From assembly GCA_006218025.1 (NCBI GenBank), contig VBWA01000002.1:120301-184300 (forward strand): DNA of 64,000 bases. The letters are read 5' to 3'. The notes under the pieces are model-generated. The model searched no databases, was not told the DNA's origin, and saw nothing but the letters and a program-made list of their open reading frames with translations. Numbering within the stretch: the stretch's first letter is position 1; each line of letters starts with the position of its first letter. Both the position numbers and the translations under genes were made by a program. Origin of the DNA: Rhodocyclaceae bacterium (GTDB lineage Bacteria; Pseudomonadota; Gammaproteobacteria; Burkholderiales; Rhodocyclaceae). Of the stretch, positions 1 through 64,000 are shown piece by piece.

Positions 1-614
1 TCCGGAGTACCCATGCGCTCGCCCGACAGCGGCAGCAGCGGCTCGATCACCGGTTCCTGCTTCATGGTATTGACGAAACGCGTATAGGCGATATGCACGG
101 CATCCAGCTCACCGGCCTGGAAGGCATCGATCATGACCTTCATCGCTCCGATCAGCTTTTCCAGGTGCGGGGTATCGCCCAGATGAGTGATATGCGAAAT
201 GACATTGGCACCGAGGCGCTGCATGAAACCCAGGCCCTTGTTGCCGATGCACGTGACGCGGATGTCGGTTGCGCCGTCGGTCTCCCACTGGCGCATGGTA
301 TTCAGCGCCTGGCGCAGGATATTGGTGTTAAGGCCTCCGCAAAGGCCCTTGTCCGTCGTCACCACGATCAGTCCGACGCGCTTCACCACCGCCGCCTTGG
401 TTCGGCCAAGGAAGGCATGCCGATACTCGGTGACATTGGCCTGCGAAAGATTCGCCGCCAGGCGACGGATCTTTTCGCTATAGGGACGAGCGGCACGCAT
501 CCGTTCCTGCGCCTTGCGCATCTTGGATGCGGCCACCATCTCCATGGCCTTGGTGATCTTGCGCGTGTTCTGGACGCTCTTGATCTTGGTGCGGATCTCT
601 TTGCTGCCTGCCAT
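1..614 (-). CDS. atpG: ATP synthase F1 gamma subunit (C-terminal part outside window)
   Basis: This is the central rotor shaft of F1 ATP synthase, which couples proton flow through F0 to catalysis in alpha3beta3. The minus-strand frame starts at ATG 614 with [20 protein letters not shown], the typical gamma N-terminus. It continues with [18 protein letters not shown] and the conserved [10 protein letters not shown] segment. About 204 residues are visible of a usual 285-290, and the frame is still open at the window edge. It lies 26 bp downstream of atpA, as in a standard atp operon. Family and start are clear. Confidence 0.96.
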
Positions 615-640
615 GATCGCTCCCCGTCAGCGCTGCGCGA

Positions 641-2179
641 TCAGGACCAGGACTTCTTGAACTCGGTCACGGCGGCCTTGAGCTGGCCCTCGGCGTCCTT
701 GTCCAGATCCTTGGTGGTCTCGATCTTGTTCATCAGGTCTGCATGCTTGTGGTGCATGTACTGATGCAGTTCCGTTTCGAACGGGAGGATGCGCGTGACG
801 TCGATGTCGTCCATGAAGCCTTCGTTGGACGCATACAGCGTGACGCCCATTTCGGCGACCGACAGCGGCGCGTACTGCAACTGCTTCATCAGCTCGGTCA
901 CCCGACGGCCGCGCTCGAGCTGCTTGCGCGTGGCTTCGTCGAGGTCGGACGCGAACTGGGCGAAGGCCGCCAGTTCGCGGTACTGGGCCAGCGCCAGACG
1001 CACGCCGCCGCCGAGCTTCTTGATGATCTTGGTCTGGGCCGCACCACCGACGCGCGACACCGAGACGCCGGCGTTCATGGCGGGACGGATACCGGCGTTG
1101 AACAAGTCGGTCTCAAGGAAGATCTGGCCGTCGGTAATCGAAATCACGTTGGTCGGCACGAAGGCGGAGACGTCGCCGGCCTGGGTTTCGATGATCGGCA
1201 GCGCCGTCAGCGATCCGGTCTTGCCCTTGACTTCGCCGTTGGTCAGCTTTTCCACCCAGGCTTCGGAGACGCGCGCGGCGCGCTCGAGCAGACGCGAGTG
1301 CAGGTAGAACACGTCGCCGGGATAGGCTTCGCGGCCTGGCGGACGGCGCAGCAACAGGGATATCTGGCGATAGGCCCAGGCCTGCTTGGTCAGGTCGTCA
1401 TAAATGATCAGGGCGTCCATGCCGCGGTCGCGGAAGTACTCGCCCATCGAACAGCCCGTATAGGGAGCGATGAACTGGGTTGCGGCGGAGTCGGAAGCGG
1501 TGGCCGCGACGACGATGGTGTATTCCATCGCGCCGTGCTCCTGCAGCTTGCGCACTACGTTGGCGACGGTCGAAGCCTTCTGGCCGATCGCGACGTAGAT
1601 GCAGAACATGTTCTGCCCCTTCTGGTTGATGATGGCATCAACCGCCACCGCCGTCTTGCCGGTCTGGCGGTCTCCGATGATCAGCTCGCGCTGGCCGCGG
1701 CCCACCGGCACCATCGAGTCGATCGCCTTGAGACCGGTCTGCACCGGCTGCGACACCGACTTGCGCCAGATCACGCCCGGCGCGACCTTTTCGATCTTGT
1801 CGGTGATCTTCGCGTTGATCGGGCCCTTGCCGTCGATCGGCTCGCCCAGGGCGTTGACCACGCGGCCGAGCAGTTCAGGGCCGACCGGCACTTCGAGAAT
1901 GCGGCCAGTACATTTGACGGTGTCGCCTTCGGAAATATGCTCGTAGTCGCCGAGGACCACGGCGCCGACGGAGTCGCGTTCGAGGTTCAGCGCGAGGCCG
2001 AAGGTGTTGCCGGGGAATTCCAGCATTTCGCCCTGCATCACGTCGGTCAGACCGTGAATGCGGCAAATGCCGTCGGTTACCGAAACCACGGTGCCCTCGT
2101 TGCGGGCCGTGGCGGCCAACTGCATGTTCTGGATCCGGCTCTTGATCAGGTCGCTGATTTCGGATGGATTGAGGTTCAT
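641..2179 (-). CDS. atpA: ATP synthase F1 alpha subunit
   Basis: This is the non-catalytic nucleotide-binding subunit of F1. It has 512 residues, the usual length. The Walker A motif GDRQTGKT lies at residues 169-176, the same position as in E. coli, and the alpha signature around [20 protein letters not shown] follows. The N-terminal amphipathic segment (residues 1-25), which contacts delta, is present. It sits between atpH (10 bp upstream) and atpG, within an atpI-B-E-F-H-A-G operon read on the minus strand. Confidence 0.98.
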
Positions 2180-2189
2180 CGAATTACTC

Positions 2190-2750
2190 CTAGTTCTTTA
2201 GCGCGGTGGCCATGGCGGCAAGTTTGCCGCGGACCGAGGCGTCAATCACTTCATCGCCGACGGCAATGCGGACGCCACCGATAAGTTCGGCATCGACCTT
2301 GACGGTCGCCTGGATCTTGCACTCGAACTTGCGTTCGAGGTCAGCCACGAGAGTCTTCAGCGTCGCATCGTCAAGGGCAAAGGCCGAGCTGATCTCGGCG
2401 TCCTTGACGCCCTCATGACCATGCTTGAGTTCGTTGAAAAGCTCGGCGATCTCGGGCAGGACGATGAGGCGGTCGTTGTCGGCCAGCACGCGGACGAAAT
2501 TCTGCTGGTCGGCCGACAGGCTGAGTTTGGCGTCCGGGGTGGCCACATTGGTGGCCACTTCGAGACAAAGCTGTGCCAACTGGGCAGGACTCAGGCGCGG
2601 GTTGCCGATGCACTCTTCCATCTCCGGACGGCCAGCAACAGCGGAAAGCCGCGACAGGACATCGGACCAGGCGGCTAGCGCACCGCCGCTCTTGGCCAGT
2701 TGGAAGGCGGCCTCGGCGTAGGGGCGCGCAAGGGTGACATTTTCAGCCAT
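2190..2750 (-). CDS. atpH: ATP synthase F1 delta subunit
   Basis: This is the peripheral-stalk subunit that joins the alpha3beta3 head to the b-subunit dimer. It has 186 residues, slightly longer than the E. coli protein (177). The N-terminus [19 protein letters not shown] carries the family's RPYAxAxF motif. The C-terminus has [20 protein letters not shown] and [11 protein letters not shown], both typical of delta/OSCP. It begins 6 bp after atpF and ends 10 bp before atpA. Confidence 0.97.
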
Positions 2751-2756
2751 GGCAGA

Positions 2757-3227
2757 TTACAGTTCCGACTTGAGTTGCGTCAGCAGCTCGGCGTGGGCCT
2801 GGGCATTGATTTCCTTGCGCAGGATGCGCTCGGCGCCAGCAACTGCGAGGACGGCCACATGCTCGCGCAAGGCCTCCCTGGCGCGCTGCGAAGCTGCGGC
2901 AGCCTCGTTCTCCGCTGCCTCACGCGCAGCATTGACGATGCGCGCGCCTTCAGCGCGGGCTTCTTCGATCAACTGGGCCACCTGCTTTTCGGCACCGCTG
3001 CGGAACTCGGCAGCCGATTCACGCGCCTTGCGCAGCTCCTCGGAGGCCTTCTTTTCTGCGTGCGCCAGATCGGCCTTGGCCTTGTCCGCGGCCGCAAGCC
3101 CGTCAGCTATCTTGCCCGCACGCTCGTCGAGTGCCTTCATGATGGGAGGCCACACGAATTTCATCGTGAACCACGCCAATATGAGGAACACAACCAGCTG
3201 GGCAAACAGCGTTGCGTTCAGATTCAC
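2757..3227 (-). CDS. atpF: ATP synthase F0 b subunit
   Basis: This peripheral-stalk stator subunit has 156 residues, like E. coli b. One N-terminal membrane helix (about residues 5-27, [20 protein letters not shown]) is followed by [18 protein letters not shown] and a long charged, alanine-rich helix that forms the right-handed coiled coil. The order atpE-atpF-atpH is conserved. Confidence 0.97.
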
Positions 3228-3259
3228 GGTAATCGCTCCTTAAGCGTTGGGGAAGACGA

Positions 3260-3550
<291 letters not shown>

Positions 3551-3559
3551 TTAAAAGAA

Positions 3560-4758
<1,199 letters not shown>

Positions 4759-4790
4759 CTATAAGACCAGGCCGCTTCCAAAAGCCCGCG

Positions 4791-4819
4791 AATATAGGCC
4801 ATTGATCATGGGTTGTCAA
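4791..4819 (-). promoter_or_regulatory. Sigma70-type promoter of the atp operon
   Basis: On the minus strand, TTGACA (4819-4814) and TATATT (4796-4791) are separated by exactly 17 bp, upstream of atpI. The parB-atpI gap (4759-4929) holds no open gene. Confidence 0.8.
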
Positions 4820-4929
4820 ACATTTTATGGTGCAGCGCGCCATCCGCATTCGGGGCAGAACAGTTACATGCCATTGGGCTAGATGAAACTGTCGCAAGGG
4901 TGTTCTTTCAGCCATGAAAATTGAGACGG

Positions 4930-5778
4930 TCAATCGAGCCTGGCCAGCAGGCCGTCGAGCTGGTCGAGACTGCCGAAGCGGATCGTCAGGCTGCCGCCAC
5001 CTTTGCGATTGGCGCTGATTTTGACCGTCGCGCCGAGGCGATCGGACAGCTCTTCTTCCAGGCGCAGGAGATCGCGATCCGGCTTCTTGTCGCCGCCCTT
5101 CTTGACCGGCGGATTCAGCTCCCTCGCTACCATGCGCTCAGTTTCACGCACTGAATAACCTTTGTCCGCCACCAGGGCGGCGATGCGCCCCTGCTCGCCC
5201 TTGGACAGCGGCAACAGCGCTCTGGCGTGCCCCATCTCGATATCGCCGGCCATCAACATGTCCTGGGCCGGTTTCGCCAGTTGCAGCAGGCGCAGCAAGT
5301 TGGAAGCGGCTGAACGCGAACGGCCGACGGCATCGGCAGCCTCTTGGTGAGTCATCTTGAATTCGTCGATCAGGCGCTGGAGGCCCGCCGCTTCCTCCAG
5401 CGGATTCAGATCTTCGCGCTGGATGTTCTCAATCAGCGACATCGCCAGCGCGGCGTCGTCAGGGATGTCGCGGATCAGCACCGGGACTTCGAGCAAGCCC
5501 GCGATTTGCGCTGCGCGCCAGCGCCGCTCGCCGGCGATGATCTCGTAGCGACCGCTATCCACCGGCCGCACCGAGATCGGCTGGATCAAGCCCTGGGCCT
5601 TGATGGAGGCCGCCAGTTCCTCCAGCGAACCGGGGTCCATGCGGGTGCGCGGCTGGTACTTGCCGGGCTGCAGGGCGCCGACCGTGAGCACCTCCTGGCG
5701 CTGGGTCTCCGGAGTGTTGTTGGCGGCCAGGAGGGCATCGAGCCCGCGGCCGAGGCCCTTTTGTTTCGATGGCTTCAC
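4930..5778 (-). CDS. parB: Chromosome partitioning protein ParB
   Basis: This CTP-dependent DNA clamp binds parS and partners ParA in origin segregation. It has 282 residues. The N-terminus [14 protein letters not shown] is the ParA-interacting segment. Next come the box I region with YQPRTRMD, the CTP-binding GERRWRAAQ motif, and [15 protein letters not shown] helix-turn-helix follows ([26 protein letters not shown]), then a C-terminal dimerisation domain. It overlaps parA by 4 bp. Two parS sites lie about 3.4 kb away at 9135-9176. Confidence 0.97.
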
Positions 5779-6554
5779 GAATTGTCCTTCCAGGAATTGA
5801 CACGATCAATCATCTCGACGGCGAAGGCCAGGTAGGCTTGAGCGCCTTTGGCCGCCTTGTCGAAGAGGACACCGGGCACGCCATAGCTGGGCGCTTCGGC
5901 GAGGCGTATGTTGCGTGGCACGAGGGTCTTGAACACCTTGTCGCCGAAATGCTGTTCCAGTTGCGCCGAAACCTGGGTAGACAGGGTGTTTCGCGGGTCA
6001 TACATGACCCGCAACAAGCCGATGATCTTGAGGTCGCGATTCAGGTTGGCATGGACTTTCTTGATAGTGTTCACCAGGTCCGACAGGCCTTCCAGCGCGT
6101 AGTACTCGCACTGCATCGGGATGATGACGCCATGCGCCGCGCACAGCCCATTCAGCGTCAGCATTGACAGCGAAGGCGGGCAGTCGATCAGGACGAAATC
6201 GTAATCTTCCTTGTGCTCAGCCAGCGCGGCCTTGAGGCGCATCTCGCGCAGTTCCAGATCGACCAGCTCGACTTCGGCTCCGGCCAGATCGCGGTTTGCC
6301 GGCAGGACGTCGAACTTGCCGGAAGGCGACACCACCCGCGCATCCGCAAGGCTCGCGAGTTCGAGCAATACCTGATAGACGGATGACTTGAGAGTGCGCT
6401 TGTCGACGCCGCAACCCATGGTGGCGTTGCCCTGGGGATCGAGGTCGACCAGCAGCGTACGCTGACCGCTGGCGGCCAGCGCGGCGGCGAGATTGACGGC
6501 GGTTGTGGTCTTGCCCACCCCGCCCTTTTGATTGGCTATTGCGAATATGTGCAT
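5775..6554 (-). CDS. parA: Chromosome partitioning ATPase ParA/Soj
   Basis: This deviant Walker ATPase drives ParB-parS movement and origin segregation. It has 259 residues and starts MHIFAIANQKGGVGKTTTAV, with the deviant Walker A KGGVGKTT at residues 10-17. DLDPQGNAT and FVLIDCPPSL (Walker B) follow. It overlaps parB by 4 bp and lies 2 bp after rsmG, in the mnmG-rsmG-parA-parB order common near proteobacterial origins. Confidence 0.98.
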   Translation of the reverse strand: MHIFAIANQKGGVGKTTTAVNLAAALAASGQRTLLVDLDPQGNATMGCGVDKRTLKSSVYQVLLELASLADARVVSPSGKFDVLPANRDLAGAEVELVDLELREMRLKAALAEHKEDYDFVLIDCPPSLSMLTLNGLCAAHGVIIPMQCEYYALEGLSDLVNTIKKVHANLNRDLKIIGLLRVMYDPRNTLSTQVSAQLEQHFGDKVFKTLVPRNIRLAEAPSYGVPGVLFDKAAKGAQAYLAFAVEMIDRVNSWKDNS

Positions 6555-6556
6555 CG

Positions 6557-7192
6557 TCAGGCTCTCTCAAGAACAATCAGGTGGCGCTGCGCGTCCAGTC
6601 CCGGAACACTCAGTCTGGCGCGGTCAAGCACCGCCCAGCCGGGCGGCAAGCGGCGCATTTCATCTTCGGACGCGAGGCCTTTCATGGCGTAGAGCCGGCC
6701 ATTCGGGGACAGCAAATGTCCTGCGACATCCACGAAGTCAGCCAGCTCGGCAAAAGCACGGGAAACCACGGCATCGAACTGGCCTCCGGGAACATCTTGC
6801 ACGCGCCCGCCAACTACCGTGATGTTCGCCAGGCCAAGCTCGATCTTCGCCTGGCGCTGGAAAGCCGACTTCTTTTCGACCGCCTCGATCAGCGTCATGT
6901 CGAGATCGGGTCGCGCGATGGCCAGCGGGATCCCCGGCAACCCGGCGCCGCTGCCGACATCCGCCCAACGCCGTCCCGCCAGCGCCGACTCTTGGACAGC
7001 CGGCAGCAGAGAAAGGGAATCGAGCAAATGCTGGGTGACCATTTCGCTTTCATCACGGATGGCCGTCAGGTTGTAGGTACGGTTCCATTTCTTCAGCAGG
7101 GCGACAAAGCCCAGCAGTTTTTCCTGCATTGCCGCAGACAGGTCAAGCCTGAGGCCAACGAGGCCCGCATGCAACTCGTCCGCCAGACTCAT
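6557..7192 (-). CDS. rsmG: 16S rRNA (guanine527-N7)-methyltransferase
   Basis: This enzyme methylates G527 of 16S rRNA using SAM. It has 211 residues, the normal length. The SAM-binding motif [15 protein letters not shown] is clear, and [12 protein letters not shown] follows. The start ATG 7192 overlaps the mnmG stop by 4 bp. One perfect copy of the window's dispersed 21-bp repeat lies inside the gene (6969-6989). It encodes SALAGRR just before the SAM motif, at a loop that varies in the family. Confidence 0.97.
6969..6989 (-). repeat. Dispersed GTCGGCG repeat, copy inside rsmG
   Basis: This is a perfect match to the 21-bp core, read on the minus strand as GTCGGCGCTGGCGGGACGGC plus G. It lies inside rsmG in the frame that gives SALAGRR. 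Confidence 0.7.
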
Positions 7193-9066
7193 GCTGCCTT
7201 GCGCCGCTTCAGATGCACCAGCAGCAGGGAAATGGCCGCCGGTGTCATGCCCTGCAGGCGCGAGGCCTGCCCGAGGGTCTGCGGTCGCGCCTGGGTCAGC
7301 TTCTGCCGCACCTCGAAGGACAAACCATGAACCTCTGCGTAGTCGATGTCACCGGGCAAAGCCAGTGACTCGTGCGCAAGACTCTTTTCAACCTCGTCTT
7401 TTTGCCGCTCGATATAGCCCTGATACTTGGCCTGGATCTCTACCTGCTCGATTTCATCGGCGGAGCCAATGCCCTCGCCCGCGCCGGGGAGGGTCAACAG
7501 GCTGGCGTAGCTGACTTCAGGCCGCCGCAGCAGGTCGAACAGGCGATATTCGCGTTCCATCGGCTGGCCCAGCACACGCACCGCATCGGCTTCCGGCATT
7601 TGACGGGGATTGACCCAGGTGGTTTTGAGCCGCTCCATTTCGAGCGCCACGGCGTCACGTTTGCGATTGAACGCGGCCCAGCGCCGATCGTCCACCAAGC
7701 CAAGTTCCCGGCCAATCTCGGTCAGACGCGCATCGGCGTTGTCCTCGCGCAAGGACAGGCGATATTCGGCGCGACTGGTAAACATCCGGTAGGGCTCGGA
7801 CACCCCGCGCGTAATCAAGTCGTCCACCAGTACGCCGAGGTAGGCCTGATCCCGCCGCGGCGACCATGTCGATAACTGCCTGGCTTGGCGCGAAGCATTG
7901 ATACCCGCCAACAGACCTTGCGCTGCGGCTTCTTCATAGCCCGTCGTACCGTTGATCTGGCCGGCAAAAAACAACCCGGCAATCGACTTGGTTTCGAGGC
8001 TGTCCTTGAGGTTGCGCGGATCGAAATAGTCATATTCGATGGCGTAGCCGGGGCGCGTGATATGGGCGTTCTCGAGGCCGCGAATGGAACGCACCAAGGC
8101 CAGCTGGATATCGAAGGGCAGGCTGGTGGAGACGCCCTGCGGATAGATCTCGTGCGTCTCCAGGCCTTCCGGCTCAAGAAATATCTGATGGCTGTCCTTG
8201 CCGGCGAAACGATGGATCTTGTCTTCGATCGAGGGGCAGTAGCGCGGCCCGACGCCTTCGATGACGCCTGTAAACATCGGCGAGCGATCCAGCCCCGAGC
8301 GAATGATGTCGTGAGTGCGGCTGTTGGTCTGGGTGATCCAGCAGGAAACCTGACGCGGATGCTGGCTGCGCGTACCCATGAAGGAAAACACCGGTACCGG
8401 ATCATCTCCGGGCTGGGCCTGGAGAACCGAATAATCGATACTGCGTCCGTCGAGCCGTGGCGGCGTCCCGGTCTTGAGCCGGCCCACCGGAAGGCGGATC
8501 TCCTTCAGGCGCTCGGCCAGCGAAATCGCGGGCGGATCGCCAAAGCGTCCAGCCCGGTAATTGGTGAGCCCGACATGGACCAGGCCATTGAGAAAGGTCC
8601 CGGCAGTCAGCACCACGGCAGGAGCCTCGAAGCTGATACCGAGCTGGGTCACCACGCCGGTAACACGATCGCCGGTAAGGATCAGATCGTCCACCGCCTG
8701 CTGGAACAGCGTCAGATTCGGCTGATTTTCGAGGCGACTGCGAATCGCCTGCTTGTACATCTGGCGATCAGCTTGGGCGCGGGTGGCGCGTACCGCCGGC
8801 CCCTTGGAAGCATTCAGGATGCGGAACTGGATGCCCGCCTCGTCGGTTGCGGAAGCCATCGCGCCCCCAAGTGCATCGACCTCCTTGACCAGGTGCCCCT
8901 TGCCAATGCCGCCAATCGACGGATTGCAGGACATGGCACCCAGGGTTTCGATGTTGTGCGTCAGCAGCAGGGTCCGCGCGCCGGAACGGGCCGCAGCGAG
9001 CGCCGCCTCGGTGCCGGCATGGCCGCCGCCAATCACAATCACATCGAACGAAGCCGAAAATTGCAC
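7189..9066 (-). CDS. mnmG: tRNA uridine 5-carboxymethylaminomethyl modification enzyme MnmG (GidA)
   Basis: This FAD-dependent partner of MnmE modifies wobble U34 of tRNAs. From GTG 9066 it has 625 residues, close to the usual 629. The dinucleotide motif GGGHAG is at residues 13-18, and [21 protein letters not shown] and [22 protein letters not shown] are family signatures. The frame stays open to a TTG at 9096, but ten extra residues are not needed to fit the family. It overlaps rsmG by 4 bp. In this genome it is separated from mnmE by an ABC transporter operon. Confidence 0.96.
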
Positions 9067-9134
9067 GCCGCGAGACCAAATCAAAAAGAGGCGCAATCAT
9101 ACGCCTCTCGTTCGAAGAACCAAACCACATCGCT

Positions 9135-9150
9135 TGTTCCACGTGAAACT
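9135..9150. promoter_or_regulatory. parS: parS site (imperfect)
   Basis: TGTTCCACGTGAAACT fits the ParB-binding consensus TGTTNCACGTGAAACA with one mismatch at the last base. It lies between mnmG and livF, 26 bp from a perfect copy. Confidence 0.85.
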
Positions 9151-9160
9151 ACCCATATTC

Positions 9161-9176
9161 TGTTTCACGTGAAACA
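9161..9176. promoter_or_regulatory. parS: parS site (perfect palindrome)
   Basis: TGTTTCACGTGAAACA is the canonical 16-bp ParB loading site. It lies 6 bp downstream of the livF stop and about 10 kb from dnaA, with parA and parB nearby. Confidence 0.95.
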
Positions 9177-9181
9177 GCGCT

Positions 9182-9925
9182 CTAGCGTTTCCCGCCCAGA
9201 CCGAGATAGGACTCCACCACCTTTGGATCATCTATCAGCTTCTCGCTCGGCCCCTCCAGTGCGATCTCGCCAGTCTCCAAAACATAGGCGTAGTCCGCGA
9301 CCTGCAGCGCAGCGCGCGCATTCTGTTCGACCAGCAGGATTGACACTCCGGTCTTTTTGAGATCGGCAATCACGCGAAAGATCTCGCGCACGATCAGCGG
9401 CGCCAGGCCCAGGCTCGGCTCATCCAGCATCAGCAGTTTCGGCTTGGCCATCAGAGCCCGCGCCACCGCGAGCATCTGACGCTCGCCACCCGACAGGGTG
9501 CCGGCATGTTGCGTGCGCCGCTCCTTGAGCCGGGGAAATATCTGGAAAACTTCCTCCATGGTCCGCTCATGATCGCGGTGCCCCGTGCGATGCCGCATGA
9601 AAGCACCCAGCAGGAGGTTGTCCTCGACACTCATCTCGCCGAACAGCGCCCGCGACTCGGGTACCAGATTGATCCCGAGCGCGACCATCTGCTCGACTTC
9701 GGCGTCGCCGACGGGCTTGCCGAGAAAGCTGATCGCGCCGCGGGTGTGGGGCAGCAATCCCATGATGGACGACAGCATGGTCGTTTTGCCGGCACCGTTG
9801 GGGCCGATCACCGTCACGATCTGGCCCTCGCCCACCTTGATGTTGGCGTGATGCAGCGCCTCGACCTTGCCATACGCAACGCAGAGGTCTTCGACTTCGA
9901 GGATGGTCTTCACTTCGCTCATCAA
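9182..9925 (-). CDS. livF: Branched-chain amino-acid-type ABC transporter, ATPase LivF
   Basis: This cytoplasmic ATPase subunit of a Liv/HAAT-family importer has 247 residues. It has Walker A GPNGAGKT, the Q-loop region NLVPESRALFGEMSVEDNL, the ABC signature LSGGERQML and Walker B LLMLDEPSLGLAP. It overlaps the fused livMG gene by 4 bp. The substrate cannot be read from sequence; Liv-type systems carry branched-chain amino acids, amides, urea or aromatic acids. Confidence 0.95.
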   Translation of the reverse strand: MMSEVKTILEVEDLCVAYGKVEALHHANIKVGEGQIVTVIGPNGAGKTTMLSSIMGLLPHTRGAISFLGKPVGDAEVEQMVALGINLVPESRALFGEMSVEDNLLLGAFMRHRTGHRDHERTMEEVFQIFPRLKERRTQHAGTLSGGERQMLAVARALMAKPKLLMLDEPSLGLAPLIVREIFRVIADLKKTGVSILLVEQNARAALQVADYAYVLETGEIALEGPSEKLIDDPKVVESYLGLGGKR

Positions 9926-11709
9926 TCGACCCCCCCGAGGTAGGCTTCCATTACGGCGGGGTCGCGCTGCACCTCCTCGGGCATACCCTCGGCGATCTTT
10001 TCGCCGAACTCCATCACCACCACGCGGTCCGCCAAGCCCATCACAAAATCCATGTCGTGCTCGACCAGAAGGATGCCCATTCCCTCCCCTCGCAGCTTGC
10101 GCAGCAGTTCAGCCAGGGACTGCTTCTCCAGATAGCGCAAGCCTGCCGCCGGCTCATCGAGCAGTAACAGACAAGGGTCGGCGCACAAGGCACGGGCGAT
10201 TTCCATCGTCCGCTGCTGGCCGAGGGCAAGACTGCCCGCCGGCTCGAACATCGAATCCTTCAGCCCCACCCGCTCAACCTGGCGCGCCGCCTCCGCCAGC
10301 AGACGTGCCTCCTCGGCACGGTCGAGATGCAGCAGCGCCGGCAGCACGCCCTTGCTGCCGCGCAAGTGACCGCCGATTGCCACGTTCTCCAGAACCGTCA
10401 TCGTCGGCAGCAGGCGCACATGTTGAAAGGTTCGACTCATCCCCAGCTTGGCAATCTGCCGCGAGTTGAGGCCGGTCACGGCGCTGCCGCGAAACAGCAC
10501 CTCGCCCTCGCTGGCCGAATCAACGCCGGAGACGCAGTTGAACATGGTCGACTTGCCCGCGCCGTTCGGCCCGATCAGCGCCATTACTTCACCCGCCTTG
10601 ACGGTGAGGCTCATGTTGTTGTTGGCCACCAGGCCGCCGAAGCGCTTGAAGACATTTTTCGCTTCGAGCAGGACCTGGCCCGATTCCGGCACCGGCTTTT
10701 TCGGCAGCGCCTCGCCGTCCGGAACTTCGCGCTTTGCCTCGCGTTGCGGAATGAAGCGCGTCAGGATTGGCCACAAGCCATCGCGCGCGCGCTGCAAGAC
10801 GAAGATCATCATGACGCCGAAGACGATGACCTCGAAATTGCCCGAAGCGCCCAGCAGCTTCGGTAGCCAGTCCTGCAGCCACTGCTTGAGTATCGTAATG
10901 ACCCCTGCGCCGATCAAAGCACCCCAGACATGGGCGGCCCCACCGACCACCGCCATGAACAGATACTCGATACCAATGCCCAAGCCAAACGGCGTGGGAT
11001 TGACGAAACGCTGCAGGTGCGCATACAACCAGCCTGAAATGCAGGCAAACAAGGCCGCGATCAAGAAGATGACCACCTTGGAGCGAGCCGTATCGACGCC
11101 CATGGCTTCGGCCATCACGACGCCTCCCTTGAGCGCACGAATCGCGCGGCCCTCGCGGGAATCGAGCAGGTTCTGCGTCAGCCAGACCGCGCCGAGCACC
11201 ACTGCCCAGATCACGTAATAGAATTTACGGCCGTCTTTCAGCTCGAGTCCAAACAAGGACAAGGCCGGAATGCCGGACATGCCCGTATGGCCGCCGAGAA
11301 ACTCGAGATTGCCAAACAGGAAGTAAAGGCTGATGCCCCAGGCGATGGTTCCCAGCGGCAGGTAATGCCCGGAAAGCCGCAGGGTCAGCAAACCCAGCAC
11401 AAAGGCCACCAGGGCGGTAACCACCAGCCCGACCACCAGCCCGATCCAGGGCGAACCGCCTAGGGGCGCGAGCCAACCGGGAAGGCTCTGGGCGGTGGAT
11501 AGATAGGCCGAGGTGTAGGCGCCAAGCCCGACGAAGGCGGCCTGCCCGAAAGAAGTCAGTCCGCCCACTCCGGTAAGCAGCACCAGACCCAGCGCGACCA
11601 GCGCGTAGAGGCCGATGTAATTCAACAGGGTAACGTGAAACTCGGATACCGCCAGAGGCGCAATCAGGAGCAGGCCGAGAAATCCGGCAAGCAGGAGGCG
11701 TGGCGGCAT
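9922..11709 (-). CDS. Fused Liv-type ABC permease (LivM) and ATPase (LivG)
   Basis: One reading frame joins a LivM permease and a LivG ATPase. From ATG 11709 ([20 protein letters not shown]) it has 595 residues. Residues 1-320 form about ten membrane segments with the LivM motif [21 protein letters not shown], and 348-595 form an ABC ATPase. Walker A GPNGAGKS is at 380-387, followed by the signature [15 protein letters not shown] and Walker [12 protein letters not shown]. The linker (about 321-347) is hydrophilic. The ATG overlaps the livH stop as ATGA. The open frame upstream to 12150 is a shadow of livH. Confidence 0.94.
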
Positions 11710-12746
11710 CACTCGTCCTCCTCGACATGGTGCGTCGTCAGCGAACGCCAGACAAGCACCGGAATGATCAGGGTAAACACGATCACTTCCTTGAAGGCAG
11801 AGGCCCAGAAGGACGAAAAGGATTCCAGCAAGCCGACCAGGATCGCGCCTGCCGCGGCAATCGGATAGCTGGCGAGCCCGCCGACGATGGCGCCGACGAA
11901 ACCCTTGAGGCCGATGAGGAAGCCCGTATCGTAATAAACCGTGGTGATCGGAGCGATCAGGACGCCGGAAAAGGCGCCAATCAGAGCCGCCAGCAGAAAG
12001 GAAAGCTTTCCCGCCATTACTGTCGAGATGCCCATCAGGCGGGCGCCTGTTCGATTCATCGCGGTGGCGCGCAGCGCTTTGCCATAAATCGTGCGCTCGA
12101 AAAATACTGCCAGCACCACGATCAGCAGCAGGCTGGCACCGACCACCCAAAGCGTCTGGCCGGTCACCGTCATGACACCCCAGTCAAAGCTGGCATCCGA
12201 AAAAGCCGGCGTACGGGAACCTTCGGCGCCGAAGAACAGCAGACCCAGCCCCACCAATGCCAGGTGCACCGCCACCGAAACAATCAGCAACACCAGCACA
12301 CTGGCCTCGGCCAGCGGCTGAAAGGCCAGACGATATAACATGGGGCCCAGCGGTACCACCAGCGCCAGCACGAGAACGACTTGAGCCAGCAGCGGAAGCT
12401 CGTTTGGCTTCAAAAGGAACACCACCGCTGCCGCTGCCGCCGGATAAACCAGATTCCAGCCGACGATACGGGGAATCTTCCTGGCCATGCCCGAGCGCAG
12501 CGCGAGGCTTATGTCGACCAAGGCCACCAGCACGCCGGCACCGATCAGCAACCACAGCGTTCCGGGCGTCTTGCCCGCCTGAAAGCTGGCCAGGGTCAAG
12601 GCACCAAAAGCAACGAACTCGCCCTGCGGAATGAAAATCACGCGAGTAACGGCGAATACGAGCACCAGCGCCAATGACAGCAGCGCATAAATCGCGCCGT
12701 TGGTAATGCCGTCCTGCCCCAGCAGGAGCGCAATTTGCAGATCCAT
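11709..12746 (-). CDS. livH: Liv-type ABC permease LivH
   Basis: This membrane permease of the first Liv-type importer has 345 residues from ATG 12746 ([20 protein letters not shown]). It has eight or more hydrophobic helices and the LivH signatures [15 protein letters not shown] and [19 protein letters not shown]. The frame is open to 12782, but the family usually begins near the chosen ATG. It is somewhat longer than E. coli LivH (308). It overlaps the livMG start by 1 bp. Confidence 0.9.
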
Positions 12747-12904
12747 TAATCCGTTCTCAAGTGAACTCGGGACGCCTCTCAAGCACCCCCAGAGTCAAGC
12801 TCAACTCCCGGCAAACCTCCCCTGACTCTTCCTTGAGGGAGCACGAGCAGGATGCAAAGACCCTGCCCGGCCTTCATCTCTCAGCAAGTCGTCAAGAGCG
12901 GCCT

Positions 12905-14050
12905 TTACTTGTCGAGCTTCCAGGCTCCATTCTCGATCCGCACCATCACTCGCGCGCGCTGGTCGAAGCCGAGGTGATCACTCGGCGACATGTTGAACAC
13001 GCCGTGCACGCCTACCAGATCCTTGGTGGCTTCGAGCGCATCGCGCAAGGCCGTGCGAAACTCCTTGGTCCCCGGCTGCGCCTTTTTCAATGCAGCGGGC
13101 ACGGCATTCTGCAGCAGCAGGCCAGCGTCCCATGCATGTCCGCCAAAGGTCGAGATGCTGCCTTTGCCTTGCGCCGCCTCGTACTTCGCGATATACGCCA
13201 AGGCCGACTTCTTGATTGGATTGCTGTCCGGCAACTGCGCAGCCACCAGAATCGGGCCGGCGGGAAGGAAGGTTCCCTCCACGTTCTTGCCGCCGACGCG
13301 CAGGAAGTCATTGTTGGCGATGCCATGAGTCTGATAGTACTTGCCCGCAAAGCCCCGCTCCTTGAGCGTCACCTGCGGCAAGGCAGCCGGAGTGCCTGAA
13401 CCTGCAATCAGCACCGCGTCGGGCTTGGCCGCCATCATCTTCAGCACCTGGCCAGTCACCGAAGTGTCGGCACGGCTGTAACGCTCGCTGGCCACCACCT
13501 TGAGTTTGTAGGTGTCGGCGTATTTGACGAATTCCTGATACCAGCCTTCGCCGTAGGCGTCATTGAAACCGATGAAAGCCACTGTTTTCACGCCTTGGCC
13601 CGCCATGTGCGCAGCGATTGCGATCGCCATCTGCTGGTCATTCTGCGGCGTCTTGAACACCCATCTGGTCTTGGGATTCGCCGGATCGACAATCCGCGCC
13701 GATGCCGCCATCGAAATCATTGGTGTTTCCGCCTCAGCCACGACGTCGATCATCGCCAGTGAATTGGGAGTGATCGTCGATCCGACAATCACATCGACCT
13801 TGTTTTCCGAAATCAGCTTGCGCACGTTCTTGACCGCCGTCGTGGTGTCGGACGCGTCATCGAGAACTATGTAATTCACCTTTTGGCCACCGATGGTGGT
13901 GGGCAACAGGGCCAGCGTGTTCTTCTCCGGAATGCCGAGCGAAGCGGCCGGACCTGTCGCCGACAGGGTAACGCCGACCGTAATGTCGGCATAAGCCGCG
14001 AAGGTGGTGAATGCCGCGGCTACCGCGACCGTAAGTTTTCCAAGTTTCAT
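12905..14050 (-). CDS. Periplasmic binding protein of the first Liv-type ABC importer
   Basis: This type-1 periplasmic binding protein (Peripla_BP_6) delivers a ligand to LivH-LivMG-LivF. From ATG 14050 it has 381 residues, with a signal peptide MKLGKLTVAVAAAFTTFAAYA before DITVGVTLSATGPAASLG. Start choice rests on the signal peptide and a strong GGAGGAGA ribosome site. VDVIVGSTITPNSLAM and VAFIGFNDAYGEGWYQEF are typical of the fold. It is upstream of livH with a 158-bp gap that holds no gene. Ligand unknown. Confidence 0.92.
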   Translation of the reverse strand: MKLGKLTVAVAAAFTTFAAYADITVGVTLSATGPAASLGIPEKNTLALLPTTIGGQKVNYIVLDDASDTTTAVKNVRKLISENKVDVIVGSTITPNSLAMIDVVAEAETPMISMAASARIVDPANPKTRWVFKTPQNDQQMAIAIAAHMAGQGVKTVAFIGFNDAYGEGWYQEFVKYADTYKLKVVASERYSRADTSVTGQVLKMMAAKPDAVLIAGSGTPAALPQVTLKERGFAGKYYQTHGIANNDFLRVGGKNVEGTFLPAGPILVAAQLPDSNPIKKSALAYIAKYEAAQGKGSISTFGGHAWDAGLLLQNAVPAALKKAQPGTKEFRTALRDALEATKDLVGVHGVFNMSPSDHLGFDQRARVMVRIENGAWKLDK

Positions 14051-14082
14051 CAAGGGTCTCCTCCAAATTGATATCAAATTCA

Positions 14083-14095
14083 GTATACAGTATAC
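14083..14095. promoter_or_regulatory. Possible regulator operator (GTATAC pair)
   Basis: GTATACaGTATAC forms a tandem and near-perfect dyad 33 bp upstream of the binding-protein start. GTATAC-centred operators are typical of GntR/FCD-family regulators; no such regulator is in the window. The remaining gap to 14242 shows no gene. Confidence 0.4.
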
Positions 14096-14242
14096 GTCGC
14101 GACGATCATGCACCGGCCGTTTGCAGGTCCCGCCTGGATTTCCTGCCCCCGGAAATCCAGGACACAAAGTTCGCGATACTACAGCCAACACACACCGCCA
14201 TCCACCTATCCGGTTGCCCACAGCGCCTGAGTCGAGTGCAGT

Positions 14243-15007
14243 TCAGCCGAATGTGTCATACCCCAGCCGGGCAATCAGCAGTGACGCCACCACCACAAAG
14301 ACCCAGCGCACGAAGCCGCTGCCATGACGCAGTGCGAGTCTTGCGCCAAGAAGCGCACCACCAATATTGAATACCGCCATCGCCAAGCCTGTTATCCAGA
14401 GTACGTGTCCACTCGGTACGAAATAGGCAAGCGCCGCAGCGTTGGTCGCAAAATTTACTACCTTGGCAGCACTCGACGCATGCAGGAAATCGAGCCTGAA
14501 GAAGCGCACGAAGGCGAAAATCATGAAGCTGCCCGCTCCGGGGCCGAAGAAACCGTCGTAGAACCCCAACACGCTGCCAGCCAGCAACGCCAGGCGGCGT
14601 TCCACACGAGGCGTCAGGCGCTCGCCTGATACCACACCGAAATCCGGCTTGGCCACGGTATAGACCATGACCAACAACAACAAGCCAAGCACCAGCGGCC
14701 GCACCACTTCTTTCGGCAGCCACGCCACAGCCGCGGCACCGGCAAAGGAAAAAACAAAAGCCGCGATCGCTGCCGGCAAGGCCACGCCCCAAGGCAGCGC
14801 TATTCGCCGTGCATAGCGCAGCGCCGCGTTGCCCGTGCCGAAAATGCTCGCCACCTTGTTGGTGCCGAACACGGTTGCCGGCGACTCGGCCGGCAGCGCC
14901 ATCAACAAGGTCGGCACTTGGATCAAGCCGCCACCACCAGCCACCGCATCGACGAACCCGGCAAACAGCGCGGCCACGAGCAGCAGAATCAGGTCGAATT
15001 CCGCCAT
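14243..15007 (-). CDS. TSUP (TauE/SafE) family membrane permease
   Basis: This probable sulfite-exporter or TauE-like anion permease has 254 residues from ATG 15007 (MAEFDLILLLVAALFAGFVDA). It has seven or eight hydrophobic segments. The DAVAGGGGLIQVPTLL motif near the N-terminus, and GFYDGFFGPGAGSFMIFAFV with its mirrored glycine-rich motif, are typical of the family. The frame stays open to 15265, but that part is a shadow of mnmE. It starts 10 bp after the mnmE stop, so it may be the last gene of the yidC-mnmE unit. Substrate unknown. Confidence 0.9.
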   Translation of the reverse strand: MAEFDLILLLVAALFAGFVDAVAGGGGLIQVPTLLMALPAESPATVFGTNKVASIFGTGNAALRYARRIALPWGVALPAAIAAFVFSFAGAAAVAWLPKEVVRPLVLGLLLLVMVYTVAKPDFGVVSGERLTPRVERRLALLAGSVLGFYDGFFGPGAGSFMIFAFVRFFRLDFLHASSAAKVVNFATNAAALAYFVPSGHVLWITGLAMAVFNIGGALLGARLALRHGSGFVRWVFVVVASLLIARLGYDTFG

Positions 15008-15017
15008 GCCGTTCTGG

Positions 15018-16367
15018 CTACTTGCCGATGCAGAAGCGGGAGAAGATTTCCCCCAGCAAATCATCGGCCGTGAATTCGCCGGTAATTCGCGACAGCGCCT
15101 CCTGCGCGAGGCGCAACTCTTCCGCGCAGAGCTCGATCTGATCCAGTCGCCGTGCCGCCAGCGCCGACTTTTCCGCCGCAAGCCCGAGCGCCTCCAGGTG
15201 GCGCTCCCGCGCCAGCACCACATCCGCGCCATGCCCGGTCCAGCCGGCCACCCGCAGCAGTTCATCGTGGAGCAGGCTTAGCCCCTCGCCACTCTTTGCG
15301 GACAGGCGCAAATGCACGCGGCCGGCTTCGGTAAAGCGTCCCGCCGCCGCTCCGGCCAGATCGCACTTGTTCTCGACCACAACGCGCTCAATACCCGGCG
15401 GAAGGCGCACCGCGATCGCATGATCCGCGGGTGTTTCGCCGCTGCGCGCGTCGAGCAGTTGTAGCACCACATCGGCTCGCTCGATTTCGCGCCAGGCGCG
15501 CTCGATGCCGATCTTTTCCACCACGTCGTCCGTATCACGCAGTCCCGCGGTGTCGATGATGTGCAGCGGTATACCCTCGATCAGTATCGTTTCGCGCACC
15601 GCGTCACGCGTCGTGCCTGCCACCTCGGTGACTATCGCGCGCTCCTCGCCGGCCAGGCGATTGAGCAAGGAGGACTTGCCGACATTGGGCAGGCCGGCGA
15701 GCACGACATGCAGGCCGGAGCGCAGCAGGCGCCCGGCACGCGCCCGTCCCAGCAACGAAGACAAGTCGGCACGGATAACCGACAGCCGCTGTGCGGCATC
15801 GGTATCCTTGACAATGTCGATTTCCTCTTCCGGAAAATCCAGGGTCGCTTCCACCAGCATACGCAGCTCGGTGAGACGCGCCACCAGCGCACGCACCTCG
15901 CGCGAAAACTCGCCCGACAGCGAACGCAAGGCCGAACGCGCCGCCGCTGCGCTGCCGGCCTCGATCAGATCGGCGACCGCTTCCGCCTGGACCAGATCGA
16001 GTTTGTCGTTGAGAAAGGCGCGCTGCGAGAATTCACCCGGCTCGGCCACGCGCGCACCCAGTTCCAGACAACGTGTGAGCAGCATCTGCAGTACTACCGG
16101 CCCGCCATGACCCTGAAGTTCCAGCACATCCTCGCCGGTGAAGGAATGCGGCGCCGGGAAATACAGCAGAATGCCGTGATCGATGGCCACGCCGTCCGCG
16201 GCCAGAAAGTGGCAAAGCGTGGCATGGCGCGGCTGTGGCGATTTGCCGGTCAAGGCTTCGGCAAGGGGCAGCAGACCGGCACCGGACAGCCGCACCACGC
16301 CGATGCCGCCGCGACCCGGGGCCGTGGCGATGGCTGCAATGGTTTCGTCGGTGCGCGGCGGTCCCAT
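15018..16367 (-). CDS. mnmE: tRNA modification GTPase MnmE (TrmE)
   Basis: This GTPase works with MnmG to form 5-carboxymethylaminomethyluridine at tRNA position 34. It has 449 residues. The N-terminal tetrahydrofolate-binding domain ([21 protein letters not shown]) is followed by a helical domain and a G domain with G1 GLPNVGKS (225-232), TTRD and [10 protein letters not shown]. The C-terminus is FCIGK with the conserved cysteine. A repeat copy (15148-15168, one mismatch) lies in the C-terminal helical region as SALAARR. Confidence 0.97.
15148..15168 (-). repeat. Dispersed GTCGGCG repeat, copy inside mnmE
   Basis: 20 of 21 core positions match, again in the SALxxRR frame. Confidence 0.6.
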
Positions 16368-16381
16368 CCGCTCTCCCTAGA

Positions 16382-16402
16382 GCCGGGGCAAGGCGCCCCG
16401 GC
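16382..16402. other. Hairpin between mnmE and yidC
   Basis: GCCGGGGC and GCCCCGGC form an 8-bp perfect stem with a 5-nt loop in the 68-bp yidC-mnmE gap. No T-run follows, so it is more likely an intercistronic mRNA structure than a terminator. Confidence 0.5.
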
Positions 16403-16435
16403 AAATCCTCCAATCCCGCAGGACTGGCGGCTCGC

Positions 16436-18067
16436 TTATTTCTTTTCCCCTGCCTCGACGAGACGGGTGATCTGCCATTGCTGCGCGATCGACAGGATGT
16501 TGTTCACCGTCCAGTAGAGCACCAGACCGGCCGGGAAGAAAAGGAACATTCCGGTAAACATGATGGGCATGAACAGCATGACCTTGGCCTGGATGGGATC
16601 GGGTGGCGTCGGATTGAGCTTGGTCTGGATGAACATGGTGGCACCCATGATCAACGGCAGCACATAGAACGGATCCTTCACCGACAAGTCGGTGATCCAG
16701 CCCAGCCAGGGCGCGTTGCGCATCTCGACGGTGCCCAGCAGCACCCAGTAAAGTGCGATGAACACGGGAATCTGCACCAGGACCGGCAGACAGCCTCCCA
16801 GCGGATTGACCTTTTCCTTCTTGTACAGCGCCATCATTTCCTGGTTCAGGCGCTGCTTGTCATCACCGTAGGCTTCCTTGAGCTTCACCAGCTTGGGTGT
16901 CAGCACCCGCATCTTCGCCATCGACTTGTAACTCGCCGCCGAGAGCGGGAAGAACATCAGCTTGAGCAGGATGGTCAGACCGATGATGGCCCAACCCCAG
17001 TTGCCGACCAGCTTGTGAATCGCACCGAGAACCCAGAACAAAGGCGCCGCAATCACCGTCAGCCAGCCATAGTCGACGACCAGATCGAGCCCGGGTGCGA
17101 TCTTCTCCAGATTGGTCTGCTCCTGCGGGCCGGCGTAAAGCGAAACCGCGCTCTTGCCGTCGGGACCAACCGGAAGGATGACGCCCGCTGAATAGAGATC
17201 TTCGCCGACCTTGCGCATATAGAACTCGCGCGCAGTCGAAGCGCCGGGCAACCAGGCGCTCACGAAGTAGTGCTGCACCATTGCGACCCAGCCGTTGTCG
17301 GCTTTCTGGGCGAACTTGGCCTTGTTCTTGAGAATATCGGCGAACTCGACCTTCTGATATTTCTCCGCGTCCGTGTAGACCGCCGGCCCGGTGAAAGTCG
17401 TCACCCCCATCATCATCGAGCTGCCTTGCTGCTCGGCCGGCTTGCCGTCGCGCGTGATCTGGTAGTACGCGTGGGCACCGGCTGTCGCGCCCTCGTGGCG
17501 GACGTCGATCTGGTAGCTTCCCCGATGAAAGACATAGGTCTTCACCACCTTGCTTCCGCTCGCGGTGCTGGCCTCCAGGCGAACCTCGAGCTGCTTCTCG
17601 CCATCCTTGAGCACCTGCTCACCGGCCGGCAGCTTCCACTCCGTCTTGTGGTTCGGCAAACCATCGCCGATCACGCCGGATTGAGCCACGTAGATGTGCT
17701 TGCCGCCATTGTCGAAAAGCACGAAATGCTTCGACTTGTCCTCGGTATCGGGATGGCGGACCAATTCAAGCCGGGTGATGTCGCCGCCCTGCGCAGAAAT
17801 ATCCGCTACATACAGATCGGTCTTGATCTGGGCCTTCGCAGTTCCCGCTGCTGTGACCGTCGCGGTCGCGGGAACCGCAGCAGGAACTGCACCGGCGCCG
17901 GCTCCCGGCAAAGTCGGTGTTGGCACCACGCCGGCCGGAGCCGTCGTGGAGGCCGCAGTCGCTGTCGTCTTCGCCAGCTGTGGCTGGCCCTGCTTTTGCC
18001 AGGCGTCCCAAAGCATGATCAGCGAAAAACTGAACACCAGAAGCAGGATCAATCGTCGGTTATCCAT
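16436..18067 (-). CDS. yidC: Membrane protein insertase YidC
   Basis: YidC inserts and folds inner-membrane proteins, alone or with SecYEG; F0 subunit c is a classic substrate. It has 543 residues. An N-terminal membrane anchor (MDNRRLILLLVFSFSLIMLWDAW) is followed by a proline/alanine linker, a periplasmic domain (about 75-335), and the conserved five-helix core. That core includes WGWAIIGLTILLKLMFFPLS and YWTVNNILSIAQQWQITRLV. It follows yidD and rnpA in the standard rpmH-rnpA-yidD-yidC-mnmE order. Confidence 0.98.
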   Translation of the reverse strand: MDNRRLILLLVFSFSLIMLWDAWQKQGQPQLAKTTATAASTTAPAGVVPTPTLPGAGAGAVPAAVPATATVTAAGTAKAQIKTDLYVADISAQGGDITRLELVRHPDTEDKSKHFVLFDNGGKHIYVAQSGVIGDGLPNHKTEWKLPAGEQVLKDGEKQLEVRLEASTASGSKVVKTYVFHRGSYQIDVRHEGATAGAHAYYQITRDGKPAEQQGSSMMMGVTTFTGPAVYTDAEKYQKVEFADILKNKAKFAQKADNGWVAMVQHYFVSAWLPGASTAREFYMRKVGEDLYSAGVILPVGPDGKSAVSLYAGPQEQTNLEKIAPGLDLVVDYGWLTVIAAPLFWVLGAIHKLVGNWGWAIIGLTILLKLMFFPLSAASYKSMAKMRVLTPKLVKLKEAYGDDKQRLNQEMMALYKKEKVNPLGGCLPVLVQIPVFIALYWVLLGTVEMRNAPWLGWITDLSVKDPFYVLPLIMGATMFIQTKLNPTPPDPIQAKVMLFMPIMFTGMFLFFPAGLVLYWTVNNILSIAQQWQITRLVEAGEKK

Positions 18068-18163
18068 TACTGTCTCGACAGTGACTCAGGTCAGAAATAC
18101 AAAATGAAGCTTCGGTCGAGGCCAGCGCCGACGTAATCTCGTCAAGCGCAGCAGCCGCAACCA

Positions 18164-18385
18164 TCAGGGAACCGGATCATACCCGCCCGGGTGCCACGGA
18201 TGACAACAGCCGACGCGCCGCACGGCCAGCCACGAGCCCTTGACCAAGCCGTGGCGCCGCAGGGCTTCCATGGAATACTCCGAGCAGCTCGGATGAAAAC
18301 GACAGCGATTGCCGAGCATGGGGCTGATTGCCAACTGGTAGGCGCGGATCAGCAGCAGCAACGGCTGAACTAGCAAAGATCTCAT
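18164..18385 (-). CDS. yidD: Membrane protein insertion efficiency factor YidD
   Basis: This small membrane-associated protein assists YidC-dependent insertion. It has 73 residues. The family's cysteine pattern is intact: [20 protein letters not shown] and [16 protein letters not shown]. It overlaps the rnpA stop by 4 bp and precedes yidC by 96 bp. Confidence 0.95.
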
Positions 18386-18795
18386 GGCGAAAGCACCGGA
18401 AGGCGCCTTAAGAGAGCTTCAATTTCAGTACGCCAGAGTTTCCGCTGTGCGCAGTCTCCGGCCCTCACATTCTTGATCGGTCGGGTCAGGCGCAGCACCA
18501 GATCACACGGAGGAATTTCAACCGCCATCAAGCGAAAGGCTTCACGTCCCTGCCTCTTGATCGCATTGCGCAATGATGCGGCCCGCGCCAGCCGTTTCGG
18601 CACCATCAGTCCAAGCCGGGCGCAGCTACCCGTGCCGGGTCCGCGATAGTGCAAGTCGAAACACTGACCGCGCACCACCCGCCGAGCCCCCATGACGGCT
18701 GAAAATTCCTCCGGCCGATGCAGGCGCTGCTCGAAACTGAACGAAGCAGCGCGCTCAGACGCCGAGGCGATGACGGCCCTTGGCACGACGCGCAC
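18382..18795 (-). CDS. rnpA: Ribonuclease P protein component
   Basis: This is the basic protein subunit of RNase P, which matures tRNA 5' ends. The frame gives up to 137 residues from GTG 18795; a second GTG at 18786 gives 134. [15 protein letters not shown] and the central RNP motif [20 protein letters not shown] identify the family. No usable start lies downstream of the rpmH stop, so rnpA must begin inside rpmH (41 or 32 bp overlap). Confidence 0.92.
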
Positions 18796-18889
18796 GTATC
18801 ACAGCACGACCGCCCCGGGTACGCATGCGCACTAGGAAGCCGTGGGTGCGCTTACGGCGCACGACCGATGGCTGGTAGGTGCGTTTCAT
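18755..18889 (-). CDS. rpmH: 50S ribosomal protein L34
   Basis: This 44-residue, very basic large-subunit protein runs from ATG 18889 ([20 protein letters not shown]) to [11 protein letters not shown]. It is nearly invariant among proteobacteria. It is the first gene of the rpmH-rnpA-yidD-yidC-mnmE unit and has a strong promoter 33 bp upstream. Its 3' end overlaps the rnpA start. Confidence 0.98.
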
Positions 18890-18921
18890 GGCAATATCCC
18901 TTGAATTAAGAAAAACCGAGG

Positions 18922-18950
18922 ATTACATCGTTTCGCGGGCCATTTGTCAA
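18922..18950 (-). promoter_or_regulatory. Sigma70-type promoter of rpmH-rnpA
   Basis: On the minus strand TTGACA (18950-18945) and TGTAAT (18927-18922) are 17 bp apart, upstream of rpmH. The rest of the rpmH-dnaA gap (to 19095) holds a DnaA box and a duplicated TTCGCGGGCC (18932-18941 and 18961-18970). Confidence 0.8.
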
Positions 18951-18970
18951 GACCATCAACTTCGCGGGCC

Positions 18971-18979
18971 TGTGGATAA
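18971..18979 (-). promoter_or_regulatory. DnaA box upstream of dnaA
   Basis: TGTGGATAA is the exact reverse of the consensus TTATCCACA, 116 bp before the dnaA start. It probably serves dnaA autoregulation. Confidence 0.75.
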
Positions 18980-19095
18980 CTAATGCCGAAACAGCTAGAA
19001 TGCTTTTCCACCCGAAGCAAGCGGGGGGCCATAAGAAAAATACATTCGCAGTCTCTACATCCTGTCGTCTCTCGCCCCGAGCCTATCCAATCGCA

Positions 19096-20463
19096 ATGAG
19101 TGAATTCTGGTCCCACTGTCTGAACCGCTTCGAGCAGGAGCTTCCTGCACAGCAGTTCAACACTTGGATCAAAGGCCTGCGCCTGGAACCGGATGACGCG
19201 GGTCCTACGCATTTCCGCCTCGTCGCCCCCAACCGTTTTGTCATGCAATGGGTGCGGGAGCGCTATCTGGCACATATCGAGGCTCTGGGACTCGAATTCT
19301 TTTCCGCTCCGATCGACATCAACCTGGCTGTCGCCGACGCCATCACCGAGCTTCCACCAGTCACAGACATCACCGAGGCGAAACCTGCCGCCGGGCCGGC
19401 GCCTGCCGTCACACCCGCCAGAAGCGGCGATCCGGGCTATGAAAAGACCAGGCTCAACGCCGAATTCACCTTCGACACCCTGGTTACCGGCCGTGCCAAC
19501 GACCTGGCCCGCGCTGCCGCCCAGCAGGTAGCCATGAATCCGGGGGTATCCTACAACCCTCTATTCATATACGGGGGTGTCGGCCTGGGCAAGACCCACC
19601 TGATACATGCGATTGGCAATTCGATCTATGCCGCCAATCCGACCATGGAAGTGCGTTATGTCCATGCCGAGGACTACTTTTCAGATGTCGTTCGGGCTTT
19701 CCAGCAAAATACGCGCGAGGCGTTCAAACGCTACTACCGTTCGCTGGATCTGCTGCTCATCGACGACATACAGTTTTTCAATCGCAAGGACCGGACGCAA
19801 GAAGAATTCTTTTACGCCTTCAATGCCTTGGTCGAGGCAAAAAAGCAGATTGTCATTACTTGCGATACCTACCCGAAGGATGTTCAGGGACTCGAAGAAC
19901 GTCTTGTCTCGCGTTTCGACTGGGGGCTCACTGTCGCCATTGAGCCTCCTGAGCTCGAAATGCGCATTGCCATCCTGAAGAAGAAAGCCGAGGCAGAGCA
20001 TATTAGTGTTTCAGATGAAGTTTCATTTCTCATCGCCAAGAATCTCCGCTCCAATGTGCGGGAACTCGAGGGTGCGCTCAATCGCGTCGTCGCCTACGCC
20101 CGTTTTCATGGCCGCGAGATCAATCTGGAAGTTGCCAAGGAAGCCTTGCGCGACATCATCGGTGCCACAAACCGGCAGATATCACTCGAACTTGTCCAAA
20201 AAACGGTCTCTGACTTCTACAAGATCAAAGTGGCCGACATGTATTCTCAGAAACGTACCCGTGCCATTGCGAGACCTCGCCAGATAGCAATGTGGTTGAC
20301 CCGTGAACTGACATCCCACAGCCTCCCGGAAATTGGTGAAGCCTTTGGCGGACGGGATCACACCACCGTAATGCACGCGTGCCGCACCATCATTGACTTG
20401 CGCGGAAAGGACACCAGACTCAACAACGACCTGCATGTTCTCATGCAAACGATCAAGGGTTAG
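19096..20463 (+). CDS. dnaA: Chromosomal replication initiator DnaA
   Basis: This initiator ATPase melts oriC and loads DnaB. From ATG 19096 (MSEFWSHCLNRFEQELPAQQ) it has 455 residues. Domain I is at the N-terminus and a variable linker covers about residues 85-118. The AAA+ domain has Walker A GGVGLGKT at 160-167 and LLIDDIQFF as Walker B. The C-terminal DNA-binding domain has the DnaA signature GRDHTTVMHACRTI. The frame is open from 19000, but the family start is clearly MSEFW. Confidence 0.98.
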   Translation: MSEFWSHCLNRFEQELPAQQFNTWIKGLRLEPDDAGPTHFRLVAPNRFVMQWVRERYLAHIEALGLEFFSAPIDINLAVADAITELPPVTDITEAKPAAGPAPAVTPARSGDPGYEKTRLNAEFTFDTLVTGRANDLARAAAQQVAMNPGVSYNPLFIYGGVGLGKTHLIHAIGNSIYAANPTMEVRYVHAEDYFSDVVRAFQQNTREAFKRYYRSLDLLLIDDIQFFNRKDRTQEEFFYAFNALVEAKKQIVITCDTYPKDVQGLEERLVSRFDWGLTVAIEPPELEMRIAILKKKAEAEHISVSDEVSFLIAKNLRSNVRELEGALNRVVAYARFHGREINLEVAKEALRDIIGATNRQISLELVQKTVSDFYKIKVADMYSQKRTRAIARPRQIAMWLTRELTSHSLPEIGEAFGGRDHTTVMHACRTIIDLRGKDTRLNNDLHVLMQTIKG

Positions 20464-20671
20464 ATTGTGAATAAGTCCCAGGAACAAATCAGGGAAGCAT
20501 TGTGGATAACTTCATTAATGACAAGCAATGAAAAATCAACTCACAATCATCCACAGCCAGACCAGAAACTTCTCAACCGGCTTATCCACGTTACAATTCT
20601 TTGTATTTACACGAAAATAGTCGCTTATCCACAGCCAAGAGTCTCCCTTATTAATCATAAGAGATCTATAT
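20464..20671. other. oriC: oriC candidate between dnaA and dnaN
   Basis: This gene-free stretch has five DnaA-box-like sites. Perfect TTATCCACA copies lie at 20501-20509 (minus) and 20625-20633 (plus). One-mismatch copies lie at 20466-20474 (minus), 20547-20555 and 20582-20590 (plus). It is AT-rich compared with its flanks, and the stretch at 20641-20690 (TTATTAATCATAAG, CTATATAT) could be the unwinding element. Genes diverge from this area. Confidence 0.85.
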
Positions 20672-24260
<3,589 letters not shown>

Positions 24261-24293
24261 TTCTGCAGGCTGACGGCGCTTTGCGAGGCAGTC

Positions 24294-25316
24294 TCAGTCT
24301 GCATGCGCCGCCGCAACAATGCCGAGCGAGCGGAGCCGCAGCGCGGGGTCGAAGATGTCACAAACCAGCATCAATTCGTCGGCGGCCGTAGCCTGCAATA
24401 GAGCGGCAAGGCCCTGACGCACCTTGTCTGGCCCGCCGATCACGGCTGCGCCGAGAAAGTCGTCGATCGCTGCTTTCTCCTGTGGATGCAGTTGCGACAT
24501 GAAGTTTTCCACCGGACGTTGCAGGCGGCTGCGCTCACCGTGCAAGATGCTGAGGACGCGCTGATAGGTGCTGCTGGCCAGAAATTCGGCTTCCTCGTCG
24601 GTCGGTGCGGCAATCATTGGCACGCCAATGATCACATAGGGCTTCGCGAACGTCGCTGACGGTTGGAATTCGCTGCGGTACAGGTCCAGAGCCGGGAGCA
24701 GCAAGCGCGGCGCAAAGTGCGAGGCAAAGGCGTAGGGCAAACCGCGCTGCGCAGCCAATCGCGCCGAAAACAGGCTGGAGCCAAGCAGCCAGATAGGCAC
24801 TTGGGTGCCCGCGCCGGGCATGGCGATCACCCGCTGGCCGGGATGGGGGTCAGCGAGCAGTTGCTGGAGTTCGGCCACCTCGCGCGGGAAGTCTGCTTCA
24901 GTTTCAACCCTGTCGCGGCGCAGCGCACGCATGGTTATCTGGTCGGTACCGGGGGCGCGGCCAAGGCCCAGGTCGATGCGATTCGGGTACAACTCCGCCA
25001 GCGTGCCAAAGGCCTCGGCGACAACCAGCGGTGCATGGTTGGGCAGCATCACTCCGCCCGAACCGACACGAATGCGGTTTGTCCCGCCCGCGATATATCC
25101 CACCAGCACCGCTGTGGCCGAACTCGCGATTCCTTGCATGTTGTGGTGTTCGGCCAGCCAGTAGCGGGTAAAGCCCAGCGATTCCGCGTGCCGTGCGGTT
25201 CGCAGGGAGATTGCAAGCGCATCTGCCACAGTGCCGCCCTCGCGCACGGCAACGAGGTCGAGCATGGATAAACGGGTGTCGCGAAGAGTTTTCATGAATT
25301 GATTATCCGTCGCCAT
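24294..25316 (-). CDS. Luciferase-like (LLM class) flavin-dependent oxidoreductase
   Basis: This belongs to the bacterial luciferase-like monooxygenase superfamily, in the MsnO8/YhbW-like subgroup. From ATG 25316 it has 340 residues. [41 protein letters not shown] and [14 protein letters not shown] are subgroup motifs that build the TIM-barrel flavin site. Other starts are GTG 25337 and ATG 25295; none has a strong ribosome site. It is read against gyrB and may be monocistronic. Substrate unknown. Confidence 0.88.
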
Positions 25317-25442
25317 CACGGTTTCTGGTGAAGTCACAAGAAGCTGATTGGTGTGGCGATTCTTAGAGGGCTTCGCCTACTCATGGGCCACCAGGAGTCA
25401 TAAGATGAAGTCCTCCTCCTCTGATCCGCAAGGATTGGATTC

Positions 25443-25467
25443 AACCCGATACTGCGGTACCGGGTTT
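25443..25467 (+). terminator. Rho-independent terminator in the intergenic region
   Basis: AACCCG and CGGGTT pair, with an inner TAC/GTA, and a run of six Ts follows. No clear gene precedes it on this strand. A small RNA of about 100 nt starting near 25360 is possible but unproven. The rest of 25317-25743 holds the phasin promoter. Confidence 0.65.
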
Positions 25468-25614
25468 TTTCTTATCGGCAATACGCAACCGACCGCTGCC
25501 AGTCGAAATGCGGCCTTTCGGCAGGGCCGGCTGTAGAAATTTCCTCTCTGGCGGCCCATTTATTAGCAGTATTCGATTTAGAGGCTAAGCTCAGATATTG
25601 ATGCGGCGCAGCAA

Positions 25615-25670
25615 ATTTGTCTTGACAAATGCCTCTCGCTCCCTAGAATACTGGATTGTGCGGTGCACAA
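25615..25670 (+). promoter_or_regulatory. Phasin promoter with two operator-like dyads
   Basis: TTGACA (25622-25627) and TAGAAT (25644-25649) are 16 bp apart. The -35 box is the centre of a dyad ATTTGTC-tt-GACAAAT (25615-25630). A second perfect dyad TTGTGC-ggt-GCACAA (25656-25670) covers the expected start of transcription. Repression by a PhaR-type regulator would fit; this is inference. Confidence 0.7.
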
Positions 25671-25743
25671 GGTATATCCCCACGTCCTCACAGGACTCGA
25701 AAACCGCACTGGCTATACCGTTTCATTAGTGTAGGAGATCGCC

Positions 25744-26178
25744 ATGGTCAGCGTAACCGAGCAACTCGTCAGCGCTAACAAGGCAAGGGTCGAAACCCTC
25801 GCAACCATTGCCGATGCGGCATTTTCCGGGACTGAACGTCTGGCTGCCCTGAATGTAGGCGCGGCGCGCTCACTGCTGGAAGACAGCCTTGAAGGCATCC
25901 GGGCCGCGCTTGCAGCCAACGATGTGCAGGATTTGGTTTCATTGCGGAACATGCTGGCCGAGCCCGGTTCCGGGCAGGTTGCCGACTATTCCAGCAGTGT
26001 CTTCGAAATAGCGATGCAAACGCGACAGGCTTTGTCCCGGGTGGTCGAAGCCCGGGTTTTGGAAATGAACAAGGTCTTTACCCTGGCGCTGCACAAGAGC
26101 ACCAGGCAGATCATCGAAATGGCTCAGGCCAATCCGGTTGCGACGGCCGCAGTCAAATCACGCAAGAAAGCCGCATAA
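25744..26178 (+). CDS. phaP: Phasin (polyhydroxyalkanoate granule-associated protein)
   Basis: This small amphipathic helical protein coats PHA storage granules. It has 144 residues starting MVSVTEQLVSANKARVETLA. It has the typical phasin pattern of heptad-like helices with NKARVETLATIADAAFSGTE and no cysteine or membrane segment. The alanine/lysine tail (VKSRKKAA) is common in the family. A good ribosome site (TAGGAGATCGCC) precedes ATG 25744. No PHA synthase is in the window. Confidence 0.88.
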   Translation: MVSVTEQLVSANKARVETLATIADAAFSGTERLAALNVGAARSLLEDSLEGIRAALAANDVQDLVSLRNMLAEPGSGQVADYSSSVFEIAMQTRQALSRVVEARVLEMNKVFTLALHKSTRQIIEMAQANPVATAAVKSRKKAA

Positions 26179-26335
26179 GCTTTTTTTCAGTGTCCCATTC
26201 TGCCGCCCTGACGGGCGACGGACTCAAGCCCGACGCATCGTTGTCGGGTTGCCCCTGCATCGAGGAATCGTCCTCTCGCCACCGTGGCGGGCAGACCCTT
26301 GGGCTGGCGGGCACGATAACGGCAAAGGAGAAATT
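26179..26335 (+). promoter_or_regulatory. Hairpin-rich 5' leader of the lytic transglycosylase gene
   Basis: This is a 157-nt gene-free stretch. It holds at least four perfect or near-perfect stems: CGCCC/GGGCG, CCCGAC/GTCGGG, GAGGA/TCCTC and CGCCAC/GTGGCG. It ends in the AAAGGAGA ribosome site of the next gene. It may be a structured mRNA leader; I do not recognise a known riboswitch class. Confidence 0.4.
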
Positions 26336-27028
26336 TTGACCGCAACTATCTCTCAACGGTATTTGATGGCGCGTGGCACGAGCGCCTTCCTGAACTACCT
26401 GCATCTCGATGTCGCAACGCTTGGTTTGGTGCTCTTCTTCGTCCTTGCCGGCGGGCTGGCAAGAAACCTCGACCTCATTCAATCAGTGCAATCCGCGATT
26501 CCGACCCTGTCGCTATCGGCGGAGACCCCCGCCCTTCCCCTCGACATGAAGCGCCAGGCTCGACCGCTGGCGCCCGCCATGGGGGCCGCCCTCGATTACG
26601 TGGCCCAGCGCTACCGCCTTGCTCCCGAGGCCCTGCTGCCGATATTTGAAACTGCCCAGGCCGCGGCGCGCGAGCGGCAACTCGATCCCTTGCTGATCAT
26701 TGCCGTGATCGCCATCGAATCCAGGTTCAATCCGTTCTCCCAGAGCCCTGTGGGCGCCCAGGGCCTGATGCAGATCATTCCGCGCTTCCACCAGGACAAG
26801 GTGCAGAAAACCGCGGGAGAGCAGCCTTTCCTGGATCCGGTCATGAACGTTCAACTGGGCGCCCGGATTCTGCAGGAATCCATTCGGCGGCAGGGTGGCT
26901 TGATCGAAGGCCTGCAGTATTACGCCGGCGCGCTGGACGATGATGAGCGGGGCTACGCAAACAAGGTGCTCGCCGAAAAGCTGCGTCTTGAGCAGGCTCC
27001 GCGCCGCAAGGATGGCGCAAGCGTCTGA
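26336..27028 (+). CDS. Small lytic transglycosylase (SLT domain), membrane-anchored
   Basis: This is a peptidoglycan lytic transglycosylase. I chose TTG 26336 because it is in frame and 5-6 nt behind AAAGGAGA, giving 230 residues; ATG 26366 is the alternative. A membrane segment (about residues 25-46, VATLGLVLFFVLAGGLA) anchors it. The SLT domain has the catalytic glutamate in IAVIAIESRFNPFSQSPVGA, followed by QGLMQIIPRFHQDKV, the NVQLGARIL block and LQYYAGA. The long open frame upstream runs through the leader and is not coding. Confidence 0.88.
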   Translation: MTATISQRYLMARGTSAFLNYLHLDVATLGLVLFFVLAGGLARNLDLIQSVQSAIPTLSLSAETPALPLDMKRQARPLAPAMGAALDYVAQRYRLAPEALLPIFETAQAAARERQLDPLLIIAVIAIESRFNPFSQSPVGAQGLMQIIPRFHQDKVQKTAGEQPFLDPVMNVQLGARILQESIRRQGGLIEGLQYYAGALDDDERGYANKVLAEKLRLEQAPRRKDGASV

Positions 27029-27067
27029 GCGAGGCCTCCAAGACGGTGTTGGGTGGGACGAATGAAT

Positions 27068-27095
27068 TTGACCGTGCAAACTCTGTGGCTATACT
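27068..27095 (+). promoter_or_regulatory. Promoter of the hemerythrin-like gene
   Basis: TTGACC (27068-27073) and TATACT (27090-27095) with a 16-bp spacer lie about 50 bp before the GTG start at 27146, which supports that start. Confidence 0.6.
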
Positions 27096-27145
27096 GGAAA
27101 AGCCAGGTTGCGGTGAAACGTATTCCAACAATAAGGGGAACAAAC

Positions 27146-27580
27146 GTGTTGACCCCCAAAAGCGTTGTTGACGCTACTCCGGTTAAATCAACAACTCTTG
27201 CCCCGAATTCGCTTCTATCTTCCGGTAAAGCGGTTCTGAATGGGCGCCACGAGCTTGTCGAGGCCCAGGTTGAAGTGCTCAGGATGTATCTGGAGAAGAA
27301 ATCCAGCGAGCGTTTGGTGGAAGCGCTAGACAGGCTTATCGAATGCACCGGGGCCAGCTTCAGGGAAGAAGAGGCGCTGATGGAATGCCTCAGTTCCATA
27401 CCCGATCCCGTGCATCGCGCGGGGCACAACGAAGTTCTGGCACAGATGGTCTTGTTGCGCGACTACGCGATCGAATCTGACCGGCGCCGATTGCTGGCCC
27501 AATTGATTCATGTCGATCGCCAGTTGACCACGCATCTGTCGGACGCGCTGGAGGCACCCGAGCGCGAGCATCAGCATTGA
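27146..27580 (+). CDS. Hemerythrin-like four-helix protein
   Basis: This small helical protein has 144 residues from GTG 27146, supported by the AAGGGGAA ribosome site. GRHELVEAQVEVL, the helix SFREEEALMECL, and HRAGHNEVLAQM followed by QLTTHLSDA resemble the hemerythrin/bacteriohemerythrin fold with its His/Glu iron ligands. The ligand set looks incomplete or shifted compared with oxygen-binding hemerythrins, so iron binding is uncertain. The first 35 residues look disordered. It stands alone, convergent with the AraC gene (10 bp overlap). Confidence 0.6.
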   Translation: MLTPKSVVDATPVKSTTLAPNSLLSSGKAVLNGRHELVEAQVEVLRMYLEKKSSERLVEALDRLIECTGASFREEEALMECLSSIPDPVHRAGHNEVLAQMVLLRDYAIESDRRRLLAQLIHVDRQLTTHLSDALEAPEREHQH

Positions 27581-28617
27581 GTCGTTGAGTCGCGGTTCTT
27601 TCCGGCCCGGGTTATCAGGCCGGCGGTAGCGATTTGCGGCGCCGGAAAAGCCGCAAGGGTGTCGGTTCTGCCGTCTGTCATGCGATAGAACCTTGGCGGC
27701 ATCCCGAAGGCTTCCTTGAATGCCTTGCTGAAATGCGTCGAGCTGTTGAAACCCCATGAAAATGCGATCTCGGTGATCGACTTCCATCCACATGAGGGCG
27801 ACAACAGATCATTGCGGCACCGTTCCAGCCGCAAATGCCAGATGTATTCGCTGATCGTGGTGCCGGCGTGGCTGAATGCCTTGTGCAAGTTTCGCTTGCT
27901 GCACTGGAAGGCGTCGGCGATCTGGTCGATCGAAAGGCCGGGGTCGCGCAGGTTGCGTTCGATATAGGCCTTGATACGATCGCGCATGGCTTCCTTGTGC
28001 GACAGTGCGGTGGGCATTCCGGAGCGCTCCAGCAGCGAATGCCGCAGCAACTCGGTGATCGCATCGCCGATGGCTTCCGCGGATTGCGGGGTGCTGCCGG
28101 GAATCTCGTCGAACGCTGCACCCATCAGTTCGCAGGCCAGGCGGCCGATGCCGGTGCGCGCCGAATAGCGCTGCACCATCAGGTCGTCTGCCTTCATGCT
28201 GCCGGTCAACACCTTCTCGCGCGGCACCAGCAGCACCAGTTGCTCGATCGGGCTGGTGTTCGACACGCTGTAGGCCTTCATCGTGTCGTAGATGCTCCAT
28301 TCGCCCGGTGACAGCATCGTCTTGCGGCCGTTCTGCTCGAACCAGGTGCTGCCCTCGAGCTGCACCACCAGCTTGAGGTAGCCACGATCGTCCTGCCTGA
28401 TCAAGTCGGGACTGCGCACCACGCGATGCCGGCTGGCGGAAAGGCGGCACATCTTCACGCTGCCGACTTCGCCGTGCACCATCCGGCCGCGGAAAGTCTC
28501 GTCGCTGAAGGTCTCGGAGCGCAGCCGTCCGAGCTGCTTCCATAGCAGTTCGGTCCAGAACGCGGCCCGCTCCGGCGGCTTGACCTGTTCCGTGGAAATC
28601 ATTTCCAGGGCGCCCAT
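27571..28617 (-). CDS. AraC-family transcriptional regulator (FeaR/AraC_binding_2 type)
   Basis: This transcription factor has 348 residues. Residues 1-200 match the AraC_binding_2 effector domain found in FeaR- and BenR/XylS-like regulators of aromatic and amine pathways. Residues 225-325 form the double helix-turn-helix (LSIDQIADAFQCSKRNLHKA; ITEIAFSWGFNSSTHFSKAF). GGAGGAGAG lies just before ATG 28617. It is divergent from the aldehyde dehydrogenase, which it probably controls. Effector unknown, likely an aromatic compound. Confidence 0.9.
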   Translation of the reverse strand: MGALEMISTEQVKPPERAAFWTELLWKQLGRLRSETFSDETFRGRMVHGEVGSVKMCRLSASRHRVVRSPDLIRQDDRGYLKLVVQLEGSTWFEQNGRKTMLSPGEWSIYDTMKAYSVSNTSPIEQLVLLVPREKVLTGSMKADDLMVQRYSARTGIGRLACELMGAAFDEIPGSTPQSAEAIGDAITELLRHSLLERSGMPTALSHKEAMRDRIKAYIERNLRDPGLSIDQIADAFQCSKRNLHKAFSHAGTTISEYIWHLRLERCRNDLLSPSCGWKSITEIAFSWGFNSSTHFSKAFKEAFGMPPRFYRMTDGRTDTLAAFPAPQIATAGLITRAGKNRDSTTQC

Positions 28618-28737
28618 GATTGCTCTCCTCCATCCGGCTATCTGTTTCAGCAGCCGATTGTTTATAGCTCAACAACATAGCATGCAAATCCGGAGTGCGC
28701 AAACGCGTAGCGGACAGCCGCAACCCTGAAATGGTTA

Positions 28738-28767
28738 GTTCCCTGCTGGACAAGTATTCGTTCCCTG
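28738..28767 (+). promoter_or_regulatory. Direct repeat in the AraC/aldehyde dehydrogenase promoter region
   Basis: GTTCCCTG occurs at 28738-28745 and 28760-28767, a 22-bp period (two helical turns), as expected for an AraC-type operator. It lies about 115 bp before the aldehyde dehydrogenase start. Confidence 0.45.
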
Positions 28768-28882
28768 TCGGTTGAGCAGCGCTCCGATCGCTGCCTTACT
28801 CTATGCCCTAACGTCACCCCCAACCCCGCTGTTTCCGTGACGAGCCGCAAACCCCAACAAGACCAGAACAGAGGAGACCCCC

Positions 28883-30352
28883 ATGGGCGCCAACGACATC
28901 CCTTTCCTGAACACAGGCATCTGGAACGGCAAGCTGTTCCTCGGCGGCTGGAACGCGGCCACTTCTGCGCGTGAAATCTTGGAGCCGGCCACCGGCGCGG
29001 TATTGACCCGTGTCGGCATCGCCACCCCGGCGGACGCCACCGAAGCCGCCAAGCGCGCCAAGGCCGCGCAGGCTGCCTGGGTCGCCCTGCCCTATGAGCA
29101 GCGTGCCGCCATATTCCGCAAGGCCGCCGCAATCATCGAGCGCGAAACCGAAGGCATGACGCAGTGGATCGTGCGCGAGACCGGCTGCATCCCGCCCAAG
29201 GCCGGCGTCGAGCTGCACATGGCGGTGGGCATTCTTCACGAGGCCGCGGGCATGATCACCCAGCCCAGCGGCCTGATGCTGCCCAGCGACGGCGGCCGCA
29301 TCAGCCTGGCGCGCCGTGTGCCGCATGGCGTGGTCGGCGTCATCTCGCCCTTCAATTTCCCGCTGATCCTTTCCATCCGCGCCGTCGCCCCGGCGCTCGC
29401 CGCCGGCAATACCGTGGTGCTGAAACCCGATCCGCAGACGCCGATCACCGGCGGCTACCTGATTGCCCGCGTGCTCGAGGAAGCCGGCCTGCCCAAGGAT
29501 TGCCTGCAAGTCCTGCCGGGCGGCGCCGACGTCGGCCAGACCATGTGCGCCGATCCGAACATCGCCATGATCTCCTTCACGGGGTCCACTGCGGCCGGCC
29601 GCAGCGTCGGCGAGCTGGCCGGCAAGCACCTGAAGAAAGTCACCCTGGAACTCGGCGGCAAGAATCGCCTGATCATCCTCGACGACGCCGACGTCGATCT
29701 GGCCGCGTCGTGTGCTGCCTGGGGCGCCTACCTGCACCAGGGGCAGATCTGCATGACCACGGGCGTGATCCTGGTGCACGAGAAGATCGCCGCCAGGGTG
29801 ACGGAACAAATGATCGGCAAGGCCACCCATCTCCCCGTCGGCGACCCGGCCACGCAGCAGGTCGCGCTCGGGCCGCTGATCAGCGAGCGCCAGCGCGACC
29901 GCGTGCATGGCATCGTCGAGGACAGCATCAAGCAGGGTGCGCATCTCGCCGCCGGCGGCAGCTACGAGGGCAACTTCTATAAGCCGACCGTGCTGACCAA
30001 CGTGAAGCCCGGCATGCGCTGCTTCGACGAGGAAGTGTTCGGTCCGGTGGCCTCGATAGTGACGTTCTCCACCGAGGACGAAGCCGTGTCATTGGCCAAC
30101 AACACCGAGTACGGCCTGTCACTCGGCGTCATCAGCGCCTCGGTCGGCCGTGCCATGGCGCTGGCCAACCGCATTCCGACCGGTCTTTTGCACATCAACG
30201 ACCAGACCGTGGCCGACGAGCCGCACATCCCCTTCGGCGGGCGCGGCGCATCGGGCAACGGCGGGCGCCATGGCGGGCCGGCCAACTGGGAAGAATTCAC
30301 GCAGTGGCAGTGGGTAACGATCAAGGACAGCGCGCCGCGCTATCCGTTCTAG
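28883..30352 (+). CDS. Aldehyde dehydrogenase, benzaldehyde/vanillin type
   Basis: This NAD(P)-dependent aldehyde dehydrogenase has 489 residues. The catalytic cysteine is Cys290 in GQICMTTG and the general base is Glu256 in LELGGK. The cofactor motif SFTGSTAAGR is at 231-240. The family's usual proline after ELGGKN is arginine here. GQICMxTG and the overall layout fit benzaldehyde, vanillin or 4-hydroxybenzaldehyde dehydrogenases. The divergent AraC regulator and downstream transporter suggest an aromatic aldehyde as substrate, which would feed the PobA/LigAB route. Substrate is inference. Confidence 0.88.
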   Translation: MGANDIPFLNTGIWNGKLFLGGWNAATSAREILEPATGAVLTRVGIATPADATEAAKRAKAAQAAWVALPYEQRAAIFRKAAAIIERETEGMTQWIVRETGCIPPKAGVELHMAVGILHEAAGMITQPSGLMLPSDGGRISLARRVPHGVVGVISPFNFPLILSIRAVAPALAAGNTVVLKPDPQTPITGGYLIARVLEEAGLPKDCLQVLPGGADVGQTMCADPNIAMISFTGSTAAGRSVGELAGKHLKKVTLELGGKNRLIILDDADVDLAASCAAWGAYLHQGQICMTTGVILVHEKIAARVTEQMIGKATHLPVGDPATQQVALGPLISERQRDRVHGIVEDSIKQGAHLAAGGSYEGNFYKPTVLTNVKPGMRCFDEEVFGPVASIVTFSTEDEAVSLANNTEYGLSLGVISASVGRAMALANRIPTGLLHINDQTVADEPHIPFGGRGASGNGGRHGGPANWEEFTQWQWVTIKDSAPRYPF

Positions 30353-30378
30353 AACTATTCCAACAAGGAGGAGACACC

Positions 30379-31569
30379 ATGTACCCATTTTCAAGAAGAA
30401 TGACTCTGCAAGCTGCCCTCGCCATCGCCGGCCTGCTGGCCTTGCCCGGCTTCGCCGTGGCGCAGGAGCCGACTGTCAAGGTCGGCTATACGCAATCGCG
30501 CTCCGGCCCTTTCGCCGGCGGTTCGCAGACCACGCAGGAGCCCAACTACATACTCTGGGCCGAGCAGGTGAATGCAGCCGGCGGTCTCAACGTGCAGGGC
30601 AAGAAGCGCAAGATCGAGCTGGTCGGCGTCGATGACCGCAGCGACATGGAAACCATCGTGCGCAGCTACGAGAAGTTCATGACCACCGACAAGGTGGATA
30701 TCGTCCTGCCGCCCTGGGGCACCGGCGCGAACTTCGCCGTGGCGCCCGTCGCCAACAAGCACGGCTACCCGATGGTGGCGCCCACCGCACTGTCGCAGAA
30801 GCTGGTGGACATGAAGCTGCCCTACTACTTCGTCACCCTGCAGCAGCCCAAGCCGATGATGAATGCCCTGGTGGAGATGCTCGCCGCCAACCAGGTCAAG
30901 ACCGTCACCATCGCCTACATGGACGACCTGTTCGGCCTCGAGAACATCGGTGCGCTGGAACCCATGCTCAAGGAAAAGGGCATACAGGTGCTGGACAAGA
31001 AGAGCTACCCGCTCGGCGTCAAGGATCTGTCGACCATGCTCAAGGGCATGAAGGCAGCGAACCCGGATGCCTTCATCGGCATCACCTACCCGCCGGACAA
31101 CTTCCTCGTCACCGGCCAGGCCAAGGAAATCGGCTTCGCGCCGAAAATCTTCTACACCGCCGTCGGCACCGCCTTCCCGATCTACCGCGATCGCATGGGC
31201 AAAGCGTCCGATGGCGTGATGGGCATGGGCTCCTGGAACCCGAAGATGAGCAAGGCGGCGAAGGCCTACTTCGACGCCCACGTCGCGGTGACGAAGAAGG
31301 AACCGGACCGCTGGGCCAGCGCCCACGCCTGGGCCGCGCTGGAGATCATTCAGCAGACGGTGGAGAAGGTCGGCCTCGATCGCAAGGCGATGCGCGACCA
31401 CATCGCGAAGACCGAGTTCGACACCGTGCTGGGCAAGATGAAGTTCAACGGCACCGAAGAAGTCGGCGTGCCCGGCATGGTCGGCCAGTGGCAGAACGGC
31501 GAGTTCGAAATCGTCTGGCCGCCGGCGCGTGCCACGTCCAAGGCGGTCGTGCCGAAAGTCTGGAACTGA
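30379..31569 (+). CDS. Periplasmic binding protein of the second Liv-type ABC importer
   Basis: This Peripla_BP_6 ligand-binding protein has 396 residues from ATG 30379. Its signal peptide (MYPFSRRMTLQAALAIAGLL, cleavage after GFAVAQ) and AAGGAGGAGA ribosome site fix the start. VKVGYTQSRSGPFAGGSQTT is the usual first strand and loop. It lies 26 bp after the aldehyde dehydrogenase, so the two are probably co-transcribed. Its ligand may be an aromatic acid or related compound; sequence alone does not show it. Confidence 0.92.
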   Translation: MYPFSRRMTLQAALAIAGLLALPGFAVAQEPTVKVGYTQSRSGPFAGGSQTTQEPNYILWAEQVNAAGGLNVQGKKRKIELVGVDDRSDMETIVRSYEKFMTTDKVDIVLPPWGTGANFAVAPVANKHGYPMVAPTALSQKLVDMKLPYYFVTLQQPKPMMNALVEMLAANQVKTVTIAYMDDLFGLENIGALEPMLKEKGIQVLDKKSYPLGVKDLSTMLKGMKAANPDAFIGITYPPDNFLVTGQAKEIGFAPKIFYTAVGTAFPIYRDRMGKASDGVMGMGSWNPKMSKAAKAYFDAHVAVTKKEPDRWASAHAWAALEIIQQTVEKVGLDRKAMRDHIAKTEFDTVLGKMKFNGTEEVGVPGMVGQWQNGEFEIVWPPARATSKAVVPKVWN

Positions 31570-31577
31570 GCATTGGC

Positions 31578-31652
31578 CGTCGTCCCCGCGAAAGCGGGGA
31601 CCCAGCGCCTTTGCTGGGCTCTTCTGGATTCCCGCCTGCGCGGGAATGACGG
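31578..31652. repeat. Dispersed inverted repeat (CCCCGCGAAAGCGGGG type)
   Basis: Two hairpins, CCCCGCgaaaGCGGGG and TTCCCGCctgcGCGGGAA, flank CAG-rich half sites. The same two-hairpin layout recurs at 42535-42606. This kind of intergenic repeat is widespread in proteobacterial genomes. Confidence 0.8.
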
Positions 31653-31687
31653 GGAGTTCGCCTCCCTGTCTGTCGCATAATCCCTGA

Positions 31688-32563
31688 ATGAATTTCTACC
31701 TGTTCATCGATCTCGTCGTGGCCAGCCTGGTGACAGGCGGCATCTACGCCGTGGTCGCCCTCGGTCTCAACCTGCAATACGGCCTGATGCGCATCATGAA
31801 CATCGCCCACGGCGAGTTCCTCATGCTCGGCGCCTACCTGACCTACACCCTGGTCAAGGTCACCGGCATGAGCCCGTTGTGGTTCATCCCGCCCATGATG
31901 GTCGCGCTGTTCCTGCTCGGCCTGCTGCTGCATCGACTGATTTTTCGCCGCTTGGCCGCGACCTCGCCCAATGCCGAGGTGATGGAAGCGCGCAGCCTGA
32001 TCGTCGGCTTCGGCCTGATGTTCATCGCGCAGAATGCCGCGCAGCTGATCTGGGGCGGCGGCATGAGCGGCCAGCCCTACCTCGACGAAGCCGTGAAATT
32101 CGGCGAGGTCACGGTCGCCGCCAACCGCCTGCTGGTGCTCGCGGTCGCCGCCGCGGCCAGCCTCGCGCTGGTGCTGCTGCTGAAGAAAACTTTGCTGGGC
32201 AAGGCCGTGCGCGGCATGCTGCAGGCGCCGCTGGGGGCCATGCTGGTCGGCATCGACACGCGCAAGCTGCACCCGGCCTGCTTCGGCCTCGGCCTCGCGC
32301 TGGCGGGGCTGGCCGGCGGGCTCCTGAGCATGGTCTATGAACTCACGCCCTCGATGGGCGAGCCCTACACAATCTCGGCCCTGATCGTCATCACCCTCGG
32401 GGGACTGGGCAACATTCCTGGCGCCATTGCCGGCGCGGTGCTGCTCGGCCTGGTCGAAACCTTCGGCACCTACTACACCAGCCCGTCGCTGAAGATCCTG
32501 ATCAGCTACAGCGTGCTGGTACTGGTGCTGCTGCTGCGGCCGAAAGGGCTGTTCACCAAATGA
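31688..32563 (+). CDS. Liv-type ABC permease LivH (second system)
   Basis: This inner-membrane permease has 291 residues and about eight helices. GIYAVVALGLNLQYGLMRIMN and NIAHGEFLMLGAYL are the LivH signature. A repeat-bearing 118-bp gap separates it from the binding-protein gene. It overlaps the LivM gene by 4 bp. Confidence 0.94.
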   Translation: MNFYLFIDLVVASLVTGGIYAVVALGLNLQYGLMRIMNIAHGEFLMLGAYLTYTLVKVTGMSPLWFIPPMMVALFLLGLLLHRLIFRRLAATSPNAEVMEARSLIVGFGLMFIAQNAAQLIWGGGMSGQPYLDEAVKFGEVTVAANRLLVLAVAAAASLALVLLLKKTLLGKAVRGMLQAPLGAMLVGIDTRKLHPACFGLGLALAGLAGGLLSMVYELTPSMGEPYTISALIVITLGGLGNIPGAIAGAVLLGLVETFGTYYTSPSLKILISYSVLVLVLLLRPKGLFTK

Positions 32564-33510
32564 AACAGGGCGCCCTCTTTCTGATCGCGGCTGCGCTGTT
32601 GGCGGCCCTGCCGGCGCTCGACTCGCCCTTCGTGCTGTCGATGGCGCTGACCTGCCTGATGTACGCCGGCCTCGCCGTGAGCTGGTCGATGTTCAGCGGG
32701 CCGACGGGCTACCTCTCGCTCGCCAGCTCGGCCTTCTTCGGCCTCGGCGCTTACTGCACGGCCTGGGGCCTCAGCTACCTGCCCTGGCCGGTGGTAGTGA
32801 TGGCGGGCGGCCTGGCGGCGACGCTGTTCGCCTTCCTCATCGGCCTCGTCGTGCTGCGCCTGCGCGGCGCCTACTTCGCCGTCATCACCTACGGCCTCGG
32901 CGAACTGGTCAAGCACACCATCACCCATGTCGAAAAAACCTACGCCGGCACGGTCGGCCGCGTCATGACCGACACGCCGTCGTCGAATGTCGTGTACTGG
33001 ACTGTGTTGATCATCGCCCTGCTCGCGGTCGTCACCTATGTTCGCTTCGGCCGCAGCCGCTATGGCCACGCCCTGCGCGGCATCGGCATGGACGAGGAAC
33101 GCGCCGCCACCCTCGGCGTGAACCCGATGCGCGTCAAGCTGCTCGGCTTTTGCCTCTCGGCCTGGTTCGCCGGCGCGCTGGGCGCGGCGATGGCGGTGCG
33201 CTGGACCTACATCGACCCGCACACCGTGTTCAATCCCTTCATCGTGTTCCAGACCGTGCTGATCTCCATGGTCGGCGGCCCGTTGACGATCGGCGGCCCG
33301 CTGGTCGGCGCGCTGGTGTTCAGCCTGCTGTCGGAATTCCTGCGGCTCTCCCTGCCCTACCTGTACATGATCCTGCTCGGCGTGCTGCTGATCGTCTCGG
33401 TGCTCTACCTGCCGAACGGCATCGCCGGTCACGACTGGCGAGGAACCTGGCAAAAAATCTTCAAGCGCAGCAAGGCGGCCGACGCAGTTACGGAACAGCG
33501 CCATGAGTAA
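32560..33510 (+). CDS. Liv-type ABC permease LivM (second system)
   Basis: This permease has 316 residues with about ten hydrophobic segments. SMFSGPTGYLSLASSAFFGL and RGIGMDEERAATLGVNPMRVK are LivM motifs. It is a separate gene here, unlike the fused LivM-LivG of the first system. It overlaps LivG by 8 bp. Confidence 0.94.
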   Translation: MKQGALFLIAAALLAALPALDSPFVLSMALTCLMYAGLAVSWSMFSGPTGYLSLASSAFFGLGAYCTAWGLSYLPWPVVVMAGGLAATLFAFLIGLVVLRLRGAYFAVITYGLGELVKHTITHVEKTYAGTVGRVMTDTPSSNVVYWTVLIIALLAVVTYVRFGRSRYGHALRGIGMDEERAATLGVNPMRVKLLGFCLSAWFAGALGAAMAVRWTYIDPHTVFNPFIVFQTVLISMVGGPLTIGGPLVGALVFSLLSEFLRLSLPYLYMILLGVLLIVSVLYLPNGIAGHDWRGTWQKIFKRSKAADAVTEQRHE

Positions 33511-34255
33511 GCCCTTCCTCGAGATCAGCAATCTCAGCGTGCGCTTCGGCGGCCTGGTCGCACTCAACGCCATCGACCTGGTCGCCGCGGAAGGCGAATT
33601 CATCGGCATCATCGGGCCCAACGGCGCCGGCAAAACCACCTTCTTCAATGCCATCAGCGGCATGGTCAAGCCCACCAGCGGCAGCATGCACTTCTGCGGC
33701 GCCGACCTGACCGGCGCGCCGCCCTACGTGCTGGCCCACGCCGGTATGGCGCGCACCTTCCAGACGCCGCGCGTCTTCGGCAGCCTTACCGTGGCGGAGA
33801 ACGTGCAGTTCGCCCTCGACTTCGTCGGCAACATCCGCCGCAAGCAAGACTCCTTCGCCGAGGCGCGATCCGGTGCCAGCCTGCTCGAGCGGGTCGGCCT
33901 CGAGCCCTATGCCACGCTCCACGCCGGCAGCCTGCCGCCGGCCAGGCAGCGGCAACTCGAAATCGCCATGGCGCTGGCCAGCCATCCGCGCCTGCTGCTG
34001 CTCGACGAAGTCGCCGCCGGCCTCACCGAGGCCGAAGTGAAGGACATCGCCGCACTGATCCGCGACCTGCGCGGCGAGCACGGCTTCACGGTCATATGGA
34101 TCGAGCATGCGGTGAACATCCTGATGAGCACCGTCGACCGCGTCGCGGTGCTGAACTTCGGCTCCAAGATCGCCGACGGCAAGCCGGTCGACGTCCGCGG
34201 CGACCCGCAGGTGATCGAAGCCTATCTCGGCGATCGAGCGGAGGCGGCGGCATGA
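33503..34255 (+). CDS. Liv-type ABC ATPase LivG (second system)
   Basis: This ATPase has 250 residues. Walker A is GPNGAGKT in [18 protein letters not shown]. The signature region SLPPARQRQLEIAMALA is degenerate (the usual LSxGQ is LPPAR), while Walker B LLLLDEVAAGL is intact. Such changes are seen in some LivG proteins. The stop overlaps the next ATG as ATGA. Confidence 0.93.
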   Translation: MSKPFLEISNLSVRFGGLVALNAIDLVAAEGEFIGIIGPNGAGKTTFFNAISGMVKPTSGSMHFCGADLTGAPPYVLAHAGMARTFQTPRVFGSLTVAENVQFALDFVGNIRRKQDSFAEARSGASLLERVGLEPYATLHAGSLPPARQRQLEIAMALASHPRLLLLDEVAAGLTEAEVKDIAALIRDLRGEHGFTVIWIEHAVNILMSTVDRVAVLNFGSKIADGKPVDVRGDPQVIEAYLGDRAEAAA

Positions 34256-34980
34256 CGGCAGGACTCGAGTTGGAAGTGCGCGAACTGCGCGCCGGCTACG
34301 GAGGCCTGCCCGTGCTGCACGGCATTTCGCTCGTCGCGCCGGCGGGGCGCATCACCGTGCTGGTCGGCGCCAACGGCGCGGGCAAGACCACGCTGCTGAA
34401 AACGCTTGCCGGCGTCATGGCGCCCGTCTCGGGCAGCGTCCAGATCGACGGCCGGGCGCTGTCGGGCGACACGCCGGCCGACCGTGTGCGGCGCGGCATG
34501 GCGCTGGTGCCCGAAGGCCGCCACCTGTTCCCCGGCATGAGCGTGCGCGAAAACCTCGAACTCGGCGGCTACCTCGCCTCGCGCCGGCAGCGCGAGGAAA
34601 TGCTCGAGCGCGTGATCGGAACCTTCCCCCGCCTCGGCGAGCGTCTTGATCAACTGGCCGGCACCATGAGCGGCGGCGAACAGCAGATGCTCGCCATCGG
34701 CCGCGCCCTGATGAGCCGGCCGCGCCTGCTGCTGCTCGACGAACCCTCGCTCGGCCTGGCGCCGAAAATGGTCGACGAAATGTTCGCCGCGCTGCGGCGG
34801 ATCAACAAGGAAGGTACCACCGTGCTGCTCGTCGAACAGAACGTGTTTCAGGCGCTCAACGTCGCCGACTTCGCCTACGTGCTGGGCCACGGCGAGATGA
34901 TCGCCGAAGGCGCCGCGTGGGAACTGCGCGGCAACGACCTGATCAGGCGCGTCTACCTCGGCGAGGCGATCGCCGGCTAG
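34252..34980 (+). CDS. Liv-type ABC ATPase LivF (second system)
   Basis: This ATPase has 242 residues from ATG 34252 (MTAGLELEVRELRAGYGGLP). Walker A GANGAGKT, signature MSGGEQQML and Walker B LLLLDEPSLGLAP are intact, as is VPEGRHLFPGMSVRENL. The open frame upstream to 34096 is a shadow of LivG. It is the last gene of the aldehyde dehydrogenase-transporter unit. Confidence 0.94.
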   Translation: MTAGLELEVRELRAGYGGLPVLHGISLVAPAGRITVLVGANGAGKTTLLKTLAGVMAPVSGSVQIDGRALSGDTPADRVRRGMALVPEGRHLFPGMSVRENLELGGYLASRRQREEMLERVIGTFPRLGERLDQLAGTMSGGEQQMLAIGRALMSRPRLLLLDEPSLGLAPKMVDEMFAALRRINKEGTTVLLVEQNVFQALNVADFAYVLGHGEMIAEGAAWELRGNDLIRRVYLGEAIAG

Positions 34981-35047
34981 AAAGCACCGGCGGTCGGGAA
35001 GCGGCGCCGCGGGCTCTGCCGGAGAAAATGCCGGAACGCCCGCCCGG

Positions 35048-35449
35048 TCACGCGGCGTTCGCGCCCGCCTTGGCAACCTGGGCATCCTGGTCCGACTTGA
35101 CCCCGGAAACACCCACCGCGCCGACGACATGGCCATCGACGATGATGGGGACTCCGCCTTCGAGCATGCCTTGCAGCACCGGGACGGACAGAAAGGCGTT
35201 GCGGCCCGCATTGATCATTTCTTCGTATTGCTTCGATTCGCGCCGGCCGAGGGCCGCGCTGCGGGCCTTTTCGGTCGCGACGTAAGCGCCGATCGCCGCG
35301 CAGCCATCGAGCCGCTCGAGGGCGAGCGGGTGGCCGCCATCGTCGACGACCACGATGGCTACGGCCCAGTTGTTCTTTTGTGCCTCCTGGCGGGCGGCAG
35401 TCAGGATGCGGGTCGCATCATCGAGGGTCATAAAGGGTTTGGTTTTCAT
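35048..35449 (-). CDS. GlcG/HbpS-family protein (DUF336)
   Basis: This protein has 133 residues. MTLDDATRILTAARQEAQKN, AIVVVDDGGHPLALERLDG, and the C-terminal GVPIIVDGHVVGAVGVSGV match GlcG/HbpS/DUF336 proteins, some of which bind haem or cobalamin. Members often sit beside catabolic or transport genes, so a link to the aromatic clusters on either side is plausible. No signal peptide is visible. It is convergent with the second Liv operon. Confidence 0.88.
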   Translation of the reverse strand: MKTKPFMTLDDATRILTAARQEAQKNNWAVAIVVVDDGGHPLALERLDGCAAIGAYVATEKARSAALGRRESKQYEEMINAGRNAFLSVPVLQGMLEGGVPIIVDGHVVGAVGVSGVKSDQDAQVAKAGANAA

Positions 35450-35533
35450 GGGAGCGATACCTGTATCAAAAGAGTAAGAATTGCCCGCCCGTCCGATGGG
35501 CAGAGTTGGCGGGCCTTGTCGAAGGCTGCTTTG

Positions 35534-36211
35534 CTACGGCCGCGGCGCCTTGTGCTGCTCCTGCCATTTCTTGATGGCAGATGCTGGTGTCGAATGGCCG
35601 TTGTCCGTGGCCAGGGCAGCCGCCGTCATTCCGTGCTTGTCCCGCGCGGTGGTGTTGGCCTTCGCTGCCAGCAGCAACTCCACCATCGGCATCTGGTTGG
35701 TTGCCGCTGCCACATGCAGCGCCGTGCGCCCGGCGGCATCCTTGCCGCTGATGTTCGCGCCGTTCGCGAGCAGCGCCTTTGCTGTCTCTGTCCCGCCGAC
35801 AAGAACTGCCGCGTGCAGCGGCGGCATGCCGTTGGCGTCGGTGGCGTCGTGCTTGCCGCCCTTCTCCAGCAGCAGCTTCACCATTTCCGGCCGATCGCAA
35901 AATGCGGCGGCGAACAGCGGCGTGCGCTTCAGCGCGCCGGCCGCATTGACGTTCGCACCCTGCTCGATCGCCTGCGCCGCCGCGCGCACGTCGCCGGCGA
36001 CCGCGGCCGCAAACAACTGGCTGTCGTTTTCGCTGAACTCCGCATTCGGCGCCATGTGCGGCAGCACGCACGGGCTTGGGGTTTGCGGCGCGGCGCCCGC
36101 CGCCGTTTGTGCCGGTTCGGGCTTGCCGCAGGCCGCGAGCAATCCGATGGCGCACAGCCCCGCGAGACCACGGAAGGCGTATCGAAAAGCGGATTTTCTT
36201 GCTGGGTTCAT
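35534..36211 (-). CDS. Ankyrin-repeat lipoprotein
   Basis: This has 225 residues from ATG 36211, behind AAGGAG. The N-terminus MNPARKSAFRYAFRGLAGLC leads to the lipobox LLAAC-GK, so it is probably lipid-anchored, outer membrane or periplasmic. Residues about 68-215 hold four ankyrin repeats (RTPLFAAAFCDRPEMVKLLL; MPPLHAAVLVGG; RTALHVAAATNQMPMVELLL; MTAAALATDNG). Ankyrin repeats mediate protein contacts; the partner is unknown. The longer open frame to 36421 runs through a repeat and is not coding. Confidence 0.87.
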   Translation of the reverse strand: MNPARKSAFRYAFRGLAGLCAIGLLAACGKPEPAQTAAGAAPQTPSPCVLPHMAPNAEFSENDSQLFAAAVAGDVRAAAQAIEQGANVNAAGALKRTPLFAAAFCDRPEMVKLLLEKGGKHDATDANGMPPLHAAVLVGGTETAKALLANGANISGKDAAGRTALHVAAATNQMPMVELLLAAKANTTARDKHGMTAAALATDNGHSTPASAIKKWQEQHKAPRP

Positions 36212-36301
36212 TCCGGCTCCTTGCTGAGGTCCGTCATTTTGCCTCGGAAAGCCCCGCGTTCGCGCATGCCATGATCGTCCCGGCGCGGCGATCATTTCAC
36301 T

Positions 36302-36322
36302 CGCCGTGTTGCCGGCGCCGAC
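36302..36322 (-). repeat. Dispersed GTCGGCG repeat, diverged inverted copy
   Basis: 17 of 21 positions match the core on the minus strand. With the plus-strand copy at 36337-36357 it forms an inverted pair 14 bp apart, giving a hairpin. The gap 36212-36458 holds no gene. Confidence 0.5.
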
Positions 36323-36336
36323 TCTCGATCCTGAAA

Positions 36337-36357
36337 GTCGGCGCTGGCGGGACGGCG
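36337..36357 (+). repeat. Dispersed GTCGGCG repeat, intergenic copy
   Basis: Perfect 21-bp core. The similarity continues for about 35 bp (ATTTATGCCGTGAGGCAAAG and CGATGCGACACC) and matches the flanks of the copies at 37271 and 37615. Confidence 0.8.
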
Positions 36358-36458
36358 ATTTATGCCGTGAGGCAAAGCGATGCGACACCGACCCATTTGG
36401 TCGAGGGTGGCGGGCTGGCAAGGCGTGGTGGCGCTGTTCGGTATGATTGAACCAGGCG

Positions 36459-36489
36459 AAAAAGAGCGGCCACCAAGGCCGCTCTTTTT
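36459..36489. terminator. Bidirectional terminator after relE
   Basis: AAAAAGAGCGGCC and GGCCGCTCTTTTT form a perfect 13-bp stem with a 5-nt loop. It overlaps the relE stop codon by 2 bp and would work in both directions. Confidence 0.85.
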
Positions 36490-36772
36490 ATTGCCTTTCC
36501 TTCATCTTGCGGTACGCAACACTGCCCTCCCTCTTGCCTACCGCCAAGACCAGCACAACGACTTCGGCATCGATCACTTGATACACCAGGCGATAACCAA
36601 TCGCCCTGAGCTTGATCTTGTAGCAGTCCGGCGCGTCACGCAGCTTTGCGCTTTGCACCCGAGGGCTTGGCAACCGCTTTTCGAGAACGGACAGAAACTG
36701 TCTTTGTATCGTCCAATCCAGCTTGTCCCATTCCCGCTTTGCTTCTTCGTGAAACCTCAGCGTGTAGCTCAT
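36488..36772 (-). CDS. RelE/ParE-family toxin
   Basis: This has 94 residues: MSYTLRFHEEAKREWDKLD, then LRDAPDCYKIKLRAIGYRLV and VVVLVLAVGKREGSVAYRKM. This is the RelE superfamily mRNA-interferase fold with conserved basic residues around the RLVY strand and a C-terminal Lys/Arg/Tyr cluster. The start ATG lies deep inside the antitoxin frame (137-bp overlap), so translation of the two is likely coupled. Toxicity is inferred from family and pairing. Confidence 0.88.
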   Translation of the reverse strand: MSYTLRFHEEAKREWDKLDWTIQRQFLSVLEKRLPSPRVQSAKLRDAPDCYKIKLRAIGYRLVYQVIDAEVVVLVLAVGKREGSVAYRKMKERQ

Positions 36773-37016
36773 CGATTGAAACCTCTACGGATGGGCCACC
36801 CATGCGCTGTTTCGCGATGCTTGCCAGCGCAGCATCGTCAAGAGCCTCAAGCATCCTTTCGTATTCATCGACCGGAACAACATAAGCAACCGGACGATTG
36901 TGATTGAGGATGGCAACCGCTTTGCCACCCGCCGCTTCCATCACGGCAGATGGGTTTTTCTTGAGGTCCGAAACACTAACGCATGCACTGGCCCGAATTG
37001 ATCGGATGTAGTCCAT
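36636..37016 (-). CDS. Phd/YefM-family antitoxin with long C-terminal extension
   Basis: This has 126 residues. Residues 13-85 are a normal Phd/YefM domain (VSVSDLKKNPSAVMEAAGGK, AVAILNHNRPVAYVVPVDEY, then ERMLEAL). Typical family members end near residue 85-90. Here the frame goes on for about 40 basic residues (RRSKAGMGQAG; VRSRKAVAKPSGAKRKAA) across the first 137 bp of the toxin gene. A 30-bp perfect dyad lies 47 bp upstream and may be its operator. Confidence 0.85.
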   Translation of the reverse strand: MDYIRSIRASACVSVSDLKKNPSAVMEAAGGKAVAILNHNRPVAYVVPVDEYERMLEALDDAALASIAKQRMGGPSVEVSIDELHAEVSRRSKAGMGQAGLDDTKTVSVRSRKAVAKPSGAKRKAA

Positions 37017-37063
37017 ACATTTCTCTCTTTCATCTATCTAACGTTTCAGGTTGTCTACGTATC

Positions 37064-37093
37064 TTCCTCTTTGCATTCAAATGCAAAGAGGAA
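37064..37093. promoter_or_regulatory. Perfect 13-bp inverted repeat upstream of the Phd/RelE module
   Basis: TTCCTCTTTGCAT and ATGCAAAGAGGAA are perfect reverse complements around TCAA. It lies 47 bp before the antitoxin start, the place expected for an autoregulatory operator. The rest of 37017-37347 shows no gene apart from a repeat copy. Confidence 0.6.
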
Positions 37094-37270
37094 CGCGAAT
37101 TATAGACCTAAATAACGACCTGTTTCCAGTGCCAAATTAATATGCGAGTGTTTCCCTCATATCGAAGCAAGCCCTTCGCGGCCCTGTGGGTGAACTACAC
37201 GATAAAACTCCGTCCCGATTTGGCTGTGAGCGATAGCTGGGCTGCCCCACGGTCGAATTGAATTGCAAGA

Positions 37271-37291
37271 GTCGGCGCTGGCGGGACGCCG
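37271..37291 (+). repeat. Dispersed GTCGGCG repeat, intergenic copy
   Basis: 20 of 21 core positions match. The extended similarity (ATTCACGCCGCGGCGAAAAG, CAATACGATACCGG) continues 3'. Confidence 0.75.
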
Positions 37292-37347
37292 ATTCACGCC
37301 GCGGCGAAAAGCAATACGATACCGGTTCGTCCTCCCCGGAGTGAACC

Positions 37348-37572
37348 ATGAAACCGCACCACTGGCCCTGGACCTTCATAGCCTTCACCGCACTCGGAAT
37401 CATCTGCCTGCTGGCCGGCGGCGCTGCGCTGACAGGAATGCTGAAGGGCGTCCATCCGCTGTTCAACGACGACATGGCCGGCTGGGCGCTGATCGTCTCG
37501 GCCGTCGCCTGCTTTGTGACCGGCGCCTTTCCCCTCGTCCTGCGCCGCCTCGCCGAGCGCGAGGGTGCCTGA
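37348..37572 (+). CDS. Small hypothetical protein with two membrane segments
   Basis: This has 74 residues from ATG 37348, after a GGAG ribosome site (CCCCGGAGTGAACC). Two hydrophobic helices (about 8-32, WTFIAFTALGIICLLAGGAA, and 43-64, AGWALIVSAVACFVTGAFPL) are joined by a short polar loop. It ends in a basic tail, RRLAEREGA. Family not recognised. It lies between two repeat copies. The membrane pattern and ribosome site make it more credible than a random frame. Confidence 0.6.
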   Translation: MKPHHWPWTFIAFTALGIICLLAGGAALTGMLKGVHPLFNDDMAGWALIVSAVACFVTGAFPLVLRRLAEREGA

Positions 37573-37614
37573 GGTTGGGCGAATGGGCGAGAAAGAACCG
37601 AAGTGAAAGCAGAA

Positions 37615-37635
37615 GTCGGCGCTGGCGGGACGGCG
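37615..37635 (+). repeat. Dispersed GTCGGCG repeat, intergenic copy
   Basis: Perfect 21-bp core, with extended 3' similarity ending in CAAAGCGACACC. It lies in the 173-bp gap before the DUF4160 gene. Confidence 0.8.
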
Positions 37636-37745
37636 GTTCGTCTTGTACGAAACCGCCGCAAAGCGACACCTCTGGTTGAAATCGCCTATCATTTCGGCAT
37701 GGCAAAGAACGTCACACTGAGTAACGCGCATCTGGAGAGGCCACA

Positions 37746-37982
37746 ATGCCGACGATAGTGCGCATCGGCCCGTACCGGTTCTTCTTCTATGCCAGCGACA
37801 GGGAGGAACCAATGCATGTGCATGTCGAACGCGATGCGGCACTTGCGAAGTTCTGGCTTGCTCCGGTAAGGTTGCAGCACAGCCTTGGCTTTGGACGATC
37901 CGAACTGGTGAAACTTGAGTCTCTCGTGGCCGAACACCGCGATGCCCTGATGGAGGCGTGGAATGATTATTTCGCAAACTGA
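37746..37982 (+). CDS. DUF4160 protein (putative toxin-antitoxin component)
   Basis: This has 78 residues: MPTIVRIGPYRFFFYASDRE, EPMHVHVERD, then AEHRDALMEAWNDYFAN. These are DUF4160 hallmarks, including the PMHVHV motif. The family is regularly found next to DUF2442 genes and is thought to form toxin-antitoxin-like pairs, though biochemical roles are unclear. It overlaps the DUF2442 gene by 20 bp, and a GGAGAGG ribosome site precedes it. Confidence 0.85.
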   Translation: MPTIVRIGPYRFFFYASDREEPMHVHVERDAALAKFWLAPVRLQHSLGFGRSELVKLESLVAEHRDALMEAWNDYFAN

Positions 37983-38262
37983 AATCGCTATCCCGAACGC
38001 TCAGAACGTATCGGTGACCGAGCACACTCTGTCGGTGGACCTCGAAGACGGCAGAACACTGTCGGCGCCGCTCGGCTGGTATCCCAGGCTCGCCAACGCC
38101 ACGCCCGAGGAACGCCAACATTGGCGATTGATAGGGCAAGGCATCGGAATTCACTGGGACGATATCGACGAAGACATCAGCATCGAAGGACTGCTGCTGG
38201 GCAAACGATCCGGCGAGAGCCAGGGATCATTCGAGAGATGGCTGGCGACCCGGCGTCGGTGA
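37963..38262 (+). CDS. DUF2442 protein (putative partner of DUF4160)
   Basis: This has 99 residues. VTEHTLSVDLEDGRTLSAPL, GWYPRLANATPEERQHW and IHWDDIDEDISIEGLLLG are strong DUF2442 motifs. The frame begins 20 bp inside the DUF4160 gene, so the two are translationally coupled. Function inferred only from the conserved pairing. Confidence 0.87.
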   Translation: MIISQTEIAIPNAQNVSVTEHTLSVDLEDGRTLSAPLGWYPRLANATPEERQHWRLIGQGIGIHWDDIDEDISIEGLLLGKRSGESQGSFERWLATRRR

Positions 38263-38344
38263 AGCTCTGCTGCGAAATAGTGGTCTGTCGCCGCATGTCA
38301 TATCCCTGCAATGGAATATCCGTGGCCTGACCTCAAATATCTAG

Positions 38345-39382
38345 ATGTTCAACATACTGATCGACACGTGTGTTTGGCTTGACTTAGCTCAGGACCAGAA
38401 GCAAACCCCGTTGCTGCTGGTCGTTGAGAACATGGTTGAGGCTGGCCTATTGCGCCTACTTGTTCCGCGCATAGTGCTTGAAGAGTTTGGCAAGAACCGG
38501 ACGAGGGTCGCTAAAGCAAGTGCCCGTAGCCTATCCACGCAATTCCACCAAGTCAAAGAAGCCGTAATCAAGGCAGGTGGAGATGAAAATCGTAAGAAGG
38601 AGTTGTTAGCCCAACTTGATGATGTAAGTCACCGCATTCCGATCATTGGCGGCGCCGCTGAGGGTGCTCTTGATCGAATCGAGAAGTTGCTCAAGACCGC
38701 AACCATCATCGAGACTTTGGACTCCGTGATGCTGAAGGCGGCAGATCGGGCATTGCGTCGGAAGGCCCCTTGCCACAATGAGAACAAGAACTCGATAGCC
38801 GACGCAATAGTGATCGAGACTTACTTTGCTGCAATCAAGACCAAGGATTCAGTAGGCCAACGATTCTCGTTTGTTACTCATAACAAAACGGACTTCAGTT
38901 TGATGGGAGGCAACCAGAAGCTGCCGCACGATGACTTTGCAGCGCAGTTTTCAAAGATCAAGTCGATGTACTTCATTAACTTGGCGGAATGCCTGCGGCG
39001 CATCGATCCTTCAATGGTCACCGAACTGATGTGGGAGCAGTCGTGGTCGCAGGAACCTCGTGGCCTATCCGAACTGCTCAAGGCCGAGGACTTGCTATTT
39101 CATCAAGTTTGGTACAACCGGCATTGGAATCTTCGTACAAAGATTCAAGCGGGCGAGGTCAAGCTGGTCGACAAGGAGATCTACCCACGGAAACTTGGCG
39201 CGCGTGAGACTTGCCAAAAAGACGTGTGGGCTGGTGCTTTACGGGCCGCCAGCCAAGTTGAGAAGAAGTACGGCAAGAGGAACCTAGGCCCTTGGGACGA
39301 CTTCGAGTGGGGCATGATCAATGGGAAGCTATCTGCTATCCGCTGGATGCTTGGCGACGAGTGGGACATGCTTGACACATAG
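38345..39382 (+). CDS. PIN-domain protein (DUF4935-like), possible RNase
   Basis: This has 345 residues. The N-terminal half is a PIN nuclease-like domain. MFNILIDTCVWLDLA gives Asp7; LVPRIVLEEFGKN gives Glu46; NSIADAIVIETY gives Asp153; FVTHNKTDFS gives Asp183. Together these fit the acidic metal site. Residues about 200-345 form an extra domain I do not recognise (SELLKAEDLLFHQVWYNRHW). GC is visibly lower than its neighbours, suggesting transfer. No antitoxin gene adjoins, unlike VapC, so a stand-alone defence or RNA-processing role is possible. Confidence 0.7.
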   Translation: MFNILIDTCVWLDLAQDQKQTPLLLVVENMVEAGLLRLLVPRIVLEEFGKNRTRVAKASARSLSTQFHQVKEAVIKAGGDENRKKELLAQLDDVSHRIPIIGGAAEGALDRIEKLLKTATIIETLDSVMLKAADRALRRKAPCHNENKNSIADAIVIETYFAAIKTKDSVGQRFSFVTHNKTDFSLMGGNQKLPHDDFAAQFSKIKSMYFINLAECLRRIDPSMVTELMWEQSWSQEPRGLSELLKAEDLLFHQVWYNRHWNLRTKIQAGEVKLVDKEIYPRKLGARETCQKDVWAGALRAASQVEKKYGKRNLGPWDDFEWGMINGKLSAIRWMLGDEWDMLDT

Positions 39383-39487
39383 ATGAGTGCTAGCGATCCC
39401 GACTAATAGCCCGTTGTTTTTATTGCCCCCGCGACGAGTCGCAACTGAGTGATTTGGGGTCGCAATGATTTTTATGGCGTCACAAAT

Positions 39488-39508
39488 CGCTGTCCGGCCA
39501 GTGCCGAC
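39488..39508 (-). repeat. Dispersed GTCGGCG repeat at the brnT break
   Basis: 18 of 21 core positions match on the minus strand. Extended similarity runs left to about 39455 (GCGATTTGTGACG; CATTGCGACCCC on that strand). Its end coincides with the point where BrnT similarity begins. Confidence 0.65.
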
Positions 39509-39643
39509 TCTGCGGGCCGGACGGACGAAGGGCGCTTGTTGCATCTGACCTTTACCCTGCGCAAGGCCGCCAGTCTGATCCGGGTGATCTCGGCCCGCGA
39601 CATGCATCGCAAGGAGCGAACGATTTATGAGCAAGCCGACTAA
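39506..39643 (+). pseudogene. BrnT-type toxin remnant (N-terminus missing)
   Basis: The frame reads AGRTDEGRLLHLTFTLRKAA followed by SLIRVISARDMHRKERTIYE, the C-terminal half of BrnT-family RNase toxins. Upstream of it the frame runs into a dispersed repeat (reading CPASADS), and no BrnT N-terminus with its catalytic residues is found. The remnant overlaps the antitoxin gene by 17 bp, as in an intact brnTA operon. Probably non-functional. Confidence 0.75.
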
Positions 39644-39890
39644 GACCCTTCCCCGCTTCGCCAGCAAGGCCGCAGAACGCACGTTCTGGGAAGGCCAGGA
39701 TTCGACGGCGTATGTCGACTGGTCGAAAGCAAAGCGAACTGTTCTGCCGAATGTCAAGCCGACGACGAAGACGATCTCGCTGCGTCTGCCGCAGCACTTG
39801 CTGGATTCGATCAAGGCTGCCGCGAATGCGCGCGACGTGCCTTACCAGTCGCTGATCAAGGTCTGGTTGCAGGAGAAACTGCATAGCTGA
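39627..39890 (+). CDS. BrnA/CopG-family antitoxin
   Basis: This has 87 residues. The N-terminal half has RTFWEGQDSTAYVDWSKAKR, typical of CopG antitoxins paired with BrnT. The C-terminal half has TKTISLRLPQHLLDSIKAAA and the ribbon-helix-helix end PYQSLIKVWLQEKL. It overlaps the 3' end of the broken toxin gene and looks intact, so it is now an antitoxin without its partner. Confidence 0.83.
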   Translation: MSKPTKTLPRFASKAAERTFWEGQDSTAYVDWSKAKRTVLPNVKPTTKTISLRLPQHLLDSIKAAANARDVPYQSLIKVWLQEKLHS

Positions 39891-39917
39891 ATGCGCTGCG
39901 GCGGCGGGCGACGCGAT

Positions 39918-39938
39918 CGCCGTCCCGCCAGCGCCGAC
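39918..39938 (-). repeat. Dispersed GTCGGCG repeat, intergenic copy
   Basis: Perfect 21-bp core on the minus strand, between the BrnA-like gene and pobA. Confidence 0.8.
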
Positions 39939-39970
39939 TTTTCACTTGCCCGGGCGCCGGGCCGCCGAAC

Positions 39971-41158
<1,188 letters not shown>

Positions 41159-41220
41159 TTAGCGTGAAACAACTCCGTCGGAGCGCCAGGTAATAGCCGA
41201 GCGAAGCGAGCAAATTAGAA

Positions 41221-41250
41221 GCCTCCCCGTGAGGGGAGGATGGGAGGGGC
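41221..41250. repeat. Short GC-rich hairpin repeat (CCTCCCC/GGGGAGG)
   Basis: CCTCCCCgtgaGGGGAGG forms a perfect hairpin followed by ATGGGAGGGG. A related segment is inside the DUF1932 gene near 47810-47846. It lies in the 169-bp ligB-pobA gap. Confidence 0.6.
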
Positions 41251-41312
41251 GGGCCTTCAATTCGCCTTTCGCGTGTTTCATTTTCTGCGAGTGGTGCTCG
41301 GTGCCATGCGCG

Positions 41313-42152
41313 TCAAACGGCTTCCATGCACAGCAAGCCGGAAGCGGTATTGGAAATCGGCACGTGGTAGTTGGCATGCACCTTCGCCACTTCGCCCAGC
41401 AGTGCGCCGCGCGCGGTCAGCCAGTTGATCAGTTCGACGCCCTGGGTGCCGGTCAGCTCGACCAGGTCGGGAATGGAATAGCGCGTCACCCACAGCGGGT
41501 CGCTGATGAGCTTTTCCATGAACATCAGGTCGAATTCCTTGTTGATGAATCCGGCGCGCTGGCCGTCGAGCTGGTGCGAAAGGCCGCCGGTGCCGATCAC
41601 CACGACGCGCGCATCCGAGTCCCAGGACTCGATGGCACGGCCGATGGCCTGGCCGAATTTGAAGCAGCGCGCCGGCTTCGGCAGGGGGAATTGCACGGTG
41701 TTGACGCAGATCGGCACGGTGCGCACCGGACAGGGATGCTGGCCGGGCCAGAACAGTTCGAGCGGAATCGTGAAGGCATGGTCGACCAGCATTTCCTGGC
41801 AGGTGACCATGTCGAATTCCTCCTCGATCAGCGAGTCGATCATGTGCCAGGAGAGATCCACGTCGCCCTGGTAGGGCGGCAGGGTCGGGATGCCCCAGCC
41901 CTCGTCGGCGTTGTTGTATTCGGCCGCGGCGCCGATGGCGAAGGTCGGCATCTTGTCGAGGAAGAAGTTCAGTCCGTGGTCGTTGTAGATGACCACGGCG
42001 ATGTCCGGCTTGACCTTGGCCAGCCACTGGCGGACGGGCGGAAAACCGTCGAAGAAAGGCTTCCAGTACGGGTCCTGCTGCAGCTTGTTGGCAATCGCGC
42101 GCCCGATGTAGGGCACATGGGTGACGTTGATGCCGCCGACGATCTTGGCCAT
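41313..42152 (-). CDS. LigB-type extradiol dioxygenase, catalytic subunit (paralogue)
   Basis: This has 279 residues from ATG 42152. The iron ligands His12 (NVTHVPYIG) and His59 (VIYNDHG), and the catalytic His in GTGGLSHQL, are present; a Glu ligand fits GTQGVELINW. It is clearly LigB superfamily but diverged from the second LigB of the cluster. Some features (MAKIVGG start) recall gallate dioxygenases such as DesB/GalA. It may take gallate, methylgallate or protocatechuate. It pairs with the LigA-like gene 2 bp upstream. Confidence 0.88.
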   Translation of the reverse strand: MAKIVGGINVTHVPYIGRAIANKLQQDPYWKPFFDGFPPVRQWLAKVKPDIAVVIYNDHGLNFFLDKMPTFAIGAAAEYNNADEGWGIPTLPPYQGDVDLSWHMIDSLIEEEFDMVTCQEMLVDHAFTIPLELFWPGQHPCPVRTVPICVNTVQFPLPKPARCFKFGQAIGRAIESWDSDARVVVIGTGGLSHQLDGQRAGFINKEFDLMFMEKLISDPLWVTRYSIPDLVELTGTQGVELINWLTARGALLGEVAKVHANYHVPISNTASGLLCMEAV

Positions 42153-42154
42153 GA

Positions 42155-42508
42155 TTATTTCCCCGCCTCCACTAGTTTCGCCTTGAAGGCTTCCTTGGTC
42201 ATGCCGGTCTGTTGTGCGCCGACGTCCTGCATGTCGAGCCCGAAAATGCCGCCCAGCTTGGCCAGGTAGTAGGCGTTGCCGCCGGCCGCGAGCATGTCCA
42301 GCACCTGCAGGCTCAGCGCGGCCTTCTTCTGCTGCTCGTTGAGGCCGTACCTGTCGCAGTAGGCTTCCTTGTCCTCGAGGTACGCGGCGCGGTTCTCGGC
42401 CGAGTTGAAGGAAAAGCACATCTTGTTGAGCGCGTAGCCCTTGCGCGCGACGTCGCCGTCGAACATCGTGGTGCCGGGTATCACGCGTTTCTGCTTGCCG
42501 GTGATCAT
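42155..42508 (-). CDS. LigA-type extradiol dioxygenase, small subunit (paralogue)
   Basis: This has 117 residues with the LigA-domain motifs PGTTMFDGDVARKGYALNKM and GGNAYYLAKLGGIFG. It forms the alpha subunit that closes over the LigB active site. It lies 2 bp before the LigB paralogue and 109 bp after the aldo/keto reductase, with a two-hairpin repeat in between. Substrate as for its partner. Confidence 0.88.
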   Translation of the reverse strand: MITGKQKRVIPGTTMFDGDVARKGYALNKMCFSFNSAENRAAYLEDKEAYCDRYGLNEQQKKAALSLQVLDMLAAGGNAYYLAKLGGIFGLDMQDVGAQQTGMTKEAFKAKLVEAGK

Positions 42509-42534
42509 GTCCTGCCTCCTGTGCGTTTTGATTT

Positions 42535-42606
42535 CGTCATCCCCGCGCAGGCGGGGATCCAGCGGCGTCGCCAGGTCACTGGATTCCCGCTTTCGCGGGA
42601 ATGACG
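42535..42606. repeat. Dispersed inverted repeat (CCCCGCGCAGGCGGGG type)
   Basis: CCCCGCgcagGCGGGG and TTCCCGCtttcGCGGGAA with CGTCAT/ATGACG ends. Same layout as 31578-31652, with different loop and centre. Confidence 0.8.
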
Positions 42607-42617
42607 ACCGTAATGCG

Positions 42618-43616
42618 TCATGTCTCGTCGAATGTTTCGGTGTCGATTTCCGCTTGCGTGGCGGCGTTGTAGCGCGGCCCCGTCACGGTTTTTTGATTGA
42701 TCAGCGCGTTCAGCCGCTCGAGGATGCGGGGTTCGAGTTTCACGTTGACGGCGCCGGCGTTGTCGTCGAGATGCACGGCGCTGCGGGTGCCGAAGATCGG
42801 AATGATGTCCTCTCCCTGCGCCAGCAGCCAGGCCAGCGCGAGCTGCGCCGGCGTGCAGTGGGCCTCGTTGGCGAGACACAGGTACTCGGGCAGCAGGTCG
42901 AGGTTCTTCGCGTAGTTGGCCGGCTCGAAGCGCGGCATCTGGTTGCGGATGTCCTTGGCCTCGAGTTCCGCCTGCGGGTTGCGCAGCGTGCCGGTGAGGA
43001 AGGCGCGGGCCAGCGGGCTGAAGGCGACGAAGGCCGTGCCCAGCTCGCGGCAGGCTTTGAGCGTGGCGATTTTCGGTTCGCGCGTCCATAGCGAGTATTC
43101 CGACTGCAGCGCCGTGATCGGATGTACGGCATGCGCGCGCCGTAGCGTCAGCGCCGACACTTCCGACAGGCCGATGGTCTTGACCTTGCCCGCGCGCACC
43201 AGCTCGGCCAGCGCGCCGATACTGTCCTCGATCGGCACCTGCTTGTCCCAGCGGTGCAGGTAGTAGAGGTCGATGACGTCGGTCTGCAGGCGCTGCAGGC
43301 TGTCCTCGCAGTCGCGCTTGAGGCTTTGCGGCCGGCCGTCGATCACGCGCTTGCCATTGATGCCGGTCATGCCGCCCTTGCTCGCGAGCACGATCTTCGA
43401 GCGGTGCGGCTTCAGCACCCGGCCGAGCAGCGTCTCGTTGACGCCGAAGCCGTAGAGCGCGGCGGTGTCGAAGAAGTTGATGCCGTGATCGAGCGCGCGC
43501 AGCAGCAGCGCTTCGGCGGCCTCCGGCGCGGGCGGCGCGGCGTAGGCGTGGCTCAGGTTCATGCAGCCGAAGCCGAGGGCCGAGACGCTGAAGGGGCCTA
43601 TGCGACGCTGCTGCAT
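42618..43616 (-). CDS. Aldo/keto reductase
   Basis: This NADPH-dependent reductase has 332 residues. LGFGCMNLSHAY, the catalytic Asp/Tyr in FFDTAALYGFGVNETLLG, the Lys in KIVLASKGG, and the His in LYYLHRWD form the AKR tetrad. The C-terminal cofactor part has IIPIFGTRSAVHLDDNAGA. It lies 1 bp after ligC inside the lig operon. It may reduce an aromatic aldehyde or ring-cleavage aldehyde; its role in the pathway is not established. A diverged repeat copy lies in it (43138-43158). Confidence 0.9.
   Translation of the reverse strand: MQQRRIGPFSVSALGFGCMNLSHAYAAPPAPEAAEALLLRALDHGINFFDTAALYGFGVNETLLGRVLKPHRSKIVLASKGGMTGINGKRVIDGRPQSLKRDCEDSLQRLQTDVIDLYYLHRWDKQVPIEDSIGALAELVRAGKVKTIGLSEVSALTLRRAHAVHPITALQSEYSLWTREPKIATLKACRELGTAFVAFSPLARAFLTGTLRNPQAELEAKDIRNQMPRFEPANYAKNLDLLPEYLCLANEAHCTPAQLALAWLLAQGEDIIPIFGTRSAVHLDDNAGAVNVKLEPRILERLNALINQKTVTGPRYNAATQAEIDTETFDET
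43138..43158 (-). repeat. Dispersed GTCGGCG repeat, diverged copy in the aldo/keto reductase gene
   Basis: 18 of 21 positions match, in the same SALxxRR frame (SALTLRR) as in rsmG and mnmE. Confidence 0.4.
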
Positions 43617-43617
43617 G

Positions 43618-45876
<2,259 letters not shown>

Positions 45877-46791
45877 TCAGTTCTCCTCGGGCCAGTAAAG
45901 GCGCATCGGATTGTCGACCAGCAGTTTGCGCTGCAATTCGGGCGTCGTCGCGATGTGCGGAATGAAATCGACCAGCAGGCCGTCGTCGGGCATGTGGTCC
46001 TTGAGGTTCGGGTGCGGCCAGTCGGTGCCCCACAGCACGCGGTCGGGGAAAGTCTCGACGATGCGCCGGGCGAACGGCACCACGTCGCGATAAGCATTCT
46101 GCTCCCCGTGCAACGCCTTCGGGCCGGTGACGCTCAGCCGCTCGGGGCAGCTGACCTTGCTCCAGACGTTCGGATAGTCGCGCATGAACTTGACGAAGAG
46201 TTCGAACTCGGGCCCATCGACCGGCTTGCTGACGTCGGGGCGGCCCATGTGGTCTACGACGATCGTGGTTGGCAGCGCCGTGAAGAAATCCCACAGCTCG
46301 GGCAGGTCCACCGCCTCGAAGTAGATCACCACGTGCCAGCCCAGCGGCGCGATGCGCGCGGCGATTTCCATCAGCTCGTCCTTCGGCGTGAAGTCGACGA
46401 GGCGCTTGACGAAGTTGAAGCGCACGCCGCGCACGCCGGCCGCGTGCATGGCTTGCAGCTCGCTGTCGGTGACGGTGCGGCGCACCGTGGCGATGCCTCG
46501 CGCACGGCCAGCCGAATGAACCAGCGCATCGACCATCGCTCGGTTGTCGGCGCCGTGGCAGGTGGCCTGCACCACCACATTGCGGGCGAAGCCGAGGTGG
46601 TCGCGCAGGTCATAGAGCTGCTGCTTCGAGGCGTCGCAGGGCGTGTATTTGCGCTCGGGCGCAAAGGGAAACTCGGCGCCGGGACCGAACACGTGGCAGT
46701 GCGCGTCCACCGCACCGGCAGGCAGCCTGAAAGTCGGCGCTGACGGTACGGCGTACCAGTCGAGCCAGCCCGGAGTTTTCTGGAATTCCAT
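45877..46791 (-). CDS. ligI: 2-pyrone-4,6-dicarboxylate hydrolase
   Basis: This amidohydrolase opens 2-pyrone-4,6-dicarboxylate to 4-oxalomesaconate. From ATG 46791 it has 304 residues, behind an AAGGAG site. The motif GAVDAHCHVFGPGAEFPFAP, then VVDHMGRPD, and the metal-site aspartate in LWGTDWPHPN, are all LigI-type. The open frame further upstream is a shadow of the DUF1932 gene. A diverged repeat copy lies at its N-terminus (46733-46753, encoding VPSAPTF). Confidence 0.95.
   Translation of the reverse strand: MEFQKTPGWLDWYAVPSAPTFRLPAGAVDAHCHVFGPGAEFPFAPERKYTPCDASKQQLYDLRDHLGFARNVVVQATCHGADNRAMVDALVHSAGRARGIATVRRTVTDSELQAMHAAGVRGVRFNFVKRLVDFTPKDELMEIAARIAPLGWHVVIYFEAVDLPELWDFFTALPTTIVVDHMGRPDVSKPVDGPEFELFVKFMRDYPNVWSKVSCPERLSVTGPKALHGEQNAYRDVVPFARRIVETFPDRVLWGTDWPHPNLKDHMPDDGLLVDFIPHIATTPELQRKLLVDNPMRLYWPEEN
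46733..46753 (+). repeat. Dispersed GTCGGCG repeat, copy in ligI
   Basis: 19 of 21 positions match. It is antisense to the gene, which reads it as VPSAPT. Confidence 0.45.
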
Positions 46792-46793
46792 CG

Positions 46794-47885
46794 TCACTCC
46801 TTGGGTTCGACCTTGTCGAGGATGCGATCGGCTTCGACGCGCCAGTCGGCGCTGCGGGCGAACTCCTTGCTGCCCTTCTTGCCGAACAGACCTTCGTCGG
46901 CGAGGTCGGCGACCCAGGCCTGCCTCTCTGCCGTGCCCTGCGCCGACCACGGCACGAGGCCGATTTCGCGCACGGTCTCGGCGACTTCGCGCACTTCCTC
47001 GCTGCGGCGCCGCCCGTGCTCGATGACGCGCTGGAAGAAGTAGCTCGCCTGCTTTTCCCAGTCGATGCCGGGAAAGGTTTCGTACAACGAGGCGACCACC
47101 GCGTCCTCGACGCCATAAGCGCGCGCCGCGGTGAAGCTTTCGATGACCATGCTTTCCAGCCCTTTGATCATCACGCTGCGGCACATCTTGGTGGCCGAGG
47201 CGACGCCGAGTTTCCCGCTGGCGACCTTCGCCGCGAAGCCGAGCTCGTTGAGCAGCGGCGCCAGCGCAGCGGCGGCAGGGCCGCCGAGCAGCAGCGGCAC
47301 GCGGATTCGATAGGGCGGAATCGAGGTCATCACCGCGCCTTCGACGTAGCGTCCCCCGGCCGCGTCGACAATGCCGGCGGCCCTGATCTTGGCGCCCGGC
47401 GAGGCCGAGTTGACATCAAGGAACCTGGTGCCGGGCTTCAAAGTCGGCGCTGACGACACGGCGACCGGCACGGCCTGGCTGGCGGTGACGGCGGAAATCA
47501 CCAGGTCGGCGCCGGCAGCGAGATCGGAATGGCTGGACATGAGGCGCACGCCGTATTGCGCCGCATGCGCACACAGCGAGCCGTCGTCAGAACTGCCCAG
47601 CTTGATGTCATAGGCGAGGATGTTCGCCACGCCTCGCGCACGCAGGTCCTCGGCCAAAATGCGCCCGACCTCGCCGTAACCGACGAGACCGATGGACCAC
47701 TGCAGCGGATTGGCGGGAATGTTCAGCCGAGCGCGATCTCCCTCTCCCTTGATGGGAGAGGGCCGGGGAGAGGGTGGCGTGACCGTGTGGGCAATTCCCG
47801 ATACGGTGCTACCCCCCTCCATCTCCCCCCGTGAAGGGGGGAGAGCCGCGTTGGCATGCGCTTCGGCTTTTTGGCTGAGCTTCAT
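46794..47885 (-). CDS. NAD(P)-dependent oxidoreductase, DUF1932 type, with repeat-derived N-terminus
   Basis: This 6-phosphogluconate/3-hydroxyisobutyrate dehydrogenase-like protein has 363 residues. The Rossmann motif IGLVGYGEVGRILAEDLRAR starts only near residue 65. The C-terminal half (KVASGKLGVASATKMCRSVM, FPGIDWEKQASYFFQRVIEH) is DUF1932. Residues about 14-56 are encoded by a GC-rich repeat (PPSRGEMEGGSTVSG, PPSPRPSPIKGEGDRA), and no standard start lies between it and the Rossmann fold. It is 11 bp after ligK and 2 bp before ligI. Role in the pathway unknown. Confidence 0.85.
   Translation of the reverse strand: MKLSQKAEAHANAALPPSRGEMEGGSTVSGIAHTVTPPSPRPSPIKGEGDRARLNIPANPLQWSIGLVGYGEVGRILAEDLRARGVANILAYDIKLGSSDDGSLCAHAAQYGVRLMSSHSDLAAGADLVISAVTASQAVPVAVSSAPTLKPGTRFLDVNSASPGAKIRAAGIVDAAGGRYVEGAVMTSIPPYRIRVPLLLGGPAAAALAPLLNELGFAAKVASGKLGVASATKMCRSVMIKGLESMVIESFTAARAYGVEDAVVASLYETFPGIDWEKQASYFFQRVIEHGRRRSEEVREVAETVREIGLVPWSAQGTAERQAWVADLADEGLFGKKGSKEFARSADWRVEADRILDKVEPKE
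47443..47463 (+). repeat. Dispersed GTCGGCG repeat, diverged copy in the DUF1932 gene
   Basis: 18 of 21 positions match; the gene reads it as VSSAPT. Confidence 0.35.
47738..47846. repeat. GC-rich repeat inserted in frame in the DUF1932 gene
   Basis: Two hairpins, CCCTCTCCC/GGGAGAGGG (47740-47763) and CTCCCCCC/GGGGGGAG (47823-47843), lie about 60 bp apart. Each resembles repeats common between genes in proteobacteria. Here they are translated. Confidence 0.7.
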
Positions 47886-47896
47886 GGCTGATCGGA

Positions 47897-48580
47897 TCAA
47901 TCTATGTATTTCAAACCGGCCTTGGCCAGAGGTTCGCGCATGCCGTACATGTCGAGGCCGAGCACGCCGGCGCCAAGCTTGTCGCGCTTGGCGCCCTCGT
48001 TGGTCTCGCGCTTCGCGGCGGCATCGAGCGTCGCCGCGGCCATCGCGCGCGGCACGCACACCACGCCGTCGTCGTCGGCGACGATGACGTCCCCCGGGGT
48101 GACCAGTGCACCGGCGCAAACCACCGGAATGTTCACCGAGCCGAGCGTGGCCTTGATGGTGCCCTTGGCGCTGATGCACTTGCTCCACACCGGGAAGCCC
48201 ATCTCGGTCAGTGTCTTCACATCGCGCACGCCGGCGTCGATGACCAGGGCGCGCGCGCCGCGGGACTGAAAGGACGTGGCCAGCAAATCGCCGAAATAGC
48301 CGTCGGTGCACGCGGCGCTGATCGCCGCGACGACGATGTCGCCCGGCCGGATCTGCTCGGCGACGACATGCATCATCCAGTTGTCGCCCGGGTGCAGCAG
48401 CACGGTGACGGCGGTGCCCGACACCTGCACGCCGGCGTAGATCGGCCGCATGTAGGGCTGCATCAGACCGACGCGGCCCATGGCTTCGTGCACCGTCGCG
48501 CTGCCGAAGCGCGCGAGGCCGTCGGCGACGCCCGCCTCGGTGCGCTGGATGTTGCGATAGACGACGCCCAGTTCGTACAT
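47897..48580 (-). CDS. ligK: 4-carboxy-4-hydroxy-2-oxoadipate aldolase
   Basis: This divalent-metal class II aldolase cleaves CHA to pyruvate and oxaloacetate and can decarboxylate oxaloacetate. It has 227 residues. [37 protein letters not shown] and [20 protein letters not shown] are LigK/HMG-aldolase motifs, with the catalytic arginine/aspartate in [22 protein letters not shown] is also conserved. GGGGAGGTGAC precedes ATG 48580, overlapping the ligJ stop. Confidence 0.95.
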
Positions 48581-48581
48581 G

Positions 48582-49610
48582 TCACCTCCCCTTGTTTTTC
48601 AGCGCGGCGTCGAGCCGCGGATAGGCGCGGCGCGCATTGCCTTCATAGACCTTGTAGCGCTCCTCGGCCGAGAGATTCAGCGTGGCCTCGATGTAGCGCT
48701 TGGTGTCGTCGTAGTTGTGGCCGGTCTCGGGATCGATGCCCTTGACCGCGCCGATCATCTCCGAGGCGAACAGGATGTTTTCCACCGGGATGACCTTGGT
48801 CAGCAGGTCGATGCCCGGCTGGTGATAGACGCAGGTGTCGAAGAAGACGTTGTTCAGCAGGTGGTCCTTCAGCAGCGGCTTCTTCAGCTCCTGCGCCAGG
48901 CCGCGGTAGCGTCCCCAGTGGTAGGGTGCGGCGCCGCCGCCATGCGGGATGACGAACTTGAGGTCCGGGAAATCCTTGAACAAGTCGCCCTGGATCAGCT
49001 GCATGAAGGCTGTCGTGTCGGCGTTGATGTAGTGCGCGCCGGTGGTGTGGAAGCAGGCGTTGCAACTGGTGCTGACGTGGATCATGGCCGGGATTTTGTA
49101 CTCGACCATCTTTTCGTAGATCGGGTACCAGTGGCGGTCGTAGAGCGGCGGCGAAGTCCAGTGGCCGCCGGAAGGGTCGGGGTTGAGGTTGATGCCGACG
49201 AAGCCGTATTCCCTGACGCACTTTTCCAGCTCGGGGATGCAGCTCTTCGGATCGACGCCGGGCGACTGAGGCAGCATCGCCGCGCCGATGAAGTTGTCGG
49301 GAAACAATTGCGCCACGCGGTGGCAGAGCTCGTTGCAGATCGCCGCCCAGGTCGAACTGACATTGAAGTCGCCGATGTGGTGGGCCATGAAGCTGGCGCG
49401 CGGCGAGAAGATGGTGAGGTCCGAGCCGCGCTCCTTCATCTTCTTCAGCTGGTTGGATTCGATGGTCTCGCGCAGTTCGTCGTCGCTGATTTTCAGCTCC
49501 GATGCCTTCGGCATCAGCGCGGAATCCTTGATGCCGGCAATCTGGCGGTTGCGCCATTCCTCCAGCGCCTTGGGCGCCGTGGTGTAGTGGCCGTGGATGT
49601 CTATGATCAT
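48582..49610 (-). CDS. ligJ: 4-oxalomesaconate hydratase
   Basis: This Zn-dependent amidohydrolase-fold hydratase adds water to 4-oxalomesaconate to give CHA. From ATG 49610 it has 342 residues, as in Sphingobium LigJ (341). [20 protein letters not shown] carries the HxH metal motif. [40 protein letters not shown] and the [19 protein letters not shown] block are LigJ-specific. An AGGAGC site precedes it. No 4-oxalomesaconate tautomerase gene (LigU/GalD type) is seen in the window. Confidence 0.95.
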
Positions 49611-49641
49611 TGCTGGGCTCCTGATGTTCTGTATGAGGTGG

Positions 49642-50355
49642 TCACGCCGGCTCCATGCCGTGGCGCCGCTTGATGTCGGCGGCAGCGGGCGATTGCATGA
49701 AGGCGAGCAGGGCGCGCACGGCCTCCGGCTGGGTCGACGCGGCGCACAGGCCGGCCGTGAAAGTGCTGACGATCTCGCAGCCGAGCGGCATGGTGCCGAG
49801 TACGGCGATGCCGGGCTGGCTCGCCATTTCGCTGAACTGCTGGAAGCCGAGTTCGACCTCGCCACTGGCCACCAGTTGGCCCACCGGCACGCCCGGCGGC
49901 GCCTGCACGACGCGGTCGCGGACGGTGTCGGCGATGCCCCAGCGCTCGAACAGCTTCAGCAGTTCGACGCCGCTCGGCCCGGTGGAATAGCCCAGCGTCC
50001 TCGCTGAGAGCACGGCGCGCCGCAGAGCATCTTCCGAGCTGACGTCCGGCCTTGGCGCACCCGAGCGCACCGCGATGGCCACGACCGAACGCACCAGGTC
50101 GGCCTTGCTATCGGCGACCACGCGCCCGGTGGCGATCAGCTTGTCGATCGCATCGGCGGCGAGCACCACCAGATCGAAGGCCTCGCCGGCCTGCACCCGT
50201 TTGGCCGCGTCGACGCCTCCGACCGACTCGAACGTGACTTCGGTGGCAACGTCAGTGGCAACGTCCGTGCCGCTCAGCGCTCGATAGGCGTCGGCCAGTT
50301 CGGCCAGCACCAGGCGCGTCGCCATCGAAGAGATGCCCATGATTCGCTTGTCCAT
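49642..50355 (-). CDS. ModA-like substrate-binding-domain protein without signal peptide
   Basis: This has 237 residues from ATG 50355, or 232 from ATG 50340. GISSMATRLVLAELADAYRA, FDLVVLAADAIDKLIATGRV, YSTGPSGVELLKLFERWGIA and the ending RRHGMEPA match a ModA-like (SBP_bac_11) family that often sits in lig-type clusters. No signal peptide is visible, so it may act in the cytoplasm; its function is not known to me. A short internal repeat, TDVATDVATEV, lies near residue 40. It is the first gene of the lig operon, and the predicted transcript starts at about its ATG. Confidence 0.8.
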   Translation of the reverse strand: MDKRIMGISSMATRLVLAELADAYRALSGTDVATDVATEVTFESVGGVDAAKRVQAGEAFDLVVLAADAIDKLIATGRVVADSKADLVRSVVAIAVRSGAPRPDVSSEDALRRAVLSARTLGYSTGPSGVELLKLFERWGIADTVRDRVVQAPPGVPVGQLVASGEVELGFQQFSEMASQPGIAVLGTMPLGCEIVSTFTAGLCAASTQPEAVRALLAFMQSPAAADIKRRHGMEPA

Positions 50356-50361
50356 GACGGC

Positions 50362-50430
50362 ATTCTGACAATTTCCCCCGGGCGGACCAAGCCGCCGCAC
50401 ACACTACTAGCTATCGCGTTTTGTTATGGC
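50362..50430 (-). promoter_or_regulatory. LysR-type promoter of the lig operon
   Basis: On the minus strand: a 29-bp motif at 50430-50402 (GCCATAACAAAACGCGATAG followed by CTAGTAGTG), 11 bp, TTGGTC (50390-50385), 17 bp, CAGAAT (50367-50362). The same layout and spacing occur at 51359-51427 and 59546-59614. The motif overlaps the last codons of lysR. Confidence 0.8.
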
Positions 50431-51342
50431 ACTGCCATCATCGACGCTGGCCGCCAGCAGGTCCTGCAGCAGGCCCATGGCCCGCCGCCCGAGCGGAGTG
50501 ACCGGCTTGTGCGCCGACACGGCAAGGAACAGCGTGCTGGTCAGGCTCGGCTTGACCAGCGGCCGCAGGCTGAAGGCCTCGGGCCGGCCGGAGGCGGCCA
50601 GCGCGGTCTGGCTCAACACGGCATAGCCGTGGCCGGCCGCCACCAGGTCTAGGATCGACTGGACGCTGGAAACCTCGAGTTTCACGTCGAGCTTGAGATC
50701 GAGGAAGGCCGCCTGCGTCTCCAGCAGCTTGCGCATCGCGTGGGTGCGCTCGGGCAGGATCAGCGGGTAGTTCACCAGTTCGGCCAGCGGCAGCGGCGAC
50801 GCCTTGCCCGGCTTGCCGGCTTTGCCGTCGGCCGGGCCGACCAGGCCGAGCACCTCGTCCAGCACCGGCGTCACCTCGATCGCCGGATTCGGCTCGGGAT
50901 TGTGGATCAGGCCGAGATCGACGCGGCCGGTGGCGATCCACTCCGTCAGGTGCGTCGACAGGCCCTCGACGATCGCCAGTCGCGCCTTGGGCAGGTTGCG
51001 GCGGAAATCCTCGACCAGCGGCAGCGTCAGGCGCCGCCCGATGCTCGGCGGCAGGCCGATCACGATGCGGCCGGTGGGTTCGTCGCGGGTGGCATCGATG
51101 TCCTCGGTGGCGCGCGCGACCAGTTGCAGGATGCCGACGCTGTGATCGAACAGCCGCTTGCCGGCCTCGGTCAGCACCACGCCGCGACCATTGCGCGTCA
51201 ACAGGGTCACATGCAGGTCGGTCTCGAGTAGCCGCACCTGCCGCGACAGCGCGGGCTGGGCGATGTTGAGGACCAGCGCCGCCTTGCTGAAACTGCCCAG
51301 CTCGGCCACGCTGACGAAGTATTCGAGTTGCTTGAGATTCAT
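50407..51342 (-). CDS. LysR-family regulator of the protocatechuate cluster
   Basis: From ATG 51342 (MNLKQLEYFVSVAELGSFSK) it has 311 residues; ATG 51363 would add 7. The helix-turn-helix has FSKAALVLNIAQPALSRQVR and TRNGRGVVLTEAGKRL. Residues about 90-300 are the effector-binding domain (GRIVIGLPPSIGRRLTLPLV). It sits between the lig operon and the divergent TRAP operon, and operator-like motifs lie at both its ends. It probably senses a pathway compound such as protocatechuate or a downstream acid. Confidence 0.92.
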   Translation of the reverse strand: MNLKQLEYFVSVAELGSFSKAALVLNIAQPALSRQVRLLETDLHVTLLTRNGRGVVLTEAGKRLFDHSVGILQLVARATEDIDATRDEPTGRIVIGLPPSIGRRLTLPLVEDFRRNLPKARLAIVEGLSTHLTEWIATGRVDLGLIHNPEPNPAIEVTPVLDEVLGLVGPADGKAGKPGKASPLPLAELVNYPLILPERTHAMRKLLETQAAFLDLKLDVKLEVSSVQSILDLVAAGHGYAVLSQTALAASGRPEAFSLRPLVKPSLTSTLFLAVSAHKPVTPLGRRAMGLLQDLLAASVDDGSAITKRDS

Positions 51343-51358
51343 CCGGAGCGGTGAGGCT

Positions 51359-51427
51359 GCCATAACAAAATGAGATAGCTAATAGTACCCACATTGCCTT
51401 TGCCGCGTCTGGTCATGCTGACATAAT
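51359..51427 (+). promoter_or_regulatory. LysR-type promoter of the TRAP operon
   Basis: The 29-bp motif (51359-51387, GCCATAACAAAATGAGATAG followed by CTAATAGTA) is followed by 11 bp, TTTGCC (51399-51404), 17 bp, and CATAAT (51422-51427). It points at dctQ, 25 bp further. It differs at five motif positions from the lig and iorAB copies. Confidence 0.8.
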
Positions 51428-51451
51428 GGCCGCTCCCATCGGAGACGCCGC

Positions 51452-51991
51452 ATGCAGGAACCGAAACCACCCACCCCGTTCGCGCTCAAGGACAGCTTCG
51501 GTCCCGGGGGCAAACTGCTGCTCGCCGTGGCCCGCCTGATGGCCATCGTCGGCGGGCTGGTATTCGTCGTCCTGGTGGTCATGTCGGTCATTTCCATCGT
51601 CGGACGCAAGACGGTCGGCTTCGTTGTTCCAGGCGACGTCGAAGTACTGCAAATGATGGCAGCCTGCGCATCTGCTTCCTTCTTCCCGTATTGCCATCTG
51701 ATCCACGGTGACGTCAAGGTGGACTTCTTCACCCACAATCTGCCGAAGAAAACGCTGTGGATCATGGACGCCATCGGCTCGCTGCTGGTCGGCCTTTTCG
51801 GGGCCCTGATCGCCTGGCGTTCGTGGCAGGGCGCGATGACGGTCCGTGAATTCAGCGAGACATCGATGATCCTGCAATGGCCGGTGTGGATACCTCAGGC
51901 GCTGATGGTGCCCGGCTTCCTGATGCTGGCCGCGGCCGGCGCCTATCTGTTCGTGCACCAGTTGCGCATGGCATTCCGGGGGCACCCGTGA
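51452..51991 (+). CDS. TRAP transporter small permease DctQ
   Basis: This has 179 residues and four membrane helices, the first at about residues 28-50 (MAIVGGLVFVVLVVMSVISI). The DctQ family feature DVEVLQMMAACASASFFPYC and HLIHGDVKVDFFTHNLP is clear. It is the first gene of a DctQMP-type importer for carboxylates, and its stop overlaps the dctM start. The context suggests uptake of an aromatic or dicarboxylic acid used by the lig pathway. Confidence 0.92.
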   Translation: MQEPKPPTPFALKDSFGPGGKLLLAVARLMAIVGGLVFVVLVVMSVISIVGRKTVGFVVPGDVEVLQMMAACASASFFPYCHLIHGDVKVDFFTHNLPKKTLWIMDAIGSLLVGLFGALIAWRSWQGAMTVREFSETSMILQWPVWIPQALMVPGFLMLAAAGAYLFVHQLRMAFRGHP

Positions 51992-53316
51992 GCGGCACCA
52001 TGATCGGCTTCATCATGTTCGGCATCCTCATGGCGCTGCTGGTGGTGCGCATTCCGATCGGCATCGCGATGTTCATGGTCGGCGCCGGCGGCTATGTGTA
52101 TCTGGTCGGCGACACCCTGCCGTTGCTCAACTCGCTGAAGAACCTGGCCTACGCCCGGCTCTCCAATTACGACCTGGTGGTGATTCCGCTGTTTCTGCTG
52201 ATGGGCCAGTTCGCCACCCACGGCGGCCTCTCGAAAGCGCTGTTTCGTTTCGTCGCGGCCTTCCTCGGCCACAGCAAGGGCGGCGTCGCGATGGCCGCGA
52301 TCGGCGCCTGCGCCGGCTTCGGCGCGATCTGCGGCTCTTCGCTGGCCACCGCGGCGACCATGGGCCAGGTAGCCCTGCCCGAGCTGAAGCGCCACGGCTA
52401 CTCCGGTGCGCTGTCCACCGGCGCGCTGGCCGCCGGCGGCACGCTGGGCATCATGATCCCGCCCTCGGTGCCGCTGGTGATCTACGCCATCCTGACCCAG
52501 GAATCGATCGGCAAGCTGTTCATGGCCGCCATACTGCCCGGCGTGATCGCCATGCTCGGTTACATGGTGGTGGTTCGCATCATCGTCACGCTGAACCCGG
52601 CCGCCGGCCCGGCCGGCCCGGCGACCAGATGGGCGGAAAAGCTCACGAGCTTCATCACCGTGCTGCCGGTGCTGCTGGTGTTCGTCGTGGTCATCGTCGG
52701 CATCTACGGCGGCTGGGCCAACCCGACCGAGGCCGCCGCGATCGGCGCCGCTGCCTGCGGCATTCTTGCCGTCGTCACCGGCGGCATGCGCTTCGAAGGG
52801 CTGATGGAGAGCCTGGTCGGAACGGCGCAGGCCACCGCCATGATCTTCCTCGTGCTGCTCGGCGCCGACATGCTCAACACCGCGCTGGCGCTGTCGCAGA
52901 TGCCGGGCGAACTCGCCACCTGGGTCAAGAACAGCGGCTTCTCGCCGCTGCTGGTGATGGTGATGATCCTCGTCATCTACATCCTGCTCGGCTGCGTGAT
53001 GGACTCCCTGGCGATGATCCTGCTCACCATCCCGATCTTCTACCCGGTGGTGATGGGGCTCGACTACTGGGGCATGTCGCAGGTCGACAAGTCCGTCTGG
53101 TTCGGCATCCTCGCCCTGATGGTGGTCGAGATCGGACTGGTGCATCCGCCGGTAGGCATGAACGTGTATATCATCAACCGCCTGGCCAAGGATGTGCCGC
53201 TGGTGGAAACCTTCAAGGGCGTCATCCCCTTCCTGATTTCCGACTTCCTGCGCATCGGCCTGCTGCTGTTCTTCCCGATCATTTCCTTGTACCTGGTGCA
53301 TACATTTAAACAATAG
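51988..53316 (+). CDS. TRAP transporter large permease DctM
   Basis: From GTG 51988, which overlaps the dctQ stop, it has 442 residues; ATG 52000 is an alternative. About 12 hydrophobic segments include VVIPLFLLMGQFATHGGLSK, GAICGSSLATAATMGQVALP, GGTLGIMIPPSVPLVIYAIL and the late IGLVHPPVGMNVYIIN, all typical DctM blocks. This subunit forms the Na+-coupled channel. Confidence 0.95.
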   Translation: MSGTMIGFIMFGILMALLVVRIPIGIAMFMVGAGGYVYLVGDTLPLLNSLKNLAYARLSNYDLVVIPLFLLMGQFATHGGLSKALFRFVAAFLGHSKGGVAMAAIGACAGFGAICGSSLATAATMGQVALPELKRHGYSGALSTGALAAGGTLGIMIPPSVPLVIYAILTQESIGKLFMAAILPGVIAMLGYMVVVRIIVTLNPAAGPAGPATRWAEKLTSFITVLPVLLVFVVVIVGIYGGWANPTEAAAIGAAACGILAVVTGGMRFEGLMESLVGTAQATAMIFLVLLGADMLNTALALSQMPGELATWVKNSGFSPLLVMVMILVIYILLGCVMDSLAMILLTIPIFYPVVMGLDYWGMSQVDKSVWFGILALMVVEIGLVHPPVGMNVYIINRLAKDVPLVETFKGVIPFLISDFLRIGLLLFFPIISLYLVHTFKQ

Positions 53317-53339
53317 TTTTCCACGGAGGAGACCCACAA

Positions 53340-54374
53340 ATGAAGACCCGCAAACTCACCGGACTCATCGCCGCCGCGGCGCTTGCCGCCGCCACCGGCA
53401 CAGCCATGGCGCAGGAGATCACCCTCAAGGTGCATCACTTCCTGCCGCCGGGCTCGAACGCCCACGCCAACCTGATCGCCCCCTGGTGCGAGAAGATCGC
53501 CAAGGAGTCCGGCAACAAGCTGAAGTGTCAGATTTACCCGGCGATGCAGCTCGGCGGCACACCGCCGCAATTGTTCGACCAGGCGCGCGACGGCGTCGCC
53601 GACATCGTGTGGACCGTGCCCACCTACCAGGCCGGCCGCTTTACCAAGTCGGAAGTGTTCGAGCTGCCCTTCCTGACCAAGAATGGCGAGAGCGCAAGCC
53701 CGGCGCTGTGGGAATACGTGCAGAAGAACGCGCTCGACGAGTTCAAGGGTACCAAGCCCCTCTTCATGCACTTCCATGACGGCGCCGTGTTCCACTTCGG
53801 CAAGGTCGGGCCGAAGAACCTGGAGGAGATGAAGGGCCTCAAGGTGCGCGCACCGACGCGCATCGGCGCCAACGTGATCCAGGCCATGGGCATGGTGCCG
53901 GTGCAGATGCCGGCGCCGGCGGTGCCCGAGGCCATCGCCAAGGGTGTGGTCGACGGCGCCATGATCCCGTGGGAAGTGGTGACGCCATTCAAGCTGCAGG
54001 AAATCACCAAGTTCCACGTCGAGGTGCCGGAGGGCATGCCCAAGCCCTCCAACACCATCTTCATCTTCGCCATGAACCAGGCCAAATACGACAGCCTGCC
54101 CGCGGACTTGAAGAAGGTGATCGACGCCAACAGCGGCATCGAGACCTCGAAGTGGGCCGGCAAGGTGTTCGACGGCCCCCAGGCTCCGGCGCGGAAGATC
54201 TCGCAGGATCGCGGCAATACCTTCATCACCATCACGCCGGCCGAGTACGCGCGCTGGAAGAAGGCCACCGACCAGGTCGACGAGGCGTGGATGAAGGAAG
54301 CCGGCGCCAAGGGCGCCAACGGCAAGGCGCTCTACGACGAGGCGGTGAAGCTGCTCAAGAAGTACGACAAGTAA
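53340..54374 (+). CDS. TRAP transporter substrate-binding protein DctP
   Basis: This periplasmic binding protein has 344 residues. The signal peptide (MKTRKLTGLIAAAALAAATG, cleavage near AMAQ) is followed by ITLKVHHFLPPGSNAHANLI. The carboxylate-binding arginine region is KGLKVRAPTRIGANVIQAMG. GVVDGAMIPWEVVTPFKLQE is also typical of DctP. A GGAGGAGA-like site (ACGGAGGAGACC) precedes it. A terminator follows, ending the operon. Confidence 0.95.
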   Translation: MKTRKLTGLIAAAALAAATGTAMAQEITLKVHHFLPPGSNAHANLIAPWCEKIAKESGNKLKCQIYPAMQLGGTPPQLFDQARDGVADIVWTVPTYQAGRFTKSEVFELPFLTKNGESASPALWEYVQKNALDEFKGTKPLFMHFHDGAVFHFGKVGPKNLEEMKGLKVRAPTRIGANVIQAMGMVPVQMPAPAVPEAIAKGVVDGAMIPWEVVTPFKLQEITKFHVEVPEGMPKPSNTIFIFAMNQAKYDSLPADLKKVIDANSGIETSKWAGKVFDGPQAPARKISQDRGNTFITITPAEYARWKKATDQVDEAWMKEAGAKGANGKALYDEAVKLLKKYDK

Positions 54375-54398
54375 TCATCCGCTGCGTCTGAAAAAATC

Positions 54399-54430
54399 GG
54401 GGCAGGCTCCACGCGGGGTCTGCCCTTTTT
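54399..54430 (+). terminator. Rho-independent terminator after the TRAP operon
   Basis: GGGCAG and CTGCCC pair, with inner CC/GG pairs and a five-T run. The A-run on the left side makes it usable on both strands. Confidence 0.8.
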
Positions 54431-54448
54431 CGTTTCCGGGGAGATTTC

Positions 54449-55291
54449 ATGACTGCAACCACGATCGTTCTGGTCCACGGCGCCTGGCATGGCTCGTGGT
54501 GTTGGCAACCGGTGATTCCCGGGCTGTTGCGCCACGGCTTCGCCCCCTTCACCGTCGACCTGCCCGCGCATGGGCTCGGAGCGCGCTTTCCCGAAGGTTT
54601 CGGCAGCGATCCGCAACGCTTTGCCGCCGCGCCTTCGCCGCACGGCGGGATCACGCTCGAGCATTACACGCAGGCGGTGCTCGACGTGGTCGATGCCGCC
54701 GTCGCGGCCGGCTCGGGGCCGGTGCTGCTGGTCGGCCACAGCATGGCCGGCATCGCGCTGACGGCGGCGGCCGAGCGTGCGCCGGAAAAGATCGCCAAGC
54801 TGGTCTACCTCGCTGCTTTCATGCCGATGCCCGGCGTGCCGATGATCGACTACGTGCGCTGCGCGGAAAACGCGGGGGAAGAAGTGGCCGGTCTGTTCGT
54901 CGCCCCGCCGCCGCAAATCGGCGCCATGCGCATCGACTATCGCAGCGCGGACCCGGCGCATCGCGCGCGCATTCGCAGCGCTTTCTGCCATGACGTCGAC
55001 GACCAGGCTTTCGCCGCGATGGCGCATCTGCTGACGCCCGATGTGCCGGCCGCGCCGGTGGCTGCGCCGACCGTGGCGACCCGCGGGCGCTGGGGCAGCG
55101 TGCCGCGCGCTTACATTCGCTGCAGCGGGGACCGCGCGGTGATGCCTGCCTTGCAGGATAGATTCATTCGCGAGGCCGACGCCTTCACGCCGCGCAACCG
55201 GACCGAGGTGCTGACGCTCGCCGCCAGCCACTCGCCTTTCGTTTCGATGCCCGGGGAACTGGCGCAGGCCCTGGCGGACCTGGCCGGGTAG
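54449..55291 (+). CDS. Alpha/beta hydrolase (methylesterase-like)
   Basis: This has 280 residues. The oxyanion motif LVHGAWHGSWCWQ is at 8-20. The nucleophile Ser98 is in LLVGHSMAGIALTAAA, and the catalytic His is near residue 261 (LAASHSPFVSMPGELAQAL). This resembles plant MES-like and bacterial EstC-like esterases. In this cluster it could free aromatic acids from esters. It follows the TRAP operon terminator with a GGGGAG ribosome site. Confidence 0.88.
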   Translation: MTATTIVLVHGAWHGSWCWQPVIPGLLRHGFAPFTVDLPAHGLGARFPEGFGSDPQRFAAAPSPHGGITLEHYTQAVLDVVDAAVAAGSGPVLLVGHSMAGIALTAAAERAPEKIAKLVYLAAFMPMPGVPMIDYVRCAENAGEEVAGLFVAPPPQIGAMRIDYRSADPAHRARIRSAFCHDVDDQAFAAMAHLLTPDVPAAPVAAPTVATRGRWGSVPRAYIRCSGDRAVMPALQDRFIREADAFTPRNRTEVLTLAASHSPFVSMPGELAQALADLAG

Positions 55292-55294
55292 GGG

Positions 55295-55813
55295 TTACGC
55301 CACCGGCAGTTCGGTGACGGCGCCCTCGGTAGTGCGGCAGACGCCGCAGGCGGCCAGGCGGCATTGCACGCACGCGGCCTTGATGTCCTCGGGGACGGGG
55401 ATGGACTTGATGCGCCGCTTGTCCTCGGGATCGCGGATGGCGAAGATGCGCACCTCGCGCCCCTCGGCCAGAACCGTGTCGCCGCGCCGCGCGACGTGGC
55501 GCATGATGAAGGTCTTGTTGTTCCACTGCTCGACCGTCGTCTCGATCTCGATGTCTTCGCCATAGGTGGCGGAGTTGAGGAATTTCGCCTGGACGTCGAG
55601 CACCGGGGTGCCGATGATGCCGCGCTCGCTTTCCGTCACATGCCAGGTCGGGATGCCGCAGGCCGCAAAGAACTCGCGGCTGGCCGTGTCGAACCAGACG
55701 AAGTAGTTGGCGAAAAAGACGATCTGCGCCGGATCGCATTCCGAAAAGGCGATGCGGTGGCGGTGAATGTGGCGGCGCGGGCACGCTCCAGGTATTTCCG
55801 TGAGATCGTTCAT
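55295..55813 (-). CDS. Acyl-CoA thioesterase (4-hydroxybenzoyl-CoA thioesterase-like) with C-terminal Cys cluster
   Basis: This hotdog-fold protein has 172 residues from ATG 55813. FSECDPAQIVFFANYFVWFD carries the catalytic aspartate of the 4HBT subfamily. The C-terminus is odd: CVQCRLAACGVC, four cysteines in CxxCxxxxCxxC spacing, which usual 4HBT enzymes lack. It overlaps iorB by 4 bp, so it is probably the last gene of the iorAB unit. Substrate unknown; an aryl-CoA is plausible. Confidence 0.85.
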   Translation of the reverse strand: MNDLTEIPGACPRRHIHRHRIAFSECDPAQIVFFANYFVWFDTASREFFAACGIPTWHVTESERGIIGTPVLDVQAKFLNSATYGEDIEIETTVEQWNNKTFIMRHVARRGDTVLAEGREVRIFAIRDPEDKRRIKSIPVPEDIKAACVQCRLAACGVCRTTEGAVTELPVA

Positions 55814-57303
55814 GTTCTGTGTCCTGTACGTTTCATCCATCGCACCGGTATTGCCTTGACCGCTCGGGCCGGCGCGCCGGCTTGCGTCATCGCCGCGTCC
55901 AGGGCCGAGCCGCTGTCGTCGGCCAGCGCGGCTTCGCGCGCGCGGCGGATGGTCCCGGCATCGGTGGATGTCCAATGATTCATTATATGCTTAAAGTTTT
56001 CCTTGGCACGCTCGTTGGTCGCGCCATAGCCCTTGATCAGGCGGGCGCAAAGCGTGAGTTCGAAGGCGTTTTTCCAGCTTGTCGCCGCGGCGCTTTCCAC
56101 CACTGCCAGCCAGTGCTCGATCAGGGCCTGTTCCTCGGCATAGCGCTGGCCGCGGCGCCGCAGCCAGCGCAGCGAGGCCAGCAGGCGCAGGGCAAGAAAG
56201 CCGGAAATGCTGTCGGCGCGCAGCTTCAGGGGCACGGCCAGCGGTGATTTGCCGTCCCGCCGGCGCCGACTCTCCCAGCCCAGCAAACCCTGTCCCAGCG
56301 CTTCCGGCAGCAGCCCGGCAAACTCGGTGACGCCGGGCTTGAAATGATCGGCAATGCTCATCACCTCGCCGGCTTTGGCGCCGGCCTCGCGGCGGACGCG
56401 GTCAAAACGGCCGGCGCGGCTCTTGAGGTCGGCGACGCGCACCACGTCGTCGAAGGCCATCCACAGCGCGAGGAAGCGCGCGCCTTCGCGCGCCAGCTCG
56501 CCGCCGTGTTGCCCCTGCGGATCGGCTCTGCGTTCGGCCGCGCGCAAGCGCTCCACGCGCTGCCGGTAGAGTTCGCCGTAGGCGGCGTCCTGGAAGTCGA
56601 CGACGCGGGCATGACCCAGCGCGATGAGATCGGGCTGCGCGATAACAGTCGGCGCTGGTGCTACGCCGACTGCCGCGCGACAGCGCTCGAAACCAAGGGC
56701 GAAGCCGCGCAGGCTGGCCGCGACGCCGCGCTCCGAGGCGCGGATCACGTCCTCGAAGGCGGTGCGGTCGAAGGGCAGGATGCCGCTCGCTGCGATGGCG
56801 CCGCACAGCACGGCGCTCGGCACCGTGCCCGCTTCGCGCGTCGCAGCGCCCACATCGAATGCCGCCAGTTGCCGGCTGTTGCAGCCGGCAACCCGAAGCA
56901 GGCGCTCACTGTCGAAACGCCCGTCGCCCGGCGCCAGCTTCTCGAAGGTGGTCAGCGTGCGCTGCGAAGACGTGACCAGCGTAGTGCGCTCGGACGAGAT
57001 GAAGCCGTTCTGGATCGCACGCACCGCTTCGAGCAGCTCGGAGGCCACCATCAGATCGACACAGCCCGGCACCGGCGCCAGGCTCATGATCGGCACGCGG
57101 CCGCCGAGTTGCGCAAGGCTTTGCGGAGAAATCTCGACATAGTAGGTCGTGGCGCCGGTGCGCTGGGCCACGCCGGGAATCGAAGTGGCCTGCGCCGGGT
57201 GGCCGCCGCGGATGGCCAGCTCGACCAGCCATTCGGCCAGCACGCCGCCGCCTTCGCCGCCCAGTCCGGCGATCAGTATCGTGATCGGCTGATTCACATT
57301 CAT
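55810..57303 (-). CDS. iorB: Indolepyruvate oxidoreductase subunit beta-like protein (IorB, DUF6537 type)
   Basis: From ATG 57303 it has 497 residues. ITILIAGLGGEGGGVLAEWL and IPGVAQRTGATTYYVEI mark the gamma/POR-type domain of 2-oxoacid:acceptor oxidoreductases. The C-terminal half (about 260-450) is the DUF6537-like domain found in proteobacterial IorB. It overlaps iorA as ATGA. Two repeat-like segments lie inside (56250-56270 and 56648-56668). It works with IorA on an arylpyruvate or other 2-oxoacid. Confidence 0.9.
   Translation of the reverse strand: MNVNQPITILIAGLGGEGGGVLAEWLVELAIRGGHPAQATSIPGVAQRTGATTYYVEISPQSLAQLGGRVPIMSLAPVPGCVDLMVASELLEAVRAIQNGFISSERTTLVTSSQRTLTTFEKLAPGDGRFDSERLLRVAGCNSRQLAAFDVGAATREAGTVPSAVLCGAIAASGILPFDRTAFEDVIRASERGVAASLRGFALGFERCRAAVGVAPAPTVIAQPDLIALGHARVVDFQDAAYGELYRQRVERLRAAERRADPQGQHGGELAREGARFLALWMAFDDVVRVADLKSRAGRFDRVRREAGAKAGEVMSIADHFKPGVTEFAGLLPEALGQGLLGWESRRRRDGKSPLAVPLKLRADSISGFLALRLLASLRWLRRRGQRYAEEQALIEHWLAVVESAAATSWKNAFELTLCARLIKGYGATNERAKENFKHIMNHWTSTDAGTIRRAREAALADDSGSALDAAMTQAGAPARAVKAIPVRWMKRTGHRT
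56250..56270 (-). repeat. Dispersed GTCGGCG repeat, copy in iorB
   Basis: 19 of 21 positions match, read by iorB as SRRRRDG, a frame different from the rsmG copy. Confidence 0.45.
56648..56668 (+). repeat. Dispersed GTCGGCG repeat, diverged copy in iorB
   Basis: About 17 of 21 positions match, read by the gene as VAPAPT. Weakest of the coding copies. Confidence 0.3.
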
Positions 57304-59465
57304 GGTTTCTGAAACAGTCCGATGACGCCACGGCGCGCGGCCGCGAGGAGGCGTTCGCCGAGGCCCGGATTCTGGACGATTTCGACCCGGTAGAAGGAGG
57401 GGCACAGCGTCGCGGCATGGGCGTTTTCCCCGCAGAGGCCGCAGCCGACGCAGCCCTCGATGACGGTGGCGACCGGATCGACCTTGAGCGGATCGTCGCT
57501 GTCCTTCAGCGTCAGCGTCGGGCAGCCGGACAGGCGGATGCAGGAATGGTCGCCCGAGCAGACGTCGTCATCGACGCCGTATTTCACCTTGACCACGCGC
57601 TTGCCCGCCTTGAGCAGGCCGGCAAGCCAGGGCTTGATGCGGCGCTGCCGCTCGAGCTGGCATTCGCCCTCGGCGATGATCACCTTGAGCCCGCCGGTCT
57701 CGGTCGTGAAGGCCTCCTCCAGCGTGCGGCGCATGGTGTCCACCTCGTAGCTGGGCACGGTGCGCAGCCATTTGACGCCGATGCCGGCGAGCGTGTTCTC
57801 GATGGTCTGGTTGCGGTCGACCAGGCTCAGGCGCTTGTCGGGCGCGCCTGCCTTCTCCTCGTCGTCGGGCGTGGAAATGATGTCCTGGGTGCCGGTGGCC
57901 GCGGTATAGCCGTTCTTCATGATCAGCAGCACGGCGTCGTCATTGTTGAACAGCGCCGACTCGACGCCGGTCAACAGGCCGTTGTGCCAGAAGCCGCCGT
58001 CGCCCATCACGGCCAGCGCACGCCGCTTCAGCATGGGCGAAACGCCGGCGCGGCTGGCGAGGCTCATGCCGTAGCCGAGGATGGTGTGGCCGAAGCCGAA
58101 GGGCTCGAAGGTGGCAAACGAGTGGCAGCCGATGTCGGCCGCGACATGCACCGGGCCGACGTTCTGCTGCGCCAGCTTCAGCGCCGAAAACACCGGCCGC
58201 TCCGGGCAGCCGGTGCAGAACTGCGGCGGCCGCGGCGGCAGCGGCGCGGCGAGCTGCGCGACCACGACCTGGCGCCGCGCGGCGTTGGCGGCCAGCCAGT
58301 CCTGCGCAGCGGCCAGCGGCAGATCAACGGCGTGGCGCGCGAGGAACTTGACCAGCCCCTGGGCGATGACTTCGACGGTGTATTCGCCGGCCATTTGCAG
58401 CAGGTCCTTGCCATGAATGGCGGTATTCACGTCCTGGCGGCGCAGCGTCGCCATGATCTCGTGCTCGATGTACTCGGGCTGGCCTTCCTCGACCACCAGC
58501 ACGGCGCGCTTGCCGCGGCAGAAGTCGGCGATCTGTTGCGGCACCAGCGGATAGGTGACGTTGAGCACCAGCATCGGAAACTCGGCGACGCCGAAGGCAT
58601 CGGCGAGATTGAACTGCTGCAGCGCGCGCACCAGGGTGTTGTGCAGGCCGCCCTGGACGATGAGGCCGACGTCATTTGACCCAACTGAGCGCTTGCCGGC
58701 GAACAATTCGTTCAGCCCCTGCTCGACGATGAAGCGCCGCGCGGCCGGCAGGCGCTGCTCGTTCTTCAGCTTCTCCTGGCGGAAAGTGGCCGGCGGATGG
58801 GCGAGCTTCTCGTAGTCGAAGGCGGCCGGCTCGTCGCGCAGGGCCTTGCGCGACATCGCCGGCGAGCGGTTGTCCGCGCATTCGAAGCTGCCGCGCACGT
58901 GGCAGGCGCGCACCCGCAGCTGCAGGATGGCCGGCGTGTTGCAGGCCTCGGACAGCGCAAAGCCCTGCTCGACCATGCGCACCATGTTCGGCAGTTGCGG
59001 CCGCGGATCGAGCAGCAGCAAGGACGACTTCATGGCGAAGGCGTGGGTGCGCTCCTGGATCACGCTGGCGCCCTCGCCGTAATCCTCGCCGACGACGATC
59101 AGCGCGCCGCCGACCACTCCGGGCGAGGCGAGGTTCGACAGGGCATCGGCGGCGACGTTGGTGCCGACCACCGACTTCCAGGTGACGGCGCCGCGCAGCG
59201 GATAGTGGATCGAGGCGCCCAGCATCGCCGCCGCCGAAGCCTCGTTGGAACAGGCCTCGACATGCACGCCGAGCTCGGCCATGTAGTCCTCGGCCTGCAC
59301 CATGACGTCGAGCAGGTGCGACACCGGCGCGCCCTGGTAGCCGCCGACATAGGCCACACCCGACTGCAGCAGCGCCTTGGTGATGGCGAGTATCCCTTCG
59401 CCATGGAAGGTCTCGCCCTTGCCCTGGCGCAGCTGCTGCACTTCCTTGCTGAAGGAAACTTCCAT
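57300..59465 (-). CDS. iorA: Indolepyruvate ferredoxin oxidoreductase subunit alpha (IorA-like)
   Basis: This has 721 residues. An N-terminal pyrimidine domain (GGYQGAPVSHLLDVMVQAED) and a central TPP-binding domain (ALAVMGDGGFWHNGLLTGVE, NGYTAATGTQD) are followed by a [4Fe-4S] region near the C-terminus. That region includes CTGCPERPVF and CVGCGLCGENAHAATLC. The family converts arylpyruvates to aryl-acetyl-CoA with ferredoxin. A LysR-type promoter shared with the lig and TRAP operons lies upstream, so the true substrate may be a 2-oxoacid linked to aromatic breakdown. Confidence 0.92.
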   Translation of the reverse strand: MEVSFSKEVQQLRQGKGETFHGEGILAITKALLQSGVAYVGGYQGAPVSHLLDVMVQAEDYMAELGVHVEACSNEASAAAMLGASIHYPLRGAVTWKSVVGTNVAADALSNLASPGVVGGALIVVGEDYGEGASVIQERTHAFAMKSSLLLLDPRPQLPNMVRMVEQGFALSEACNTPAILQLRVRACHVRGSFECADNRSPAMSRKALRDEPAAFDYEKLAHPPATFRQEKLKNEQRLPAARRFIVEQGLNELFAGKRSVGSNDVGLIVQGGLHNTLVRALQQFNLADAFGVAEFPMLVLNVTYPLVPQQIADFCRGKRAVLVVEEGQPEYIEHEIMATLRRQDVNTAIHGKDLLQMAGEYTVEVIAQGLVKFLARHAVDLPLAAAQDWLAANAARRQVVVAQLAAPLPPRPPQFCTGCPERPVFSALKLAQQNVGPVHVAADIGCHSFATFEPFGFGHTILGYGMSLASRAGVSPMLKRRALAVMGDGGFWHNGLLTGVESALFNNDDAVLLIMKNGYTAATGTQDIISTPDDEEKAGAPDKRLSLVDRNQTIENTLAGIGVKWLRTVPSYEVDTMRRTLEEAFTTETGGLKVIIAEGECQLERQRRIKPWLAGLLKAGKRVVKVKYGVDDDVCSGDHSCIRLSGCPTLTLKDSDDPLKVDPVATVIEGCVGCGLCGENAHAATLCPSFYRVEIVQNPGLGERLLAAARRGVIGLFQKP

Positions 59466-59545
59466 TGCCGCGCCTGGACCTAGGGCAACAGAGGCCGGAT
59501 TGGCATCGTGTTCGCAGCGGGGGCGTTATTGTTTCCCATTTCAGC

Positions 59546-59614
59546 ATTCTGACAAGTTGCCGCCGCCGGGCCAAGCCGCGGTGCGCACTACTAGCTATCG
59601 CGTTTTGTTATGGC
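59546..59614 (-). promoter_or_regulatory. LysR-type promoter of the iorAB operon
   Basis: Minus strand: the 29-bp motif (59614-59586) is identical to that of the lig promoter. It is followed by 11 bp, TTGGCC (59574-59569), 17 bp, and CAGAAT (59551-59546). The iorA start is about 75 nt after the predicted transcription start. Confidence 0.8.
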
Positions 59615-59803
59615 GCTGCCGCCAAAATGCCGGACTTCAATTTCCGGAGGGCCCCGGTTCAGCCGACAGGCTGCGAGGCGGGGAAAAATTTATTGTTGTG
59701 AAATATTGCGATTGAGGTATAAACGAACGGCATGTAAACTGCCACCGGCCAGGATGGATTCCTGGCGAAAACGATCAGGCGACCTCGTCAAGCCATAAAT
59801 CGG

Positions 59804-60673
59804 ATGAAGAAAGACCAAAAGATTTCGTACTACGTCCGCATCCTGCTGGTTGCGGCAGAAGTGTCGCTCATCAGTTTTCTGAGCTATGCAACGGCGATAT
59901 ATCTTCCCGGCGAGATGGGGCGCTACATTTCACTGGATGTGCTGTATTGCCTCCCCATCATCCAAGCGGCGCGCCTGGCGGCAATTCACGCTCTACGCCA
60001 TTCCGATACCCAGGCCTCCACCCTTGTCGGGATAGTGGTGGCGCTTGCATGGAGCGCGACCGAGGCGGCCATCATCTGGCCGGATTTCCCGTTGAACGCC
60101 TTCCTGTTGAACTCATTCACCCGCAGCGTGGTCTTTACGGTGTTGGGCCGGGTGGTGCTCAGCCTGTGCCGTAGGAGTGAATACGCGCACAAGGATATGC
60201 TGACTGGCCTGGCAAATCGGCGGGAGCTTCTCGAAAGGCTGGAAATCGAGCAGGTCCGCAGCGAGCGTTCGGGCAGACCCTATTCCTTGTTGTACATTGA
60301 CATCGACCAATTCAAGTCGCTGAATGACGCCCATGGCCATCACGTCGGCGATGAGGCGCTCACGATCATGGCGGACATACTGAGGGGGAGCTCGAGGAAG
60401 GTCGACGTTGCTGCCCGCATCGGCGGCGATGAGTTCGTGTTGTTGCTTCCCGATACGGAGAAGCAGGCTTGCGACATTCTGATCAAGCGGATCGAGCACT
60501 TCTCGAAGCAGGTTTTTGAGGAGCGATCCTGGCAGATATCGGTATCGATTGGCCAGGCGACCAAAATCGGCAAGACCGAAAAAGTGGATTCGGTGATCCA
60601 ATTGGCCGACGAGAACATGTACGAAGCCAAAAAGATGAAGCAACAGATGATGAATGGCGGAAGCGGCCAGTGA
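59804..60673 (+). CDS. Membrane-bound diguanylate cyclase (GGDEF)
   Basis: This makes c-di-GMP from two GTP. It has 289 residues. Three or four hydrophobic segments fill residues 10-122, and residues 128-285 are a GGDEF domain. The active site is intact GGDEF at 207-211, and an RxxD inhibitory site (RKVD, 198-201) sits five residues before it. The metal-binding aspartate is in YIDIDQFKSLND. It stands alone after the iorAB promoter region. Confidence 0.93.
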   Translation: MKKDQKISYYVRILLVAAEVSLISFLSYATAIYLPGEMGRYISLDVLYCLPIIQAARLAAIHALRHSDTQASTLVGIVVALAWSATEAAIIWPDFPLNAFLLNSFTRSVVFTVLGRVVLSLCRRSEYAHKDMLTGLANRRELLERLEIEQVRSERSGRPYSLLYIDIDQFKSLNDAHGHHVGDEALTIMADILRGSSRKVDVAARIGGDEFVLLLPDTEKQACDILIKRIEHFSKQVFEERSWQISVSIGQATKIGKTEKVDSVIQLADENMYEAKKMKQQMMNGGSGQ

Positions 60674-60715
60674 TTCTCTCAGCGCTGCTTTGAATGTCGC
60701 TTCAGGGCCGTTTGC

Positions 60716-60736
60716 CGCCGTCCCGTCAGCGCCGAC
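60716..60736 (-). repeat. Dispersed GTCGGCG repeat, intergenic copy
   Basis: 20 of 21 core positions match on the minus strand, with weak extended similarity to the left. It lies between the GGDEF and GST genes. Confidence 0.7.
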
Positions 60737-60769
60737 TTACGATGGCGGCCCTAACAGAGGAGATATTCC

Positions 60770-61426
60770 ATGATGGAGCTTTACTACGGTCCCGGTGCCT
60801 GTTCGTTTGTTCCCCATGTCGGCCTGGAATCGATCAGGGTCGCCACGGGAGAGGGCTTCGAGCCCCGCGCCATCAAGTTGCACAAGGGCGAGCAGCATTC
60901 GCCCGAGTATCTGGCACTCAACCCGCTGGGGCTGGTGCCGCTGCTGGTAGTCGATGGCAAACCCCTGAGCCAGATCCTGGCGATCTGCGACTATCTCGAC
61001 CGTCGTTATCCCCAGGCCGGGCTCCTGCCGGCCGATCCCTGGCAACGTGCGCAAGCGATGTCCACCTTCGCCTGGATGAACAACACCGTCCATCCGACAT
61101 TCACCCACATCTTCCGTCCGGGAAACTTCGCCGAGGGCGACGCGGCGCAGGCGGAGGTCAAGCGGCTCGCCACGGAAAAGTTCCGCGCATGCCTTGAGCG
61201 CATTCAGGGCATGGCGCAAAAGGCCGCGCCCTTCCTGACGGGCGACAAGCTTTCCTTCATCGACGCCTATGCGCTGGTCTTCCTGCGCTGGGGAGGCCTC
61301 GCCGGCATCGACCCGGCGTCATTGCCCGGCTACAAGGCTTACGTCGAGCGCCTCGCTGCCGCGCCGCCGGTCGCTGCCGCAATGGCGCGCGAAGGCATCA
61401 ACCTGGAAACCTACCGGCCGAAGTAG
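60770..61426 (+). CDS. Glutathione S-transferase
   Basis: This has 218 residues. The thioredoxin-like domain MMELYYGPGACSFVPHVGLE has the Beta-class layout with Cys11/Ser12. LNPLGLVPLLVVDGKPLSQI holds the cis-proline. The helical domain has KAAPFLTGDKLSFIDAYALV. A GAGGAGATATTCC site precedes ATG 60770. Such enzymes may work in detoxification or aromatic breakdown; the substrate is unknown. Confidence 0.92.
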   Translation: MMELYYGPGACSFVPHVGLESIRVATGEGFEPRAIKLHKGEQHSPEYLALNPLGLVPLLVVDGKPLSQILAICDYLDRRYPQAGLLPADPWQRAQAMSTFAWMNNTVHPTFTHIFRPGNFAEGDAAQAEVKRLATEKFRACLERIQGMAQKAAPFLTGDKLSFIDAYALVFLRWGGLAGIDPASLPGYKAYVERLAAAPPVAAAMAREGINLETYRPK

Positions 61427-61467
61427 GCTTGGGCAACGGCGCCCGACGCGACGGGCCGAAAGCGAAG

Positions 61468-61887
61468 CTATTTAACGGGCCGGTTTTCGGGATGACATGC
61501 CGTTGCCGGGTCTATGGGCATCCATGGGCGGGCACTGTTTGTCCAGATGTTCATGATCAGCTTCATGTCGTCGGAGTTATCCAGGGTGCCGACCTTGAGC
61601 ACCACCATCTCCGGCGTCTTTTCCCTCTGGCTGTAGATCGGCGAGCCGCAGTCGCCGCAGAAAAATCGCTTCAGGATGTTGCCGCTCTGCGCGGTGTCCT
61701 CGTAAAGTTTGGGCTGGCCGGAGGTAAAGCTCAGCGCGTCGAAGGGCACCGGAGCGTTGTGGCTCGCACCCGCGCCGGACGCCTTTTGGCAATGGGTGCA
61801 GTGGCAGGCAACGATGTTCTGCAGCGCTTGGCTTACCGTGTAACGTATCTTTCCGCACAAGCAGCCGCCGGCGATCGAGTCAGGCAT
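61468..61887 (-). CDS. GFA (glutathione-dependent formaldehyde-activating enzyme) family protein
   Basis: From ATG 61887, behind GGAGGACTT, it has 139 residues. The zinc-binding cysteine pattern of the Mss4-like fold is complete: GGCLCGKIRY, ACHCTHCQKASG and FFCGDCGSPIYSQ. Family members bind zinc; the true activity of most is not known, and the formaldehyde role is disputed. It is convergent with the GST gene. Confidence 0.92.
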   Translation of the reverse strand: MPDSIAGGCLCGKIRYTVSQALQNIVACHCTHCQKASGAGASHNAPVPFDALSFTSGQPKLYEDTAQSGNILKRFFCGDCGSPIYSQREKTPEMVVLKVGTLDNSDDMKLIMNIWTNSARPWMPIDPATACHPENRPVK

Positions 61888-61984
61888 AAGTCCTCCAGGT
61901 TCAAGATATGGGATTGCTTTCAGCCTAAAGTATAGCGATTGCGCGCGGCATCCCGGGCCAAAAGATGTCGCCTGAACGCGCGGC

Positions 61985-62896
61985 TCAAGGCTGAATCGGC
62001 CGCGTGATATCGATGCCCGGCAGAACCCGCTCCACGACCTCCCGCAACTGCCGTGCCGCCGTCTCGGCGAGGCTTGCACCCGGATGACGTACATGGGGGT
62101 TCCGCAGCAGCCCCCGCATGCGCAACAACTCCTTGCGCACGGCGACACCGGGTTGCTGCTCGAAGACAATCAGGGGCAAGTATTTGGCATACAGGCGATA
62201 GCATTCGTCCGGGTTGCCGGCGCGGGCTGCCCGCTCGATCGCCATCAGGACTTCAGGAAATGCGAAGCCGGTATTGAAGCCATCGGCTCCCGCCATGATG
62301 TCGAAGTAGCCGTAAAGCGCACCCAGACCCGTCAGGACCGGCACGCGACGCTGCTGCATTCCCTGTTTGAGGGACGCGACTCGCACCGGGGTCGGCAGCC
62401 CCTCTTCCTTGATGCAGGCAATCGCCGGAATTTCCGCAACCAGGCGCAGCAGCAGCGGCACCGACATATGCACCTGGGTAGACGCCGGATGATCCTGGGC
62501 AACGATCGGCAGCATCCCTGCTGCGGCGACCTTCTGAAAATACTCGAACACGCGCCCCTCGTTCGGTACCGGCTCGGCAGAAGGCGCGATCATCACGGCG
62601 TCGGCGCCAAGGTCCCTGGCCATCCGGCAAAGCCCGATCGTGGCCTGGGTTCCGGGATGGCTGGCGCCGACGATGATTCGGGTGCGGCCGCGTGCCGCCG
62701 CCACGGTGCGCGCGATCAGTGCCTCCCTTTCCTTGTCCAGCATCCGGTTAGATTCGCCGAGAACCCCCAGAATGGTGATTCCCTCGACCCCGATATCGCC
62801 CATGAAGCCGACCAGCCGGTCCAGCGAGTCAAGGTCGATGCTCCCGTCCTCATTGAAAGGAGTTGCCAGGATAGGAAACACGCCGCTGAAGTTCAT
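61985..62896 (-). CDS. Dihydrodipicolinate synthase/N-acetylneuraminate lyase family aldolase
   Basis: This class I aldolase has 303 residues. MNFSGVFPILATPFNEDGSI, LGVLGESNRMLDKER and the Schiff-base Lys163 in ACIKEEGLPTP are clear. The tyrosine of the family YNxP motif is replaced: the region reads IVAQDHPAST with Gln134. So it is not a lysine-pathway DapA. It may be a 2-oxoacid aldolase or hydratase of unknown substrate. Confidence 0.88.
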   Translation of the reverse strand: MNFSGVFPILATPFNEDGSIDLDSLDRLVGFMGDIGVEGITILGVLGESNRMLDKEREALIARTVAAARGRTRIIVGASHPGTQATIGLCRMARDLGADAVMIAPSAEPVPNEGRVFEYFQKVAAAGMLPIVAQDHPASTQVHMSVPLLLRLVAEIPAIACIKEEGLPTPVRVASLKQGMQQRRVPVLTGLGALYGYFDIMAGADGFNTGFAFPEVLMAIERAARAGNPDECYRLYAKYLPLIVFEQQPGVAVRKELLRMRGLLRNPHVRHPGASLAETAARQLREVVERVLPGIDITRPIQP

Positions 62897-63133
62897 AGTC
62901 CCTCCAAAAGGAAATCTGCGACTTGCATCGCGGGAAGCGCGCCTCGTTGAAGGAGGCTCAATACCGCCAAGGGTAGCGCATCATGTTACCTGCCCGTGCC
63001 TGGGTCGAGCAGCGCCGGGAGACCGCTCCGCGATGAATCGGAGTGCGGTGTCGCGGTTTCCCGCGCAATGAAGAATATTGCTCCCCATCTGCCGTAGCCC
63101 CGTCAGCAATGATGCCCAACCCGTCATTCAAGC

Positions 63134-63162
63134 GGGGCTCGCCCAGAAGCGGACGAGCCCCT
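63134..63162. terminator. Hairpin in the DHDPS-TumE gap
   Basis: GGGGCTCG and CGAGCCCC form an 8-bp stem with a 12-nt loop, followed by only two Ts. The gap 62897-63244 otherwise holds no gene I can support. Confidence 0.4.
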
Positions 63163-63208
63163 TAACCTTCGTTCGGCCCCTTGTCGTCACGCATAAGTGT
63201 TGGACTGA

Positions 63209-63247
63209 TTGACAACGGTCGGACATGTTGGCACTATCTCCAACATG
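63209..63247 (+). promoter_or_regulatory. Promoter/operator of the TumE-TumA module
   Basis: TTGACA (63209-63214) and a weak CACTAT (63232-63237) with a 17-bp spacer put the transcription start at about the ATG. CATGTTGG (63224-63231) and CCAACATG (63240-63247) form a perfect dyad that includes the start codon, a likely autoregulation site. Confidence 0.55.
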
Positions 63248-63541
63248 AAAGCGATTCGGCTTGTTTGCACTCGTATCGTTTACTCGGAATCTGCGTTCGC
63301 GGAATTGGTACTGTGGCGCCTTCCGAAGCCACTCGAAGGGTCGGTACACGCGTTCAAGTACAGGCTGGCCTATGTCGTGCGTGGAGAATGCGTTTTGCGT
63401 TACGACAACGAAGTTGGGAAGGGCGATCACCGGCATTTCGGTAAAAAGGAAAATGCCTATGTTTTTACTGCGCCGGATCAATTGATCGCCGACTTCCAGA
63501 ATGATATTGCGAGGTGGAACCATGAAAACAGTAACTCTTGA
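63245..63541 (+). CDS. TumE-family toxin (DUF6516)
   Basis: This has 98 residues from ATG 63245. VLWRLPKPLEGSVHAFKYRL, AYVVRGECVLRYDNEVGKGD and HRHFGKKENAYVF are TumE/DUF6516 motifs. No ribosome site precedes the ATG, and the promoter lies so close that the transcript may be leaderless. It overlaps the antitoxin gene by 20 bp, the usual arrangement. Confidence 0.87.
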   Translation: MKAIRLVCTRIVYSESAFAELVLWRLPKPLEGSVHAFKYRLAYVVRGECVLRYDNEVGKGDHRHFGKKENAYVFTAPDQLIADFQNDIARWNHENSNS

Positions 63542-63869
63542 TGTGCGAACCCCTGCCGATTCCATGGCTGATTTTGCGCGCGCCTGGAAGACAGGAAAAG
63601 CTCAGAAGACTGCGCGTATCAGCTTTGCCACTCCCGGGTTGCTTTGGAGGGTGCTGACCGAAAAACGATGGGAACTACTGAAGGTGCTTTGCGGAGCGGG
63701 GCCGGTGTCCATTCGAGAAGCCGCGCGCCGCGCTGAGCGCGACGTAAAGGCTGTGCACGGCGACGTCACTGCGCTGCTCAACGCTGGAGTGCTTAGCAAG
63801 ACAGAGGACGGTCACATTATTTTTCCATATGAGGCTGTGAAAGTTGAGTTTCTATTGCAAGCCGCATAG
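63522..63869 (+). CDS. TumA-like antitoxin/HTH regulator (HVO_A0114 family)
   Basis: From ATG 63522 it has 115 residues, behind GAGGTGG. The middle has a winged helix-turn-helix: RWELLKVLCGAGPVSIREAA, RRAERDVKAVHGDVTALLNA and GVLSKTEDG. This is the DNA-binding antitoxin normally encoded beside TumE. The last 131 bp of the window after it show no gene. An inverted TTCTAC/GTAGAA at 63938-63958 could be the edge of a mobile element. Confidence 0.87.
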   Translation: MKTVTLDVRTPADSMADFARAWKTGKAQKTARISFATPGLLWRVLTEKRWELLKVLCGAGPVSIREAARRAERDVKAVHGDVTALLNAGVLSKTEDGHIIFPYEAVKVEFLLQAA

Positions 63870-64000
63870 CGTCGCAGTGTTTCAATGGCCGAACCCATCA
63901 TTCCACCGGTGCGGTGCGATAAAGCCGCGCCGGTGACTTCTACGTTGAAGCTGTAGAAAAACCCCTTTTTGATCAGTAAGCGATCACCCGAATGGCGCGA

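Follow-up and report, generated by a model that had tools for sequence, protein, structure and literature searches.

A predicted LysR operator shared by the protocatechuate 4,5-cleavage, TRAP importer and iorAB operons of a Rhodocyclaceae bacterium

In Novosphingobium aromaticivorans and Sphingobium SYK-6, LigR is a LysR-type regulator encoded beside the protocatechuate (PCA) 4,5-cleavage genes, with footprints at -51 to -85, upstream of the -35 box, and with two sites, both at lig operons, which flank the regulator gene (PMC12710314). The Comamonas pmd operon belongs to the same pathway as the lig operon described below, and this pathway is used in lignin and plastic conversion work (PMC10154247). 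Rhodopseudomonas palustris has both TRAP and ABC importers for lignin-type acids, TarPQM and CouPSTU, in one organism (PMC3610893).

We analysed a 64,000-nucleotide stretch of contig VBWA01000002.1 from a Rhodocyclaceae bacterium, hereafter the window. Its regulator is likewise of the LysR type and is encoded beside PCA 4,5-cleavage genes, with a site upstream of the -35 box to which binding is predicted, and with two operons flanking the regulator gene. In contrast to the two sites of LigR, there are three, including one at a transporter and one at iorAB. The published LigR core TT-N-GC-N6-TTAT (PMC12710314) shares by eye 7/8 letters with the lig site, 7/8 with the iorAB site and 6/8 with the TRAP site, on the opposite strand. 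The regulator probably works like LigR, with the difference lying in the content of the regulon. TRAP and ABC importers both occur here as in R. palustris, but one or the other per species and under one operator. A search of titles and the opening lines of abstracts, mostly of papers outside subscription, found no description of this operator, and the regulators listed in PMC6449761 include no PCA 4,5-cleavage LysR.

Three operator copies with one promoter geometry

A 29-bp motif occurs three times in the window, upstream of the lig operon (50402..50430, minus strand), the TRAP operon (51359..51387, plus strand) and iorAB (59586..59614, minus strand). Direct reading and recounting of the sequence confirm the positions and strands given in the preliminary description, as well as its statement that the lig and iorAB copies are the same at all 29 bp. 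The TRAP copy, however, was said to differ at five positions and differs at 4/29 (4 mismatches over a 28-mer, the first base G of the 29-mer being common to all three). The earlier spacing also holds for 3/3 copies, with 11 bp between the motif and a -35-like hexamer and 17 bp from -35 to -10. The predicted promoters are those of lig (50362..50390, minus strand; -35 TTGGTC at 50385-50390, -10 CAGAAT at 50362-50367), TRAP (51399..51427, plus strand; TTTGCC and CATAAT) and iorAB (59546..59574, minus strand; TTGGCC at 59569-59574, CAGAAT at 59546-59551).

An alignment of 71 distinct promoters places the operator at approximately -75 to -47 relative to the predicted start. Its invariant letters make up a dyad of the LysR type (T-N11-A), AT-N2-C-N5-G-N2-AT, with its centre near -65: A3, T4, C7, G13, A16 and T17 are each kept in 68 to 71 of the 71 promoters, and the recognition element itself, T4 and A16, in 71/71. 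The -35 (columns 40-43) and -10 (columns 63-68) stand at fixed places throughout, and these columns played no part in selecting the set.

The whole-genome scan suggested in the preliminary description, run on the assembly (4.44 Mb, 141 contigs), returned exactly three sites with at most 3 mismatches, all at these operons, and none in the reversed control. A looser form of the motif gave the same three (reversed control, 1), and the window shuffled 100 times gave no match. With the dyad consensus, the sites at 0 mismatches are these three; one mismatch adds 2 sites, both inside long open frames and lacking the promoter boxes, and two mismatches add 7, no more than chance would give (the reversed control returning 14 in all). 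A half-motif-plus-box pattern found these three and one site on contig C120, which was left aside, the control of this pattern giving 5. No further regulon member was found in the assembly by the half-motif-plus-box, looser-motif and dyad-consensus scans. Across 399 genomes, a whole-promoter pattern gave 13 matches spread over 8 genomes and none in the reversed control; all 13 precede PCA-cleavage operons, transporters or this iorAB.

The lig operon, on the minus strand, opens with a ModA-like gene (PF13531; 49642..50355) in whose product no signal peptide is evident by eye. The ATG follows the -10 box by 6 nt, and the gene is predicted either to be leaderless or to start at an internal ATG. 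There follow a ligJ-type amidohydrolase gene (48582..49616; 4-oxalomesaconate hydratase by context, no NCBIfam match), a gene scoring 400.7 bits against TIGR02798 (47897..48580; cut-off 304.5) and the remaining PCA 4,5-cleavage genes (43618..47840), which are a DUF1932 oxidoreductase, a ligI-type hydrolase (by context), ligA, ligB and a ligC-type dehydrogenase (by context). The stretch 39971..43616, on the same strand, holds an aldo/keto reductase, a second ligA/ligB-like pair and pobA, encoding 4-hydroxybenzoate 3-monooxygenase (TIGR02360, 701.5 bits, over cut-off). In profile scores LigA, the LigB subfamily and LigK are all over cut-off in the operon. The LigU tautomerase profile NF033377, searched at E 1e-30, matched none of the 31 genomes examined from the genus, G000 included. 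Among 87 distinct loci, the ModA-like gene stands beside LigU in none (0/87).

Exchange of transporters and the iorAB operon

The TRAP importer (51452..54374, plus strand) comprises dctQ (51452-51991), dctM (51988-53316) and dctP (53340-54374); DctP (TRAP_S1) and DctM are over cut-off, and dctQ, which has no NCBIfam match, is named by its place and size. An alpha/beta hydrolase gene (54449..55291, plus strand) is probably part of the same operon. In the 20 Sulfuritalea genomes with LysR, the operator stands before TRAP in 12, before an ABC operon in 6, before both in 0 seen and before neither in 2 (G003 and G017, which have LysR and no operator-bearing TRAP or ABC operon). In another genus the operator-bearing slot holds an MFS gene whose best score is to PcaK. 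A new observation is that species differ in the transporter (TRAP, ABC or MFS) that occupies this slot. On a LysR tree of 27 rows, 2 of them outgroup, the ABC label needs 5 changes, at least 4 of them forced by well supported branches; labels shuffled 500 times were as low as observed in 173. The observed clustering does not exceed that of shuffled labels, so we claim only repeated change. The earlier reading of a carboxylate importer stands insofar as an importer lies under the operator, but aromatic acids are a more likely substrate than general carboxylates, since the slot is filled by ABC in sister genomes and by a PcaK-scoring MFS in another genus.

The third operon, on the minus strand, begins with iorA (57300..59465), whose product scores 246 bits against the equivalog TIGR03336, under its cut-off of 651, and is therefore classed as the alpha subunit of a 2-oxoacid:ferredoxin oxidoreductase, not as indolepyruvate-specific. 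The iorB gene (55810..57303), with DUF6537, scores 527.7 bits against PRK08312 (cut-off 348). It is followed by a 4-hydroxybenzoyl-CoA thioesterase-like gene (55295..55864, start codon provisional), whose best solved relative is PDB 1bvq (E 4.7e-32), the 4-hydroxybenzoyl-CoA thioesterase of Pseudomonas; the aligned catalytic Asp17 is kept. The Pseudomonas enzyme has a dehalogenase gene context, whereas the gene here follows iorAB.

The inclusion of iorAB in the regulon, also put forward in the preliminary description, is supported within a limited lineage. The operator with its full dyad is present in 7 of the 11 Sulfuritalea iorA promoters examined and the dyad is lost in 4 (G001, G002, G015 and G027), so that even Sulfuritalea does not share control of iorAB throughout. 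Allowing up to 9 mismatches, no site was seen in the flanks of the 16 more distant iorA matches, and the whole-promoter pattern puts the operator at iorAB in no other of the 399 genomes. These observations would fit a regulon of lig and TRAP only, with the iorAB copy stray or decaying and without effect. We consider this unlikely: the iorAB sites of G000, G028 and G010 have 0, 1 and 0 mismatches respectively, and each retains both boxes; in G030, G008, G007 and G018 the dyad, the second element and the boxes have all stayed the same despite changes in other letters, as expected under selection.

The thioesterase gene accompanies iorAB in 9/12 such genomes. It was not found in G001, G015 and G027, and in G021 it lies near lysR without this iorAB; both facts weaken the idea that the operon feeds the pathway. 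No thioesterase match was found in 13 loci with an iorA homologue at ≤75% identity. Inspection by eye of the neighbours of five distant iorAB loci showed benzoyl-CoA-pathway-like genes at L216 and no clear theme at the others.

The regulator and the 3' end of its gene

The proposed regulator of the three operators is encoded by lysR (50407..51342, minus strand; 311 aa), in which the HTH (PF00126) and substrate (PF03466) domains are both over cut-off. The gene adjoins the PCA 4,5-cleavage operon and, in agreement with its earlier placement between two of the copies, is bracketed by the motif, with the lig copy on its 3' end and the TRAP copy 16 bp upstream of its likely start at 51342.

In a set of 101 genomes, own included, 22 have a LysR orthologue (≥70% identity). 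The 20-letter core of the motif (≤1 mismatch) is present in 21/22 of these versus 0/79 of those without the orthologue, counts that are not independent because the genomes are related; in G039, the one genome that departs from this, a copy with 4 mismatches lies upstream of the ModA-like/lig operon. Where lysR lies elsewhere (L088, L090, L092 and L076), the motif still accompanies the lig or TRAP operon. The site diverges in step with LysR: where LysR is under 57% identity, 20/38 loci, most of them Burkholderiales by title, have a diverged operator that beats all controls, and most of those loci have lysR and lig in divergent orientation. At distant loci the best site fails to beat all controls in 30/64 tested, in part owing to the presence of LigU as the first gene. 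These include both Rhodopseudomonas loci (L125 and L126) and, unlike the 20/38, both Comamonas loci (L170 and L179). The regulator of the Comamonas pmd operon is PmdR.

It is quite improbable that a regulator other than the adjoining LysR binds the motif and that the neighbourhood is incidental. Stray 20-letter matches in G161, which has no window homologue within 18 kb, and in G191 would fit such a reading, but the motif tracks LysR across genomes, its invariant letters are a LysR-type dyad, and the two diverge together. The single LysR regulon over three operons proposed at the outset is thus supported by comparison, through LysR co-occurrence in the 101 genomes, the dyad, and the whole-promoter pattern in 399.

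The lysR stop codon (50407-50409) falls inside the lig operator copy, which in this genome encodes the last residues of LysR, AITKRDS. Among 25 lysR genes examined, the operator is in the AITKRDS frame in 5 and in another frame (HNKTR or close) in 15, and 5 have no site there. Two frames are thus used for the operator DNA at the end of lysR, so the constraint acts on DNA; a new observation is that the lig operator overlaps the stop codon of its regulator and that species differ in which of the two frames it is read. Coding constraint as the origin of the lig copy is ruled out by identical DNA being carried in two reading frames. If the 3' end of lysR had recently been duplicated and retained as coding sequence, this would account for the lig/iorAB identity and for the AITKRDS reading here, but such a duplication is already contradicted by these frame counts, by unlike flanks of the lig and iorAB copies in G010 and G028 (by eye), by iorA copies in more distant species, and by G015, whose lysR-end copy is decayed and whose intact copy lies upstream of lig, so that it can hardly be true. 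That the lig promoter was recently copied to iorAB is likewise ruled out by the flanks and the diverged iorA copies.

Proposed regulon and its significance

On this comparison, the three 29-bp copies are likely LysR binding sites, through which one regulator would switch on the lig operon, the likely aromatic-acid TRAP importer operon and the iorAB-thioesterase operon together. LysR would bind the dyad AT-N2-C-N5-G-N2-AT near -65 and then a CT-N2-TAG element, 11 bp before a predicted sigma-70-type promoter. Like LigR, it may be an activator that responds to PCA or an acid related to it, and it would control its own gene, because the TRAP operator sits just upstream of the lysR start. The TRAP importer would bring in 4-hydroxybenzoate or PCA. 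Lastly, IorAB and the 4-hydroxybenzoyl-CoA thioesterase could form a feeder branch leading from an aromatic 2-oxoacid through a CoA ester to free 4-hydroxybenzoate, which would be consumed by PobA and the lig enzymes.

A broader proposal is tentative and, taken whole, rather doubtful. The operator may act as a socket for whichever aromatic-acid importer (TRAP, ABC or MFS) a lineage owns, and may in Sulfuritalea also have taken in IorAB and a thioesterase making 4-hydroxybenzoate from an aromatic 2-oxoacid, while the cytoplasmic ModA-fold protein of the first gene, never beside LigU, may be an unrecognised 4-oxalomesaconate tautomerase.

The predicted operator is an example of a regulatory site that also forms the 3' end of the gene for its regulator, and it provides a testable sequence for PCA 4,5-cleavage regulation in many Betaproteobacteria. 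It also predicts importers handling lignin-type acids. IorAB-type enzymes are usually held to be oxygen-sensitive, and the regulon would link oxygen-dependent ring cleavage to an enzyme of this type.

The putative operator and its predicted promoter

The 29-bp operator stands before the lig operon (50402-50430, minus strand), the TRAP operon (51359-51387, plus) and iorAB (59586-59614, minus); recounting on the sequence bore out the positions and the 11-6-17-6 spacing of the preliminary description, which had placed five mismatches in the TRAP copy where there are four. A scan of the 4.44-Mb assembly returned exactly these three matches with a clean reversed control, and 100 shuffles of the window gave none, so a chance origin of the three copies is excluded. 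Looser patterns found no additional site with promoter boxes in the assembly; a further pattern, a half-motif plus box, gave one extra match on contig C120, and its own control gave five. The lysR gene (50407..51342, minus) ends inside the lig copy, which contains its stop codon, and the likely lysR start lies 16 bp downstream of the TRAP copy.

Sites within eight mismatches of the consensus, from the window and the fetched loci, were aligned with same-assembly copies left out, giving 80 distinct segments and, after removal of near copies, 71. Six letters, A3, T4, C7, G13, A16 and T17, are kept in 70, 71, 70, 68, 71 and 71 of them and pair about position 10 to form the dyad AT-N2-C-N5-G-N2-AT, within which lies a T-N11-A; after the dyad comes a second element, CT-N2-TAG. 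Selection by mismatches inflates conservation within the motif and not that of the downstream boxes, where TTGG at columns 40-43 occurs in 53, 49, 44 and 49 of the 71 promoters and A, A, A, T at columns 64, 66, 67 and 68 in 55, 49, 54 and 55. If transcription begins 7 nt past the -10 box, the centre of the dyad is near -65; LigR footprints in Novosphingobium span -51 to -85 (PMC12710314). The lig start codon lies 6 nt after the -10 box (50355-50367), as does that of iorA in four relatives (loci L067, L069, L191 and L194); leaderless messages are predicted for lig and, in these four, for iorA.

Among 25 lysR genes, the operator at the 3' end is read as ITKRDS-stop in five (G000, the genome studied here, and G028, G010, G008 and G115), in a different frame, as HNKTR-stop or a similar tail, in 15, and is missing in five. 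The constraint at the lysR end is, on this evidence, one on DNA, because the operator is read in different frames among species and because in G015 the copy ahead of lig is intact, the one at the lysR end having decayed. In genomes with lig at another place, a similar tail can persist without the site (SHNKTR in G006, L079); site-less tails are altered in G025 and G017 (L075, L080), with none in G013. Such tails would be fossils.

Co-occurrence with LysR and reach

LysR at no less than 70% identity is encoded in 22 of 101 genomes (own included), and the 20-letter core of the motif, with at most one mismatch, occurs in 21 of these 22 versus none of the other 79. Among 31 Sulfuritalea genomes, LysR and motif occur together in 20 and are both lacking in 11; as the genomes are related, such co-occurrence counts for less than independent events would. 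The core search took in 200 genomes and the LysR counts cover 101; beyond these, the core matched in G115, G139, G141, G161 and G191. The first three matches each adjoin a LysR relative and lig genes; no window homologue was found within the 18 kb fetched around the match in G161.

In 80 loci with LysR relatives, the consensus with up to eight mismatches was found at 31 places, nine of which fall in five loci from assemblies already counted; a shuffled version gave one and a reversed version none. A matrix derived from 47 Rhodocyclaceae sites was applied to 64 further loci, leaving out six same-assembly loci and ten without a lig gene or upstream DNA. It beat all controls in 34, with the -10 letters in place in 27 of these (1.9% by chance) and the -35 in 19 (5% by chance). 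The other 30, including both Comamonas and both Rhodopseudomonas loci, failed to beat all controls; in several, LigU comes first and the anchor of the search lay too far downstream. The consensus scan gives sites in three of the thirty (L104, L117, L119), and weak sites after lysR were seen by eye in four (L106, L113, L115, L133).

Across 399 genomes of the order, the whole-promoter pattern matched at 13 sites in eight genomes and, when reversed, at none. The window has three of them, G115 two (lig and TRAP) and six other genomes the remaining eight, all preceding a LigU, ModA-like or LigJ gene or a transporter. The transporters in these six are ABC in L286 and MFS in L281; the MFS scores best with PcaK, its 523 bits falling short of the cut-off of 770. 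A second operator-like site, at 18626 in the Thiomonas locus L122 and 18461 in the similar L121, precedes genes for an exported-looking protein and for a binding protein of the ABC type (named by eye).

Transporters behind the putative operator

The motif precedes the ModA-like/lig operon in 19 of the 20 Sulfuritalea genomes with LysR, counting G004, whose contig carries the ModA-like gene only; in the remaining one, G009, the lig operon lies outside the 20 kb fetched. It is still there when lysR is on another contig or 18 kb off (L090, L092, L088), and in G002 (L076) the copy ahead of TRAP is 11 kb away from lysR. In G013, the lig operon is on another contig with a near-intact operator (one mismatch), and a decayed lig promoter copy persists 3 kb from lysR (L078, 6321, minus; four mismatches, boxes recognisable).

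Twelve of the 20 carry the motif before the TRAP operon and six before an ABC operon (G004, G005, G009, G013, G021, G025; three to six mismatches); none of the 20 was seen with both. It precedes neither in G003 and G017, where neither transporter protein was found at E 1e-120. G007 and G018, with the operator at TRAP, also encode the ABC protein (the G018 copy lacks its front), with no operator within 1.5 kb upstream of its gene. The best solved relative of the ABC protein is 4ey3 (E 1.5e-137), which we take to be a protein with benzoate-type ligands; DctP matches 5im2 (2.6e-93), also 7nr2, 7nsw and others, the 7n entries presumably being aromatic-acid TRAP proteins. A paralogue of DctP (57% identity) that carries a single in-frame TGA lies at 150752-151774 of contig C104 in G000 (L256) and on C33 in G028 (L255).

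Enzymes behind the putative operator

The lig operon begins with a ModA-like, apparently cytoplasmic protein (49642-50355), with no signal peptide by eye, an invariant GISSMATR stretch (10 rows aligned) and a weak relationship to solved ModA (best E 9e-05). Of 92 LigJ loci, 60 have a ModA-like gene on the LigJ strand no more than 6 kb away, 13 a LigU-like gene, 19 neither and none both; five are the same assemblies twice, and the 87 distinct loci split into 56, 13, 18 and none, counts from a single LigU query at E 1e-20 that could miss a diverged LigU. LigU had no match at E 1e-30 in any of the 31 Sulfuritalea genomes. The ModA-like protein, a candidate tautomerase substitute, may do LigU's step. 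A second ligA/ligB-like pair lies at 41313-42508, between an aldo/keto reductase gene and pobA.

Twelve Sulfuritalea genomes encode iorA at 84% identity or more, with 11 readable upstream regions. The motif has at most one mismatch in three (G000, G028, G010); in four (G030, G008, G007, G018) other letters have changed and the six dyad letters, second element and boxes are kept; in four (G002, G027, G015, G001) only a right-half remnant is left. The flanks of 16 more distant iorA matches hold no site within nine mismatches. One iorA homologue, in G062 (L215, 7551-10446), has a ModA-like gene (49%) immediately upstream.

Downstream of iorB lies a gene most similar to the 4-hydroxybenzoyl-CoA thioesterase 1bvq, with Asp17 aligned. 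It accompanies iorAB in nine of the 12 genomes and was not found with it in G001, G015 and G027, where the iorA site is lost too; in G021 it lies near lysR and the ABC operon instead. Given this likeness, and the conversion of phenylpyruvate to phenylacetyl-CoA by Aromatoleum IorAB (PMC9765128), iorAB and the thioesterase could form a feeder branch to 4-hydroxybenzoate, its substrate being a guess. Overall, the comparisons support a predicted LysR regulon of the LigR kind, whose membership would be wider and changeable.
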